Part shown: positions 1 through 64,000 of the stretch, in pieces
Layout of the letters: each line of letters starts with the position of its first letter
How positions within the stretch are numbered: position 1 is the stretch's first letter
DNA from: Arenicola marina
Lineage: Eukaryota; Annelida; Polychaeta; Arenicolidae
Length of the DNA stretch: 64,000 nucleotides
NCBI GenBank assembly: GCA_964019135.1
Contig: OZ025248.1
Coordinates: 37,007,670-37,071,669, forward strand
Direction of reading: 5' to 3'
Translations under genes and position numbers: made by a program
Notes under the pieces: generated by a model
The model's input: only the letters and a program-made list of their open reading frames with translations
What the model was told of the DNA's origin: nothing
Databases searched by the model: none

Positions 1-334
1 AGGCATTGATGGCAAATTCATTAGATATTCGACGCGATGTTAGAAAGTGTTATACACAATACAAGGCATCACTTGTTATAGTGGCTAATTCGTATCCCTT
101 ATCCGTCATATTGGACTTATTTGAACTTTATCTAAATTCATATCAGACTGATGCGAAAAGTAAATACAAATTAATTATACCTTTCCAATGAAGATGTTTT
201 GGAGGGTAAACGGGGACGCAATTTTAATCTGCAAAAAAAAAAAAAAAAAAAAGTGCATCTGTTGAGAAATGTCGAGAGCGTAGAAATAGTACATACGTCG
301 AAAGTATAATTATAACCAAAAAATATTTAAATGC
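1..334. other. Non-coding flank left of the assembly gap
   Basis: AT-rich sequence with no recognised gene. A 61-codon open frame at 6-191 has no recognisable domain and is not supported. A poly(A) run of about 18 bases starts near 233. The sequence stops at an assembly gap, so an exon that continues into the gap cannot be excluded. Confidence 0.6.
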
Positions 335-534
335 NNNNNNNNNNNNNNNNNNNNNNNNNNNNNNNNNNNNNNNNNNNNNNNNNNNNNNNNNNNNNNNNNN
401 NNNNNNNNNNNNNNNNNNNNNNNNNNNNNNNNNNNNNNNNNNNNNNNNNNNNNNNNNNNNNNNNNNNNNNNNNNNNNNNNNNNNNNNNNNNNNNNNNNNN
501 NNNNNNNNNNNNNNNNNNNNNNNNNNNNNNNNNN
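335..534. other. Assembly gap, 200 N
   Basis: Exactly 200 consecutive N. A round number of this kind is the usual placeholder for a scaffold gap of unknown size, so the distance between the two flanks is not known. Confidence 0.98.
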
Positions 535-2402
535 GGGCTGTGTACAAGTTAACTCACCCTGGATAACTACTGCGGATTGTAGTGGCAAGGGAAGGCCGAT
601 CCGGAGTCCCAGTGGGTCAGGTGACAAGGATTCCTGATGGTATCTGGAGATCACACGGCGTGAGATTTTACAGGGGTAAAGTATTCACGGACTCACAGTT
701 GAAACGGCCCTGACAGGCAGGCCTGCACGAAGGTCGGGAGATAGAGGCTGAAAACCAGGGCGACTGAGATTCTGTCAGTCAGTCTGTCTAGCTGTCTTAT
801 CGGAAGGGAATATCTGTCTGGATCTTCGTTCGTATTATCGCCCAACATCAGAGGGATTCAGTGTTCGTCAAAGCGGCAACAACACAGCGACCCCAGAGAA
901 AACATATCCTCGAAGGACGCTACACTGCTGCGCCATCCCCCCAGCCCCCCCCCCCTCCCCCATCCACACACCTTCTCTAGGCCCCGTCTTACACCCCCCG
1001 CACCCCCCCCCCCCCCGCCATCCACCCTATCCTCCCACCGCCACCGGCGTCAAGGAAAAGACTGCTACAAGCACAACACGCTGGGCCGGAGCTTCACGGC
1101 CACGCACCCCCCTCCCCCCCAGAGCTAAGCGGCGAAAGGGCAGGGGTCCCCCCCCCTCCGGCCAGCGCCGTACCGCTGGGCCGGCTGACTTCTGCAGCGG
1201 GGCCGACGGGGGTCCGAAAAAACACTAATGCATGTGGTGTTGATTTGGTCCCATTTTTTTTGGCCCCCGCCGAAGCAACATCTCCATCTGCTTTTGACAG
1301 ATAGACGATTATATGTTTAGGCGGGACTGTTTGGATTGACGCGAGATATGAAATACTGAGCGCCTGTTCAGCTGAGAACGAACGAGGAGGCGGATATACA
1401 GAGGGAGGAACCAGGAACGGCCGATAATAGAGGAAGAAGGACAGCCTCCATGACCCTCCTCCCCAACTTTCCCATAGGCCAAACGACGCGAGATTCTCGC
1501 GGCGCGAGCGGAAACACACGTGAGCTACGTCTTTCCGGAGTCAGATAGGAAGAGCACCTGCATCCCCAAAACGTGAGAGTGCGAACCACCACCCCCACCC
1601 CACCCCCACACCTCCAACCCCCCACCCCGCTTCCTCCCCACATTCCGACCGCCCCCACCGACATAAAACTGCCATCGCCGCCAAAACGTACGGCCGACCG
1701 CGGGAAGTGAACACCGCTTTTTTTCCTGGAGAATATATATACTCGGCCTATTGGCCCCTGTCATCAGCAGACAACTCCCCCTGAGGCGGAAAAAGTCATC
1801 CAAGTTTTTACCTGGAAGCTATATATATATATATATTTGTATATATATATATAGGTATACACAGCCGCTGGTGTGGTCCTCTCTCCGGCGGGCGGATACA
1901 GTTGTCATCCCCGGGGATTCATTCAATCAGTGTCTGTGGTCCGTGTCTCACCTCACTCACTCACGCCACTTTGTCTCCTAGGGCCAGCCAAGCCACACAC
2001 AGCTCAGGGCGGACTGACTGACTGACGGACTGACATACCTACCTCTGGCTGTCTACACCCCAGGCGTGCCAATATTGATCTGGGACCCGAGCACCAGGTC
2101 CTGTTATGAGATTGACATCGCACACATTATAACGTGTCGTTTCCCTGCCCTACGGTGGTCGGAGACCCGACGGCCACACGCTGCTAAAGGCTCCCCTCCC
2201 CTCCAGCGGGATGAGGAGGTGTGTAGAGAGCGTGAGGGTATGAGTGACGCTCAGCGGCTGGAGAATTTATCACCGGGACGCGCTGGTGATTTATGATATA
2301 TACATACATGTGTGTGTAGTGAGGGTGTTGGAATGTTGTAATACAACGCAGACGGATCGACAGTAATTGCGGATTTCTCCTACATATATATACAACTAAA
2401 CG
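535..2402 (+). promoter_or_regulatory. Upstream/5' UTR region of the fjx1-like gene
   Basis: No coding sequence is recognised. About 900-1720 is rich in C runs and CpG dinucleotides, as expected of a CpG-rich promoter region. A (TA)n microsatellite follows at about 1821-1852. The stretch just before the start codon is AT-richer. The start codon has A at -3 and G at +4, a good eukaryotic initiation context. No transcription start or TATA box can be assigned with confidence; the (TA)n tract is a simple repeat and I do not read it as a TATA box. Short open frames here on either strand lack known domains. Confidence 0.35.
1821..1852. repeat. (TA)n microsatellite upstream of fjx1-like gene
   Basis: Alternating TA with a few interruptions, about 32 bases. 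Similar TA tracts occur at about 6241-6271 and 21350-21372, the latter at the end of a SINE. Confidence 0.8.
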
Positions 2403-3944
2403 ATGGTCAGGTCGTCCGTGGGGCTGATGGTGGGGCTGGCGTTCTGCATGGGCCTTGTCCTGGGTCTCCTGCTCCATCTCCCCGGCGCCTCCTCCCCGCT
2501 GGGGTCCGGGCGCGACCGGCGGGCGGCGGGGTCGGCGGCGACGGCGGCGGCGGCGGCGGCGGGCGGCAGGCTGCTGCTGTCCGCCGAGGGGTACAGCGAC
2601 CCCCCGGAGCCAGCGCCTCGGGTATTTCACCCTCGGCCGGAGGGGGCTAGGAACGCTTCTGGTAATCCCCCGGCGGGGGAGGACAGGTATGTGGAGAGCA
2701 GCGGCAGCGGCGGACAGCGGGCACGGGTACAGGCCGCCGGGAAGGGGACGGTGTCAGCCTCCTCGGGCGGCGGCCAGGGCAGCCGTGCCCCAGCGGACAC
2801 CGTGTCCGTGATCATCCACACCCGGACTAGAGGGGGAGCGCGTCGGGAAGGCTCTCCGGTAGTAGGGTCGGCCCGAGCGGTGGCGCCCCCAAGCGGTGGC
2901 GACCCGCGACCGCTCAACCAGACGTGGATCCCGGGGGACCGTGCCGTGGCGAGGGGCACGGTCTTCTGGAGCCCCGCCGTGGAGGCTCTGATCCCGACGG
3001 GGTTCGGAACATCCGGGGACTGGAGACGGCAGCTGGACGGGGTCCGCGTTGTGGGTATACGGGAGGGGTGCGGACGGATGCAGAACCGACTCCTCGAGCT
3101 GAGCGACGGGACCCGGGCGTGCAGCCGCTACAGGATCAATCAGGATCAAATCCAGGGGGAGCTCTACTCTTACTACCTCAGCCTCCTGCTGGGAATCCGG
3201 AACGTCCCACCCGCCGTGCTGGCCCTGCCGGATGGGCGGGACCGCCGCTGGGGGTCCGTGTCCCGAGGGCTGGCGGCGGCCCAGTGGGATCTCGACAGAC
3301 CAGTCATCCTCACCCCCTGGGTCCCCCACCTCGCCCCGGCGTACATTCCAGAAGAGCTCCGGCCGGACAACCGGAGTCTACACCCCGCCGCCATCCTCAC
3401 CACCACCGTCACCACCCCGGAGGACCCAACGGACCCTCCGGAGAGCGGAGTCCCGAAGATCCGGAAGGGCAAAACCCCGGATGAGCTCCAAGAGCTGGCT
3501 CAGTGGAGCGACCTCATCGTGTTTGACTACCTGACCGGCAATCTGGATCGGGTCGTGAACAATCTCTTCAACCTGCAGTGGAACAAGGACATGATGTCCA
3601 ATCCCGCTCACAATCTGGAGCGACACAAACGCTCAGGACTTTTGCACTTTCTGGATAACGAATCCGGATTATTCCACAGTTATCGCCTCCTGGACAAATA
3701 CGACCGCCACCACCGGTCGCTACTGCGGAGCCTGTGTATCTACAGACAGACCACGGCGGAGAGGGTCGCCCGCCTCCACAGGGAGGGGGACGTCTGCGAG
3801 GAGATCCAGAGACTGGTCCGGAGCGAGGAGCCGCTCCACGCCCACCTGCCAAGGATACCGCAGAAAAACTGCCACGTTCTGCAAAGTCGGATAGCCGACG
3901 TCTTCAACCAAATCGAACTGTGCGAGTCGTTACATGCCAGATGA
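2403..3944 (+). CDS. fjx1: Four-jointed box kinase 1-like Golgi protein (Fj/FJX1 family)
   Basis: Single uninterrupted 513-codon ORF. Known role of the family: Golgi-resident type II membrane kinase that phosphorylates Ser/Thr in extracellular cadherin repeats of Fat and Dachsous, tuning planar cell polarity and growth. Seen here: short cytoplasmic start, hydrophobic signal-anchor at about residues 7-28, then a low-complexity stem (Ala tract about 41-53, Gly/Ser/Pro-rich to about 170), then the conserved luminal kinase domain from about 185 to the C-terminus. Motifs include QGELYSYYLSLLLGI (251-265), FDYLTGNLDR (374-383), resembling the FAM20-type catalytic segment, and DNE (418-420), matching the acidic motif needed for Fj activity. 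N-glycosylation sequons lie at N84, N172 and N323. Human FJX1 is 437 aa and also intronless; the extra length here is in the stem. The start has a good Kozak context and directly precedes the membrane anchor. The last codons (SLHAR, stop) lie inside a repeat unit that continues into the 3' UTR. Confidence 0.93.
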   Translation: MVRSSVGLMVGLAFCMGLVLGLLLHLPGASSPLGSGRDRRAAGSAATAAAAAAGGRLLLSAEGYSDPPEPAPRVFHPRPEGARNASGNPPAGEDRYVESSGSGGQRARVQAAGKGTVSASSGGGQGSRAPADTVSVIIHTRTRGGARREGSPVVGSARAVAPPSGGDPRPLNQTWIPGDRAVARGTVFWSPAVEALIPTGFGTSGDWRRQLDGVRVVGIREGCGRMQNRLLELSDGTRACSRYRINQDQIQGELYSYYLSLLLGIRNVPPAVLALPDGRDRRWGSVSRGLAAAQWDLDRPVILTPWVPHLAPAYIPEELRPDNRSLHPAAILTTTVTTPEDPTDPPESGVPKIRKGKTPDELQELAQWSDLIVFDYLTGNLDRVVNNLFNLQWNKDMMSNPAHNLERHKRSGLLHFLDNESGLFHSYRLLDKYDRHHRSLLRSLCIYRQTTAERVARLHREGDVCEEIQRLVRSEEPLHAHLPRIPQKNCHVLQSRIADVFNQIELCESLHAR

Positions 3945-4240
3945 TGTGGTGGAATCATTACGGAATCATTACGAGACTATATCATGTTGGAATCATTACA
4001 CGACAGACGATATGTGTTGAATCATTACGAGACTATTAGATCATACTAGAATCATTACGCTCAAACCGGTAACCACATCGTAGATATAATGATATAATCA
4101 TTACATGCCAGAATCATTACATATCTGATAATTCCTCCAGAATCATCATAGGCCAGATGATGTCAGAATCATTACACACCAGATGATGCGAAAATCATCA
4201 CAGGCCACATTGGGCTAGAATCATTACAGGCCAGATGGTA
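3927..4240 (+). repeat. Degenerate 3' UTR minisatellite overlapping the fjx1 stop codon
   Basis: About eleven copies of GAATCATTAC or close variants lie between 3951 and 4228, spaced 13-47 bases apart and often linked by CCAGATGATG or ACATGCCAG. CCAGATGATG occurs at 3937-3946 (containing the TGA stop at 3942-3944), 4152-4161 and 4179-4188, and CCAGATGG occurs near 4231. The first unit therefore supplies the last codons and the stop. Spacing is irregular, so this is an old, decayed array or a cluster of binding-site-like motifs. Confidence 0.75.
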
Positions 4241-4580
4241 CTGGTCTTACTCTCTGGCCCTTGTCGCCGAGTCGTGTATGTACTGTACGTGACCCTGCTA
4301 TATGGCCTTTAATCTAGTCTTGGTGTAAGGTACGTGTTGCTATGGTGAGTCCTGACCTCCCCCTCCCCCTTGAGGCGGACTCCACACCCACACACTGTGA
4401 CCATCACGTGGTCTTGTCTCATTATATTTATGAAATGTACTTGTGTTTCCACGAATTGACTTTATTGACCGTGATAAGCGCATCGGTCCCATGTGTTTTC
4501 CTTTTTTTGTATTGGTCGGTACTGTCTCCTGTTTATTTATGTATATATAGATATGTCAGCAAACACTGCTATGTTACAGC

Positions 4581-4586
4581 AATAAA
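4581..4586 (+). terminator. Candidate poly(A) signal of the fjx1-like gene
   Basis: Canonical AATAAA about 640 bases after the stop codon, followed at about 4610-4620 by a T/G-rich stretch (GTTCCTTTGGTG) that could serve as the downstream element. It implies a 3' UTR of roughly 650 bases. No transcript evidence is available. Confidence 0.55.
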
Positions 4587-4624
4587 ATGGGAAAATCGAT
4601 CTAAAACAAGTTCCTTTGGTGACG

Positions 4625-6500
4625 AAGTTAACTGACGATGTCCATGGTAAATCCACCTGAATCCATTGTGATCACGCATTTATCACAAATAATAATAATG
4701 ATAATAATTATTAATAATAACCGGGGGCAGTTGCGATAATATATTTCTTTCGTGAAATTAGTCCGTAAACGATAGGGGTGGAGATGGTGAGGGGATTTGT
4801 GCACTTTCGATGCTCGGCTTGGGAATTGTAAAACATCTATTCTGACTCCTACATTCCCAAAACCCGTGAGTCTATCGCCGTTACAAATTGTCACATCTAC
4901 AAATACATCTTCCACGTACATGTAACATATAGTAATGATATTAATTATTATTTTATATCCCTGTCATGGTAACATACTCGTGAAGATCTCGAGGCGCCAT
5001 TATAAAAATGTATTTAATTTATTAACGCTGTTGTTGGGCGTTAAAATGAGGGTTCGGAAAGGCGACAGACTATTATTTGTACAGGATATTCCAGTAAGTA
5101 GCCCTGAGTTACCTTTGTTGTCACTCCTAAGACCATATTCCTAAGTGAAGTTTAGACTCACATAATAAATGCCCATGAAGTTACTAGCAACGGCGGATCC
5201 ATAATAAGCTTAGCATAGCAGACAATGTATTTTACAATTCATTTAGTTTTTGAAAATTAATTGATGCTACTTGATAAACCTTTGAAGGGATTTTGCATTT
5301 ATGTCAGTAATTCTTCTTTAAAAATACATTTATTTAAGTAATTCTTCTTTAAAAATACATTTATTTAAGCAATTCTTCTTTTAAAATACACTTATTTTAG
5401 TAATTCTTCATTTAAAATAAAATGGTATTAAGGTATCCGGGGGCTTCGTGACACACATGTTAACACTAAGCTGTGTTAAACAGATTTCGCTGCCGTTATT
5501 CACACTGTGAATAATATATCTCGATGCCATGCTCTATATAATTGTTATTAACAATGACATAGTCGGATAAAGGGAGTTTGTGTCAGCTCGGCTAAAGGGA
5601 GTTTGTGTCCCCCCACCCTCCTCATAACACCACCCTCACCACCCCACCCCGACAGCTCACATGCTACCCCCCCCCCCCCGCGGTGAGTCGGTGCTTGTTT
5701 GCATCAGTTTTGCTGGAGACAGCTATACCTATAACAATACCGATTGCTATAGCCTTAACGAGGCGACGCAACCAGAGCATTGGCACGTTACTAGCTGTGA
5801 AGCGCTGTCCTGTTCACTGTTATATATAACAAAGTGTCAGAGTGTTTACGTTAATCGCTTCTAATTAACAGGATTAACATGCAGGCTGACCATTGTTAGC
5901 GAGTGAAGCTCTGGCTTATTAGATATCATTGATAAACGAACTCGACCAATTGGTCAAGATCATTGCTGTTAATTTATGAGAAATAATTATAATGATAGAC
6001 TTTTATTATACTATAATGATTAAATGTGTACTGTCAATGTACATATGCTGGCTACATGTCTCTGGGTTATTGAGGAATTCGGAATTAAAGCGGCGCAAAG
6101 CAGTCTGAAAGACGGGTAATACACATGCGTCAATAATGGGAAGATTGAGAGAAGGTGGTTGAAGAGATTCCTCAAATATGCCCCCCCCCTCCCCCTCTCC
6201 AAAAATCCCCCTCTTTCTCTCTCTCTCTCTCCATATGTATTTATATATGTATATAGTTCTATATATATATTCACTAACAGACACGAGGCGACAAAATCAT
6301 TCTGGGTCAGCAAGCTTTGTGTTGGCGGACGAATTCAGGCATTATAGACGCATCTCCAACAAGAAAAAAAAGTAAGAAGTGTTGGAGAAATTGAAGCGCG
6401 GAAATCTTCAATTGTTGAATGGAGCGAAAATTATTACATGCAGGAAACATACAATTTTTGTTGTATGTATATATATATCTGAGAGGGGTGGGGGGTGGGG
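4625..6500. other. Non-coding region
   Basis: AT-rich sequence with no recognised gene. It contains the 31-bp tandem repeat at 5307-5425, C-rich runs near 5640 and 6180, a CT run at about 6215-6232 and AT-rich simple sequence at 6241-6271. Open frames here are short and without domains. Confidence 0.6.
5307..5425. repeat. 31-bp tandem repeat, about 3.7 copies
   Basis: Units beginning GTAATTCTTCTTTAAAAATA start at 5307, 5338, 5369 (GCAATT...) and 5400 (last copy truncated and diverged). The period is 31 bases. Confidence 0.9.
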
Positions 6501-6712
6501 TGGTTGGTTGTATATTCAGGACGCTTTAACCAATTCTGATCATATCGCGTCAATGGGAAAGGGAAGGGAGAGTGGAACCATGTCCCCGGGGGTAACCCCC
6601 TACTCTTTGCGAAAGAAGGACATGTGATCTTTAATCTGCGATCACACAGACATGGCCACAGCGGGGCGCGAACCACCGATCCAGTGCCATTAGGCTCTGA
6701 GCTGTCGGGGCG
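6501..6712 (-). mobile_element. tRNA-derived SINE copy S1
   Basis: Read on the minus strand, the element starts with a tRNA-like head: A-box-like segment within 6687-6706 and B-box-like GGTTCGCGCCCC at 6663-6674. A body follows with the motifs CTTCTTTCGCAAAGAGTAGG and GGTTAAAGCGTCCTGAATA. The same body is found at 21240-21352 (+), 59505-59625 (+) and 63190-63355 (-), which marks it as a dispersed family. RNA polymerase III promoter function is expected for the family but not shown here. Confidence 0.75.
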
Positions 6713-7000
6713 GTCCGGGGGGGGGATTTAAACCATAAGTTTAAGCCATATATGATTTAGTATATTAACTCCTTAAAAAAACGTCATAATTGATCAGCTA
6801 ACTCGTATGTAGGCATATAATTTGTTTTAAATGGCCAAGCAATATTATTTCTTATTAGTATCGTCGTAATATTCCATGATGAAGTGAAGATAAATATATG
6901 ATTTCCATTTACGTGTCTTAATAGTGCGATATGGTATATGAATATCCTTAGCTCATATTTCATGTATCATTTTTGGAACCCTAGCTGTGCTATAAACACG

Positions 7001-10000
7001 TGACAAACAGGGGCTGGTATGCAGGGTCTACACACCTGGCCGACTGTGACAAACAGGGGCTGGTATGCAAGGCCTACACACCTGGCCGACTGTGACAAAC
7101 AGGGCTGGTATGCAAGGCCTACACACCTGGCCGACTGTGACAAACAGGGGCTGCTATGCAAGCCCTACACACCTGGCCGACTGTGACAAACAGGGCTGGT
7201 ATGCAGGGCCTACACACCTGGCCGACTGTGACAAACAGGGGCTGGTATGCAAGGCCTACACACCTGGCCGACTGTGACCAGCAGGGGCTGGTATGCAAGC
7301 CCTACACACCTGGCCGACTGTGACAAACAGGGGCTGGTATGCAAGGCCTACACACCTGGCCGACTGTGACAAACGGGGCTGGTATGCAAGGCCTACACAC
7401 CTGGCCGACTGTGACAAACAGGGGCTGGTATGCAAGGCCTACACACCTGGCCGACTGTGACAAACAGGGGCTGGTATGCAAGGCCTACACACCTGGCCGA
7501 CTGTGACAAACAGGGCTGGTATGCAAGGCCTACACACCTGGCCGACTGTGACGAACAGGGCTGGTATGCAAGGCCTACACACCTGGCCGACTGTGACAAA
7601 CTGGGGCTGGTATGCAGGGCCTACACACCTGGCCGACTGTGACAAACAGAGCTGGTATGCAAGGCCTACACACCTGGCCGACTGTGACAAACAGGGCTGG
7701 TATGCAAGCCCTACACACCTGGCCGACTGTGACAAACAGGGCTGGTATGCAAGCCCTACACACCTGGCCGACTGTGACAAACAGGGCTGGTATGCAAGGC
7801 CTACACACCTGACCGACTGTGACAAACAGGGGCTGGTATGCAAGGCCTAAACACCTGGCCGACTGTGACAAACAGGGCTGGTATGCAAGGCCTACACACC
7901 TGGCCGACTGTGACAAACAGGGCTGGTATGCAAGGCCTACACACCTGGCCGACTGTGACGAACAGGGCTGGTATGCAAGGCCTACACACCTGGCCGACTG
8001 TGACAAACAGGGCTGGTATGCAAGGCCTACACACCTGGCCGACTGTGACAAACAGGGGCTGCTATGCAAGGCCTACACACCTGGCCGACTGTGACAAACA
8101 GGGCTGGTATGCAGGGCCTACACACCTGGCCGACTGTGACAAACAGAGGCTGGTATGCAAGGTCTACACACCTGGCCGACTGTGACAAACAGGGGCTGGT
8201 ATGCAAGGCCTACACACCTGGCCGACTGTGACAAACTGGGCTGGTATGCAAGGCCTACACACCTGGCCGACTGTGACAAACAGGGCTGGTATGCAAGGCC
8301 TACACACCTGGCCGACTGTGACAAACAGGGCTGGTATGCAAGGCCTACACACCTGGCCGACTGTGACGAACAGGGCTGGTATGCAAGGCCTACACACCTG
8401 GCCGACTGTGACAAACAGGGCTGGTATGCAAGGCCTACACACCTGGCCGACTGTGACAAACAGGGGCTGCTATGCAAGGCCTACACACCTGGCCGACTGT
8501 GACAAACAGGGCTGGTATGCAGGGCCTACACACCTGGCCGACTGTGACAAACAGAGGCTGGTATGCAGGGCCTACACACCTGGCCGACTGTGACAAACAG
8601 GGGCTGGTATGCAAGGTCTACACACCTGGCCGACTGTGACAAACAGGGCTGGTATGCAAGGCCTACACACCTGGCCGACTGTGACAAACAGGGCTGGTAT
8701 GCAAGGCCTACACACCTGGCCGATTGTGACAAACAGGGGCTGGTATGCAAGGCCTACACACCTGGCCGACTGTGACAAACAGGGCTGGTATGCAAGGCCT
8801 ACACACCTGGCCGACTGTGACGAACAGGGCTGGTATGCAAGCCCTACACACCTGGCCGACTGTGACAAACAGAGGCTGGTATGCAGGGCCTACACACCTG
8901 GCCGACTGTGACAAACAGGGGCTGGTATGCAAGGCCTACACACCTGGCTGACTGTGACAAACAGGGGCTGGTATGCAAGGCCTACACACCTGGCCGACTG
9001 TGACAAACAGGGCTGGCATGCAAGCCCTACACACCTGGCCGACTGTGACAAACAGGGCTGGTATGCAGGGCCTACACACCTGGCCGACTGTGACAAACAG
9101 GGCTGGTATGCAGGGCCTACACACCTGGCCGACTGTGACAAACAGGGGCTGGTATGCAAGGCCTACACACCTGGCCGACTGTGACAAACAGGGGCTGGTA
9201 TGCAAGGCCTACACACCTGGCCGACTGTGACAAACAGGGCTGGTATGCAAGGCCTACACACCTGGCCGACTGTGACAAACAGGGGCTGGTATGCAAGGCC
9301 TACACACCTGGCCGACTGTGACAAACAGGGACTGGTATGCAAGGCCTACACACCTGGCCGACTGTGACAAACAGGGGCTGGTATGCAGGGTCTACACACC
9401 TGGCCGACTGTGACAAACAGGGGCTGGTATGCAAGGCCTACACACCTGGCCGACTGTGACAAACAGGGGCTGGTATGCAAGGCCTACACACCTGGCCGAC
9501 TGTGACAAACAGGGGCTGCTATGCAAGGCCTACACACCTGGCTGACTGTGACAAACAGGGCTGGTATGCAAGGCCTACACACCTGGCCGATTGTGACAAA
9601 CAGGGACTGGTATGCAAGGCCTACACACCTGGCCGACTGTGACAAACAGGGGCTGGTATGCAAGGCCTACACACCTGGCCGACTGTGACAAACAGGGGCT
9701 GCTATGCAAGGCCTACACACCTGGCTGACTGTGACAAACAGGGCTGGTATGCAAGGCCTACACACCTGGCCGACTGTGACAAACAGGGGCTGGTATGCAA
9801 GCCCTACACACCTGGCCGACTGTGACAAACAGGGACTGGTATGCAAGGCCTACACACCTGGCCGACTGTGACAAACAGGGGCTGGTATGCAGGGTCTACA
9901 CACCTGGCCGACTGTGACAAACAGGGGCTGGTATGCAAGGCCTACACACCTGGCCGACTGTGACAAACAGGGGCTGGTATGCAAGGCCTACACACCTGGC

Positions 10001-11112
10001 CGACTGTGACAAACAGGGGCTGCTATGCAAGGCCTACACACCTGGCTGACTGTGACAAACAGGGCTGGTATGCAAGGCCTACACACCTGGCCGATTGTGA
10101 CAAACAGGGGCTGGTATGCAAGGCCTACACACCTGGCCGACTGTGACCAGCAGGGGCTGGTATGCAAGGCATACACACCTCGCCGACTGTGACAAACAGG
10201 GGCTGGTATGCACGGCCTACAGACCTGGCCGACTGTGACAAACAGGGGCTGGTATGCAAGCCCTACACACCTGGCCGACTGTGACAAACAGGGGCTGGTA
10301 TGCCCGGCTTACACACCTGGCCGACTGTGACAAACAGGGGCTGGTATGCAAGGCCTACACACCTGGACGACTGTGACAAACAGGGGCTGGTATGCAAGGC
10401 CTACACACCTGGCCGACTGTGACAAACAGGTGCTGGTATGCAAGGCCTACACACCTGGCCGACTGTGACAAACTGGGCTGGTATGCAAGGCCTACACACC
10501 TGGCCGACTGTGACAAACAGGGGCTGGTATGCAAGGCCTACACACCTGGCCGACTGTGACAAACAGGGGCTGGTATGCAAGGCCTACACACCTGGCCGAC
10601 TGTGACAAACAGGGGCTGGTATGCAAGGCCTACACACCTGGCCGACTGTGACAAACTGGGCTGGTATGCAAGGCCTACACACCTGGCCGACTGTGACAAA
10701 CAGGGGCTGGTATGCAAGGCCTACACACCTGGCCGACTGTGACAAACTGGGCTGGTATGCAAGGCCTACACACCTGGCCGACTGTGACAAACAGGGGCTG
10801 GTATGCAAGGCCTACACACCTGGCCGACTGTGACAAACTGGGCTGGTATGCAAGGCCTACACACCTGGCCGACTGTGACAAACAGGGCTGGTATGCAAGG
10901 CCTACACACCTGGCCGACTGTGACAAACAGGGGCTGGTATGCAAGGCCTACACACCTGGCCGACTGTGACAAACAGGGGCTGGTATGCAAGCCCTACACA
11001 CCTGGCCGACTGTGACAAACAGGGGCTGGTATGCAAGGCCTACACACCTGGCCGACTGTGACAAACAGGGGCTGGTATGCAAGCCCTACACACCTGGCCG
11101 ACTGTGACAAAC
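7001..11112. repeat. 45/46-bp minisatellite array, about 90 units
   Basis: Contiguous head-to-tail units built on GGGGCTGGTATGCAAGGCCT then ACACACCTGGCCGACTGTGA then CAAACA. Units are 46 bp with a GGGG start or 45 bp with GGG. Common variants are GGCCT/GCCCT/GGTCT, CAAACA/CGAACA, GGTATG/GCTATG and CCGACT/CTGACT. There are no unique spacers, so this is not a CRISPR. Higher-order structure is visible: a block carrying marker variants at 7957 and about 8143 is repeated 408 bases later (8365 and about 8551), nine units apart. The 45-bp units keep frame, so several short repetitive open frames appear on both strands; none looks like a gene. Confidence 0.97.
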
Positions 11113-12035
11113 CCATGTGTAACAGTGGAAAATGCGTCATTATTACGACAGAAATATTATTATTTGTCTTCGCTAGTTGCTGCATTGAAGTGCTGCATAT
11201 TTTAAAACTTCTATTTAACAGTATAAAGGATTTAGAGTGGACTTATGTGGGGAGTGGGAGGGAGAGCGGGGAAGGGTGGGGGGGATTACATACCCAGACC
11301 AACCCAAACATGAACGTGCCTCTGTCACAAATGTAGACATCCGTATTAAAAATACTTATTTACCTAATTGCGGAATAAAAACTGCAGCAAAACACCTTTC
11401 CCGGCGTTTCAAAAGTGTAAGTAAATAGACTGATCAATGTATGGTATCTCGTTGCCGAAGAGGTCTAGGGGGCCAGGCGGATGGGAGGGGGGGAGGGCGG
11501 AGTGTAGTCAGGGGGGCTGTGCATGTCTATGCCAAAAGCGGCAGACACCTGATGGGCCATGTACATGGTGAGACATCCGACTGAGAGGGCTGGACCAGCG
11601 AGGAGACGATGTTGACAGACCCATTTTTTGTTACAATTGAATCCTAGAAAGGACATCTTTTGTTGCGGCATGAGAAAGGTGTATATGCTTAGAGGTTCAT
11701 AATGGTAGGCGATGGGGGTGACAATCCGTGGTAGGGGGTAGCTAGGCCGCCGCGGGCGGGGGGGAGAGTGGGGGTTGGGACTGCATAGCAAACACCCGGC
11801 GGGGTGTATACATATGTAGCCCCCCCCCCACCACACCCCCACCTCCTCACCGGACACTCCACACCCCATATCGTTATATTCGTACTCGTTGACCTCCGCC
11901 CACCTCTCGCGAGACAGTCGCATTGATTCCTCACGCCCAGTGACAGAGTTGACCGGCTGTGCCAACAACCTTTCTGATCGGTGTGCTCAGTCTGGGACAT
12001 GCGCTATAGGTGATAATAACTGTAAGCCGACGTGT
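11113..12035. other. Non-coding spacer between two minisatellites
   Basis: No recognised gene. There are C/G-rich runs near 11490 and 11820. A 167-codon minus-strand frame at 11465-11968 has no known domain and is Pro-rich because of the C/G runs. Confidence 0.55.
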
Positions 12036-13111
12036 TAGGGTGAAAGCCTGGGCGGGACACTGGGTGGGATATTGGTTGAGAGCCTGGGTGAGAGCCTGGG
12101 TGAGAGCCTGGGTGAGGGCCTGGGTGAGAACCTGGGTGAGGGCCTGGGTGAGAACCTGGGTGAGGGCCTGGGTGAGGGCCAGGGTGAGAGCCTGAGTGAG
12201 GGCCTGGGTGAGAAGTGAGAGCCTGAGTGAGGGCCTGGGTGAGAGCCTGGGTGAGAGCCTGGGTGAGAGCCTGGGTGAGAACCTGGGTGAGGGCCTGGGT
12301 GAGAGCCTGGGTGAGAGCCTGGGTGAGAGTCTGGGTGAGAACCTGGTAAGACATTGGGTGAGAGCCTAGGAGGGACATTGGGTGAGGGCCTGGGTGAGAG
12401 CCTGGGTGAAGGCCTGGGTAAGATATTGGGTAAGAGCATGGGTGAGAGCCTGGGTGAGAGCCTGGGTAGGACATTGGGTAAGAGCCTGGGTGAGAGCATG
12501 GGTGAGAGCCTGGGTGAGAGCCTGAGTGAGGTCCTGGGTGAGGGCATGGGTGAGAGCCTGGGTGAGAGTCTGAGTGAGGGCCTGCGTGAGAGCCTGGGTG
12601 AGAGTCTGAGTGAGGGCCTGGGTGAGAGCCTGGGTGAGAGCCTGGGTGAGAGCCTGGGTAAGACATTGGGTAAGAGCCTGCGTGAGAGCATGGGTGAGAG
12701 CCTGGGTGAGTGCCTGCGTGAGGGCCTGGGTGAGAGGCTGGGTGAGGGCCTGGGTAAGACATTGGGTAAGAGCCTGGGTGAGAGCCTGGGTGAGAGCCTG
12801 GGTAGGACATTGGGTAAGAGCCTGGGTGAGAGCATGGGTGAGAGCCTGGGTGAGAGTCTGAGTGAGGGCCTGGGTGAGAGCCTGGGTGAGAGTCTGAGTG
12901 AGGGCCTGGGTGAGAGCCTGGGTGAGAGCCTGGCTGAGAGCCTGGGTGGGAGCCTGAATGAGGGCCTGAGTGAGGGCCTGGGTGGGGCCCTGGGTGAGGG
13001 CCAGGGTGAGAGCCTGAGTGAGGGCCTGGGTGAGAGCCTGGGTGAGAGCCGGGGTGAGAGCCTGGGTGAAAGCCTGGGCGGGAGATCTGGTGCGAGCCTG
13101 GGTGGGACCCG
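12036..13111. repeat. 12-bp minisatellite array, GTGAGAGCCTGG-type
   Basis: About 90 degenerate 12-bp units (GTGAGAGCCTGG, GTGAGGGCCTGG, GTAAGACATTGG, GTAGGACATTGG). Marker units show higher-order repetition: GTAGGACATTGG at 12466 and 12802 are exactly 336 bases (28 units) apart. Because 12 is a multiple of 3, long frames stay open on both strands: a 480-codon minus-strand frame (12004-13446) reads as Pro-Gly-Ser-His repeats and a 255-codon plus frame as Gly-Glu-Ser-Leu repeats. There is no supporting gene structure. Confidence 0.95.
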
Positions 13112-16100
13112 TCCTTCTTGAGTTTACCGTAGTGACAGACGTCTGTGTGTCTATGATCTGATGGATATGGTTGGTCTATGGACGCTAGCTCGTAATTGGT
13201 CAGCTCGAAAAATATCAATCGATAATTCATGACTGATATGATTAATGTTACAAGGCCTTGAACGACAGGGCCATATGATGGGGAGGGGTCAAGGAGGGGG
13301 ACTCGATTGGGACCGAACGATTGCTGGGGGGGGGGATCGATCCTGGCCCGTATCATTGTTGGGGGGCAGGGGGCGAGAGGTGGGGTGAGTAAGAAACACC
13401 ACTCTTTTAAAACAAGGCCGTCGAATTTAGGCGTACATCTTTTCATCTGAAGCTTGGGGCGGTATCTTCGATGGGACTGACAAGAAAACCTATTTTCATC
13501 TTTTTCACACCAAGTGGCGCCCTTTCGTATTGGGAAAAGGAGGGCTTACTTTATGCTTACTAGTCATTTATAAACGCACCCCCTTTTCCCCGAGTCCCAG
13601 TGCCAAGGTGCTTCCCGATGTCTCCCCAAACGTGTCCTCTGTACATTTAGTGAAAAGACAGGTAGAATCAGGGCGCCCGGTCTCCCCCTTTCATGACGAC
13701 GTGTCTGGTTCCCTGGCCTGGATTTGCCTGGTACCCTGGGGTAGGAGGTAAAGGCAGGACACATGGCACCATTACCCTGTCTGGTGGGTAGGGCCGGCCT
13801 GTCGGTCGTTACCTGTGCCTCCCGCCCGCATCGGCTGCAGACTAACTAGCACGGCGCACTCTCTGATCTCCGCCCCCCACCACGCCACCACCCGGCCAGC
13901 CCGCGCACCTAGCAGTCGGCCCGCCCGCATCCGTCCCCCGGGCTTTGTCTGTGTGAACCCACTCTCTCTTGCCACCCACCCTCTTTAATTAGTCGCATCC
14001 CCGGAGCCAGACAAACTGTCCTAGGGTTACGTGATGGTACACATATACATACAACGTGTTATACCCCTAAAGGTATGGGGAAGACAGGGGCCTATTATGT
14101 AATACACTATCTACATGGTAACGCTTCTTTGTCTTTCACCCGCTCGCTCGGGCCCCATGCGGCGCCGCACCTCCCCCCCCCAGACCTTACCCCCCCCCGC
14201 CCCCCCGCCCCCCCCCCACACACACATTCCCCCGGCCACTATCTTCCCTATTCACTTTCCCATCCTCCCACGCCTCGACCCCGCCCCCCTCCCCCCGCCG
14301 CTCTATTCTCCTACTGCTCGCGAGCCAGACATGTATGCTAACCGTCATAGACTGACACATGTATTTGTATACAAGCTGTGATACCCCTGAAGCTATGCAT
14401 AAATCCGGTTAGTTTCTATATTTATAAGCAGCACCTTATGGTTACGTTACCTCGGCGTCTAATTTCGGTTTCCGCGCCATGCAGCGTTTCCCTCTGTAGC
14501 TCCGCAATACACCATAACCCCCCCCCCCTCCCCCGCATCAGCTACCTCACGACACCTTCCCTAGCGAGGGACAGTGCCCGCCCCCCTCCCCCGCCTTACC
14601 ACCATGACCCACCCACACCTCCACCCCGGGGCTTTGTCCCTTCTGAATTACCTCTCACCGCGTTCGAGGAACATCATTATTATGACAAGTTGACTGCAAT
14701 TAAAACACAACAATGACGTCATTATAGCCCTGGCCGGCCATGTTCGTGACGTCATACCACGGCGGTTTGGTTTGCCGAGCATGCTTCCCGCTGCGCTGAC
14801 AACCTGCCAGAATAACATGGAGCTAACAACCACCATCACACAAGAACAAACTGAGCTCGGAAACAGGTGGGAATCTGGGCGCCATAGCAGAGTATTACCC
14901 ACCCCACCCATTCTCCTCCACCCAACTGCACTGGATAATTTCTTAAACACCCTCTATCATTTCTTTTGGCATTTATGCTGCATGGCATATTACTTCAATG
15001 GAATGCTGAACTTTGCTGTGCCACCCTCCCCCCTAACCCATGATTAATAATCACGGCTATTGTAGGCTATCTACCGTAGACGTTGTCGTTTGCAAGCAGG
15101 GGCTGAGGCTACAGGTATATGGGTGCGCTATATAGTACTGCGGGCACGCTATAAATATAATATTATAATACTGCGGGCTCTGCCATGTTGGAAAACTGCG
15201 AGTAGCCAAAGGAACCAGTTATAAAATAAGGAGTAATAGTGCATAGCGCTCTCAATTAAGTTCTACTTAAAGGCTCACATCAGAAGATTTTATCTTTTGT
15301 TTACCCGGTTCGTCATCAGTGATCTGGTTTTGATTTACAGTCGGCTGCCCGTACCGCGATATAGGCACGTGGTGTAGAGGTAACAGCCTTCCCAGAGCGG
15401 TGTCTTGTAGGGGGCCCCGGGGACCTCATTATTGGTTAGGTCACATGCTTTATGACCCGCCTTGTCATAAAATGGCAGTGATGTGCCAGATGGGGATCTG
15501 GGCAGTAACTGTCTCTCGCATACAGAACATCTAATTATGCCATGTTGGTGAATAAAACCAGCCAGAATCTGGAGGAGAGGAACTGGTTAGGGTCGCACTC
15601 ATGGATGGAGGAGAGGGAGGGGCAAGGGAGGGGGGGGGGGGGCAAGGGGGGCAAGTGTCTTATACTTTAGATATGTGTTATCTTTCCCTGGCGTTGTCGG
15701 TAATTAGAGCGGTGAGGGAATTAGTTATGCCTTTCTTTTACCCGTTATAGCTACAAGGGGAAGGCAACAATGGAGTTACGGGCGATATTTGAGTATATAT
15801 TGTTACGTGGAATTGCAAGCGGTTTTTATTGATGAGTTAGATCGCATCTCTTTACCGCTGAGCGAAGCTATGAAATAACGTATAACACGCAATTTAACTT
15901 AATTATAGATGTAAAATAGCAACCATCGTAATTAAGTCATACGGCCTGACAAAGTTGGCGTTAGTTACCTCCAGCGCGGTCATCAAACTGTCACTGAGAA
16001 GCGAGAGTGATACTCAGGGGTGGTGGTTCGGCCGTCATGTACTGGCCGTCATTGTTTGGCAAGGAAGCTGTAAATGTCAGTGGCAACAAAAAAGTGCTGA

Positions 16101-19100
16101 CTCTGCTTGCACTGATTGCAATGTGTATGTTAATGCCACGACTGTGTTTAATGCAGCTCATAAACGTCTTTTTGTATACATACTTTCAAGTATTTTCGTA
16201 GTTTAGTTATTTTTGCCTGATGTCTTTCCTTGTCAGTGTGAACTTGTAATTATGCGTTATACTTTCTATCTATACATATATATCAGGACATTTAACGACC
16301 TAGCACACAGAATTTGAAGAAGTTTTCCCACACTAAACGCATCAACAATTGTGATCTAAAGAGTCTAACATGTTACATTTGCTTATGACGCACACGTTTA
16401 GAACAACCGATATATATTTCCACGTAGTTTAGTTAACCTATGTAAACTGTGGGTAAATAGTTCAAGACATACTTATAGGAGAATTAGCTGTATGAGCAGC
16501 TTTAACTGTATCCGCGCAGTGCTGCACTATCAGAAGCAAAGTAGAAGGCGTTGCCCTTTGTAAGATCCTATCGCGTCATTGGCAGGCTCATGGGGAGGGG
16601 GGAAGGGGGGGGGGGGGAGGGGCTGCATGTTGTGTGCGCAAATCGCGAAGAATAAATTTCTTTATTTATAGTTCACAATCAACGGAACGGTGAACACACA
16701 ATAAAAGGGGCGGAGACACGATATAAAATGGTGACTTCCCGATTCGCGGTTTTTTAATATTAAAATTCTCAGTTCACCATAAATGAAAAGCTTTGATCAA
16801 GACGGTCGACTTCTCCTCCATTCTCAGTTCACGAAGAATTATTTTGCTCATTCCCAGTTGACAGTGAAGTGAAAACCCCATTCCCGACGAACGCAAATAC
16901 CGCTTGCCTCCCCCCCCCCCCCCCACCCCGTTATAGGTAGGACGCAGGTCATTTCCGCTGGGTGTTTTTACTTTTGGGCAAACGACGTTCGGAAGAAGCG
17001 AGCAAAGCAGTCTTTTGCCGCGTGAAGTATTTTATATTGTATCGGATGTATCAGCCTTTATTTCCGGCGACGAGACTGAGATCAGGGTCACCAGGTATTG
17101 GTCTTGTCGCGAGGAACATGGGGAATATTTGTGTTGTAGTAAAGCATGACCGTTGGTTATTCGAAATAATATTTATTAAGTGAAGTGGCGCCATATTTAT
17201 TCATTTAACTAGACATTTAATTTGCCGCATGTACAGAGCGCATAGCGCACAAAACGGCCTACCCAGGCAAAGAAGGACGTGTCAAAGCAGCCCCCCCCCC
17301 GCCTCCACCCCCCCTCTCTTTTTACGGCGTTACTGTAAGGTTACCCCTCTGACTTTAAATGAGTCACGCCGCCTGAGCAACACTCCTACAAACGAGAGGT
17401 GAATTTTTGCGAAAGTTGGGTGGTAGCCTAACCCCGCATGCTAGCCCCGCCCCTGGACTGAAGACTTAAATATTATTAATAACTCTAGGAGTCTAGGAGT
17501 CTAGGATCTCATATATCGCATGCACGATTACATCTCCATTGTAAATATCGGGCAATTCTCAGTTATATTTTTGCACTTTATGAACGAGTCTAAAACTGTG
17601 ACAGGAAATGTATATAACACATCTCATACCATGCAGGCCGTTGTCGAATGACAACATCCAAAAAAAAAACTTGCCCCTACTCCGCTCATAATCTCGACTG
17701 AATGATGTCAAACGACTTGAACCATTCGCGTTTTTTCTTCATTCGTCACCGTTACGAGGCATTTACCTTCCCAAAATAAATTGACATTCCTTCACGACGG
17801 AAACAATCATGTAAGTTTCACACCGGCATGAAATGGCAGCTCTATGAAATACCCATAAAGCAAGGCCATTAAAAGCGGGCTGTGTTTGACGAACAGCCGC
17901 CTTATTAAGTGGGTGTTGTTCGCGAGATTGTTCGCCATTGGTGCCGCCTGCCGCGCCCCCTTTCCGTCTGTAGGAGAAGTTCCCAATGAACGGCGACCGA
18001 ACAATGTACGCGCCGTCTGCTCTGGAAATCATAAAGCACCCGGCTACATTGGTGAGCTGCGTTTATAAATTATATATATATAACATTATTCGCTGTCTGT
18101 ATGGGACAGTCGCCAGTAGTGTAGCTGTGTCGGCTCCGGACGAAAGCATTGAAATACGTGAGGGTGTGCACAATAGAGTTTTCCGCGCTTATAGAAAAAC
18201 GTGTTTGCGTTGTGGCTCCATAAATTGTCAAGGCGTGATAGGTTTCGCCTTTCTTCAAAAGAATTGAATACATTCATGATATGCATAAAGGAGTTAAAAT
18301 GGCGCGAATTGCGGAGTCGCTATGGCGAGCAGACGACCTTTATCCGGGCACTGACGCCTGCTCGCCGCTTTCAATGGAAGCGGATTTCTTTGGAAAATGG
18401 AGGCACATGTATATATATGCAAATGTTTGTTATTGAAGGTTTCAATCAGAATGATATGGCACTTCACGCTACATAATGGATCCAGCGATGAGTCGTTACT
18501 GATATTAATCCTTCCATTATCGCCCAGGCAAGCCCAGGTGCATACATAGGCCTATACGGGCATCTAATGCAACGCGCTGGTCGTGAAAACCGTATAAGTC
18601 AGATATTTGCTGCAAAGCTAGTCAACTGACATCTGGCCAGGGAACGTTTTACCGTCATGAAGGGTATGTTAGAGATCCTGAGTGAGTGACTCGGTCTCAG
18701 ACCTCAGCTGAAATGATATTAATTAAACTATACCATAAGAAACCATGTTTTTAATGGATATTTCTTCGTCAGAAATTATTGCATCTGCCATGTTATATGC
18801 ATGGGTGCAACGCAAACAAAGTTTTGCGGTGTCTGGCGGTTTGAGACGACAATGTAGTCCTTTAACTGCATTCTGTGTAACGACACGATGTGTTAAAATC
18901 ATTTCATGGATTTTTATTTACAAAACAGAAGATACCTACACACCTCTGATATCCGTTCATGCCTAATTCATGTTGATGCCACCTGCTTTATTTATGGAAG
19001 AATTCAGTCGGAAGCGACTAACAAAGGAGATAAAATTTGGTTTTTCCGCTTGATTTCCGTTTTTTTTATATCAAAAGTGCGTCATTATCTGCACTGCGAT

Positions 19101-21149
19101 CAGCGACGTGACGTGGTAAATGAGATCATAAATAAAAACCTTTGATTTAAAAAAAAAAAAATCCTTAAGCATACGGTTAACTGACAGCTAATAACTAAAA
19201 AGCCAGTGTCAGGCATCAACATTGCGTCTGCGCCCGCTCACATTTTGTGTACCATTTTGGACATTCTGATTAGTTTTGCGCCAGATTTTGAAACGGAGGG
19301 CTCCAATTTGGGCGAGATGAATATCTAACGACCGCGGGTTTTAACCAAGAAGAAACATTCAACTCCGAGTAATACAAGTAAGCGGATCGTTTGATCTGTC
19401 CGGGACCCCAAATGGCCACAATCACTAATTTTATATTCGCCCGACGAACTCCCACATTTTCTGCGTCCTTCAAATAGTTTTCCTTCCTATTGCTGTACAA
19501 CGACTCACCCCACCCCCACCCTCCCTTCCTGCCCATGTGCCATTCAGTTATTCAGATCCATCTTACATGTCATAGCAAGGAATTGTATTATGGTAGTAAA
19601 TGGTAGGCGCGAGTAATACGTGAGCGATATTAGGACAATGGTTCGCCCTGACACGGAAGCACGATTGCTCAGAGTATGGAAGCAACGGAGCGTGTTATGA
19701 ACCCAAGTATATGCGTTCGCGGAGCGAAAGTGCGTAAGCGTAATGCGTTCATGTGCGTGTGGGAGAGGGTGATTGGAGCGCCAGGGGAAGGGGTGATTGG
19801 GGGAGGGGGGGGGGTGCACTCTTCTCACCTGGGGACCCAGGTGTCAAGTCTTATTATCTCCCTGGGTGACGTCACGACAGTCCGACGAGAGGGCTTTGAG
19901 GGCAACATGCATGGCGGCTTTTCTTATTCCGTGGAGTGATTGGAGTGACCGCAAAGACTTCAGACTCCCAGCCAGTCACCCTCATTGTGTGTGCCTACCA
20001 CTATTGATTGCGTTTACTTGTAAATATAGCACGAAATATTACGAAAAAAATATACGAAATATATGAAAGAACACAACTACAATTGTTATATTTATTATTA
20101 TCATGATCGTAATCATATACATATCTATTCAGCTCACTGATATGAAAGCAGTTGTCATAGGCATCAGCTGCAGCATTTTCCTCATGATGAAATTGTCATA
20201 AATGTGGAAGTAATGGCAATACGGTAAGTGAGCGAAGCCACATTGTCGCCTAATAATTAAATGAAAATATTCTGGCAATGACCCCGGTACCCCCCCCCCC
20301 CCCACCCCACCCCACCCCTTAACCGCCCCGCCCTGCCCCGGGGAAAGGACTGTACTCAAAGCGTGTGATGAGAGTCACCCTTCACTGTTGACCACTGTGC
20401 GTAACCTTTAATTAGAGACATGTCACGTGGTGATTTGAAGGCCTCCAAGGACGCAGACACAAAGGGTGTGGTAATTAGTCTGGGGGGTACCCGCTCGCAC
20501 CTGTCTCACCGTCCCCTCCCACAGCCAGTCACTGACCCACACCCCTGTGGCTACGCTGGCTCCGGGGCGGGGTCCACTCAGACCTGCCCTCGTCGCATCA
20601 GGCAAGACAAACCCCCTCGCCGTAGGTGACTGCTGCCACTGTTACTGTCGAAGTCAGGCCGCAACTCAATAAAGAGCGCGCGTTGGTGGGGGGGGGGGGG
20701 GGTATATTGTACGTTTCACCAATACATGTGCGCCACAGTTCATGTTAATTCTAAAAGCGGGTTGCAATTAAAAGGTATACTGACATGGGAATAGCTGTTG
20801 TTACGTAATGCATTCACATCGAACATTTGAGTCAACATAGTAATAGTGGAAAGGCTTGACGACAAAAACAGGCCTGTCCTGTAATCTCATTAGTATTGCG
20901 CGTTATGTACGTTAAACGAAATGTTAAACTGTAAGACCAACACCATCTACCCAGCGCCCAGCGATTACTGAAGCGTTATGACAGGATATGTAGACGTTAT
21001 GATGATAGGATTCGATCACCAAATCACGGAAACTGTTGTCACGGCGTGTGGGAAACGAACGATCAGACTCGACATTGTGACGCTGGATGACGTCACATGG
21101 TATTTTTGTTCCCCAATTGAAATTATCTGCGTTCTTAGTGTTAGGGTGT
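13112..21149. other. About 8 kb with no recognised gene
   Basis: I find no recognisable coding domain, tRNA, rRNA or intact mobile element. The region holds C- or G-homopolymer-rich tracts (about 14160-14300, 15620-15650, 16590-16620, 16905-16925, 20287-20305, 20688-20702), a triple TCTAGGAG at about 17485-17510, a poly(A) run near 19148 and two TGACGTCA octamers near 14713 and 14747. Open frames are under 100 codons and lack family signatures. Exons of a spliced gene cannot be excluded without transcript data. Confidence 0.5.
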
Positions 21150-21352
21150 CACCCCAAGTACGAGGTAGGGCGTTCGACTATTGTCTGGTAAGCTCCAGTC
21201 CAATCCAAGCGGCCGGTCAGTGGTTGGAATCCCACCTGTGTTCCTGCAAGAAGAAAATCCCATGTCTTCTTTCGCACAGAGTAGGGGTTTACTCCTCCAG
21301 ACACGGCTCCTATCTTTCCTCTTTCCTCTATGCCCTTTCCCATTATCGCCAT
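21150..21352 (+). mobile_element. tRNA-derived SINE copy S2
   Basis: The head at about 21160-21240 carries TTCGACTATTGTC and the B-box-like GGTTGGAATCCC (21222-21233). The body contains CTTCTTTCGCACAGAGTAGG and CCCTTTCCCATTATCGCC, matching copies S1 and S6. It ends in a (TA)n tract at 21350-21372. A 158-codon frame crossing this element is not a gene. Confidence 0.75.
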
Positions 21353-21372
21353 ATATATATATATATATATAT

Positions 21373-22255
21373 CATGATAATATCTAATGTGTCTAATATA
21401 TATAGCGAAGGGTTAGTTACAGCATGTTACTCAACTACTCTAACGAAAATTTAAGCCCGCCGAGTATCACATGAATCTTCGGGAACCCGTCAAAGTAGGC
21501 CTATACTTGCCATTCATGAACCTCGTCAGTTATAACATGGCAGGTTCATCGTAATGCCGGGTACGATCATTACTTCAACAGCCGTAACAACGGTCGAAGC
21601 ATCGGTTGGTCAACAGTTCACACGGTCAAAGCATGTACCGATTGACTCAACAATTAACACTACCGCCACCTAGCGAACATACCATTGCAACATCACTCAT
21701 AACGGTATGCATACAAGCCACACATAGATTAATAAGTGTCATAATGCAAACAATGTCAACGTGATCATCCCAAATGCTGATTGGCTAAACTGCTCGACGC
21801 CGATCGGTTGAAAATTCTCAAATCGTGAAGTTCACACTTTAGAACTTGACATGCGCTTAGCTTACAATGCGTGGAAAACCGGCCCCCCAATTGCACAGGT
21901 GATCGAACAGTTTGTTGCAATGAACTGTACAACGTCTTGCATCGTGCGAACAGGACATAAGGTACAACATCATGAAGGGAGGCGGACTGGGGTAAGTATT
22001 GGACAGGGACAATCAATAGGTCCTGATAGTAGACGCGACGGTTCACACTTTTACACTATATGTCACTGACATATTACTACATATATGTTCATATATTGTT
22101 TAATGGATATTAGAAAGTCAATCTTTTTAAATATATTGTTTTTAGTAAGCAATGAAATTCTGCTGACGCCGTCATAATGGGTTACTGCAAGACGTGGTGG
22201 TACAGTGGATGTACTTGTCATAACGCGCCCAATAAATAGAGCGGAAAACGCTTGT
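21373..22255. other. Non-coding region before the foldback element
   Basis: No recognised gene or RNA. Frames of under 100 codons have no family match. Confidence 0.5.
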
Positions 22256-22262
22256 CCTCAAC
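22256..22262 (+). repeat. Left 7-bp target-site duplication of the foldback element
   Basis: CCTCAAC immediately precedes the left terminal inverted repeat. The same 7 bases directly follow the right terminus at 23940-23946. Confidence 0.75.
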
Positions 22263-22622
22263 CACAGGTACCTCAATCGTGGGTCGGTAGGGCGGGAGAG
22301 GGGGGAGGGGGGCGGCCGGCTTCACACATATGTCATATAAAGAGAGAAGGTAGGCAAGCCATTTTGCAGCCAGAAAACTCGAACAACATCGGTTGATTTC
22401 GTCAACAAAATGCCCCGACTGCGCGGTTTCCTCGCTTCACTCAATGCCTCAACACTTTACTCACGAAAATATCACGTAATCCCATTCAAATACACCTTCA
22501 AATCGCTGCATCAAGACATTTTTCCGCCAACTTTACGCGATTTTCACTGATGCCTCTCACCATGGCCGTTGACTGCCGCAGCGCATTTCTTAGAGCCTTC
22601 TGATTGGTTGTAACCTCTCGTG
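22263..22622 (+). repeat. Left inverted arm of the foldback element
   Basis: Contains the segment CTTCACACATATGTCATATA and, further in, GCCCCGACTGCGCGGTTTCC; both recur reverse-complemented in the right arm with at most one mismatch each. Confidence 0.85.
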
Positions 22623-23582
22623 TGCCGTTTTCTCGCAAGCTCCTTCGTCCATATGCAAATTACATTGCAGGCTGTTCCATCACTGGTACTCCCGCCTAAA
22701 GTACTCGTATCGATTAACATGTAGTAATAGTTTTTGCAGGGGGTGATACGGCGTTAGAATAAGTAGCGCTGATCGAGTCGTGCCTTTGGCATTAAAGTTT
22801 ATGGGGGTCTGCACGGGTAAATGGCGACACACGACACAGAGATATTTGAAAATTCAACATTCGACATTGAGGATCGTACAGTTTTTTGTTTCTTTGATCC
22901 AGCCGCCCATGAGCTCACTGACTTTCATTGTCATTGCTATGACATAAATTTACAAATGCACTGAAAATGGTTCGTGAACTAGGCCACACGACCCCTCCCC
23001 CCCCTTGCCCTCCCGGTGGGGGGTGGGGGGGGAGGTACTGAGTATATTCCTGAGTTAAGGGGGGGTCCGCGGTAAAGCCCTCCCCCCTTTTTTTCACTGT
23101 CAAAATCCGCTCGGTCGGGGCGTTCTATTATCGCCAAATTCCGCCAATTTGAAAATCTGCTGGAAAGGGGAACGTCCCCCCTTTTTGAGGACCAATGCCG
23201 TTTTTTCAATGCAAAATGTAGGCCATCTGAGCCGTGACTCCCCCCCCCCCCCTTTTTTTTTTGGCGTGGACCCGCCCCCCGGTAAGAAGTATTCAGTGGA
23301 GCCCCCGCCCCCACTTCCCCGGTCATCAAAAACTTCATAGTCCCTCGGCCCAGAGCCACAAATATCCGCTCTCTCAGGCATCAAGACAGCCGCGGAAATT
23401 GCCCCCCATCAGTTTTGTGTAATAGTGTAACTCCCCCTCCTCCGCCCCCCCCCCCCGCCCCCCCCGGGCTCAACCCCCCCCCCCCCACTCCTCACTTCGT
23501 CTCTGTGTACTTTATAGGCATGTATTTAAAAAAAAGCCGCCATATGATTTCTGACCAATCAGAAGGCTGATAGCCACAGAGC

Positions 23583-23939
23583 AGTTACAACCAATGAGAA
23601 CGCTCCAAAATACTCGCTGCACTACTGACAAACCTCAACGGCCATGTTGAGAGGCATCAGTGAAAATCGCGTAAAGTTGGGGGAAAAATGTCTTGATGCA
23701 GCGATTTGAAGGTGTGTTTGAATGGGATTACGTGATATTTTCGTGAGTAAAGTGTTGAGGCATTGAGTGAAGCGAGGAAACCGCGCAGTCGGGGCATTTT
23801 GTTGATGAAATCGACCGATGTTGTTCGGGCTGAGTTTTCTGGCTGCAAAATGGCTTGCCTACCTTCTCTCTTTATATGACATATGTGTGAAACCGGCCGC
23901 CCCCCCCCCCTCTCCCGACCCACGATTGAGGTACCTGTG
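23583..23939 (-). repeat. Right inverted arm of the foldback element
   Basis: Reverse complement of the left arm. It ends GGTACCTGTG at 23939, directly before the second CCTCAAC. Confidence 0.85.
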
Positions 23940-23946
23940 CCTCAAC
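23940..23946 (+). repeat. Right 7-bp target-site duplication of the foldback element
   Basis: CCTCAAC, identical and in direct orientation to 22256-22262. Confidence 0.75.
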
Positions 23947-24954
23947 TTGGCGGGTGGTGGCGGGATGGGGAGGGAGGGTGGGAGGGTGACCGTTATCAGG
24001 ACCCTCGTTAACATTCCCGAGGGGTATCTTCCGGTGATGGGTTGGGCTCTTGCCGCTGTGGCAGTAACGGGGGCTCCCTCCGCACCCACCTGACACCCTA
24101 ATCAACTGGGCAGCATGCCGTTGCCATGGTTTTCCAGTCATGTGGTTGGACTGGTTGGTTGCGTAGTGTGTCCTGGCCGCCGGTTCTTCGTCGGACCCCG
24201 GATCATGGGTAGGCGGTGGGAGGGGGGGGGGCTAGGATAGGTAGGTAGGTGCTCAGGGGTTTTATAGCGGGGTGGCGGTCTGTCTCGGGAACGACTTTAG
24301 TCGCGCAAATGTATGGGTCTGTTGTCAAGCGGCCAGCGAGCCACTCCATGTGGCTGTTTTATAATGCAGCCGACGTCCTTATTTAGTGAGACTGATTGCT
24401 CCACGTGGCAGTCTGCCTGGAAGGTGGCGGTGACCATTATGAGGGCCGTTACTGCGGCTCCGGCTTACGTACGGCTCGGGCCGACCTTGACGGTGTACTT
24501 CCTATCTGGAGCCATTATCGCCCGCTACCTCGAGTGACCATGGCGGATATTATCTCAGCTTTTACCGCGGTGTGGTTGTTGTGACGCTGGGGGTGGCCTT
24601 TTGGAAGGCTAGCTGGGCGTCACCGAGGCAGCCCCTCACTATGTATCTGCTGAATAGGTGGACTTATCGGGGTTTGGTTGGAGTATCTGAACTGTAAATC
24701 GAGTTGAAAAACGGTTGATTAGTCAGCATTAAGCTGCATGTGACACTGCATGTGAAACAGGGAGTCGCTGTTGCAACATCAGTTGTAGTTTTTGGTACCG
24801 AATAAACCGGAAGTAAATGACAGCAGTAGTTGAGCAAGTTGATGAAAACAACCAGTAGGTGCATAAAAAGATGCAAATTAACGAATGCAGATACGAAAAT
24901 TAAATTGGTCGACAATTATCTCTAAGTGATTGCACGTGTATAGCTATTATGAAC
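23947..24954. other. Non-coding region
   Basis: No recognised gene. Contains G-rich runs near 24210 and a short GGTA repeat near 24240. A 74-codon plus frame at 24313-24537 has no recognised domain. Confidence 0.5.
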
Positions 24955-25185
24955 CAGTGGGGGATCCAGGGGGTCACATGCAGGTGGCACGTGTTCCCCT
25001 TTCGCCGGAAAATAGGCTAAAAAAAGGCACGTGCCCCCTCTTTCTCTGAAGAAGGGGGCACAGGCATACTATTCTCTCTGTACAAACTCTCAAGCATCGC
25101 CCCACACCCCGGTCGCAAGTTTCTCACCGCATAGTCCTTTGGTACATGGTGCCCCTCCATTCTTAAATTCCTGAATCCGCCAATG
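24955..25185. mobile_element. MITE-like element with CAGTGGCGGATCCAGG-type termini
   Basis: The left end CAGTGGGGGATCCAGG and the reverse-complemented right end CATTGGCGGATTCAGG form imperfect terminal inverted repeats of about 16 bases around 231 bp. GGCGGATCCAGG-like ends recall hAT-type non-autonomous elements. No 8-bp target-site duplication is visible, so the family assignment is tentative. Confidence 0.5.
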
Positions 25186-25503
25186 TGGACGGCTACAGGT
25201 AAGCGGGGTGAACAGAGATTTTAAGTGTTTTTGACTTTTTGGGCCTGGGAACGAACTGCCACTCGACCCAGTATTCTATACCTAATTCCGCGAGCGGGGC
25301 GGCTAGTCAACCTAAATGAAGGGTAGGGGATCAAAATAAAGAGGAAGGGGTCTAGGGTGCAAATGGTCCCCTGTCCATGGGCGTAGGAAGATTGTTGCAA
25401 TTGGGGGGTGGGGGGGGGGGCACAACCAATACGTACCAGGTCCTATATAGGACCTGATATGACGCGCCCATGTTTTAGATGTTTTAACTTTATCGTGAGG
25501 TTT

Positions 25504-25830
25504 CAGGGGCGGATCTAGGAATTTGCCATGGGGGGGAGGGGATTGCTCTCTGAGAACTTGCCACCGGGGGGGGGGGGGGGGGCGGTGCTCTCTGAAAAAC
25601 TTGCGACCGGCGGGGATGGGGGGGGTGGGGGGGCTCTCTCAAAAACTTGCGACCTGGGGGAGAGGTGCTCTCTGAACAACTTGCGACCGGGGGGTGGGCG
25701 GGCGGTGGGGCTGTCAAGCGGACTTTAACAGTGTCTGTTCAGGTTAATGTGAATTATTGTGGGGGGGGGGGGGGGGGGGGTGGGGGCACGTGCCCCGGAT
25801 GCACCCCCCCCCCCGGTTCCTCCGCCTATG
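25504..25830. mobile_element. Second GGCGGAT-ended MITE-like element with G-rich internal repeats
   Basis: The left end CAGGGGCGGATCTAGGAA and the reverse-complemented right end CATAGGCGGAGGAACC resemble the ends of the neighbouring element. Inside, about four degenerate units of roughly 50-60 bp (GCTCTCTGAAAAACTTGCGA followed by a G run) lie at about 25540-25700. A long G run at about 25760-25781 faces a C run at about 25804-25814 across CACGTGCCCC, so a hairpin is possible. Confidence 0.5.
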
Positions 25831-26159
25831 CTGTCGTATTGGTAATGGAAAGTTTCACCTTACGGTCACTGCGCATAAACGCACGCACCTCCCCTTTCAG
25901 ATGTAATGTACCCCACGACCTAAAACACCGGCGGCCTATTTATATATATAGCTTGGGATTATTTCTCGTCTCGGTGAAGTTGACCGCGAGGGGGCTACGT
26001 GCAGCAAACCACAAACCACGTGTCTGCAAATTGACGAGGGAAATCAACCCAGACCGTAAAGTAGATAAGGCAAGGAGGCTCGCCTCACGGCCAAACAGGT
26101 GGCTACTATGCGTGGGTCGTTCTGTAATTGCCATGGGAATAACACGGCATCGGTAACAA

Positions 26160-26425
26160 CTTGTGGCTGATTGTGGCTGATTGTGGCTGATTGTGGCTGA
26201 GGGCAGGGCGCGGGGAAGGGCTTTTGGCTGACGGTAACTGAAGGCGGGTGGTGGGGAAGGGTTTGTGGCTGGGGGTGGGGCGTGGGGAAGGGCTTATGGC
26301 TGACGGTAACTGAAGGCGGGTGGTGGGGAAGGGTTTGTGGCTGGGGGTGGGGCGTGGGGAAGGGGTTTTGGCTGGCCGTGGCTGAGGGCGGGTGGTGGGG
26401 AAGGGTTTGTGGCTGGAGGGACCCC
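26160..26425 (+). repeat. G-rich tandem repeats: 10-bp x4 then about 72-bp x3
   Basis: Four copies of TTGTGGCTGA are followed by about three copies of a roughly 72-bp G-rich unit containing GGCTGACGGTAACTGAAGG (last copy diverged to GGCTGGCCGTGGCTGAGG) and GGTGGGGAAGGGTTTGTGG. Closely spaced GGG/GGGG runs could allow G-quadruplex formation on the plus strand. Confidence 0.85.
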
Positions 26426-27964
26426 TGCACGTGGCTTTATCTGGTCCGTTTTTATCGAGGCAGGAGCATTGATTCCGCGGAGAGGTGGTTGCAAGAATTG
26501 GGTCAGCAGGGAAATACATGTGACGTTTTTTTCAAAGGGCTCACACCGTCCTACAGCTGGTCGAAGTGTATTGTATGGTAACATTGGTGTTCTAAGCCGC
26601 GGATGGGCCCGCATGGGATTAACCGACATATTAGCTCATCACCGCACTGCAGTGCGAGGGAAGACGTTTAACCAGCCATGGCTCATATAAAGCACCATGG
26701 AAGTTGTATGTTGACTATATACCTACCTGAGCTTGTATTAAAAGGTTTCGTGAACAAAAAAACCAAAGTGAGTGAGAGAATCAATTTAATCCCCATTAAC
26801 TGGGAACACGCCTTTCAGTAACACGTCGTGTGCTGTTTATCGCGATAAGCTTAACAGCGTAAGCTAACACTCTGGTTGCTAACGAACACAGTAATATGTC
26901 GCCAGTGGCCGAATAACACACCCAGCATTGAATCATTGTCGCACAGACCATTGCGCTATCCTTCGAGAATTAAATTTGTTAAATTAATGATATTTACCCT
27001 CCCAAAGCAATTAAATATTTAACAATGGATCACTCCAATTTGTTGGCATAACAGGATTCAGCTAGTGCATGAGCCGCCACATCACTACGTCCCGTGAGAT
27101 GTTAGACGAGATTTGCCAGAGCGCCAGGGAGGCAGGCCTGTCTATTCCTCTAACTGGAGCGAGAAATGGACAAAGAGCTCTGGGAAATAAACCTTGGTAA
27201 ATGGCCTCATTATGTAGATACCCGATTTTCCCTCCAGGGGAAACTGGCATGTTATAGGTGGAATCAACCCCGCGTGATTGTCAGACGGATTGGCTTTAAT
27301 CAACAGCAGACTTTGAGATTGTTGCCATTGGCGACGGTAGATGTTGTCTCCCAGGAGCTGGACTGGAGTGTAATGTTTGTGATTAAGCGTCCGGGGAGGC
27401 AGAATCTGTTGTTGTCAGTTGGTAATGGATGACATAAGCATGTTCATTGACGTCAAACACAGGTTTTATGTTGTTTTATATTGTCAAAATCGGGAATAAA
27501 TCGCTTGTTTTTAGGTGGGGATGGAGAAAAAGCGCCTCTGTCGTAGCGTCTGTGCATACAATGTATGATAAAATACACATATTTATTAAGATTATTCAAT
27601 ACGGTTACTGTTTTTTGTTACATTATTTTCTCTGATAATGATACGCAACTGTTTAATAAATCCGTTCCCTTCTTGCCCATAGCAAGCAAGGTTTACAACA
27701 TATTGAGCTATGTAATCGAAGTTTGCATTTTGTTCCTGCCTATTTGGATAAAACTAGTGTATTTCTAACTTGTACATTATAGTTAATAATCTAAGGAAAG
27801 GACATTGTCGAACATGGCGAGCAAAATGTTTTCATGGAGGCAGATATGAAATGGATACTTAAGTGTAGGTAAAAATGTCCCGGTGTCGAGATGGTCTAGA
27901 TATGTTTTCCACGGTGGATACATATTTAACGGATATGCCTTCTAAACAGGTAAATCACTCCATG
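26426..27964. other. Non-coding region
   Basis: No recognised gene. An 88-codon plus-strand frame at 27166-27432 and others of 60-70 codons carry no family signature. Confidence 0.5.
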
Positions 27965-28100
27965 TCCTAGTAGGTAGCGAATTCGACTATTGTCGAGTGC
28001 GCTCTGCTAGGCCATTCCAGGGCCGCCGGTGCGTGGTTCGAACTTCCGCTGTGCAAATGTCCATATTTGTACTGGATTAAGTGACTGAGCCCCTAATAAA
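27965..28100 (+). mobile_element. tRNA-derived SINE head, copy S3
   Basis: TAGCGAATTCGACTATTGTC (from about 27974) is followed by GGTTCGAACTT (28035-28045), a near-perfect Pol III B box. The head aligns with S2 (21160-21240). The body after the head is short and diverged. Confidence 0.65.
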
Positions 28101-28479
28101 GCCAACAATCGACGCGCTTCGCTTGAGAACAAAACACCAAGAAAGTTCTTACAAGCTGCATTATTGATCTGATACGGGACAACCACACTCGTATGTCGCT
28201 GGAGCCGGAAAATATGGGGTTTCCTCCGGGGTATCGTTTACCAGCCTTGGCTACGGATATGACGGTTGTCCCCGACAGATCTCCCCGGCTGCAGCCCTCC
28301 CGTGTCGCAGCGGAACGGAAGCCGGGGGCGACAATGGGTCGCCTACACTGGCGGGATCCGGGACTTGGCGTAATTACAAACTTAAACAAGTCTAATGGCC
28401 GCGGTGGATCTTGTATCCGACCGGGAGAAAACACGAGATGTCTCGACCATGGTAGTGGTTACAGATTACACACATGCTA

Positions 28480-28705
28480 GCTAGACTGTTCCAGGCGCCA
28501 ACCACGGTCAGCGAGGGTTCTTCGTCCGCTTGCTGTGGCAGAGTAAGGGCCGGAAGTGACAGCTCTGGCATTGAAACCGTGCGTAGGCACAACTTGGAGT
28601 GGCAAACATATAAGTTTGACTCCCAGGTGGTGATTCGAACCACGCACCGGACACGTGGGCCGGCCTCGATAATAGTCAACATTATCTATTAGGCCACGGG
28701 TGATC
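28480..28705 (-). mobile_element. tRNA-Arg-like SINE, copy S4
   Basis: Read on the minus strand: GTGGCCTAATAGATAATG (A-box region, about 28680-28697), then TTGACTATTATCGAG, then GGTTCGAATCA (B box, 28631-28641). GTGGCCTAATGGATAAGG is characteristic of metazoan tRNA-Arg. The anticodon arm does not fold as a true tRNA, so this is a retroposed head. The body (28480-28615) differs from that of S1, S2 and S6. Confidence 0.65.
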
Positions 28706-29754
28706 CTAGATAGGTTTCAAAACTTACCTTTGAGCATGAAATAAAATGAGACCCTTGTCTTATTGTTGCGGCTGCGTAGACGTAGACGTAGACAGTAATA
28801 AAACACACCAATGAGAAAAACTTGATGATTATTACTTGGCTCGTCTGGGCTTATCCGATACACGCTCTTGCGCGGATGAGGTTCATAGCACAGTTTGCTG
28901 AAATGCCCCGTGTCTTGGACTGGCGGGGATATTCCATAAATGAACGCTTACAAAAGACGCATGGTCGTCGTAATACTTTGAGATTCCGTGCAGCCAGGAG
29001 CCCAGTCGTCTTACAATTACCTATCGTCAAATAGCGTCTTCCGCAAACTCAGTGTTTTTTGTTTTTTAGTTTGAAGCGGCCGGGTGGTCTGCTCCTCTCC
29101 CCCCACCCCTCATGCGATTGCACCCTCCCCAAAATCAAACCGAGGGGAGGCAATGACAATTGATGTTTTAGTAGACAATAATAAGCTGAGGTTAATGTCA
29201 TTATGCTATAATCCTTTTAAATCATTCAAAAACTATATATGCCTATCGAAGTGGAAGAATGAAAACACCTTTAACACAGAGGACGATAATTCAGACAGAA
29301 AGTCTCCGGAATGAATGATCGGAAAAATAGGTATGGTTTGTGTAAAATATTCCCACACTTCCAATGCACTGCTTTTGGTTCCATGGCAAACATGGCGATC
29401 GTATTTTTCGTGTCTTACCTTTAATTGGTGAACACATTTCGGATGAGTTTACCGAAGTCTCGTTAAGCTGGAACGAAATGCAACCGACTCCATGGCTGAT
29501 AAGTGGCTGATAAAGGACACGCCCATGTGATCTGGTGAAAATACCCGTACGAGGTTAATGTTACGGGAACGTGAATAGATTGACGACAAACTCGTGTCCC
29601 GAAGTATTTGACCGATCCGGGCTGTCAATCATTTATTTACGTCACTTGCTTTCATGCACCGTTACACACTCAGACCTTAAGTCTTCTTTCGTTACTGAAA
29701 GAAATTGTTTGTCCGAATTCTTTATCGGACATAACACACTTGGACGACCTTTTT
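28706..29754. other. Non-coding region
   Basis: No recognised gene. Includes a short GTAGAC repeat near 28775. Frames are short and without domains. Confidence 0.5.
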
Positions 29755-31690
29755 TGATGATAATGATGATGGCTCTGATGGGGATAGCTCTGATGGGGAT
29801 GGCCCTGATGGGGATGGCTCTGATGGGGATGGCTCTGATTGGGATGGCCCTTATGGAGATGACTGATGGGGATGGCTCTGATGGGGATGGCCCTGATGGG
29901 GATGGCCCTGATGGGGATGGCTGTGATGGGGATGGCTCTGCTGGGGATGGCTGTGATGGGGATGGCTCTGCTGGGGATGGCTCTGATGGGGATGGCTCTG
30001 ATGGGGATGACCCTGATGGGTATGGCTCTGATGGGTATGGCTCTGATGGGGATGGCTCTGCTGGGGATGGCCCTGCTGGGGATGGCTCCGATGGGGATGG
30101 CTCTGATGGGGGCGGCTCTGATGGGGATGGCTCTGATGGGGATGGCTCTGCTAGGGATGGCTCTGATGGGAATGGCTCTGATGGGGATGGCTCTGATGGG
30201 GATGGCTCTGATGGGAATGGCTTTGATGGGGATGGCCCTGATGGGGATGGCTCTGATGGGGATGACCCTGATGGGGATGGCTCTGATGGGGATGGCCTTG
30301 ATGGGGATGGCTCTGATGGGGATGGCTCTGATGGGGATGGCCCTGATGGGGATGGCCCTGATGGGGATGGCCCTGATGGGGATGGCTCTGATGGGGATGG
30401 CTCTGACGGGGATGGCCCTGATGGGGATGGCCCTGATGGGGATGGCCTTGATGGGGATGGCCCTGATGAAGATGGCTCTGATGGGAATGGCTCTGATGGG
30501 GATGGCCCTGATGGGGATGGCTCTGATGGGGATGTCTCTGATGGGGATGGCCCTGATGGGGATGGCTCTGATGGAGATGACTCTGATGAGAATGGCTCTG
30601 ATGGGGATGGCTCTGATGGAGATGACTCTGTTGGGGATGGCTCTGATGGGGATGGCTCTGATGGGGATGGCCCTGATGGGGATGGCGCTGATGGGGATGG
30701 CTGTGATGGGGATGGGCCTGATGGGGATGGCTCTGATGGGGATGGCCCTGATGGGGATGGCTCTGATGAGAATGGCTCTGATGGGGAGAGCTCTGATGGG
30801 AATGGCTCTGAAGGGGATGGCTCTGATGGGAATGGCTCTGATGGGGATGTCCCTGGTGGGGAGGGGTCTGATGGGGATGGGTCTGATGGGGATGGTCTGA
30901 TGGGGATGGCCCTGATGGGGATGGCTCTGATGAGAATGGCTCTGATGGGGAGAGCTCTGATGGGAATGGCTCTGCAGGGATGGCTCTGATGGGAATGGCT
31001 CTGATGGGGATGTCCCTGGTGGGGATGGCTGTGATGGGGATGGGCCTGATGGGGATGGCTCTGATGGGCATGGCCCTGATGGGGATGGCTCTGATGAGAA
31101 TGGCTCTGATGGGGAGAGCTCTGATGGGAATGGCTCTGAAGGGGATGGCTCTGATGGGAATGGCTCTGATGGGGATGTCCCTGGTGGGGATGGCTGTGAT
31201 GGGGATGGGCCTGATGGGGATGGCTCTGATGGGCATGGCCCTGATGGGGATGGCTCTGATGAGAATGGCTCTGATGGGGAGAGCTCTGATGGGAATGGCT
31301 CTGAAGGGGATGGCTCTGATGGGAATGGCTCTGATGGGGATGTACCTGGTGGGGAGGGGTCTGATGGGGATGGGTCTGATGGGGATGGTCTGATGGGGAT
31401 GGCTCTGAAGGGAATGGCTCTGATGGGGATGTCCCTGGTGGGGATGGCTGTGATGGGGATGGGCCTGATGGGGATGGCTCTGATGGGCATGGCCCTGATG
31501 GGGATGGCTCTGATGAGAATGTCTCTGATGGGGAGAGCTCTGATGAGAATGGCTCTGAAGGGGATGGCTCTGATGGGAATGGCTCTGATCGGGATGTCCC
31601 TGGTGGGGAGGGGTCTGATGGGGATGGGTCTGATGGGGATGGTCTGATGAGGGTGGCCCTTACGGGGATGTCTCTGATGGGGATAACCCT
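29755..31690. repeat. 15-bp minisatellite array, GGCTCTGATGGGGAT-type, about 128 units
   Basis: Degenerate 15-bp units (GGCTCTGATGGGGAT, GGCCCTGATGGGGAT, GGCTCTGATGAGAAT and others). The right half shows higher-order structure: the GGGGATGTCCCTGGTGGGGA marker recurs near 31011 and 31176, and as GATGTACCTGGTGGGGA near 31341, that is every 165 bp (11 units). A one-base-short unit near 31390 shifts the phase. Period 15 keeps all frames open: a 472-codon plus frame (29571-30989) reads Asp-Gly-Asp-Gly-Ser/Pro and a 606-codon minus frame (29670-31490) reads Ile-Arg-Ala-Ile-Pro. Simultaneous opening of several frames argues against a gene. Confidence 0.95.
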
Positions 31691-32399
31691 AATGTATATT
31701 GGTAGATTGGGATGGCTCTCATGAGAATTTCTCTGGTGGGAATGGTTCTGGTGTGAATGACTGCAAGGAATGGTTCTAATGGTTATAGTCCACTGGGCAT
31801 TGGAATACAGACTACCTACTTATAGACATCATTAGGTATGCACTTAATACACCCAATTCGTCTCTGACTAATAGCTAATTCCCCTTGATAGATGGGGTCT
31901 TGGTTGACCCAGCCGCTTTTTTTAAAAGGTTGGTCTGTGATGGGTGACATTAGCTGGTACTTCGGCAGTTATCTTCCAGTTTGCAACCGACACATATTTA
32001 AATCGTCACGCATACAACCACAGAAAGCACGCCCAAATACCATTATATTGTGCTCTGTCTTGTTATTTATTGACAATCATGGTGTATTTATTGCAACCAA
32101 TGCACTCAGTAAAGAATAACTAAAAAATTCTTCCAAATCGGAGGCTTCCGGCCCTTTTCATCAAATTGACTACCATGTAATAGTTTATATCCAGGATACA
32201 CTCTTCCCCACTTCCACACGATGTTATTAATTTACATTTAGTACCTTCATAATTTGTTCAGGTTGCAATTGCTAAGTAACAGATACGCTATCTGCATACT
32301 CGGCGTCGGCTGCTTGGAAGAAGTCAGATAAAAAGCAGGTAGACCCCAGTTGAATATTCAAGAAGTACTTTTTGTACCTCCAATATTCGCTCGAAATGT
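31691..32399. other. Non-coding region
   Basis: No recognised gene. The first 100 bases are decayed edge units of the 15-bp array. Confidence 0.5.
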
Positions 32400-32710
32400 G
32401 TTTGCTTTTTTCATTGACCCGCTCTATGTCGCTGCTCCATGAAAACCCGATCGGTTTATTCTTCTTTTCCGGCAAACCCCGCTCTATGGACACAAAAGGA
32501 GTCGCATCCTGTCGCTAGTTTAAAAATACCACTTCTTTTTAATCATAAATGTCCGCTCTATAGGGGTACCTTCTTCGTCAAAAATGTCCGCTCTATAAGG
32601 GTATCCTCTTAAAAATATCAGTTTAAACATTTTTCATAAAAAATGTCCGCTGCATAAGGATAAGGGTATCTTATTAAAAATATCAGCTCAATCCTGTTAC
32701 AAATGTCTGG
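32400..32710. repeat. Degenerate repeat with CCGCTCTAT core
   Basis: CCGCTCTAT or close variants occur near 32418, 32478, 32551, 32587 and 32645. The last three are preceded by AAATGT, and an AAATGTC remnant lies at 32701. Unit spacing is 35-72 bases, and two units also share TTAAAAATATCAG. An old decayed tandem repeat is likely. Confidence 0.7.
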
Positions 32711-33460
32711 GAACCCCTCCGCCAGATTTGTATAATAGGGCCCCCCCTCCCCCCCCCCCCACAGGCACAGAACAGCTAAGGAGGCATAATTGTGTCCATC
32801 ATGAGAGGTTGGCGTCGTCGCTAGCTAATATTATTCCAGCATATATAGGACGGTGGCGTAAGCCTTAATCCACGCTTGAGTGACCAAAATCTTTGTCGAT
32901 GTGGCCCTTGGGTCCATCAAATTTAAAGGGCGTCTGACGATTTGTTTTAAATTTATGGAGGTATTATCCATAAAACCAAGGCATTATCAGATCACAAATC
33001 AAGTGCATTGTCAACTGCCTGTGCAATGTCGTTCATAGTGTACCCGTGACTTTGATACATGTATTATCTGACATCGTGATAGGTAATAAAGCTGAGAGGG
33101 TTACACCGACCTTAGCGCCTCCCAGACAGCACAAGGGAATGGATATCCAACGAGTAATTGATGATGGAACGGTTGCCCGGCGTGGCTTTGTCTGCGTTGA
33201 ATGCTTGCTTTATCACTCCAATCTCTCCAGCAATTTTATATGACAAATGGCGGAATACAGGGTTGGCGGGTACAGACGAGGGCTGATGATGTGCGTGTAT
33301 ATATGTTACCGAGATTATGTTTTCCGTCAACTGTCAGCTTTGTGATGATCAAATTTTAATAAATTTCTTGGGAAAAATAGAATATTTTTTTGTCATTTTT
33401 TCTTGTTACGTTGACGTTACGAGTTCATATTCTGCCTCGTAGTACTTCAATTTCACAGAT

Positions 33461-33605
33461 GCGGTGTGTTTGCGGTGCCGTACTGTATTTGTCTAGGCCC
33501 ACATGGGCATGCGGTGGGTTTGCGGTGCCGTACTGTACTTGTTTAGGCCCACATTGGCATGCGGTGTGTTTGCGGTGCCGTACTGTACTTGTTTAGGCCC
33601 ACATT
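33461..33605 (+). repeat. Small 50-bp array, about 2.8 units
   Basis: Same unit as the large array at 41465-43264 (GCGGTGTGTTTGCGGTGCCG then TACTGTACTTGTTTAGGCCC). Both arrays are preceded by CACAGATGCGGTGTG, so they share an origin although they lie 8 kb apart. Confidence 0.92.
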
Positions 33606-33779
33606 AGCTGCACAGACCACGTGTCAGTAACTTAACAATACAATACATCGTGCGTAACCCTAATTTGCCAATGAGGACGCACGCTGGGAGTTCTGGGATA
33701 GTTACTTTTCCGCTATATTTCGCAACTACTGGGGTAATTTTTATTGGTGTTGGTGCCACTGAACTGCCAACACGAGTGC

Positions 33780-36700
33780 AAGCGATGTGTGTGGGATAAG
33801 ACCCATTGCCCAGGGGTCCTGAGACAAGCGATGTGTGTGGGATAAGACCCATGGCCCAGGGGTCCTGAGACAAGCGATGTGTGTGGGATAAGACCCATTG
33901 CCCAGGGGTCCTGAGACAAGCGATGTGTGTTGGATAAGACCCATGGCCCAGGGGTACTGAGACAAGCGATGTGTGTGGAATAAGACTCATTGCCCAGGGG
34001 TACTGAGACAAGCGATGTGTGTTGGATAAGACCCATGGCCCAGGGGTACTGAGACAAGCGATGTGTGTGGGATAAGACCCATGGCCCAGGGGTACTGAGA
34101 CAAGCGATGTGTGTGGGATAAGACCCATTGCCCAGGGGTACTGAGACAAGCGATGTGTGTGGGATAAGACCCATGGCCCAGGGGTCCTGAGACAAGCGAT
34201 GTGTGTGGGATAAGACCCATGGCCCAGGGGTACTGAGACAAGCGATGTGTGTGGAATAAGACTCATTGCCCAGGGGTACTGAGACAAGCGATGTGTGTGG
34301 GATAAGACCCATTGCCCAGGGGTACTGAGACAAGCGATGTGTGTGGGATAAGACCCATGGCCCAGGGGTACTGAGACAAGCGATGTGTGTGGGATAAGAC
34401 CCATGGCCCAGGGGTACTGAGACAAGCGATGTGTGTGGGATAAGACCCATGGCCCAGGGGTCCTGAGACAAGCGATGTGTGTGGGATAAGACCCATTGCC
34501 CAGGGGTACTGAGACAAGCGATGTGTGTGGGATAAGACCCATGGCCCAGGGGTACTGAGACAAGCGATGTGTGTGGGATAAGACCCATGGCCCAGGGGTA
34601 CTGAGACAAGCGATGTGTGTGGGATAAGACCCATGGCCCAGGGGTACTGAGACAAGCGATGTGTGTGGGATAAGACCCATGGCCCAGGGGTACTGAGACA
34701 AGCGATGTGTGTGGGATAAGACCCATTGCCCAGGGGTACTGAGACAAGCGATGTGTGTGGGATAAGACCCATGGCCCAGGGGTACTGAGACAAGCGATGT
34801 GTGTGGGATAAGACCCATGGCCCAGGGGTACTGAGACAAGCGATGTGTGTGGGATAAGACTCATGGCCCAGGGGTACTGAGACAAGCGATGTGTGTGGAA
34901 TAAGACTCATTGCCCAGGGGTACTGAGACAAGCGATGTGTGTGGGATAAGACCCATGGCCCAGGGGTACTGAGACAAGCGATGTGTGTGGGATAAGACCC
35001 ATGGCCCAGGGGTACTGAGACAAGCGATGTGTGTGGGATAAGACCCATGGCCCAGGGGTACTGAGACAAGCGATGTGTGTGGGATAAGACCCATGGCCCA
35101 GGGGTCCTGAGACAAGCGATGTGTGTGGGATAAGACCCATTGCCCAGGGGTACTGAGACAAGCGATGTGTGTGGAATAAGACTCATTGCCCATGGGTACT
35201 GAGACAAGCGATGTGTGTGGGATAAGACCCATTGCCCAGGGGTACTGAGACAAGCGATGTGTGTGGGATAAGACCCATGGCCCAGGGGTACTGAGACAAG
35301 CGATGTGTGTAGGATAAGACCCATGGCCCAGGAGTACTGAGACAATCGATGTGTGTGGGATAAGACCCATGGCCCAGGGGTCCTGAGACAAGCGATGTGT
35401 GTGGGATAAGACCCATTGCCCAGGGGTACTGAGACAAGCGATGTGTGTGGGATAATACCCATTGCCCAGGGGTACTGAGACAAGCGATGTGTGTGGGATA
35501 AGACCCATGGCCCAGGGGTCCTGAGACAAGCGATGTGTGTGGGATAAGACCCATTGCCCAGGGGTCCTGAGACAAGCGATGTGTGTGGGATAAGACCCAT
35601 GGCCCAGGGGTCCTGAGACAAGCGATGTGTGTGGGATAATACCCATGGCCCAGGGGTCCTGAGACAAGCGATGTGTGTGGGATAAGACCCATGGCCCAGG
35701 GGTACTGAGACAAGCGATGTGTGTGGGATAAGACCCATGGCCCAGGGGTACTGAGTCAAGCGATGTGTGTGGGATAAGACCCATGGCCCAGGGGTACTGA
35801 GACAAGCGATGTGTGTGGGATAAGACCCATGGCCCAGGGGTCCTGAGACAAGCGATGTGTGTGGGATAAGACCCATGGCCCAGGGGTACTGAGACAAGCG
35901 ATGTGTGTGGGATAAGACCCATTGCCCAGGGGTACTGAGACAAGCGATGTGTGTGAGATAAGACCCATGGCCCAGGGGTCCTGAGACAAGCGATGTGTGT
36001 GGGATAAGACCCATGGCCCAGAGGTACTGAGACAAGCGATGTGTGTGGGATAAGACCCATTGCCCAGGGGTACTGAGACAAGCGATGTGTGTGGGATAAG
36101 ACTCTTGGCCCAGGGGTACTGAGACAAGCGATGTGTGTGGGATAAGACCCATGGCCCAGGGGTCCTGAGACAAGCGATGTGTGTGGGATAAGACCCATGG
36201 CCCAGGGGTACTGAGACAAGCGATGTGTGTGGGATAAGACCCATGGCCCAGGGGTACTGAGACAATCGATGTGTGTGGGATAAGACCCATGGCCCAGGGG
36301 TCCTGAGACAAGCGATGTGTGTGGGATAAGACCCATGGCCCAGGGGTACTGAGACAAGCGATGTGTGTGGAATAAGACTCATTGCCCAGGGGTACTGAGA
36401 CAAGCGATGTGTGTGGGATAAGACCCATTGCCCAGGGGTACTGAGACAAGCGATGTGTGTGGGATAAGACCCATGGCCCAGGGGTACTGAGACAAGCGAT
36501 GTGTGTGGGATAAGACCCATGGCCCAGGGGTACTGAGACAAGCGATGTGTGTGGGATAAGACCCATGGCCCAGGGGTCCTGAGACAAGCGATGTGTGTGG
36601 GATAAGACCCATTGCCCAGGGGTACTGAGACAAGCGATGTGTGTGGGATAAGACCCATGGCCCAGGGGTACTGAGACAAGCGATGTGTGTGGGATAAGAC

Positions 36701-39394
36701 CCATGGCCCAGGGGTACTGAGACAAGCGATGTGTGTGGGATAAGACCCATGGCCCAGGGGTACTGAGACAAGCGATGTGTGTGGGATAAGACCCATGGCC
36801 CAGGGGTACTGAGACAAGCGATGTGTGTGGGATAAGACCCATTGCCCAGGGGTACTGAGACAAGCGATGTGTGTGGGATAAGACCCATGGCCCAGGGGTA
36901 CTGAGACAAGCGATGTGTGTGGGATAAGACCCATGGCCCAGGGGTACTGAGACAAGCGATGTGTGTGGGATAAGACTCATGGCCCAGGGGTACTGAGACA
37001 AGCGATGTGTGTGGAATAAGACTCATTGCCCAGGGGTACTGAGACAAGCGATGTGTGTGGGATAAGACCCATGGCCCAGGGGTACTGAGACAAGCGATGT
37101 GTGTGGGATAAGACCCATGGCCCAGGGGTACTGAGACAAGCGATGTGTGTGGGATAAGACCCATGGCCCAGGGGTACTGAGACAAGCGATGTGTGTGGGA
37201 TAAGACCCATGGCCCAGGGGTCCTGAGACAAGCGATGTGTGTGGGATAAGACCCATTGCCCAGGGGTACTGAGACAAGCGATGTGTGTGGAATAAGACTC
37301 ATTGCCCATGGGTACTGAGACAAGCGATGTGTGTGGGATAAGACCCATTGCCCAGGGGTACTGAGACAAGCGATGTGTGTGGGATAAGACCCATGGCCCA
37401 GGGGTACTGAGACAAGCGATGTGTGTAGGATAAGACCCATGGCCCAGGAGTACTGAGACAATCGATGTGTGTGGGATAAGACCCATGGCCCAGGGGTCCT
37501 GAGACAAGCGATGTGTGTGGGATAAGACCCATTGCCCAGGGGTACTGAGACAAGCGATGTGTGTGGGATAATACCCATTGCCCAGGGGTACTGAGACAAG
37601 CGATGTGTGTGGGATAAGACCCATGGCCCAGGGGTCCTGAGACAAGCGATGTGTGTGGGATAAGACCCATTGCCCAGGGGTCCTGAGACAAGCGATGTGT
37701 GTGGGATAAGACCCATGGCCCAGGGGTCCTGAGACAAGCGATGTGTGTGGGATAATACCCATGGCCCAGGGGTCCTGAGACAAGCGATGTGTGTGGGATA
37801 AGACCCATGGCCCAGGGGTACTGAGACAAGCGATGTGTGTGGGATAAGACCCATGGCCCAGGGGTACTGAGTCAAGCGATGTGTGTGGGATAAGACCCAT
37901 GGCCCAGGGGTACTGAGACAAGCGATGTGTGTGGGATAAGACCCATGGCCCAGGGGTCCTGAGACAAGCGATGTGTGTGGGATAAGACCCATGGCCCAGG
38001 GGTACTGAGACAAGCGATGTGTGTGGGATAAGACCCATTGCCCAGGGGTACTGAGACAAGCGATGTGTGTGGGATAAGACCCATGGCCCAGGGGTCCTGA
38101 GACAAGCGATGTGTGTGGGATAAGACCCATGGCCCAGAGGTACTGAGACAAGCGATGTGTGTGGGATAAGACCCATTGCCCAGGGGTACTGAGACAAGCG
38201 ATGTGTGTGGGATAAGACTCTTGGCCCAGGGGTACTGAGACAAGCGATGTGTGTGGGATAAGACCCATGGCCCAGGGGTCCTGAGACAAGCGATGTGTGT
38301 GGGATAAGACCCATGGCCCAGGGGTACTGAGACAAGCGATGTGTGTGGGATAAGACCCATGGCCCAGGGGTACTGAGACAATCGATGTGTGTGGGATAAG
38401 ACCCATGGCCCAGGGGTCCTGAGACAAGCGATGTGTGTGGGATAAGACCCATGACCCAGGGGTACTGAGACAAGCGATGTGTGTGGGATAAGACCCATGG
38501 GCCAGGGGTACTAAGACAAGCGATGTGTGTGGGATAAGACCCATGGCCCAGGGGTACTGAGACAAGCGATGTGTGTGGGATAAGACCCATGGCCCAGGGG
38601 TACTGAGACAAGCGATGTGTGTGGGATAAGACCCATGGCCCAGGGGTCCTGAGACAAGCGATGTGTGTGGGATAAGACCCATGGCCCAGGGGTACTGAGA
38701 CAAGCGATGTGTGTGGGATAAGACCCATGGCCCAGGGGTACTGAGACAAGCGATGTGTGTGGGATATGACCCATGGCCCAGGGGTCCTGAGACAAGCGAT
38801 GTGTGTGGGATAAGACCCATGACCCAGGGGTACTGAGACAAGCGATGTGTGTGGGATAAAACCCATGGGCCAGGGGTACTAAGACAAGCGATGTGTGTGG
38901 GATAAGACCCATGGCCCAGGGGTACTGAGACAAGCGATGTGTGTGGGATAAGACCCATGGCCCAGATGTACTGAGACAAGCGATGTGTGTGGGATAAGAC
39001 CCATGGCCCAGGGGTCCTGAGACAAGCGATGTGTGTGGGATAAGACCCATGGCCCAGGGGTACTGAGACAAGCGATGTGTGTGGGATAAGACCCATTGCC
39101 CAGGGGTACTGAGACAAGCGATGTGTGTGGTATAAGACCCATGGCCCAGGGGTACTGAGACAAGCGATGTGTGTGGGATAAGACCCATGGCCCAGGGGTA
39201 CTGAGACAAGCGATGTGTGTGGGATAAGACCCATTGCCCAGGGGTACTGAGACAAGCGATGTGTGTGGGATAAGACCCATTGCCCAAGGGTCCTGAGACA
39301 AGCGATGTGTGTGGGATAAGACCCATTGCCCAGGGGTCCTCAGACAAGCGATGTGTGTGGGATAAGACCCATGGCCCAGGGGTCCTGAGACAAG
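33780..39394. repeat. 46-bp satellite array, about 122 units
   Basis: Uninterrupted head-to-tail units CAAGCGATGTGTGTGGGATA then AGACCCATGGCCCAGGGGTA then CTGAGA. Main variants are CCATGG/CCATTG, GGTAC/GGTCC, GGGATA/GGAATA and ACCCAT/ACTCAT. The minus-strand reading has no stop in any of its three frames, so frames of up to 958 codons appear as a 46-residue repeat cycling through the three frames. This is a property of the unit and not evidence of a gene. A single diverged copy of the unit survives at 52907-52961 in segment B. Confidence 0.97.
34158..38476. repeat. 2,116-bp higher-order duplication inside the 46-bp array
   Basis: About 34158-36360 matches about 36274-38476 at a constant offset of 2,116 bases (46 units of 46 bp). 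Shared rare variants include GGAATAAGACTCATTGCCCA at 34252 and 36368, CCCATGGGTACTGAG near 35189 and 37305, and GATAATACCC near 35451 and 37567. One difference seen is GTGAGATAAG (about 35952) against GTGGGATAAG (about 38068). Near-identity implies a recent unequal exchange or an assembly duplication. Confidence 0.85.
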
Positions 39395-39779
39395 TAATAC
39401 GTGAGTGACCATGTGCTTTGGCAAAAGCGATGTATCGCATATATATGTAATGGCCCGGATGACTGGGAAACTAATATTCCCTCCGCGTGGCGCTAGGGGT
39501 AAACACACGTAATATCGGTGTCCATGGCACTACACTGCCAGCATAAAGACATTGGTTGTGTGTGGGGTCTGAGCCAGGCACAGGCTCGCCATATGCTGTT
39601 TATAGGCCAACATGATGAAGTGCACCATCATGTTCTGAGTTGAGCATTAATGTTTGGGATTGGTGCACCCCCGATGACACATTCGCTTTTGGGAGGCATC
39701 TAAATTATATTCCTCATTCAAAATCCCCAATAGACTCGGGCCGGGAACCATTCTCTTATGCTTCATTAACTAATGGCTC
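39395..39779. other. Unique part of segment A right of the satellite
   Basis: No gene recognised. Only weak similarity to the corresponding part of segment B. Confidence 0.4.
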
Positions 39780-40160
39780 CGTTCGGACAGCGGACGTCAG
39801 GGGAGATTAAACGAATTAATGGTAGGACGGAGAACCAAAATGTTCAATGAATCCCGTGCGGCAATACATTAGAGTGTGTGGAGCGTAAAGTCTTATTAAC
39901 AAAAACACACATTAATAGAATAAGATTTAGGGCGGGCCATTTGTGGCACGACAATGCTGATGCTTCATTCTGCCTGTAATGTTTACCATGGGAAGCCTTC
40001 AGAAGTTGTTTCTCCCCCGATGTCCTTTAGACATAGAGGGAGACTCGCTCTCCTGTGGTTCATAACGTGAACGGTTTGGGTCGATCGTAGACGTCTCCAA
40101 GGACAGTCGAGTCGATGGCATCCGGGCATTTTGGTGGTGGAGCTTGAGGCTACTGCCTCT
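39780..40160 (+). repeat. Y-module copy in segment A
   Basis: Contains ACACGACAATGCTGATG-like sequence (about 39948), GCCTGTAATG, CCCGATGTCC, GAGACTCGCTCTCCTGTGG and CATAACGTGAA, in the same order as at 53106-53515 (segment B). More distant matches lie at 45620-46065 and, inverted, at 62745-63120. Confidence 0.75.
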
Positions 40161-40439
40161 ATACTGAGGAATCTACTTTGTCTGGCGCCGCTTCCAGACG
40201 TCTTATCATCAATAACGTTATCGTCATTATATTAAAAATCATATGTAAGATGTAAATGACATTCATCACCAGATTGGCGGTAAAGGGAACAATTCCAGTT
40301 ATGTAAATACTGACAATAATGATAATGAAGATTCTGGCACTAACGATAACATTGACGATTCTGATAGTGATAACGTTGATGGAAACACTGACAATGATAC
40401 TGATATTAGCCTACAATCACTGGTTATGTTAATAATGCT

Positions 40440-40865
40440 ACTGACCCATCAGGTGTTAATAATGATACTGATCCTAACGTTCTTAATAATGATACTGATC
40501 CTAACGTTCTTAATAATGATACTGATCCTAACGTTCTTAATAATGATACTGATCCTAACGTTCTTAATAATGATACTGATCCTAACGTTCTTAATAATGA
40601 TACTGATCCTATTGCTGTTAACAATGATACTGATCCTATTGCTGTTAATAATGATACTGATCCTAACGTTCTTAATAATGATACTGATCCTAACGTTCTT
40701 AATAATGATACTGATCCTATTGCTGTTAATAATGATACTGATCCTATTGCTGTTAACAATGGCACTGATCTTAGCGATGTTGGGAATATTAATAATCATA
40801 ATGATGTTACTCATGACACTGATCATAATGCTATTAATAATAAATACCGATCCTAATGTTGCTAA
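40440..40865 (+). repeat. 27-bp tandem repeat, about 12 clear units plus decayed edges
   Basis: Unit AATAATGATACTGATCCTAA then CGTTCTT, alternating with a variant ending TTGCTGTT. Type order is five CGTTCTT units, two TTGCTGTT, two CGTTCTT, two TTGCTGTT, which suggests block duplication. The flank at 40310-40430 is Asp/Asn-codon-like degenerate sequence. The position is homologous to the 30-bp array of segment B (53931-54197), and both units share GATCCTAA. Confidence 0.9.
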
Positions 40866-41464
40866 TATATGACAACGTTCTAACAGTTAATGCTGCAGGT
40901 GACGAAAGCGATTGATCACAGTCATAAAAGTAAGTAATGATGAGCATGGCTGGAATAATAATGATACTGATGAAAGGCATGACCAGACTAACACTGATAA
41001 GTCACATGATATGAATGAAGAATAGCAATGGTAGTTGTGATGATTATCACAGGTTAATTATGGTAATGATATTCAAATGTTAATCTGATGGTATTATGGT
41101 GCTGGTGTACTTGATGGTAATGCTGAAAACTATAACCAGCCTCTCCTAATGCAACAAAGATTCCAGCGTTTTGATGGCTTAATAACAAAGAAGAAACCGA
41201 TATGGCTTAATAGCAAAGAGGAAACCGTTGTCAATGAGCTGTCGGCCCGACCGTGTTACGGGGCTGGTGTGGGCGAGGCCAGTCACGTGCCCACACCCAC
41301 GCGCCAACCTAATGCGCTGGCGAATATCTGTGGAGTCGTTTATGCGGACATTTGCTATTCACAAAACCTTCTTTGCATTTGCAGCTGATTGCCTCAACAA
41401 GATCTTATTATTCACTTGGATGCCTTGCCACGTGTCAGTGTCAATGGGTTCGAAGTACACAGAT

Positions 41465-43264
41465 GCGGTGTGTTGCGGTGCCGTACTGTACTTGTTCAGG
41501 CCCACATGGGCATGCGGTGTGTTTGCGGTGCCGTACTGTACTTGTTTAGGCCCACATGGGCATGCGGTGTGTTTGCGGTGCCGTACTGTACTTGTTTAGG
41601 CCCACATGGGCATGCGGTGTGTTTGCGGTGCCGTACTGTACTTGTTTAGGCCCACATGGGCATGCGGTGTGTTTGCGGTGCCGTACTGTACTTGTTTAGG
41701 CCCACATGGGCATGCGGTGTGTTTGCGGTGCCGTACTGTACTTGTTTAGGCCCACATGGGCATGCGGTGTGTTTGCGGTGTGGTACTGTACTTGTTTAGG
41801 CCCACATGGGCATGTGGTGGCTTTGCGGTGCCGTACTGTACTTGTTTAGGCCCACTTGGGCATGCGGTGTGTTTGCGGTGCCGTACTGTACTTGTTTAGG
41901 CCCACATGGGCATGCGGTGTGTTTGCGGTGCCGTACTGTACTTGTTTAGGCCCACATGGGCGTGCGGTGTGTTTGAGGTGCCGTACTGTACTTGTTTAGG
42001 CCCACATGGGCATGCGGTGTGTTTGCGGTGCCGTACTGTACTTGTTTAGGCCCACATGGGCATGCGGTGTGTTTGCGGTGCCGTACTGTACTTGTTTAGG
42101 CCCACATGGGCATGCGGTGTGTTTGCGGTGCCGTACTGTACTTGTTTAGGCCCACATGGGCGTGCGGTGTGTTTGAGGTGCCGTACTGTACTTGTTTAGG
42201 CCCACATGGGCATGCGGTGTGTTTGCGGTGCCGTACTGTACTTGTTTAGGCCCACATGGGCATGCGGTGTGTTTGCGGTGCCATACTGTACTTGTTTAGG
42301 CCCGCATGGGCATGCGGTGTGTTTGCGGTGCCGTACTGTACTTGTTTAGGCCCACATGGGCATGCGGTGTGTTTGCGGTGCCGTACTGTACTTGTTTAGG
42401 CCCACATGGGCATGCGGTGTGTTTGCGGTGCCGTACTGTACTTGTTTAGGCCCACATGGGCATGCGGTGTGTTTGCGGTGTGGTACTGTACTTGTTTAGG
42501 CCCACATGGGCATGTGGTGGCTTTGCGGTGCCGTACTGTACTTGTTTAGGCCCACTTGGGCATGCGGTGTGTTTGCGGTGCCGTACTGTACTTGTTTAGG
42601 CCCACATGGGCATGCGGTGTGTTTGCGGTGCCGTACTGTACTTGTTTAGGCCCACATGGGCATGCGGTATGTTTGCGGTGCCGTACTGGACTTGTTTAGG
42701 CCCACATGGGCATGCGGTGTGTTTGCGGTGCCGTACTGTACTTGTTTAGGCCCACATGGGCATGCGGTGTGTTTGCGGTGTCGTACTGTACTTGTTTAGG
42801 CCCACATGGGCATGCGGTGTGTTTGCGGTGCCGTACTGTACTTGTTTAGGCCCACATGGGCATGCGGTATGTTTGCGGTGCCGTACTGTACTTGTTTAGG
42901 CCCACATGGGCATGCGGTGTGTTTGCGGTGCCGTACTGTACTTGTTTAGGCCCACATGGGCATGCGGTGTGTTTGCGGTGCCGTACTGTACTTGTTTAGG
43001 CCCACATGGGCATGCGGTGTGTTTGCGGTGCCGTACTGTACTTGTTTAGGCCCACATGGGCATGCGGTGTGTTTGCGGTGCCGTACTGTACTTGTTTAGG
43101 CCCACATGGGCATGCGGTGTGTTTGCGGTGCCGTACTGTACTTGTTTAGGCCTACATGGGCATGCGGTGTGTTTGCGGTGCCGTACTGTACTTGTTTAGG
43201 CCTACATGGGCATGCGGTGTTTTTGCGGTGCCGTACTGTACTTGTTTAGGCCCACATGAGCATT
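41465..43264 (+). repeat. 50-bp minisatellite array, 36 units
   Basis: Unit CATGCGGTGTGTTTGCGGTG then CCGTACTGTACTTGTTTAGG then CCCACATGGG. A marker trio (TGGTACTGTA, CATGTGGTGGC, CCCACTTGGG) occurs at about 41781-41860 and again at about 42481-42560, exactly 700 bases (14 units) apart. Other marker pairs (GTTTGAGGTG at 41971/42171; GCGGTATGTT at 42664/42864) are 200 bases apart. There are no unique spacers. Confidence 0.97.
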
Positions 43265-43267
43265 TTA

Positions 43268-43690
43268 GTTAGGGTGTGTTCGATTTACATGAAACTAAAA
43301 CCGGTTTGTCGAACTGACTATTCGACAGGAGAAGAACCGAAATCGGTTTGCTCAAAACAGTGTAGCTATCGAGAGAGCTGGTTTGACGGTATCGGTTTCG
43401 CGGAACTGTCAGTTCAGTCAACATAGTAAATCATAAATGTAATGAATACAGAATTCTCGACACAAGTATGAGACTAATGTATTAACGGACAGTCCAATCG
43501 CGGATTAAAAAAATGAAACAGACGGCTTAGTTATGCTAGCGTAACTTCATAAGCACAAGGCCATCGCCAAAATACATAATGAAACTGTAAACAAATGGAA
43601 CTATGGAACTAGGTGGGCAAACCGTTGAAACCGGTTTCAAAAACGGTTTCGGTTTCGCGCCGGTTTCAGGTGAATCAAACCTACCCTTAG
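43268..43690. mobile_element. MITE-like element with imperfect TIRs and ACCGGTTT motifs
   Basis: The left end AGGGTGTGTTCGATTTACAT (43271) matches the reverse complement of the right end, AGGGTAGGTTTGATTCACCT (ending 43687), followed in both by GAAAC. The inside repeats the near-palindrome AACCGGTTT and related GGTTTCGG motifs. No clear target-site duplication was found. It lies directly against the right end of the 50-bp array. Confidence 0.6.
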
Positions 43691-44674
43691 TGCAATATGT
43701 GATGTTTGGCTTCAGGATCTCCGTTCAGTAGTTACAAAGACGATCGCTGAGGTACACGACTGTTGTATTATTGCGTCAAAATGTGGACACACAGGTGAAC
43801 CGAGACGACCGGCATATTTTTACTTCCAATATATTTTTATTCGAATGTCACTAAACTGGGGCTCACTTAATAGGACCAACTACCGTACGGACAAGGCGTA
43901 TTGCAAGAACGACTACACAAAGAATATGCGTTCGGTTTTCTCGGATAATTGCGACCTGGCCAGCCTAAGTGCGGCAGTGAATGACTGGTACGGTAAGCGT
44001 CTAAAGGCCTACGCGGCCTTCACCGGGAATATTGCTTCTTTATAACCTGGCCATTGACGCCAATGTCGTTCTATAATTAATCGATCTATTCGAACAGGCA
44101 CAGGTCACCTCAAAGGGGGGAGCCGGCCTTGAAGGTCAAGGCCAAGCTCCTATTATTCTTTTGATTTTCTGGAGTAACCTTGTAATCTCTTTACTGCTTT
44201 GGTCTGCTCGCCGTTACTGGAAGCATTGGCTGAGAGGAAACGAGCCCCTCCCGCAATGGTAAGGGCAGGCCATACAGAAAACATTGTTGCAGCGCTAACC
44301 GTCCATTTGCCAACGCCCTTTGCCACTTTGTCAGTGAGCGAGGACAGTTAGACCTATGCCCCTTCATGTGGCGCCGGTCATTATTCGGTGCAAGAGGCAG
44401 CCTGTCCTTATCTGTTATAGGATTGTGGCATTGTCAATGGGACTTTGATAATTCCCCGATATTAAATATCCACAGAGCCCTTTGTGATCACCCTCTGTCG
44501 TTAAGCGCTGTGTTCGTCCCATGCGGCCACCCTTTGTGATCACGGTTTACGCTGATGTTGGATGTAATTGTTTGATACCCGTCTGGAGAAGCGTCGCACA
44601 AAGGCACTTTATCACACGTTCCCTTCAACCCTCCACATCTTATGATCGGGTGGGTGTAGCCATAGATCATTATG
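43691..44674. other. Non-coding region
   Basis: No recognised gene. The 66-codon frame at 43845-44045 has no family match. Confidence 0.5.
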
Positions 44675-44870
44675 AAGCCTATAATGGATGTGTCTGCTGG
44701 TTCGGCGAGCATGGTAATGCAGCCCCAGACATTGCCTGCAATCTGTCACACTGGAGTCTGCTGGTGAAGGTCAAACCCGTGCCTCGGCCAGTGTCGCTTG
44801 CGTCTCGAAATGTTGAGCATAACTCTTTTTGCGTTTCGCATTTATGTTAGACATTGTCCTTAAATTCACC
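44675..44870 (+). repeat. X module, left (C) arm
   Basis: Contains CATTGCCTGCAATCTGTCAC and TGGAGTC. The reverse complement of 63645-63860 reads CATTGTCTGCAATCTGTCAC and TGGAGTC in the same order, with GGCGAGCATGG/GGCGAACATGG upstream and TCTCGAAATGTTG/TCTCAAAATGTTG downstream. Confidence 0.75.
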
Positions 44871-45619
44871 ACAAAGTAACGGATCTAAATGCGTGACAAC
44901 ATTTTATTGATCCGATTCATATCAATGCATAATTCAAAATGCGACATATCTTGACAGGTATACATGTTATGTACCAACATATTAAACTTTCTTATAATGC
45001 AACGTTCCTGTGCACATCATTTTTAAAATTTAAATAAACATGACTCCATGGAAAAGTTAAAACTATTAAATTTTATTTGTGGCAGGCCTGGAGTTTTCAG
45101 TGATGTGTTAACAACCGCTGCACAATTCATCCGTGATCGGGTGGGCTGTCAAGCTTGGAACTGCCAAAACCCCTATTTCATGGTTGATAATGCAGAACAA
45201 ATGAGAAGCAATAAAGCAGCTTCACTGGTTGATCGAATATCGACAGTTCACATTTAGGTTCCTGCCAAACGATAATAGGATTTATGGCTTGTAATCTCCC
45301 CACATTACCTGAACCCCAGCCCGCCAGCTCACTGACGCCCTTCTTACAGAACACTGCTACTGAAGGTGTGTAACTCCTATTGTCAACACGTGATAGGTGT
45401 AACAAGCCATGCGTCACCATTCCTATCACAAGGTAAAAGTATATGTCTGTCTCGAGAGGCCGTCTTTAGAAATCTCTGGGGACCTCATTTGGACTGTCCG
45501 CGATCCAGTGGCACGAAGGGGATGTCCAAGGAAGCTATGTCGACCACGCCATGGGGTCGGTCATTCCGGTTTCCGCGACAGTCTCATCAATTCAATATGG
45601 ACCTGACACTGTTCGCCCT
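44871..45619. other. Non-coding region between X and Y modules
   Basis: No recognised gene. The region equivalent to 63120-63645 is poorly conserved, and a SINE has entered the other arm. Confidence 0.45.
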
Positions 45620-46065
45620 CATTGCTATGTGATATAATGCGGTCCCAAGGAACGGAAGCCTCCGTGAACATCAATACACTCATCAGTGTGGGATATATAG
45701 CGCCTCATTGTGGCAAACAATCCGTGGTTCTGTGCCTTGTAGAACATGGACCGCTACGACAGAACATACACATACTGGCAACATGGAGGCGACTCCATTA
45801 TCGCTCGTAGCACTATAATGCTGATGGGTTTTGTCATTTGGTTTGGGGATATTGTCCGGGGGACGCACCCAGCGGTTGTCTCTCTGTCGATGTCGCCATG
45901 CTATATTGTACTGACACCAGACAATCGTTCTCCGGCGGCTCATAACGTGGAGGTTCTGGGTCCACTCTCAATGACTCGGGGGACAGGGACACACATTAAT
46001 AGCGAACAGAGAAGCACAGTTGCTGTGCTTACTATCAGTCAGTTTACCCCTGGATCTCGTGTTCT
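45620..46065 (+). repeat. Y module, left (C) arm
   Basis: Matches the reverse complement of 62745-63120: GGTTCTGTGCCTTGTAGAA, GACGCACCCAGCGGTTGTCT (one mismatch), GCTCATAACGTGGAGG and GACACACATTAATAGCGAAC appear in the same order. More distantly related to 39930-40130 and 53280-53480 through CATAACGTG. Overlapping open frames have no known domain. Confidence 0.85.
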
Positions 46066-47122
46066 CCAAGGCGCTGCTTAGCCTAGCATGGTGTGTTATC
46101 ACTACCATATCTGATAATAAATTATCCTTCAAAGTATCTGTTAAACGTCCTTCGTGGGTAGTTTGCGTAAGCATTGTTCCTGGCTTTATGTATTAAATAA
46201 CTATTCATGGCGTCGGTTAGATCACCCTCCATGGGATGACCTGTTTTGCGTGGCATCATAAAACAGTATACATAACAGTTAACGGATTCAATATGGTGTT
46301 TTTCAACAAATTTTAAGTTCATAATTTTAAGTCATTTTCATAGAATTGCTCTTTAATTAACTATTTGCACATTTTATTCGAACAGTGTTTTCTGAAATCG
46401 ACACAGGAAGACAATATGTTCTCACCTACTCTATGGTTGCCTAGTGATAGTCTCTCACAGTGTGCAATAGACATACCAGCCAGAGTGTCAATTCATGGTG
46501 ACATCACGCAAACGTATATCCTATGTACCGAAAGGACAAAAACAACGCCTGACCTACTAAATCCTTTCCCCTCTAGCTCTTCGTCTAACCTGTCCGTATT
46601 GTAACACCCCAGGGCATCCGACCATTTAAACGCGTTTATCGGTTGGGCTGCTAGTTTTAGGATTGCCTGGTGCACTGGGACCCGAATACCGATCCCGATC
46701 GATCGATCGTCTCACGCGAAAGTGCAATTTGAACGCTTGTCACTTGGTCGAATGAGGCGCTCAACAATATACCTCCTCCTGGTTTGGCCTCCGAGGGCGG
46801 ACGGAGAACAAGTTTATGAACGGTCCGCACGGGAAACTTGCTATCACCGCGAATATAAAGTTATTGAGACTGAAACCATCCAGCGTCACATCGGTTACGC
46901 AGGCCATGTCTCTAATGGCCACGTGCACGTCTGTCACTACATTGTACTGTTATTCGTCGGTCGTGTTTGTTTGTTAGTTTGTAAGTATGCATGTATATTT
47001 GTCAGTTTCACTCGAAAATTACAAGTCTCATAGCGTCCTAACGAATGCACATATCGGTTTACAATTGTTATTGCATGATAGCTACGCAGTAGGGCTACAA
47101 CATATTCGTCACGCAGATCGAA

Positions 47123-47141
47123 AGGTCAAAGGTCAAGGTCA
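47123..47141 (+). promoter_or_regulatory. AGGTCA direct-repeat cluster (DR1 plus adjacent half-site)
   Basis: Three AGGTCA half-sites: 47123-47128, 47130-47135 (1-base spacer, DR1 geometry) and 47136-47141. This matches nuclear-receptor half-sites, but it lies in repeat-like DNA far from any recognised gene, so function is doubtful. Confidence 0.3.
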
Positions 47142-47228
47142 CAGCGATTTTTGAAAAAAAACTAAGTACGCATATATCTCTGTTAATATTAAAGCTAGAG
47201 ATCTCTGGTTAGTTTAAGAATGTGCTAG

Positions 47229-47356
47229 CATTTAAGGCGCAGTTTTTAGGTATTGCTCACTTTTTGATGCGTAACACTCATTTTCGAGGAAACATTTAAG
47301 GCGCAGTTTTTAGGTATTGCTCACTTTTTGATGCGTAACACTCATTTTCGAGGAAA
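47229..47356 (+). repeat. Perfect 64-bp tandem duplication
   Basis: CATTTAAGGCGCAGTTTTTA begins at 47229 and again at 47293. The two 64-base copies are identical as read, pointing to a recent event. Confidence 0.95.
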
Positions 47357-49779
47357 ATGAGGTCATACGTTTTTGGAAAAACGCACTAAATGATCTCTGT
47401 CAGTTTTTTCGCTTTTTGGCACATTTGCCGTCAAGCTATCCCTATGATATTCTAATATGTCATAGAAATATGAATTAAGATAACTTGTGTTGAATCTTAG
47501 AGTTTTTTGATACGTCACGTGACGTCACAATGACGTCACTTTTGGTACTTACAAAAAATCGTCAAAAATCAGGAAAAAAAAACAAAAAATGCGAGAGTAG
47601 CATCGTATGGTAGGAAAAGTAGTTTCTCGCATAGCTGCAAACTAAAAACAATACGTTCCTGTCTTACTTCCGGTTCCAGGGCCCACGGCATTTCTCTATG
47701 GAACTCCCTATGTTAAAGCGCTGTATCTTTAGGCTGGGAAAAATGTTTTGTCGTGTATTTCGCAAGTGCCGCCCTCAAGCAACGCCGAGATTTTTTAGTT
47801 AAATATGATACAAGAATATGACCTACTTCCGCTCAAGCTATTTCAGTCTCCTTCGCCACACAGTGAGGTAATATCACCTTAAAGCAAGTAAAACACGGCG
47901 ATTTCAATATTAATTTTTGTTTCCATGGCAACGATACCACTGGCCTAATAATAAACATACAGATTCTTGCCATTGAAAGAAAAATCGTCAAAAATCGGAT
48001 AAAAATGCTAAAATTGCATTCTTATCGCCGACTAGTTGTCAATAAGCATCTACAGATCATTTAATGCTTCAATCAGGCGGAGGTTGCCCAGTTATGGCGC
48101 TAGAGCGCTTCGAAGTAGAACGACACCTTTGGGTGGCCACCAATGATGAGTGAATAGACATTGTGTCCATCTTGAAAAAAGCATCAAAATTCAGACAAAA
48201 CAATGCCAGAGCTGTGATCTTTACGCCAAATGGTAGGGAACATTCATCTTCAGAAAAACTAGTAAAAGAAACAAATTATTTGTTATAGTACTTCGCCTGC
48301 AGTGTTCTTTGTTTTTGTCATCGGTCTGCGTGTCTCCGCAATAATTAAACTAATGCAATTTTTGGCCATTTCACCAAGCCATAGATGAGGGACTAGTGTT
48401 TCTATCGCCTGGCTCTTCAAGCTAGCGAGTTGTGACAGTAAACTTTGGCCCACTGCTACTTGAACGTTGTCATGCGTCACATCATGACGTCACCATGACG
48501 CCATGACGTCATAGTTTTACAAAGGCCATTACTCGGTTATTATACGTCATGGCGACTTCCGATTTATTTGACTTTGTACGTGATATTCAGGGACAAATGC
48601 TGTCGTGGGTAACTTTTTTTTGCGGTACTGAAACATGTGCGTCAAAAATGACGTGGAAGTTTACGCTCCGACGACATTGTGAAATCGTTTCATTTTCTCC
48701 TATATAGCCACTAGGTAATATCACTATTAATTCATAATTAGGAAACATGAACAGTTAGAAAGCCAATTTGTTTCATTTGGTATATGTCATGTGTGCTCAA
48801 TGGCATCGATGTGACAGGAATAGTTGACGTCCACCTCGCGTTTAGTGGCGTTTTTTAGCATTGAAGGGCCACAACTAGGTTAATATCTGAGCTAGGAAGA
48901 TTTGGCATGAATCGAGAGACAAATGTAAGATTGACAAAGTAAATCGCAACAGAATTGCCTTGGGACTCTTAGTTTGGCCGCTAGAGCGCTCGCAAGACTT
49001 GCACCCCACCTTGCTGAGGCTCTCATTATGAGTCAACGGCCATATCGACCGGCACTCCTCGAAATACTCGACAATAGCGCCTCTATCTGGGTGAACAGCC
49101 CGCGTTGAACAACAGCCGTTAGATTGTGCTCATGCAGCATCCGCATCCTAGGGGTCCAATTTGGGCTAAATTGCGTTTTCAGCGAGCACCTTCAGATATC
49201 GACTTCCAAATTCATCACGAGTGGAATGGCCATCTGAATAATAGATACAAAATGTACGTTCAAATCTTACTTCCGTTTCCACGAATGACGGAAGTAAAAG
49301 CACGGTTTTACCTTGAAAACTATGTTAATGTCGGTTTTTACAGCGCGCACATGGTTCAAAGTAGTGCCCGCAGCGCCCGATTTGCCCTTTATAATGTCTA
49401 AAGTGCGTACGTCGCCCGTTGAAGGCGGTATTGAGCTCAAATTGGCCATAGAAGGCCATTTTTAGCCGAAATTGGCCGCTGAAGACCGTATTATTCCAAT
49501 CTGCCCACCTACTTAGGCGACCGCTACCACCACTATGACTCCATAAATAGTTATAATAAGACAGAAAGGGCCATTGGTAACACCGTTTACCCATGCCGCT
49601 GATTCTTTTCAATTTAAAGTTCAAACCAAGGGACTCGGTATGTGCAATAGTGTAGCTACTGGAATGAAGAAATAGCCTTAGTTATTAATAAGTGAATTAA
49701 TAATCATCGTATAACGTCGCGGGTCGGTTCACCATGTTTCAAAAGACACGGCTAGGTTACATTATATATTTGTGACGTT

Positions 49780-50072
49780 ACTGGACCAATGGTAGTGAAG
49801 ATTTTTCCCAGTCCTTGTGCGCCGACCCTTTGAGCGTTTCCTTGCCTCTCCTATTGGCACTGCGGGATATTGAGGAACACCATCGTATAACAAGTGTGTG
49901 ATAAATCGATACGGTGCGTTACCCACAGGTGGTGGCATTTATATTACATACTCAGCCAAAATGAAATTGGATTATGGCACCCTAGTTGTGACTGATGACG
50001 CCAGTCATGTTATCAATTACCCTGAGACTGAAGAACAGATTCGAGGTCTCTGGTGTTACGCAGAACACAGAT
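49780..50072 (+). repeat. Z module, left (C) arm, with conserved open frame
   Basis: About 88% identical by eye to the reverse complement of 61488-61762 in its core. An open frame beginning GTG at 49898 shares GALPTGGGIYITYSAK and KLDYGTLVVTDD with the other copy. Of about eleven differing codons in the shared frame, about six are synonymous. There is no gene structure around it, and no family is recognised. Confidence 0.75.
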
Positions 50073-52029
50073 ACAGTTGACTTGAAATGATCTGTTTTAG
50101 CCCTGTTCCGTCCGTTAGAAAAAGACATTTCAGTCATGTTTGCCAGCCAATAGGGTGTCTGATGGTGTGTGGGGGGTGGGGGGAGGGTCACTCAATCGTG
50201 GCATGCGCGTCGCTCCGTCAGGGTGTTTGTGTAATTTGGGTTCGCGGAAGGCCTGGGGTACGCCCCCAAAGCATTCGCGACCCACGTGCCCCCCACCCTC
50301 CCGTCCATCCCCTCCCCAATCGTGATACACTATTGACAAAAACTGCTTTCTTTGGTCAACTTTATTATTTGACGTGCTAGTCCAATTATATATCTGACAC
50401 TGGGGCTCTGGTAAAAGAAGGGAGGGTGGGGTTGGGGTACGGGCTACACGGGGCGTTGAAAGATGATATCACACGACTGCGATATGTTAGTATATTTAAA
50501 GTCGAACGCACAAGACAAACACATCATTGCTTCCATTTGCAGGCAGTTCATAAATACAGATGTATCATTAGATATAACGCGTTTTAGTTTCAGATAGTCG
50601 GCGCCAGTAGGGACATAGACCGCGGTTCTGGGATTCAGAAGAGTTGGAAAGGGAGTGCAAGGGGTGGCGGGTGCAAAGTCATCTGGATGTGCGACAGAGA
50701 GGAACAACGAAATTGAATGCATTAATATTAGATCTGGATCACTGAGGCTCGGTCCTGGCTCCGTCACTGAACCTTAACATTGCCTACTCCATAACTATAG
50801 AACCCCCGCTTCACAAACGTGTCGTGGTCCCCAAACGGCTTTTCTCTGCTAGATTAATCCTTAAAGAGAACCGCCAGCCTGGCCTCTAACGCTGTTTTAC
50901 CGATTCATGTAATACCCAATTGTCTATCTTCCAAATTACAGAATTTTTCGTCTGATCTATAGCTCACAATCAAATTTAGAAGTGACCGCCAGGCACGATT
51001 TCGCCGCCTACCCAGGCGGTAGCCCTTTTTGTAGGTGTGTCGGCGATTGACCAATCAGGAGGCGATACTCTAATTTATTCAAACTGGAAATTACGACTAT
51101 TGTGTGAGCAAAACAAGAGCGCGTGATCACGCTAATATGAAGAGCTGCGGTTCTAACTCCAATCATGGCATTATTGCGGAATCAATCGTCGCAAGACGTA
51201 TATCAATTTGTTCGGATGGTACTTTTCCATGAAACACTAAGATCATGGTCTATTGCGCGGCTTGGAGCTGCCGCTGTTCATCTGAAAATCGCGGCCCTGA
51301 TCTCTCTGTCCGCGAGTGATAATATAAGGCGGTGCCACATGAATAGTCACAATACGCGTCACTGCTCCCGGCAAAATGGCGCTCTGCTTGACATTGCTGG
51401 GGGCGGGTTGACCTAATTTTTTTCTCTTTACTAGTCGGCCGAAACGGAGCGTTAACACTCGCCAATTTAATTTAATGATGTGAACTTTCGGTGCAGATCG
51501 CGATTAAATTAGGTTGGACACCCGCTTTAATTGTTGTACAACACTATTCGTCCTCGTTGTCAATGTTCATATTCCAAGAATAGGGAATATGAGCGATGAA
51601 TCGATCGCGTCTGACGAGTTGGAAGAGTGGTCTACAAAATGGGGAATGGAAACTCACTTATAGCTCACAATTCTATCGCCCACATCCATATATCATCGCC
51701 CAACATTAACAGACAGATAGTTGTTTCACTGCATATATGGGCTCTCATATACCCCGCACATACCTTTTAAATGACAAGTGAGGTATTTTTATTCATTGTT
51801 TCATTCATGTATTTCCTCCCATAAACCTATTTCGTCACACTGAGCGAATATTACATATTTAGCTTGGAATATCCTCTACCTCTTTTATCTTCCACCTAGG
51901 TGGGCGGAAGCGCAGAGATCTCCAGGGAAGAGAAAATTACATGGTAGGTGTTCTTAGGAGTAGAGTTTGGAATGGGCAATTCAATCAAGCTCTTAGACAG
52001 GGCGTCATAACTGTACCCATCATTCTGAG
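50073..52029. other. Non-coding region
   Basis: No recognised gene. C/G-rich runs lie near 50170 and 50290. Frames of up to about 107 codons have no domains. Confidence 0.5.
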
Positions 52030-52906
52030 AATCTAAGTGGTGGGCGTCGCCGCTACATTATTTTAACTGCAGCGTCTTCCTGCAGCGTTTTACCACTGCT
52101 TGAGTGACCCAAGGCTTTGTTGATCGGGTCAAGAGAATTAAGACGCTTATGGCAACAAAGTTATATGATTGACTTAATATTTCTATGACCCTCGCATTAT
52201 CAGATCAGTAATCAAGTTTCGTGGCAGCGGCCTGTGTGATGTCGTGAATTAAGAGCCGACAGCGGCTTACATTATTGCAGTCACCCCAGTCATGTATTGA
52301 AAAATGAGTTTTAGCAGGTAAATGCAGGGAGCTGACGATATGCGTTGTAATATCATTTACATTATTTCGCGGGTATGAAAACGTGCCTTCCTTTAACCAT
52401 CAACTCTCTGATGATCAAATGTCAAACATTGTTTCGGAAGAAATTATTTGGCGGCTATGCTTCACGTTACGTTGACGTAACATCAATATCCACGCAGAGT
52501 TTTAAGTTCCGCGATCCATTTTCTACATCTCAGCATCATCCGCCGTTTTTCAGATTAGCTCCGTACCTCCCGCCCACGGGAGGGCCCGGTCACTCCCCAC
52601 ACTGTCGCTATCCATCCCGCCACGTTAGAGATGTGAGCTGTGTTCGTTGGTTTCACCACGGGTGGCCAGCGAGCCATCACTCCCAGTCGTCTGGTCGTGT
52701 TCAACACGGCTACACAGACCACTTGTCAGTAACTTACCCATACAATGAACGGTGCGCAAACTTTGCAACGTAATATATGGGTAACCCTAATTTGGTAAAT
52801 TGGGATATTTGCTGAGAGTTGTGTCATAATTAATTTTCCTCCACATTTTGCTACTACTTTGGTACTTTATGTTTGTGTTCGTGGCACTAAACTCTTACTA
52901 CCTGGG

Positions 52907-52961
52907 CAAGCGGTGTGTCTGGGTTAATACCGATAACCTATGTGTACTGAGACAGGTGATG
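52907..52961 (+). repeat. Single diverged copy of the 46-bp satellite unit
   Basis: CAAGCGGTGTGTCTGGGTTA then ATACCGATAACCTATGTGTA then CTGAGACAGGTGATG aligns along its length with the 46-bp unit of 33780-39394 plus the start of the next unit. It sits at the homologous position, after the shared CAGACCAC, GTAACCCTAATTT and GGCACT landmarks. Confidence 0.8.
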
Positions 52962-53105
52962 CTTGACTCGCTATGCGTTTTTCAATGTTATCGCAAAGCA
53001 TGCCTGGAGAGTAGTATTAATGTTGTGGCGTGGTATCACCCATGAAGTTAAGAGCTGCAAGACATCCTGTGTTCTCATGCTGTTAATAAACTAAAGGCTG
53101 TTGGC

Positions 53106-53515
53106 TTACAGTGGCCGTTAGGTAAGAAATTAAAACGGACCAATGGTGGATTTTTCCGCGAACATCAACCCACTTTCGTGCGTGGCGCTTGAAGCCTTAT
53201 TCTGAGACCGACAACGGACTTTTTTTTGGTCTTGCGGTATAAACTGCAAACCAAACAAACAATAGTGAACCAAGATTTAGGGCAGGTAATATTGCGACAC
53301 GACAATGCTGATGGTTGTTACATTTAGCCTGTAATGTGGGCCATAGGAAGCCGTCAGAGGTTGTTTGTCACCCGATGTCCTCCAGACATTGCGGGAGACT
53401 CGCTCTCCTGTGGCTCATAACGTGAAGGGTTTAGGGCGAGCGTGGACGTCTCCAAGGACAATCGAGTCGATTAATATCGGACTTTGTGGTTGCGCTTGAG
53501 GCTCTCACTCCCGCC
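53106..53515 (+). repeat. Y-module copy in segment B
   Basis: ACACGACAATGCTGATGG, GCCTGTAATG, CACCCGATGTCCTCCAGACA, GAGACTCGCTCTCCTGTGGC and CATAACGTGAAG occur in the same order as in segment A at 39930-40130. Confidence 0.8.
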
Positions 53516-53930
53516 TTGTGCCGGTGCAGTACTCCATGCTGGTTGCAAGCAATCATCCATTGTTATGGCAATGAAGATAATTATAAAACAGAACAACACT
53601 CGTAGAGAGTGTGGCTAAAATGCAATAAATGTGATGATAAAGGTACTGATGGAACAAATCCAGTAATTAGTAAGTAATTGGTGTATTATAGTCACTTATG
53701 AGGAATACAACTGATAACATGTACGACAGGGTAAACACTCACTATAAATCCTCACCCAGCCCTACTGGGCTTAACAGTGACTGGAATTCATGGTCCTTGT
53801 ACTGCCTCATATTTCGGCCTGAAGAGAAAAGAGCGAAAAAAACACAAAAAACACACAGCGTTATTGTGTATTTTGGTGACGTTGACATGATGTTGGTGAT
53901 AATAAGGATAATTATAGTGATTGGTAATAA

Positions 53931-54197
53931 TGGAGATCCTAATGGTCATGCTGGTCATGCTGGAGATCCTAATGGTCATGCTGGTCATGCTGGAGATCCT
54001 AATGGTCATGCTGGTCATGCTGGAGATCCTAATGGTCATGCTGGTCATGCTGGAGATCCTAATGGTCATGCTGGTCATGTTGGAAATCCTAATGGTCATG
54101 CTGGTCATGCTGGAGATCCTAATGGTCATGCTGGTCATGCTAGAGATCCTAATGGTCATGCTGGTCATGCTGGAGATCCTAATGGTCATGCTGGTCG
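53931..54197 (+). repeat. 30-bp tandem repeat, about 9 units
   Basis: Unit GGAGATCCTAATGGTCATGC then TGGTCATGCT. Homologous in position to the 27-bp array at 40440-40865. Divisible by three, so repetitive frames are open on both strands (205-codon plus frame at 53698-54315, Asn-Gly-His-Ala-Gly type); no gene support. Confidence 0.95.
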
Positions 54198-54817
54198 CCA
54201 TTCGGGGAAAGACCTTAAAACATTTCCTCTCGTCATGCAGCACACGATTGGTTCTCACGTCTGGTTTTCTGTGGCTAAAACCAATGACACTGATGTGAAT
54301 GGGCTCTCCGCCTGACAGTGCTGAAAGCCTGGTGTGGAGGAGGCTACTCGCGTGTCCACGCCTATAGGGGCCTTCGCACGCGCTGGTGAATATCTAAAGT
54401 GATTTGTTAAAGGGCAATAACTTTGGTAATGCCATCACGAAGCAAGGTGCCAAGGATGGTAATACTAATAATACTAGTAATAATTATGATGATTGCTCGT
54501 GTCCAGAATACCCTGAAGCATCAACCCTCACCATGGTTTCCAGCAAAAAACAGTTCCTTGCACCAGCTTTTCTATGGTTTCAATTATCTCTGTTAATGAG
54601 CCGTCGGCCGGAGAGTGTTAGGAGGCGGGTGAGGATGAGGCCATTAGCGTGCCCACACCCAGTGGCCATTCGCATGCGCGGGCGAGTTTATAAAAGAGTC
54701 GTTTGTGGGGACATTTGCTGTAAACAGCCAACAACGTCTATACATTCCGGGGGTGCGTGGGAGCCTCACTAACCACAACTAATTCACTTCTTTTTTTCCC
54801 TCCTAGTGTCCGCAACA

Positions 54818-54830
54818 ACATTACACATTT
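54818..54830 (+). repeat. LINE target-site duplication, left copy (13 bp)
   Basis: ACATTACACATTT, identical to 58868-58880. An exact 13-base direct repeat at both ends of the LINE is very unlikely by chance. Confidence 0.8.
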
Positions 54831-54842
54831 GGTTTAAACATA

Positions 54843-54848
54843 TTTATT
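54843..54848 (-). terminator. LINE poly(A) signal
   Basis: AATAAA on the minus strand, 12 bases before the inferred 3' terminus at 54831. Confidence 0.6.
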
Positions 54849-55048
54849 TAACGAGGATACCCCGAATAGCATAGGCTAGGAACATGGGGCTTCCTCAAAA
54901 AAATGAAAAGCAATATGTTACAATGTAAAACAAAATATGCAATAGTACAATGGTACAATGGCGAGGCAAGTTTGGTCACATATAACGGTATATGAAAGGA
55001 GACAGGAAGAGGGAAGAGGGATAGACTTACAGGCTTACTCCAGACAGA

Positions 55049-58000
55049 TTATTGATATCTGAAACGATGAGTAGATGCAACAAATGTAGATATGACGTCA
55101 ATTATAATAGAGTTTGCAGTAAGACGCTCGTGGCCGTAGAGGAATAAATGTACAATATCTTTTCGATTGAGGTCATGAGTTATTCTAATAAGACTGCCGA
55201 TTAAACATTCTCTTTCGCGGTTATAATTAGGACAGTCGAGAAAAAAATGCATAACAGTCTCACTAACAGCACCACATGAACAGTAGGGGCTTTCGTTGCA
55301 TAGTTTATCGTACAGATGTTTGTTTAAATTGCTGAAACCCAGTCGCATTTGCGCTAATGTCACTTGCAATTTTCTTGAACCCATATAAAAGTACCTTACT
55401 TTGCTTTGACGTATGGTATACCGAGAGCAATACAGAGATCGAAATTGGCTAACAGATTGGCAACTACGCAGTGCACGCGGCAAAGAGTTCCACCTTCGTG
55501 TACCTGTGGGGAAGAAACTAGATAAGTAACTATTGGTTGTACAATGGATGGTGCGGAATTGATTGGCATTGTTGCCTCGCGTCGTTCTGTTGGAACCCAA
55601 CCTGGATGGAAGTCTAGATGTGATATAGGATGGGGTTACGCCTAGGACGCACTGGGCATATTTAACAGCGATCTGAAATTGGCGGCGGTCTGTAAGTGAG
55701 GGCAGACCGCTTTCGTTCAATAACCCGATTCTAGATGATCGGCTCTTTGCACCAGTGAATACGCGGATGGCCTCGTTTTGAACGTTTTCGATCTCCTGGC
55801 TGCTCTTGGCATCACAGTTTGCAAATACAACACTACCATATTCTAAGAGTGGCCGCACATATGACAAATAAAATAGCTCTAAACTCTTACGAGACCACTT
55901 ATACTTCACCCGTTTAAGCAGATTCAATCTAACGGACGCTTTAGTAGTAATAATTCGGACGTGTCTTGTCCATGACATAATAGACATAAAGGTGATACCC
56001 AGGTGCTTATGAGATGACACTTGTTCAATGGTACGGCCGGCTATATGTACATGGTGTTTGATATCGCGATTCTTCTTACTGAACAATACAGTCTTTGTTT
56101 TCTCTACGCTGGTCTCCATTTTCCATTTTTCAGACCACTCATGTATAGCTTGTAGATCGCGGTTTAATGCTCTTATATCTGCCTCGGCATCTAAACCGAT
56201 GACCTTGAATATAGACACATCGTCAGCGAAGAGGAATGTGTCGCTGTCTACGTCTTCTGTAATATCGTTAATGTAAACCAAGAAAAGCAAAGGCCCCAAA
56301 ACGGAGCCTTGCGGAACACCGGCTTCAACTTGACGCATAGACGACGACCTATTACGCTGTACAACAATTTGAAACCTATTTGACAAGTAACTCTTCAACC
56401 ATGATAGGGTTTGGCCTCTTATACCATAACGATGGAGTTTAAATAGTAAACCGGCGTGGCTCACTTTGTCAAAGGCTTTACAAAAGTCTATAAATACGCA
56501 CTGGACTTCGTTACCTCTATCAAGTTCTCTATAAATATTGTCACATAAAACAAGCAATTGGTTGACGGTAGAATCTCCCGGTATAAAACCGGACTGACGT
56601 GGATTTAATATACGGTTTTCTTTTAAGTGTTGGAATATATGACAAAACATAAGCTTCTCAAACACCTTGGAAACACAGGGGAGTAGTGCAACTGGTCGGT
56701 AGTTTGACGGATCACATTTCGAACCCTTCTTATGTAATGGTACAACGTTCGCAAGCTTCCACTGATCGGGAAAGACACCCGTACGCAGAGATCTGTTAAA
56801 TAGCCGAGATAATGGAGAGGCAATCGCATTAGCCCCAATAGTGAGTAGTCTGTTACTTATTTTGTCGCGTCCAGTAGCTTTATTGACGTTTAACTTGGAT
56901 AATATATTGTATACCTCCTCTTCACTTACGACTTTGTCTGGGATAGAAGGGTAGGGGGACCTTGCTAATTCAGAATCATCTAACATTATGTTTGCATCAT
57001 TAACGCGAGTTTGTAATACAAAAAAATCATTGAACGCCTCCGCTTTTTCCAAGTTGTCGCAGATTGTGTTACCTTTGTAAAGCAGGGGCATTGGAGTTTC
57101 TGTCTTCCTTAAATTTAGCTCGCGTTTGATGATGTTCCACCAATTGCGCGAACCACATGGTTCGCGTAGGAGACGATCTTCACTTTTCGCGGCATAAAGT
57201 GCCTTGCTTTTGCGGATTTCATTAACAATGTCATTGCGTAACCTTTTGTAAGAACCTAAGGCATCTGTTCGCGTCACATTTTGCATGAGTTTGTACAAAC
57301 GATCGCGTTTTCTGATAAGACATTTGATGTGGTTAGTTATCCAAGGCTTTGATCCAGGACGAATAGTTGCCATGTAGTGCGGTATACAAAATTCTGCTGT
57401 TTTAAAAAAAATGTCAACCCATACAGTCGCAGCTTCGTCAACATTGGCCGCTAATAGGGCCGCCTCCCACGGAGCTCTATGCAGCAAACTAAGTAACAGC
57501 TCATAGTCGCCGTGCTTATAGTCCCAAACTTCTCTGGTATATGCCTGACTATTCTGAATGTTGATGTTCAACTTTCCTATAATAGGGACGTGATCACAAT
57601 TGGGGTATTTAGACAGCGTACAAGTTTGATCGAACATGCGAGGAATATTCGTACAAAGTAAATCGATACAGCTTTGTGAGTTGGTTCCGTAGCGCGTTGG
57701 TTCGTGTATCATTTGAGTTAGCTTATGCGACTCAAGAAAAGTCAGTAATGCTCGACCCGCGGCACACGTTTTGTCACCACCCCAGAAATTGCTGTGCCTC
57801 GCATTGAAGTCGCCCATGAGTATAACTCCATTGAGGTTCTTTTGGTGCGCCTGCTCAATAACGTCTGACAAATCTCGTACGAACTCACGAACGTGTCGAG
57901 TTTCGGGTCTATAACATATACACAACAAGATCCTTACAGACTTGAGATGGAGTTCAAAACACATGATTTCGCTGTCGCTTGGTTCGATATCGGTTAAGCG

Positions 58001-58471
58001 GCTGCAGTTTACGGACGATTTAACATAGGTTAGTAGTCCACCGTGTTGGTCGTTCACGCGGTCTCTACGAAACAGGCAGTATGAGGGGACTTCTAAACAA
58101 CTGTCAGCAGTACTGTTACCAAGCCATGATTCTGATACTGATACTATGTCAAACTCGTTTGCGGACATGTCAGCCATGAGGTAGTCAAATTTAGTCACGT
58201 TGTTGTGTGCGCGTGCGCCAGCTGCAGCCAGCAGACTTCTGATATTGACATGGAACAAACATAGACGCTTTGATTCCCCAGGCCCCGGGTTATTGTGTAT
58301 ATCACCTGCTCTGCTCAGTAAATTACGCTTAATAAATGTGAGCCATATAAAATTCAGTGCCACTACCTGCCAAAAGAACAATTCGGCGCCGTAGCTTTTA
58401 CTTAATCTGCATCCACGACATCTACAGTGGTAAAGACCAATGTTTATCCTGTGTATTTCAATACTCTGCAT
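55049..58471 (-). CDS. LINE ORF: endonuclease-reverse transcriptase
   Basis: 1,140 residues without a stop. Role: nicks target DNA with an APE-type endonuclease and copies element RNA at the nick (target-primed reverse transcription). Seen in order: hydrophobic stretch 31-47; 2A-like GDIHNNPGP (56-64); endonuclease about 70-300 with N76 (HVNIRSL), E114 (SESW), GDFN (220-223) and CDH (292-294); RT about 560-830 with VVPLHKKGSKCDPSNYRP (576-593), FIDFCKAFD (660-668), GVPQGSVLGP (718-727) and catalytic FADD (748-751); thumb/connection region to about 1000; C-terminal C1064-x-C1066-x8-H1075-x4-C1080 as in many Jockey-group elements. No RNase H domain recognised. Key residues are intact, so activity is plausible. 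An 85-codon frame of unknown meaning (58458-58715) overlaps the start by 14 bases. No ORF1 with a gag-like zinc knuckle is visible upstream. Confidence 0.92.
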   Translation of the reverse strand: MQSIEIHRINIGLYHCRCRGCRLSKSYGAELFFWQVVALNFIWLTFIKRNLLSRAGDIHNNPGPGESKRLCLFHVNIRSLLAAAGARAHNNVTKFDYLMADMSANEFDIVSVSESWLGNSTADSCLEVPSYCLFRRDRVNDQHGGLLTYVKSSVNCSRLTDIEPSDSEIMCFELHLKSVRILLCICYRPETRHVREFVRDLSDVIEQAHQKNLNGVILMGDFNARHSNFWGGDKTCAAGRALLTFLESHKLTQMIHEPTRYGTNSQSCIDLLCTNIPRMFDQTCTLSKYPNCDHVPIIGKLNINIQNSQAYTREVWDYKHGDYELLLSLLHRAPWEAALLAANVDEAATVWVDIFFKTAEFCIPHYMATIRPGSKPWITNHIKCLIRKRDRLYKLMQNVTRTDALGSYKRLRNDIVNEIRKSKALYAAKSEDRLLREPCGSRNWWNIIKRELNLRKTETPMPLLYKGNTICDNLEKAEAFNDFFVLQTRVNDANIMLDDSELARSPYPSIPDKVVSEEEVYNILSKLNVNKATGRDKISNRLLTIGANAIASPLSRLFNRSLRTGVFPDQWKLANVVPLHKKGSKCDPSNYRPVALLPCVSKVFEKLMFCHIFQHLKENRILNPRQSGFIPGDSTVNQLLVLCDNIYRELDRGNEVQCVFIDFCKAFDKVSHAGLLFKLHRYGIRGQTLSWLKSYLSNRFQIVVQRNRSSSMRQVEAGVPQGSVLGPLLFLVYINDITEDVDSDTFLFADDVSIFKVIGLDAEADIRALNRDLQAIHEWSEKWKMETSVEKTKTVLFSKKNRDIKHHVHIAGRTIEQVSSHKHLGITFMSIMSWTRHVRIITTKASVRLNLLKRVKYKWSRKSLELFYLSYVRPLLEYGSVVFANCDAKSSQEIENVQNEAIRVFTGAKSRSSRIGLLNESGLPSLTDRRQFQIAVKYAQCVLGVTPSYITSRLPSRLGSNRTTRGNNANQFRTIHCTTNSYLSSFFPTGTRRWNSLPRALRSCQSVSQFRSLYCSRYTIRQSKVRYFYMGSRKLQVTLAQMRLGFSNLNKHLYDKLCNESPYCSCGAVSETVMHFFLDCPNYNRERECLIGSLIRITHDLNRKDIVHLFLYGHERLTANSIIIDVISTFVASTHRFRYQ

Positions 58472-58867
58472 GAGGGTTTAATAGATGGATCAGGATGAAG
58501 TACCAAGTGAGCAGGGCGGCCATTCGCACTGGTGCGAACAATCGATCTTGCAGCGGCGTTGGCTGGCCAGCATTGAGAAGCCAGTGGCGAACGTAAGCCA
58601 AGGCGTAGATAGGTAATGAGTTATTCTGACTGGAGCTCAGACAAATTACTGAACGGAAGGAAAGAAAGAAAGAGGTTGAGGAAAGGAAGAAAGAAGGAGG
58701 TTTGCAACATGGCATGAAGAGTGGAAGTGTGATTGATCACAGAACGGTTGTGCAGCAAGCAGGCAAAGAAACATTATGTACATTTCAGTCACAAGTTAAT
58801 CAGGACAAACACTTGAAGAGGCATTGCGGGGACCAAGCCGTATTGCCCGGCACAAAATAAGACGTCT

Positions 58868-58880
58868 ACATTACACATTT
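58868..58880 (+). repeat. LINE target-site duplication, right copy (13 bp)
   Basis: ACATTACACATTT, identical to 54818-54830. Confidence 0.8.
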
Positions 58881-59010
58881 CCTATAATTGTGTCACGTTA
58901 TCACGCCAATCTGTGGGCTTGTTTCATGTGTCTTTGGCCGTTACAGGTAATGCTGTCAATCAGATCTAATTATTCAGTCGGATGCCTTTTTACTTGTCAG
59001 CGTCAGTAGG
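58881..59010. repeat. Segment B, right part (beyond the LINE)
   Basis: About 58947-59008 aligns with 41393-41455 of segment A at about 76% identity by eye (shared AGATCT, ATTATTCA, GGATGCCTT, TTGTCAG/GTGTCAG, GTCA, CTCG/TTCG). This shows the two halves of B were contiguous before the LINE entered. Confidence 0.65.
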
Positions 59011-59479
59011 CTCGCAGTCATTTGCGCCCCAGCGCTCCAGTTTAGTGATGATGCACGTGGCACCTGAGACAAGGAAATTCAAGATCCAACGGCACATTTA
59101 GGCGATTTCCTAACATGGCTGGCGGTCGTCGCACAAGAATTGTATGCAGCTTTACGGCCTTGGAGAGCGCGCCGTTACAGCTGAAATGAACCAGTCTACG
59201 CCCACGCTGGAGTCTTTTTTCCTTAATCGCATGAAATTGAAAATCATAGATGATGATAAGTAAAAGTGAAAAGTAATCATGTCTGAAACTGACACAAAGT
59301 GATATGCTGCTTTTTTTTTACTTGTTTGTTGGACATAACGAGTGTGGAAGACCTTTATTCTCCACATGATTGAATAAAAGCCAACAGTAACGTCAATGAA
59401 TGATGTACAGCATGAATCGGTCTATGTGGTGTGGCCGATCGGTATTGGGTGCGTGAGCTACAAACTTTGTGGCCGGGTG
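59011..59479. other. Non-coding region
   Basis: No recognised gene. Confidence 0.5.
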
Positions 59480-59646
59480 TGTGTGTGTGTATGGGGGGGG
59501 GGGCTCCCCGCTGTGGTCATGTCTGTGTGGTCGCAGGACAACAATCGCCTACACGACCCGTTCTTCCCTTCCTTCTCCCGTTGTCGCCGTATGACCAGAA
59601 TTGGTTAACACGTCCTGAATAACATCCAGCCAGCCAGCCAGCCAGC
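59480..59646 (+). mobile_element. SINE copy S5 (body) ending in (CCAG)n
   Basis: CTGTGGTCATGTCTGTGTGG, TCGCAGGACAACAATCGCC and ATGACCAGAATTGGTTAACA match the bodies of S1 and S6. The element is preceded by GT and G runs and ends in about five CCAG repeats (59627-59646). No clear tRNA-like head survives. Confidence 0.65.
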
Positions 59647-60057
59647 TGTCCATCCATCGATTTTGGGCCTTTGGTTTATATTGGTTGCCTTGCTTTGAGC
59701 CATCTGACCTTAGTTTGACGCAATATGTCAAGATGATCCAGTCTTTTAGTCGTGTTTTTTTCTATGGTAGCATGCGTGACACTTTAAACATGTATCGGGC
59801 ACAAGCTAAAATATAACAACTGCCAAAGTTCTGACTAAGGTCATCCATCAACGATAAACTGCTAAAGAGATCAACTTGATCAACCAAGACCCGTCCATAC
59901 AGAGATAATTGGATAATCAGTGAGGAGCGAATTGGATACACCAAGTGCATCTCGTCACCCACTCAGTGTTAGTGTCCTGCACACACGGACGGTGATTGGG
60001 AGCCTTTTATAGCAATAAGGTGTTGACGGTGGTCTAATAGGGTCCATGACGGAGCCA
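59647..60057. other. Non-coding region
   Basis: No recognised gene. Confidence 0.5.
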
Positions 60058-60297
60058 CGTCCCCTCGCCTCTGATCCAGCCCCTCCCCACCACCCTCCCG
60101 TATCCACCCCTCCCCTCCACCTTCTTGTCTCCACCCTTCGTCTCCAGCCCTCCCCTCCAACCCCTGCCTCCGCCCCCCCTTCACCCCCTCCACCCTCTCC
60201 ACCCCCCTCCAACCCCTCTACCCCGTCTCCTCCAACCTCTCCTCTCCCCCGCCCTCTGCCCTCCCCTCTACCCCACCCCTCTATCCCCACAATTGGG
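60058..60297. repeat. Polypyrimidine-rich tract, about 240 bases
   Basis: The plus strand is almost entirely C and T, in blocks such as CCACCCTCC, CCCTCCCCTCC and CTCCACCC, with only scattered A or G. It is not a strict tandem repeat. Open Pro/Ser-rich (plus) and Gly-rich (minus) frames are composition artefacts. Such tracts can form triplex or other non-B DNA. Confidence 0.85.
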
Positions 60298-61487
60298 ATC
60301 TACATAAGGGAGGGCTGAATTTGCACCGGTTGGAGGGTTTGCACTTACAAGCTTACCTTAAGCTTCGGGATTCTTCTGGGCGTATGAAGTACACGATCCA
60401 GGTCACCCCTATCCAACTGAATGGAACATCAAAAATAAGGCAATAGCCGCCATTTATTAGCATCGGGCCTCGTGTGGCTCTTTCTGGCGTCGTATACTAA
60501 GGCCTGAAGAGGCCTCCTTGACCACCGCGGTCAATAGATATGGGTCGTTATACTCTGATGCAGTATTAAGGTATACATGGCGCCAAACTATTACCCTCAG
60601 AGTATATCTCCATCAAATTTCGTAAAAAAGGCAAAAAGCTCGGTTTTTGGTAAGATGTGCTAAATTTATGAAACCTCGGTATGAAGGAGTTGTGGACAGT
60701 GTAAACAAGTCTAGAAGGCCCCAGTTGCGCATTGTAATCTTACTATAGGGCTATAACGCAAGCTATAGGGCACTATTTTTACGGCAAGGTGACAACATGG
60801 CATGTATGCTACCGCAAATATGCATGTTCATATAACGGTGCGTGCTGATGTACATGTATAGGCGGGCAGAGTGACGTAATAAGTACCCCTTTTCGAACCC
60901 CTTTCTAAATGCCAATCCCGCCGTCCATGTTTCTATGCAGGTTTTGACCACCCGATACTAGCAACTGGTATATATCCAATGCTATAAATGTAAGCATCGA
61001 ATACTAACAAACGGAATGCAATCATGCATTGATTTTGAGTGTTCAATTTTGAATAATTCCTCATAAGGCAACTGCAAATGTCCTGAAATCAGGGCCACGT
61101 CTTACCCCTACCCCCTTGGATCACCCATGCAGGGCCCCAGTGTTTAGCATGACGGACAATGAGACGATTAATCGACGCAACGGTCTGTGCAAATAAAGTC
61201 AAGGGATACACTATACATAATAATGTACATTATGATTTTTAAACCGTAATTCGGCAAAAAAATACCACTGCGTTACAAGGATTTGGCCTGATCTACAAAT
61301 AACAAAACAGACACATATATAGGCGGTAAATATCACTTTTGTGAAAGTCCAGCACCCCAAGTCGACCCGCATCCCCAGTCCTCCCTTCCTCTCGAGGTAT
61401 GGACAACGGTGACCTGTGGTGGCCAGATGTTTCTGTAGTGAACGGGGTACGGTTGAGATAGGTGCTCTCAGCCAAACCCGCCCCCGT
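60298..61487. other. Non-coding region
   Basis: No recognised gene. A short palindrome AAGGCCTGAAGAGGCCTCCTT-like lies near 60500. Confidence 0.5.
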
Positions 61488-61762
61488 GTTCTGCGTAACA
61501 CAAGGGACCTGTGCATCCGCCTCAGGGTGCTTTATAACATGGCTGTCATCATCAGTCACAACGAGGGTGCCATAATCCAATTTCACTTTGGCTGAGTATG
61601 TAATATAAATGCCACCACCTGTGGGAAGCGCACCGTGTCGATTTATCACACACTTGTCATATGATGCTGGCCCTCAATATCCCGCAGTGCCAGGAGAGGC
61701 AAGAGCACGAATTTAGGGGTTGGTGAGCATTACAGTCGGGAAAAACTTCACCACTAACTGAA
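61488..61762 (-). repeat. Z module, right (D) arm
   Basis: Inverted partner of 49780-50072. The minus-strand frame from 61649 shares GALPTGGGIYITYSAK and KLDYGTLVVTDD with it. Confidence 0.75.
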
Positions 61763-62018
61763 CACACTATGGGGACTGCTATTTAGTAGTAATAGATCAC
61801 TTATATGACACCAGTCACCCTTGGACTCCCTCCCCTCATCCCTCGATCCCCCATCTCCCCAGTTTCTTTCCCCGCCCGCACCTCCGTTCCTTCAGGTTTT
61901 TAGTCACTGCACCGTTTCCTGTAAGGAAGAACCCCACCCGGTCCAAAGTCAAGGCGTGTCATTTGCATACCGATGGACCAGTAGCCAAATGAATCGATGG
62001 TCCACGTTGCAATACTCA

Positions 62019-62069
<51 letters not shown>

Positions 62070-62744
62070 AAGTTGGATTCCAATGTTGGGTGTCGAAATG
62101 TTAAAGCGTCGCGTCGCGTGTCATCATTTACCCCTCCCACAATCCTAATATTAGAATTTATATCGAGTTTTTAGGTCACAACCATGTAAGTAACGTCAAG
62201 ATATACAGCAGTTATACTAATAGAACAGAACGTCCATATGGATATGGATGTACAATATGCTATATATAACTTACCATAGCAGACGGATACAAGTGTATAA
62301 TGTATCCCAGTATAGGAATACGACCCGAGGGCATGGATACAATGTAGCGAAAGATGGACACGTAGTTTAACGTGCGAGACCGGACCGCTTAATAACTTAA
62401 TAACTTAATAACTTAATCTGCAACTGAAGGTTATCATTCGCAGGCTTACCATATGTCAATAACTATTCGCAGTAACAAGTTGTGTTCTGACCGAATCATG
62501 GCATTCTTCTGCGGCCCCCGGGGGCCAACAAGGAGGTATTGTCATAAAGAATAAATTAATGACCATATGGACAAGATTTTAATTGAAGCCATAAAGAATA
62601 CTTGCAAATACCTCATGAATAACACTCTTTGACAACTCTTTACGTGATACTTCAGCATTTGTACAGACAGGCAGTGTCAGGTGTTGGGTGGGCTATATAC
62701 GGGGTGAGTAAAGGTTTCCCGAGGATTATTTCAGTCTGTGATGG
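61763..62744. other. Non-coding region with simple repeats
   Basis: No recognised gene. Holds the hexanucleotide array at 62019-62070 and about four copies of TTAATAAC at 62391-62418. The 117-codon plus frame at 61821-62174 reads Arg-Cys repeats from the hexamer and is not a gene. Confidence 0.55.
62019..62070 (+). repeat. (GGTGTC)n hexanucleotide array, about 8 units
   Basis: Perfect GGTGTC repeats. They are not the animal telomere motif TTAGGG. Confidence 0.95.
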
Positions 62745-63120
62745 TGCTGGTCTGACCAGGGTAAACCGATTGACAGTAGGCACAGCAACAGCGCTTCTCT
62801 GTTCGCTATTAATGTGTGTCCTTGTCCCCCAGGACCTCCACGTTATGAGCCCCCCGGGACCCAGACAACCGCTGGGTGCATCCCGCGGACAACAATCTAG
62901 CTAAATAAAAAGCCCATCAGCCTTAAGGTGTTAGATAATGGCGTGGCCTCCATTATGTCCGTGGCAAGTGTTTCTCTTTTGGCGGTCTATATTCTACAAG
63001 GCACAGAACCTTGAAATGTTCGTCACACAATGAGTCACCTCTTATCTCACAGTGATAAATATAGTGATGTGCACGGAGACTTCGGTCTCTTGGGAATGCA
63101 TTATGTCACATCGCAATGTT
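62745..63120 (-). repeat. Y module, right (D) arm
   Basis: Inverted partner of 45620-46065; shared landmarks are listed there. Confidence 0.85.
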
Positions 63121-63189
63121 GGGGACCAGCGTGCAGTCCTCTATTTGACACTGTGTTACCGTCTCGAAAACTGAAATGACTGAAATCAT

Positions 63190-63355
63190 GGAGACAGATT
63201 GGTTGTGTATTCAGGACGCTTTAACAAATTGTGGTACTCATCTCGCGTCAATGGAAGATTGAAGGGAAGAGCAGAGCCATATCTCCGGGGTAACCCCCTA
63301 CTCTTTGTAAAGAAGACATGGGATCTTGATCCTGCGACCACGCGGAGCCGCCTTG
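63190..63355 (-). mobile_element. SINE copy S6 (body)
   Basis: On the minus strand CCCATGTCTTCTTTACAAAG, AGTAGGGGGTTACCCC and GTTAAAGCGTCCTGAATACA match S1. It lies between the X and Y modules of the right arm and is absent from the left arm, so it inserted after the duplication. Confidence 0.75.
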
Positions 63356-63644
63356 GATGTGCTCTTCGTGTACCATAATGGCATCATAAAGGAAATAATT
63401 TAACTTTTACTTAATGTTGTTGACGCATGGGCTATAATGCCTGTCAGATAGTGACAGTATGCATTCTTCACCTAAACTGGTTTAACAGCATGTACTGTAT
63501 TTCAAGTAGATATACTTTGTGCCAAATGACATCTATATAAGCGTATGTATGTAAGTTTATTGCTTCTCACTGTGTTGAACGCAATGTCGAACCCTTATCA
63601 TCCTATTAACAAATGATATATATAGATGGATGTAGTATATGCCA
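63356..63644. other. Non-coding region between SINE S6 and the X module
   Basis: No recognised gene. Confidence 0.5.
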
Positions 63645-63860
63645 ATATCAGGCAATGTCAGTGAAAATGATGATTACAAACAGATCCCAAAAGACATGAA
63701 AATAGTCGAGTAATGCGCAACATTTTGAGACGCCAGCGATAAATGCCGAGACATGTGTCTGACCTCCACTCAAGGACTCCAGAGTGACAGATTGCAGACA
63801 ATGTCTGCGACTGCATTGCCTGCCATGTTCGCCGCACCCATGTGAGACACATCTCACATA
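63645..63860 (-). repeat. X module, right (D) arm
   Basis: Inverted partner of 44675-44870. Overlapping open frames of 64-92 codons are not supported as genes. Confidence 0.75.
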
Positions 63861-64000
63861 GAGGGTTGGTGGGAAGGTAAGCATAAGTGATTGTGCGTCA
63901 CGCTTCAACTCCCGACTATCAATCATGTCGGTCCTACGTTATCAGGGGAGCGTTTGACGTCATACTCCTCTGTGACGTCACGATGCCAGCAGGGTGGCCA

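Follow-up and report, generated by a model that had tools for sequence, protein, structure and literature searches.

A 46-bp minisatellite and unamplified counterparts of its unit in one local cluster of duplicated segments of Arenicola marina

The window, that is, the whole 64,000-nucleotide stretch of DNA analysed here, spans positions 37007670-37071669 of contig OZ025248.1 (C1) in the 867-Mb, 762-contig assembly of the polychaete Arenicola marina. Tandem repeats account for 25.2% of the window (TRF, score of at least 100, period of at least 10), and the same settings give 15.4% for the 50 kb to its left, 1.6% for the 35 kb to its right, and 4.0% for 50 kb past the cluster of paralogous segments to which the locus belongs. 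Two of these segments, A and B, lie in the window, and the copies P1, P2, and P3 form a tandem duplication to its right. No gene was recognised in the paralogous segments, and by eye no frame is open across both conserved blocks in all copies compared. Some paralogous ORFs are alike at the protein level, such as C 95835-96398 and 65959-66264 (42% over 116 amino acids, no Pfam match), which may reflect DNA likeness alone. When ten ORFs were scanned with Pfam, domains were found only in the ORF at 55052-58477, a non-LTR retrotransposon of 1142 amino acids without stops that contains an endonuclease and RVT_1. This retrotransposon sits in the module of B, and P1 has no corresponding sequence. The ORF at 2400-3941 (514 amino acids) gave a Fam20C C-terminal match below the cut-off (E 0.0037) and has the look of a four-jointed homologue. 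No Rfam family reached its gathering score in the window, and no tRNA was found by ARAGORN with bacterial settings. The features that concern the 46-bp unit and its surroundings are the following:

33459..33605, + strand: 50-bp array of 2.9 copies, just left of the left flank of the 46-bp array (TRF)
33607..33644, + strand: left landmark of segment A, matching 52709-52746 (BLAST)
33695..33778, + strand: left flank (L1) of the array in segment A, homologous to the left flank in B
33779..39394, + strand: 46-bp array of segment A, 122 units and a 4-bp partial unit (TRF)
34151..38453, + strand: block of 46 units (2116 bp) present twice in tandem within the array, with one mismatch over a 2187-bp run
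39463..39584, + strand: another left flank with its unit in segment A (A2), diverged and single, right of the array; profile E 1.1e-4
39898..40152, + strand: right-hand conserved block of segment A, 76-80% identical to 11 paralogous blocks
40427..40872, + strand: 27-bp array of 16.4 copies in segment A (TRF)
41463..43263, + strand: 50-bp array of 36 copies, with the same unit as 33459-33605
52709..52746, + strand: left landmark of segment B, 89.5% identical to 33607-33644
52822..52906, + strand: left-hand flank of B's unit, 60/83 identical to its homologue at 33695-33778
52907..52952, + strand: single unamplified 46-bp unit of segment B, 36/46 identical to the array consensus
52953..52961, + strand: stretch after the unit in B that resembles the start of the unit (6/9; background frequency 0.016 at spacing 46)
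53253..53503, + strand: right-hand conserved block of segment B, 79.5% identical to 39903-40151, with stops in all six frames (by eye)
53931..54196, + strand: 30-bp array of 8.9 copies in segment B (TRF)

The 46-bp array of segment A is highly homogeneous. TRF reports a period of 46, 122.1 copies, and 96% matches, the units differ on average at 1.65 of 46 bases, and the 122 units comprise 24 distinct types. Units that lie 46 units apart differ at only 0.63 bases on average, which is a real higher-order period, and the near-perfect repeat of the 2116-bp block could reflect either a mistake in the assembly or a 46-unit duplication of very recent date. A higher-order period of 23 units was rejected, as the mean difference at that lag (1.68) is close to the average. 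At its end the array shows 4 bp of another unit, possibly flank; an origin by slipped strands predicts a last unit shorter than the others (Taylor and Breden 2000, as cited in PMC3389668). The units form no hairpins beyond those of shuffled sequences, with z scores of 0.46 for the A consensus, 0.13 for its reverse complement, 0.06 for the unit of B, -0.40 for that of P2, and 0.52 for the 50-mer. The initial annotation called the array a satellite. The array itself is real, and the term is generous for a single locus of 5.6 kb, since classical satellites form very long arrays and/or occupy many loci and the genome search, a lower bound, reported one array at one place. Head-to-tail units of ~10-100 bp with high similarity are usually called a minisatellite, and this describes the array of segment A. 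No function is claimed for it, and it is most likely neutral.

Segments A and B can be aligned on both sides of the array. BLAST within the window matches 33651-33833 to 52778-52961 (71.7%, E 1e-19), 39903-40151 to 53253-53503 (E 1e-56), and 41229-41356 to 54591-54719, and all A/B matches outside the arrays are colinear and on the + strand. The claim that B holds one diverged 46-bp unit at the place of the ~122 copies in A is thus borne out, as are the shared landmarks on the left, to which the right-hand conserved block can be added. Against the A consensus, the unit of B is 78.3% and its left flank 72.3% identical, so unit and flank have diverged to a like extent. The proposed start of the unit at 52907 stands and the proposed end at 52961 does not: the unit is 52907-52952, and the last nine bases read as right flank. 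The right-hand block lies ~300 bases past the unit in B and ~510 bases past the array in A, which leaves ~200 bases extra in A. Two partial units in B, which the annotation had named as a sign of a collapsed array, were looked for and not found. The best scores of three unit versions against the two flanks of B were 15-20, and each was equalled by 59 to 284 of 300 shuffles.

Between the array and the right-hand block of A lies A2. Compared with A's own left flank and unit, A2 scores 48, a value reached by none of 1000 mononucleotide shuffles (maximum 41); compared with the left flank and unit of B it is weaker, at a score of 30 equalled by 13 of 1000 shuffles. By eye, what follows the array looks like what follows A2. 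The order along segment A is therefore a left flank, 122 units, a short right flank, the left flank once more, one diverged unit, and a right flank. Such a layout would result from an older ~200-bp duplication of which one half was amplified, with the order of events suggested by the layout.

In the genome, the segment appears to be a local family. B 52700-53520 as a query gave at least 24 matches, and all those reported lie on C1 between 37,041,276 and 37,262,903 (222 kb). A query of A's left flank and first unit gave at least 127 matches, and among the matches listed all are on C1, from 37,041,275 to 37,246,010. Genome match counts are lower bounds, and the search method skips very common words. 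The segment had been described as part of a dispersed repeat; this is not supported, and a local cluster of paralogues fits better, since a dispersed repeat or transposable element has copies across the genome and 24 of 24 reported matches in this lower-bound search fall in a 222-kb part of a single contig.

Left flank and unit were combined in a profile from A1 (the site of the array), B, and P1-P3, and this profile found 19 homologous sites, its own five sources among them, 18 of them at E 1.1e-4 or better and one (L041b) at 0.016. L041b was counted, as the regions around L041b and L042b are 95% identical; a weaker match (L025 1013-1122, E 0.066) was left out, and matches in L038 and L039, which repeat the sites of L031 and L032, were counted once. 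The 19 sites are A1, A2, B, P1-P3, two at 93.8 and 96.6 kb (window coordinates extended beyond 64000), and 11 on loci further right, and they are a lower bound, with C1 37.107-37.272 Mb covered in part. Leaving aside A1 and A2, TRF found no array of ~46 bp at the remaining 17 sites (right side only at L025-L027, where the sites abut the left edge of the examined sequence), and the TRF list of the window shows none at A2. Hence 18 of the 19 sites are without a ~46-bp array, and A1 alone is amplified. The unit is single and 46 bp long in B, P2, and P3 and single with a 7-bp deletion in P1, so the same flanks enclose the unit once in these unamplified paralogues. At the distal sites the left flank is recognisable, in most of them followed by no more than roughly 20 bp from the start of the unit; the result there is accordingly an absence of array and is distinct from one intact unit. 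B, which had been presented as the unamplified copy, is one of several, and segment A contains one as well.

P1-P3 are colinear with the module of B except for the left part of B (52826-53598), which is inverted relative to them. P2 and P3 lie ~8.35 kb apart and are 97.7% identical over 7,357 columns. On C1 to the right, three neighbours (L055-L057) carry, next to the inversion breakpoint, both orientations of a stretch of 66-71 bp (B 53529-53599).

These observations bear on the direction and the age of the change. An unrooted tree of the left flank and unit start places A1 together with B and P1-P3 (support 0.913), in the midst of unamplified sites. The expansion or homogenisation of the array is younger than the segment duplications, because its units differ at 1.65 of 46 bases, compared with 10 of 46 between the consensus and B, and the right-hand block of A is only 76-80% identical to its paralogues. 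We consider it probable, with good confidence, that a single-copy 46-bp stretch of a duplicated segment expanded in A, and that A2 and the other copies found stayed unamplified. The annotation's central proposal, namely that a pre-amplification and an amplified state of the site share one contig, is supported by the 18 of 19 sites without a ~46-bp array, and together with the small differences among the units these sites make it most likely that the unit was ordinary sequence before it expanded.

Three other histories were weighed. In the first, the array was already present in the ancestral segment, and recombination between units reduced it to a single unit in B and in each of the other copies. 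Tandem arrays do contract, and P1-P3 lack bases beside the unit, which hints at deletions there. However, such a history requires independent collapse in several lineages and in the same register, and the unit (78-81%) and left flank (72-78%) of these copies have diverged alike from A. Remnants of further units were sought with three unit versions on both sides of B, P1, and P2 and on the right side of P3; one P3 comparison gave the smallest count, 9 of 300 shuffles, and every other comparison gave 59 or more. We therefore regard a collapse as improbable. The second history, in which the unit is an internal part of a genome-dispersed transposable element amplified in one insertion, fares slightly worse and is quite improbable. 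Minisatellites from mobile elements are often reported, according to PMC6947457, but the reported segment matches (24 of 24) lie at C1 37.041-37.263 Mb, as do the listed A-flank matches, the ten ORFs gave just the reverse-transcriptase ORF and the sub-threshold Fam20C match, and the relation of P2 to P3 is a tandem duplication. The third and least probable, a very doubtful arrival of the array in A as a ready-made satellite insertion, could draw on A's 50-bp array, which occurs at two places and suggests that arrays may move, but the 46-bp unit is in register with the single unit of B and continues unbroken into the homologous left flank, and a two-unit query of the 46-mer gave at least 56 genome matches, each reported one of which lies inside the array of segment A.

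Under the preferred history of growth in place from a single copy, the ancestral segment would have contained an ordinary 46-bp stretch once, followed by an imperfect copy of the stretch's own start. After the segment duplication, a ~200-bp tandem duplication around the site would have occurred in copy A, and the 46-bp stretch of its first half would then have been duplicated and grown to 122 units, with the second half (A2) remaining unamplified; the ~200-bp duplication would in that order precede the expansion. The short imperfect repeats that bound the unit may have started the process by slippage or unequal exchange, and the later growth may have proceeded by unequal exchange of large blocks. 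The start of the unit resembles the sequence right after it at 9/13 bases in A (background 0.003) and 7/13 in B (background 0.039), where the background is the share of positions outside the arrays with such likeness at spacing 46, a weak and length-dependent statistic. In B, the likeness is 6/9 at 0.016, 6/10 at 0.030, and 7/15 at 0.083; in A it is likewise 6/9, with 1.6-3.0% for 9 and 10 bases as in B and 0.3% for 15 bases. P1-P3 have a shortened or deleted right flank beside the unit, and the terminal repeat is for this reason visible only in A and B. The likeness agrees with an initiation between short flanking repeats without proving it, and supports this initiating mechanism weakly.

The model of Haber and Louis (1998), as cited in PMC6947457 and PMC3389668, places the birth of minisatellites between short flanking direct repeats, and in an origin of this type the precursor is flanked by direct repeats of 5-10 bp. 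The resemblance would lie in a stretch between similar short sequences that is duplicated and then expanded, with later unequal exchange of longer homologous stretches. In contrast to that model, the flanking repeats here are imperfect (6/9 in B), and it is paralogues sharing the contig that show the precursor. Several eutherian genomes carry the CapA satellite as a single copy, and in Platyrrhini alone is it amplified (Valeri et al. 2018, cited in PMC8210747). As here, a single-copy precursor and an amplified state are both known. CapA was compared between species, whereas here a 222-kb span of a single contig contains both the 5.6-kb array and the unamplified paralogues. The sea-urchin Sp185/333 cluster also combines short tandem repeats with segmental duplications in a local duplicated cluster, according to PMC5103432; it is an immune gene family, whereas no gene was recognised in the segments described here. 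Among the matches listed in the literature search, no title names such a locus. The birth of an array from a single-copy precursor is already in print for CapA (PMC8210747), and the present locus is a good natural example and not a new kind.

The accepted picture of the origin of tandem repeats is unchanged. Their beginnings are commonly inferred by comparing species or strains. Here, one chromosome region contains the site both with and without amplification, and how a tandem repeat was born can be followed along a single stretch. Several arrays differ in copy number among neighbours, and hypotheses on flanks, composition, and short repeats can thus be compared across paralogues.

Different paralogues of the cluster hold arrays of 46-, 50-, 27-, 30-, and 34-mers. 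The 27-mer array of A corresponds to about 1-2 units in P2, P3, L031, and L032. The 30-mer of B is a single unit in P1, P2, and P3, which is the reciprocal of the 46-mer case. A 34-bp array lies at matching positions of three paralogues, with 5.7 units in L036 (584-782), 3.8 in L037 (2270-2398), and ~2 in L058 (~3900-3976, C 95.9 kb). The 50-bp arrays lie at two places 8 kb apart and are up to 97% identical, and these are the sole places reported genome-wide (at least 17 matches). In sequence, their unit is similar to the place in B where the left flank passes into the 46-bp unit. Against the 19 sites, the 50-mer scores 37 at B, 34 at P1, 32 at A1, 28 at P2/P3, and 12-27 at the other 14, and among 3242 windows outside the arrays its best scores fall at the unit sites of B and P1. 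The site score was reached by 0 of 3000 shuffled 50-mers for B, 2 for A1, and 20 for P2. An origin of the 50-mer at the 46-mer site is a lead, because an unrelated place near 21551-21750 scores 31, above P2/P3, and the background of 3940 windows reaches as much as 34. The 50-mer of A may come from the same precursor as the 46-mer in a shifted register. It is conceivable, though we would put it at somewhat under an even chance, that one ~100-bp precursor seeded the 46-mer (x122) and the 50-mer (x36 and x2.9) in overlapping registers and that the cluster repeatedly turns unique sequence into arrays. If true, the unamplified paralogues would be matched controls for asking why some sequences tend to expand. 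Further large arrays in the window, also from TRF, comprise 90 copies of a 46-bp unit at 7000-11112, which differs in sequence from the 46-mer of segment A, 87 copies of a 12-bp unit at 12038-13104, and 128 copies of a 15-bp unit at 29768-31684.
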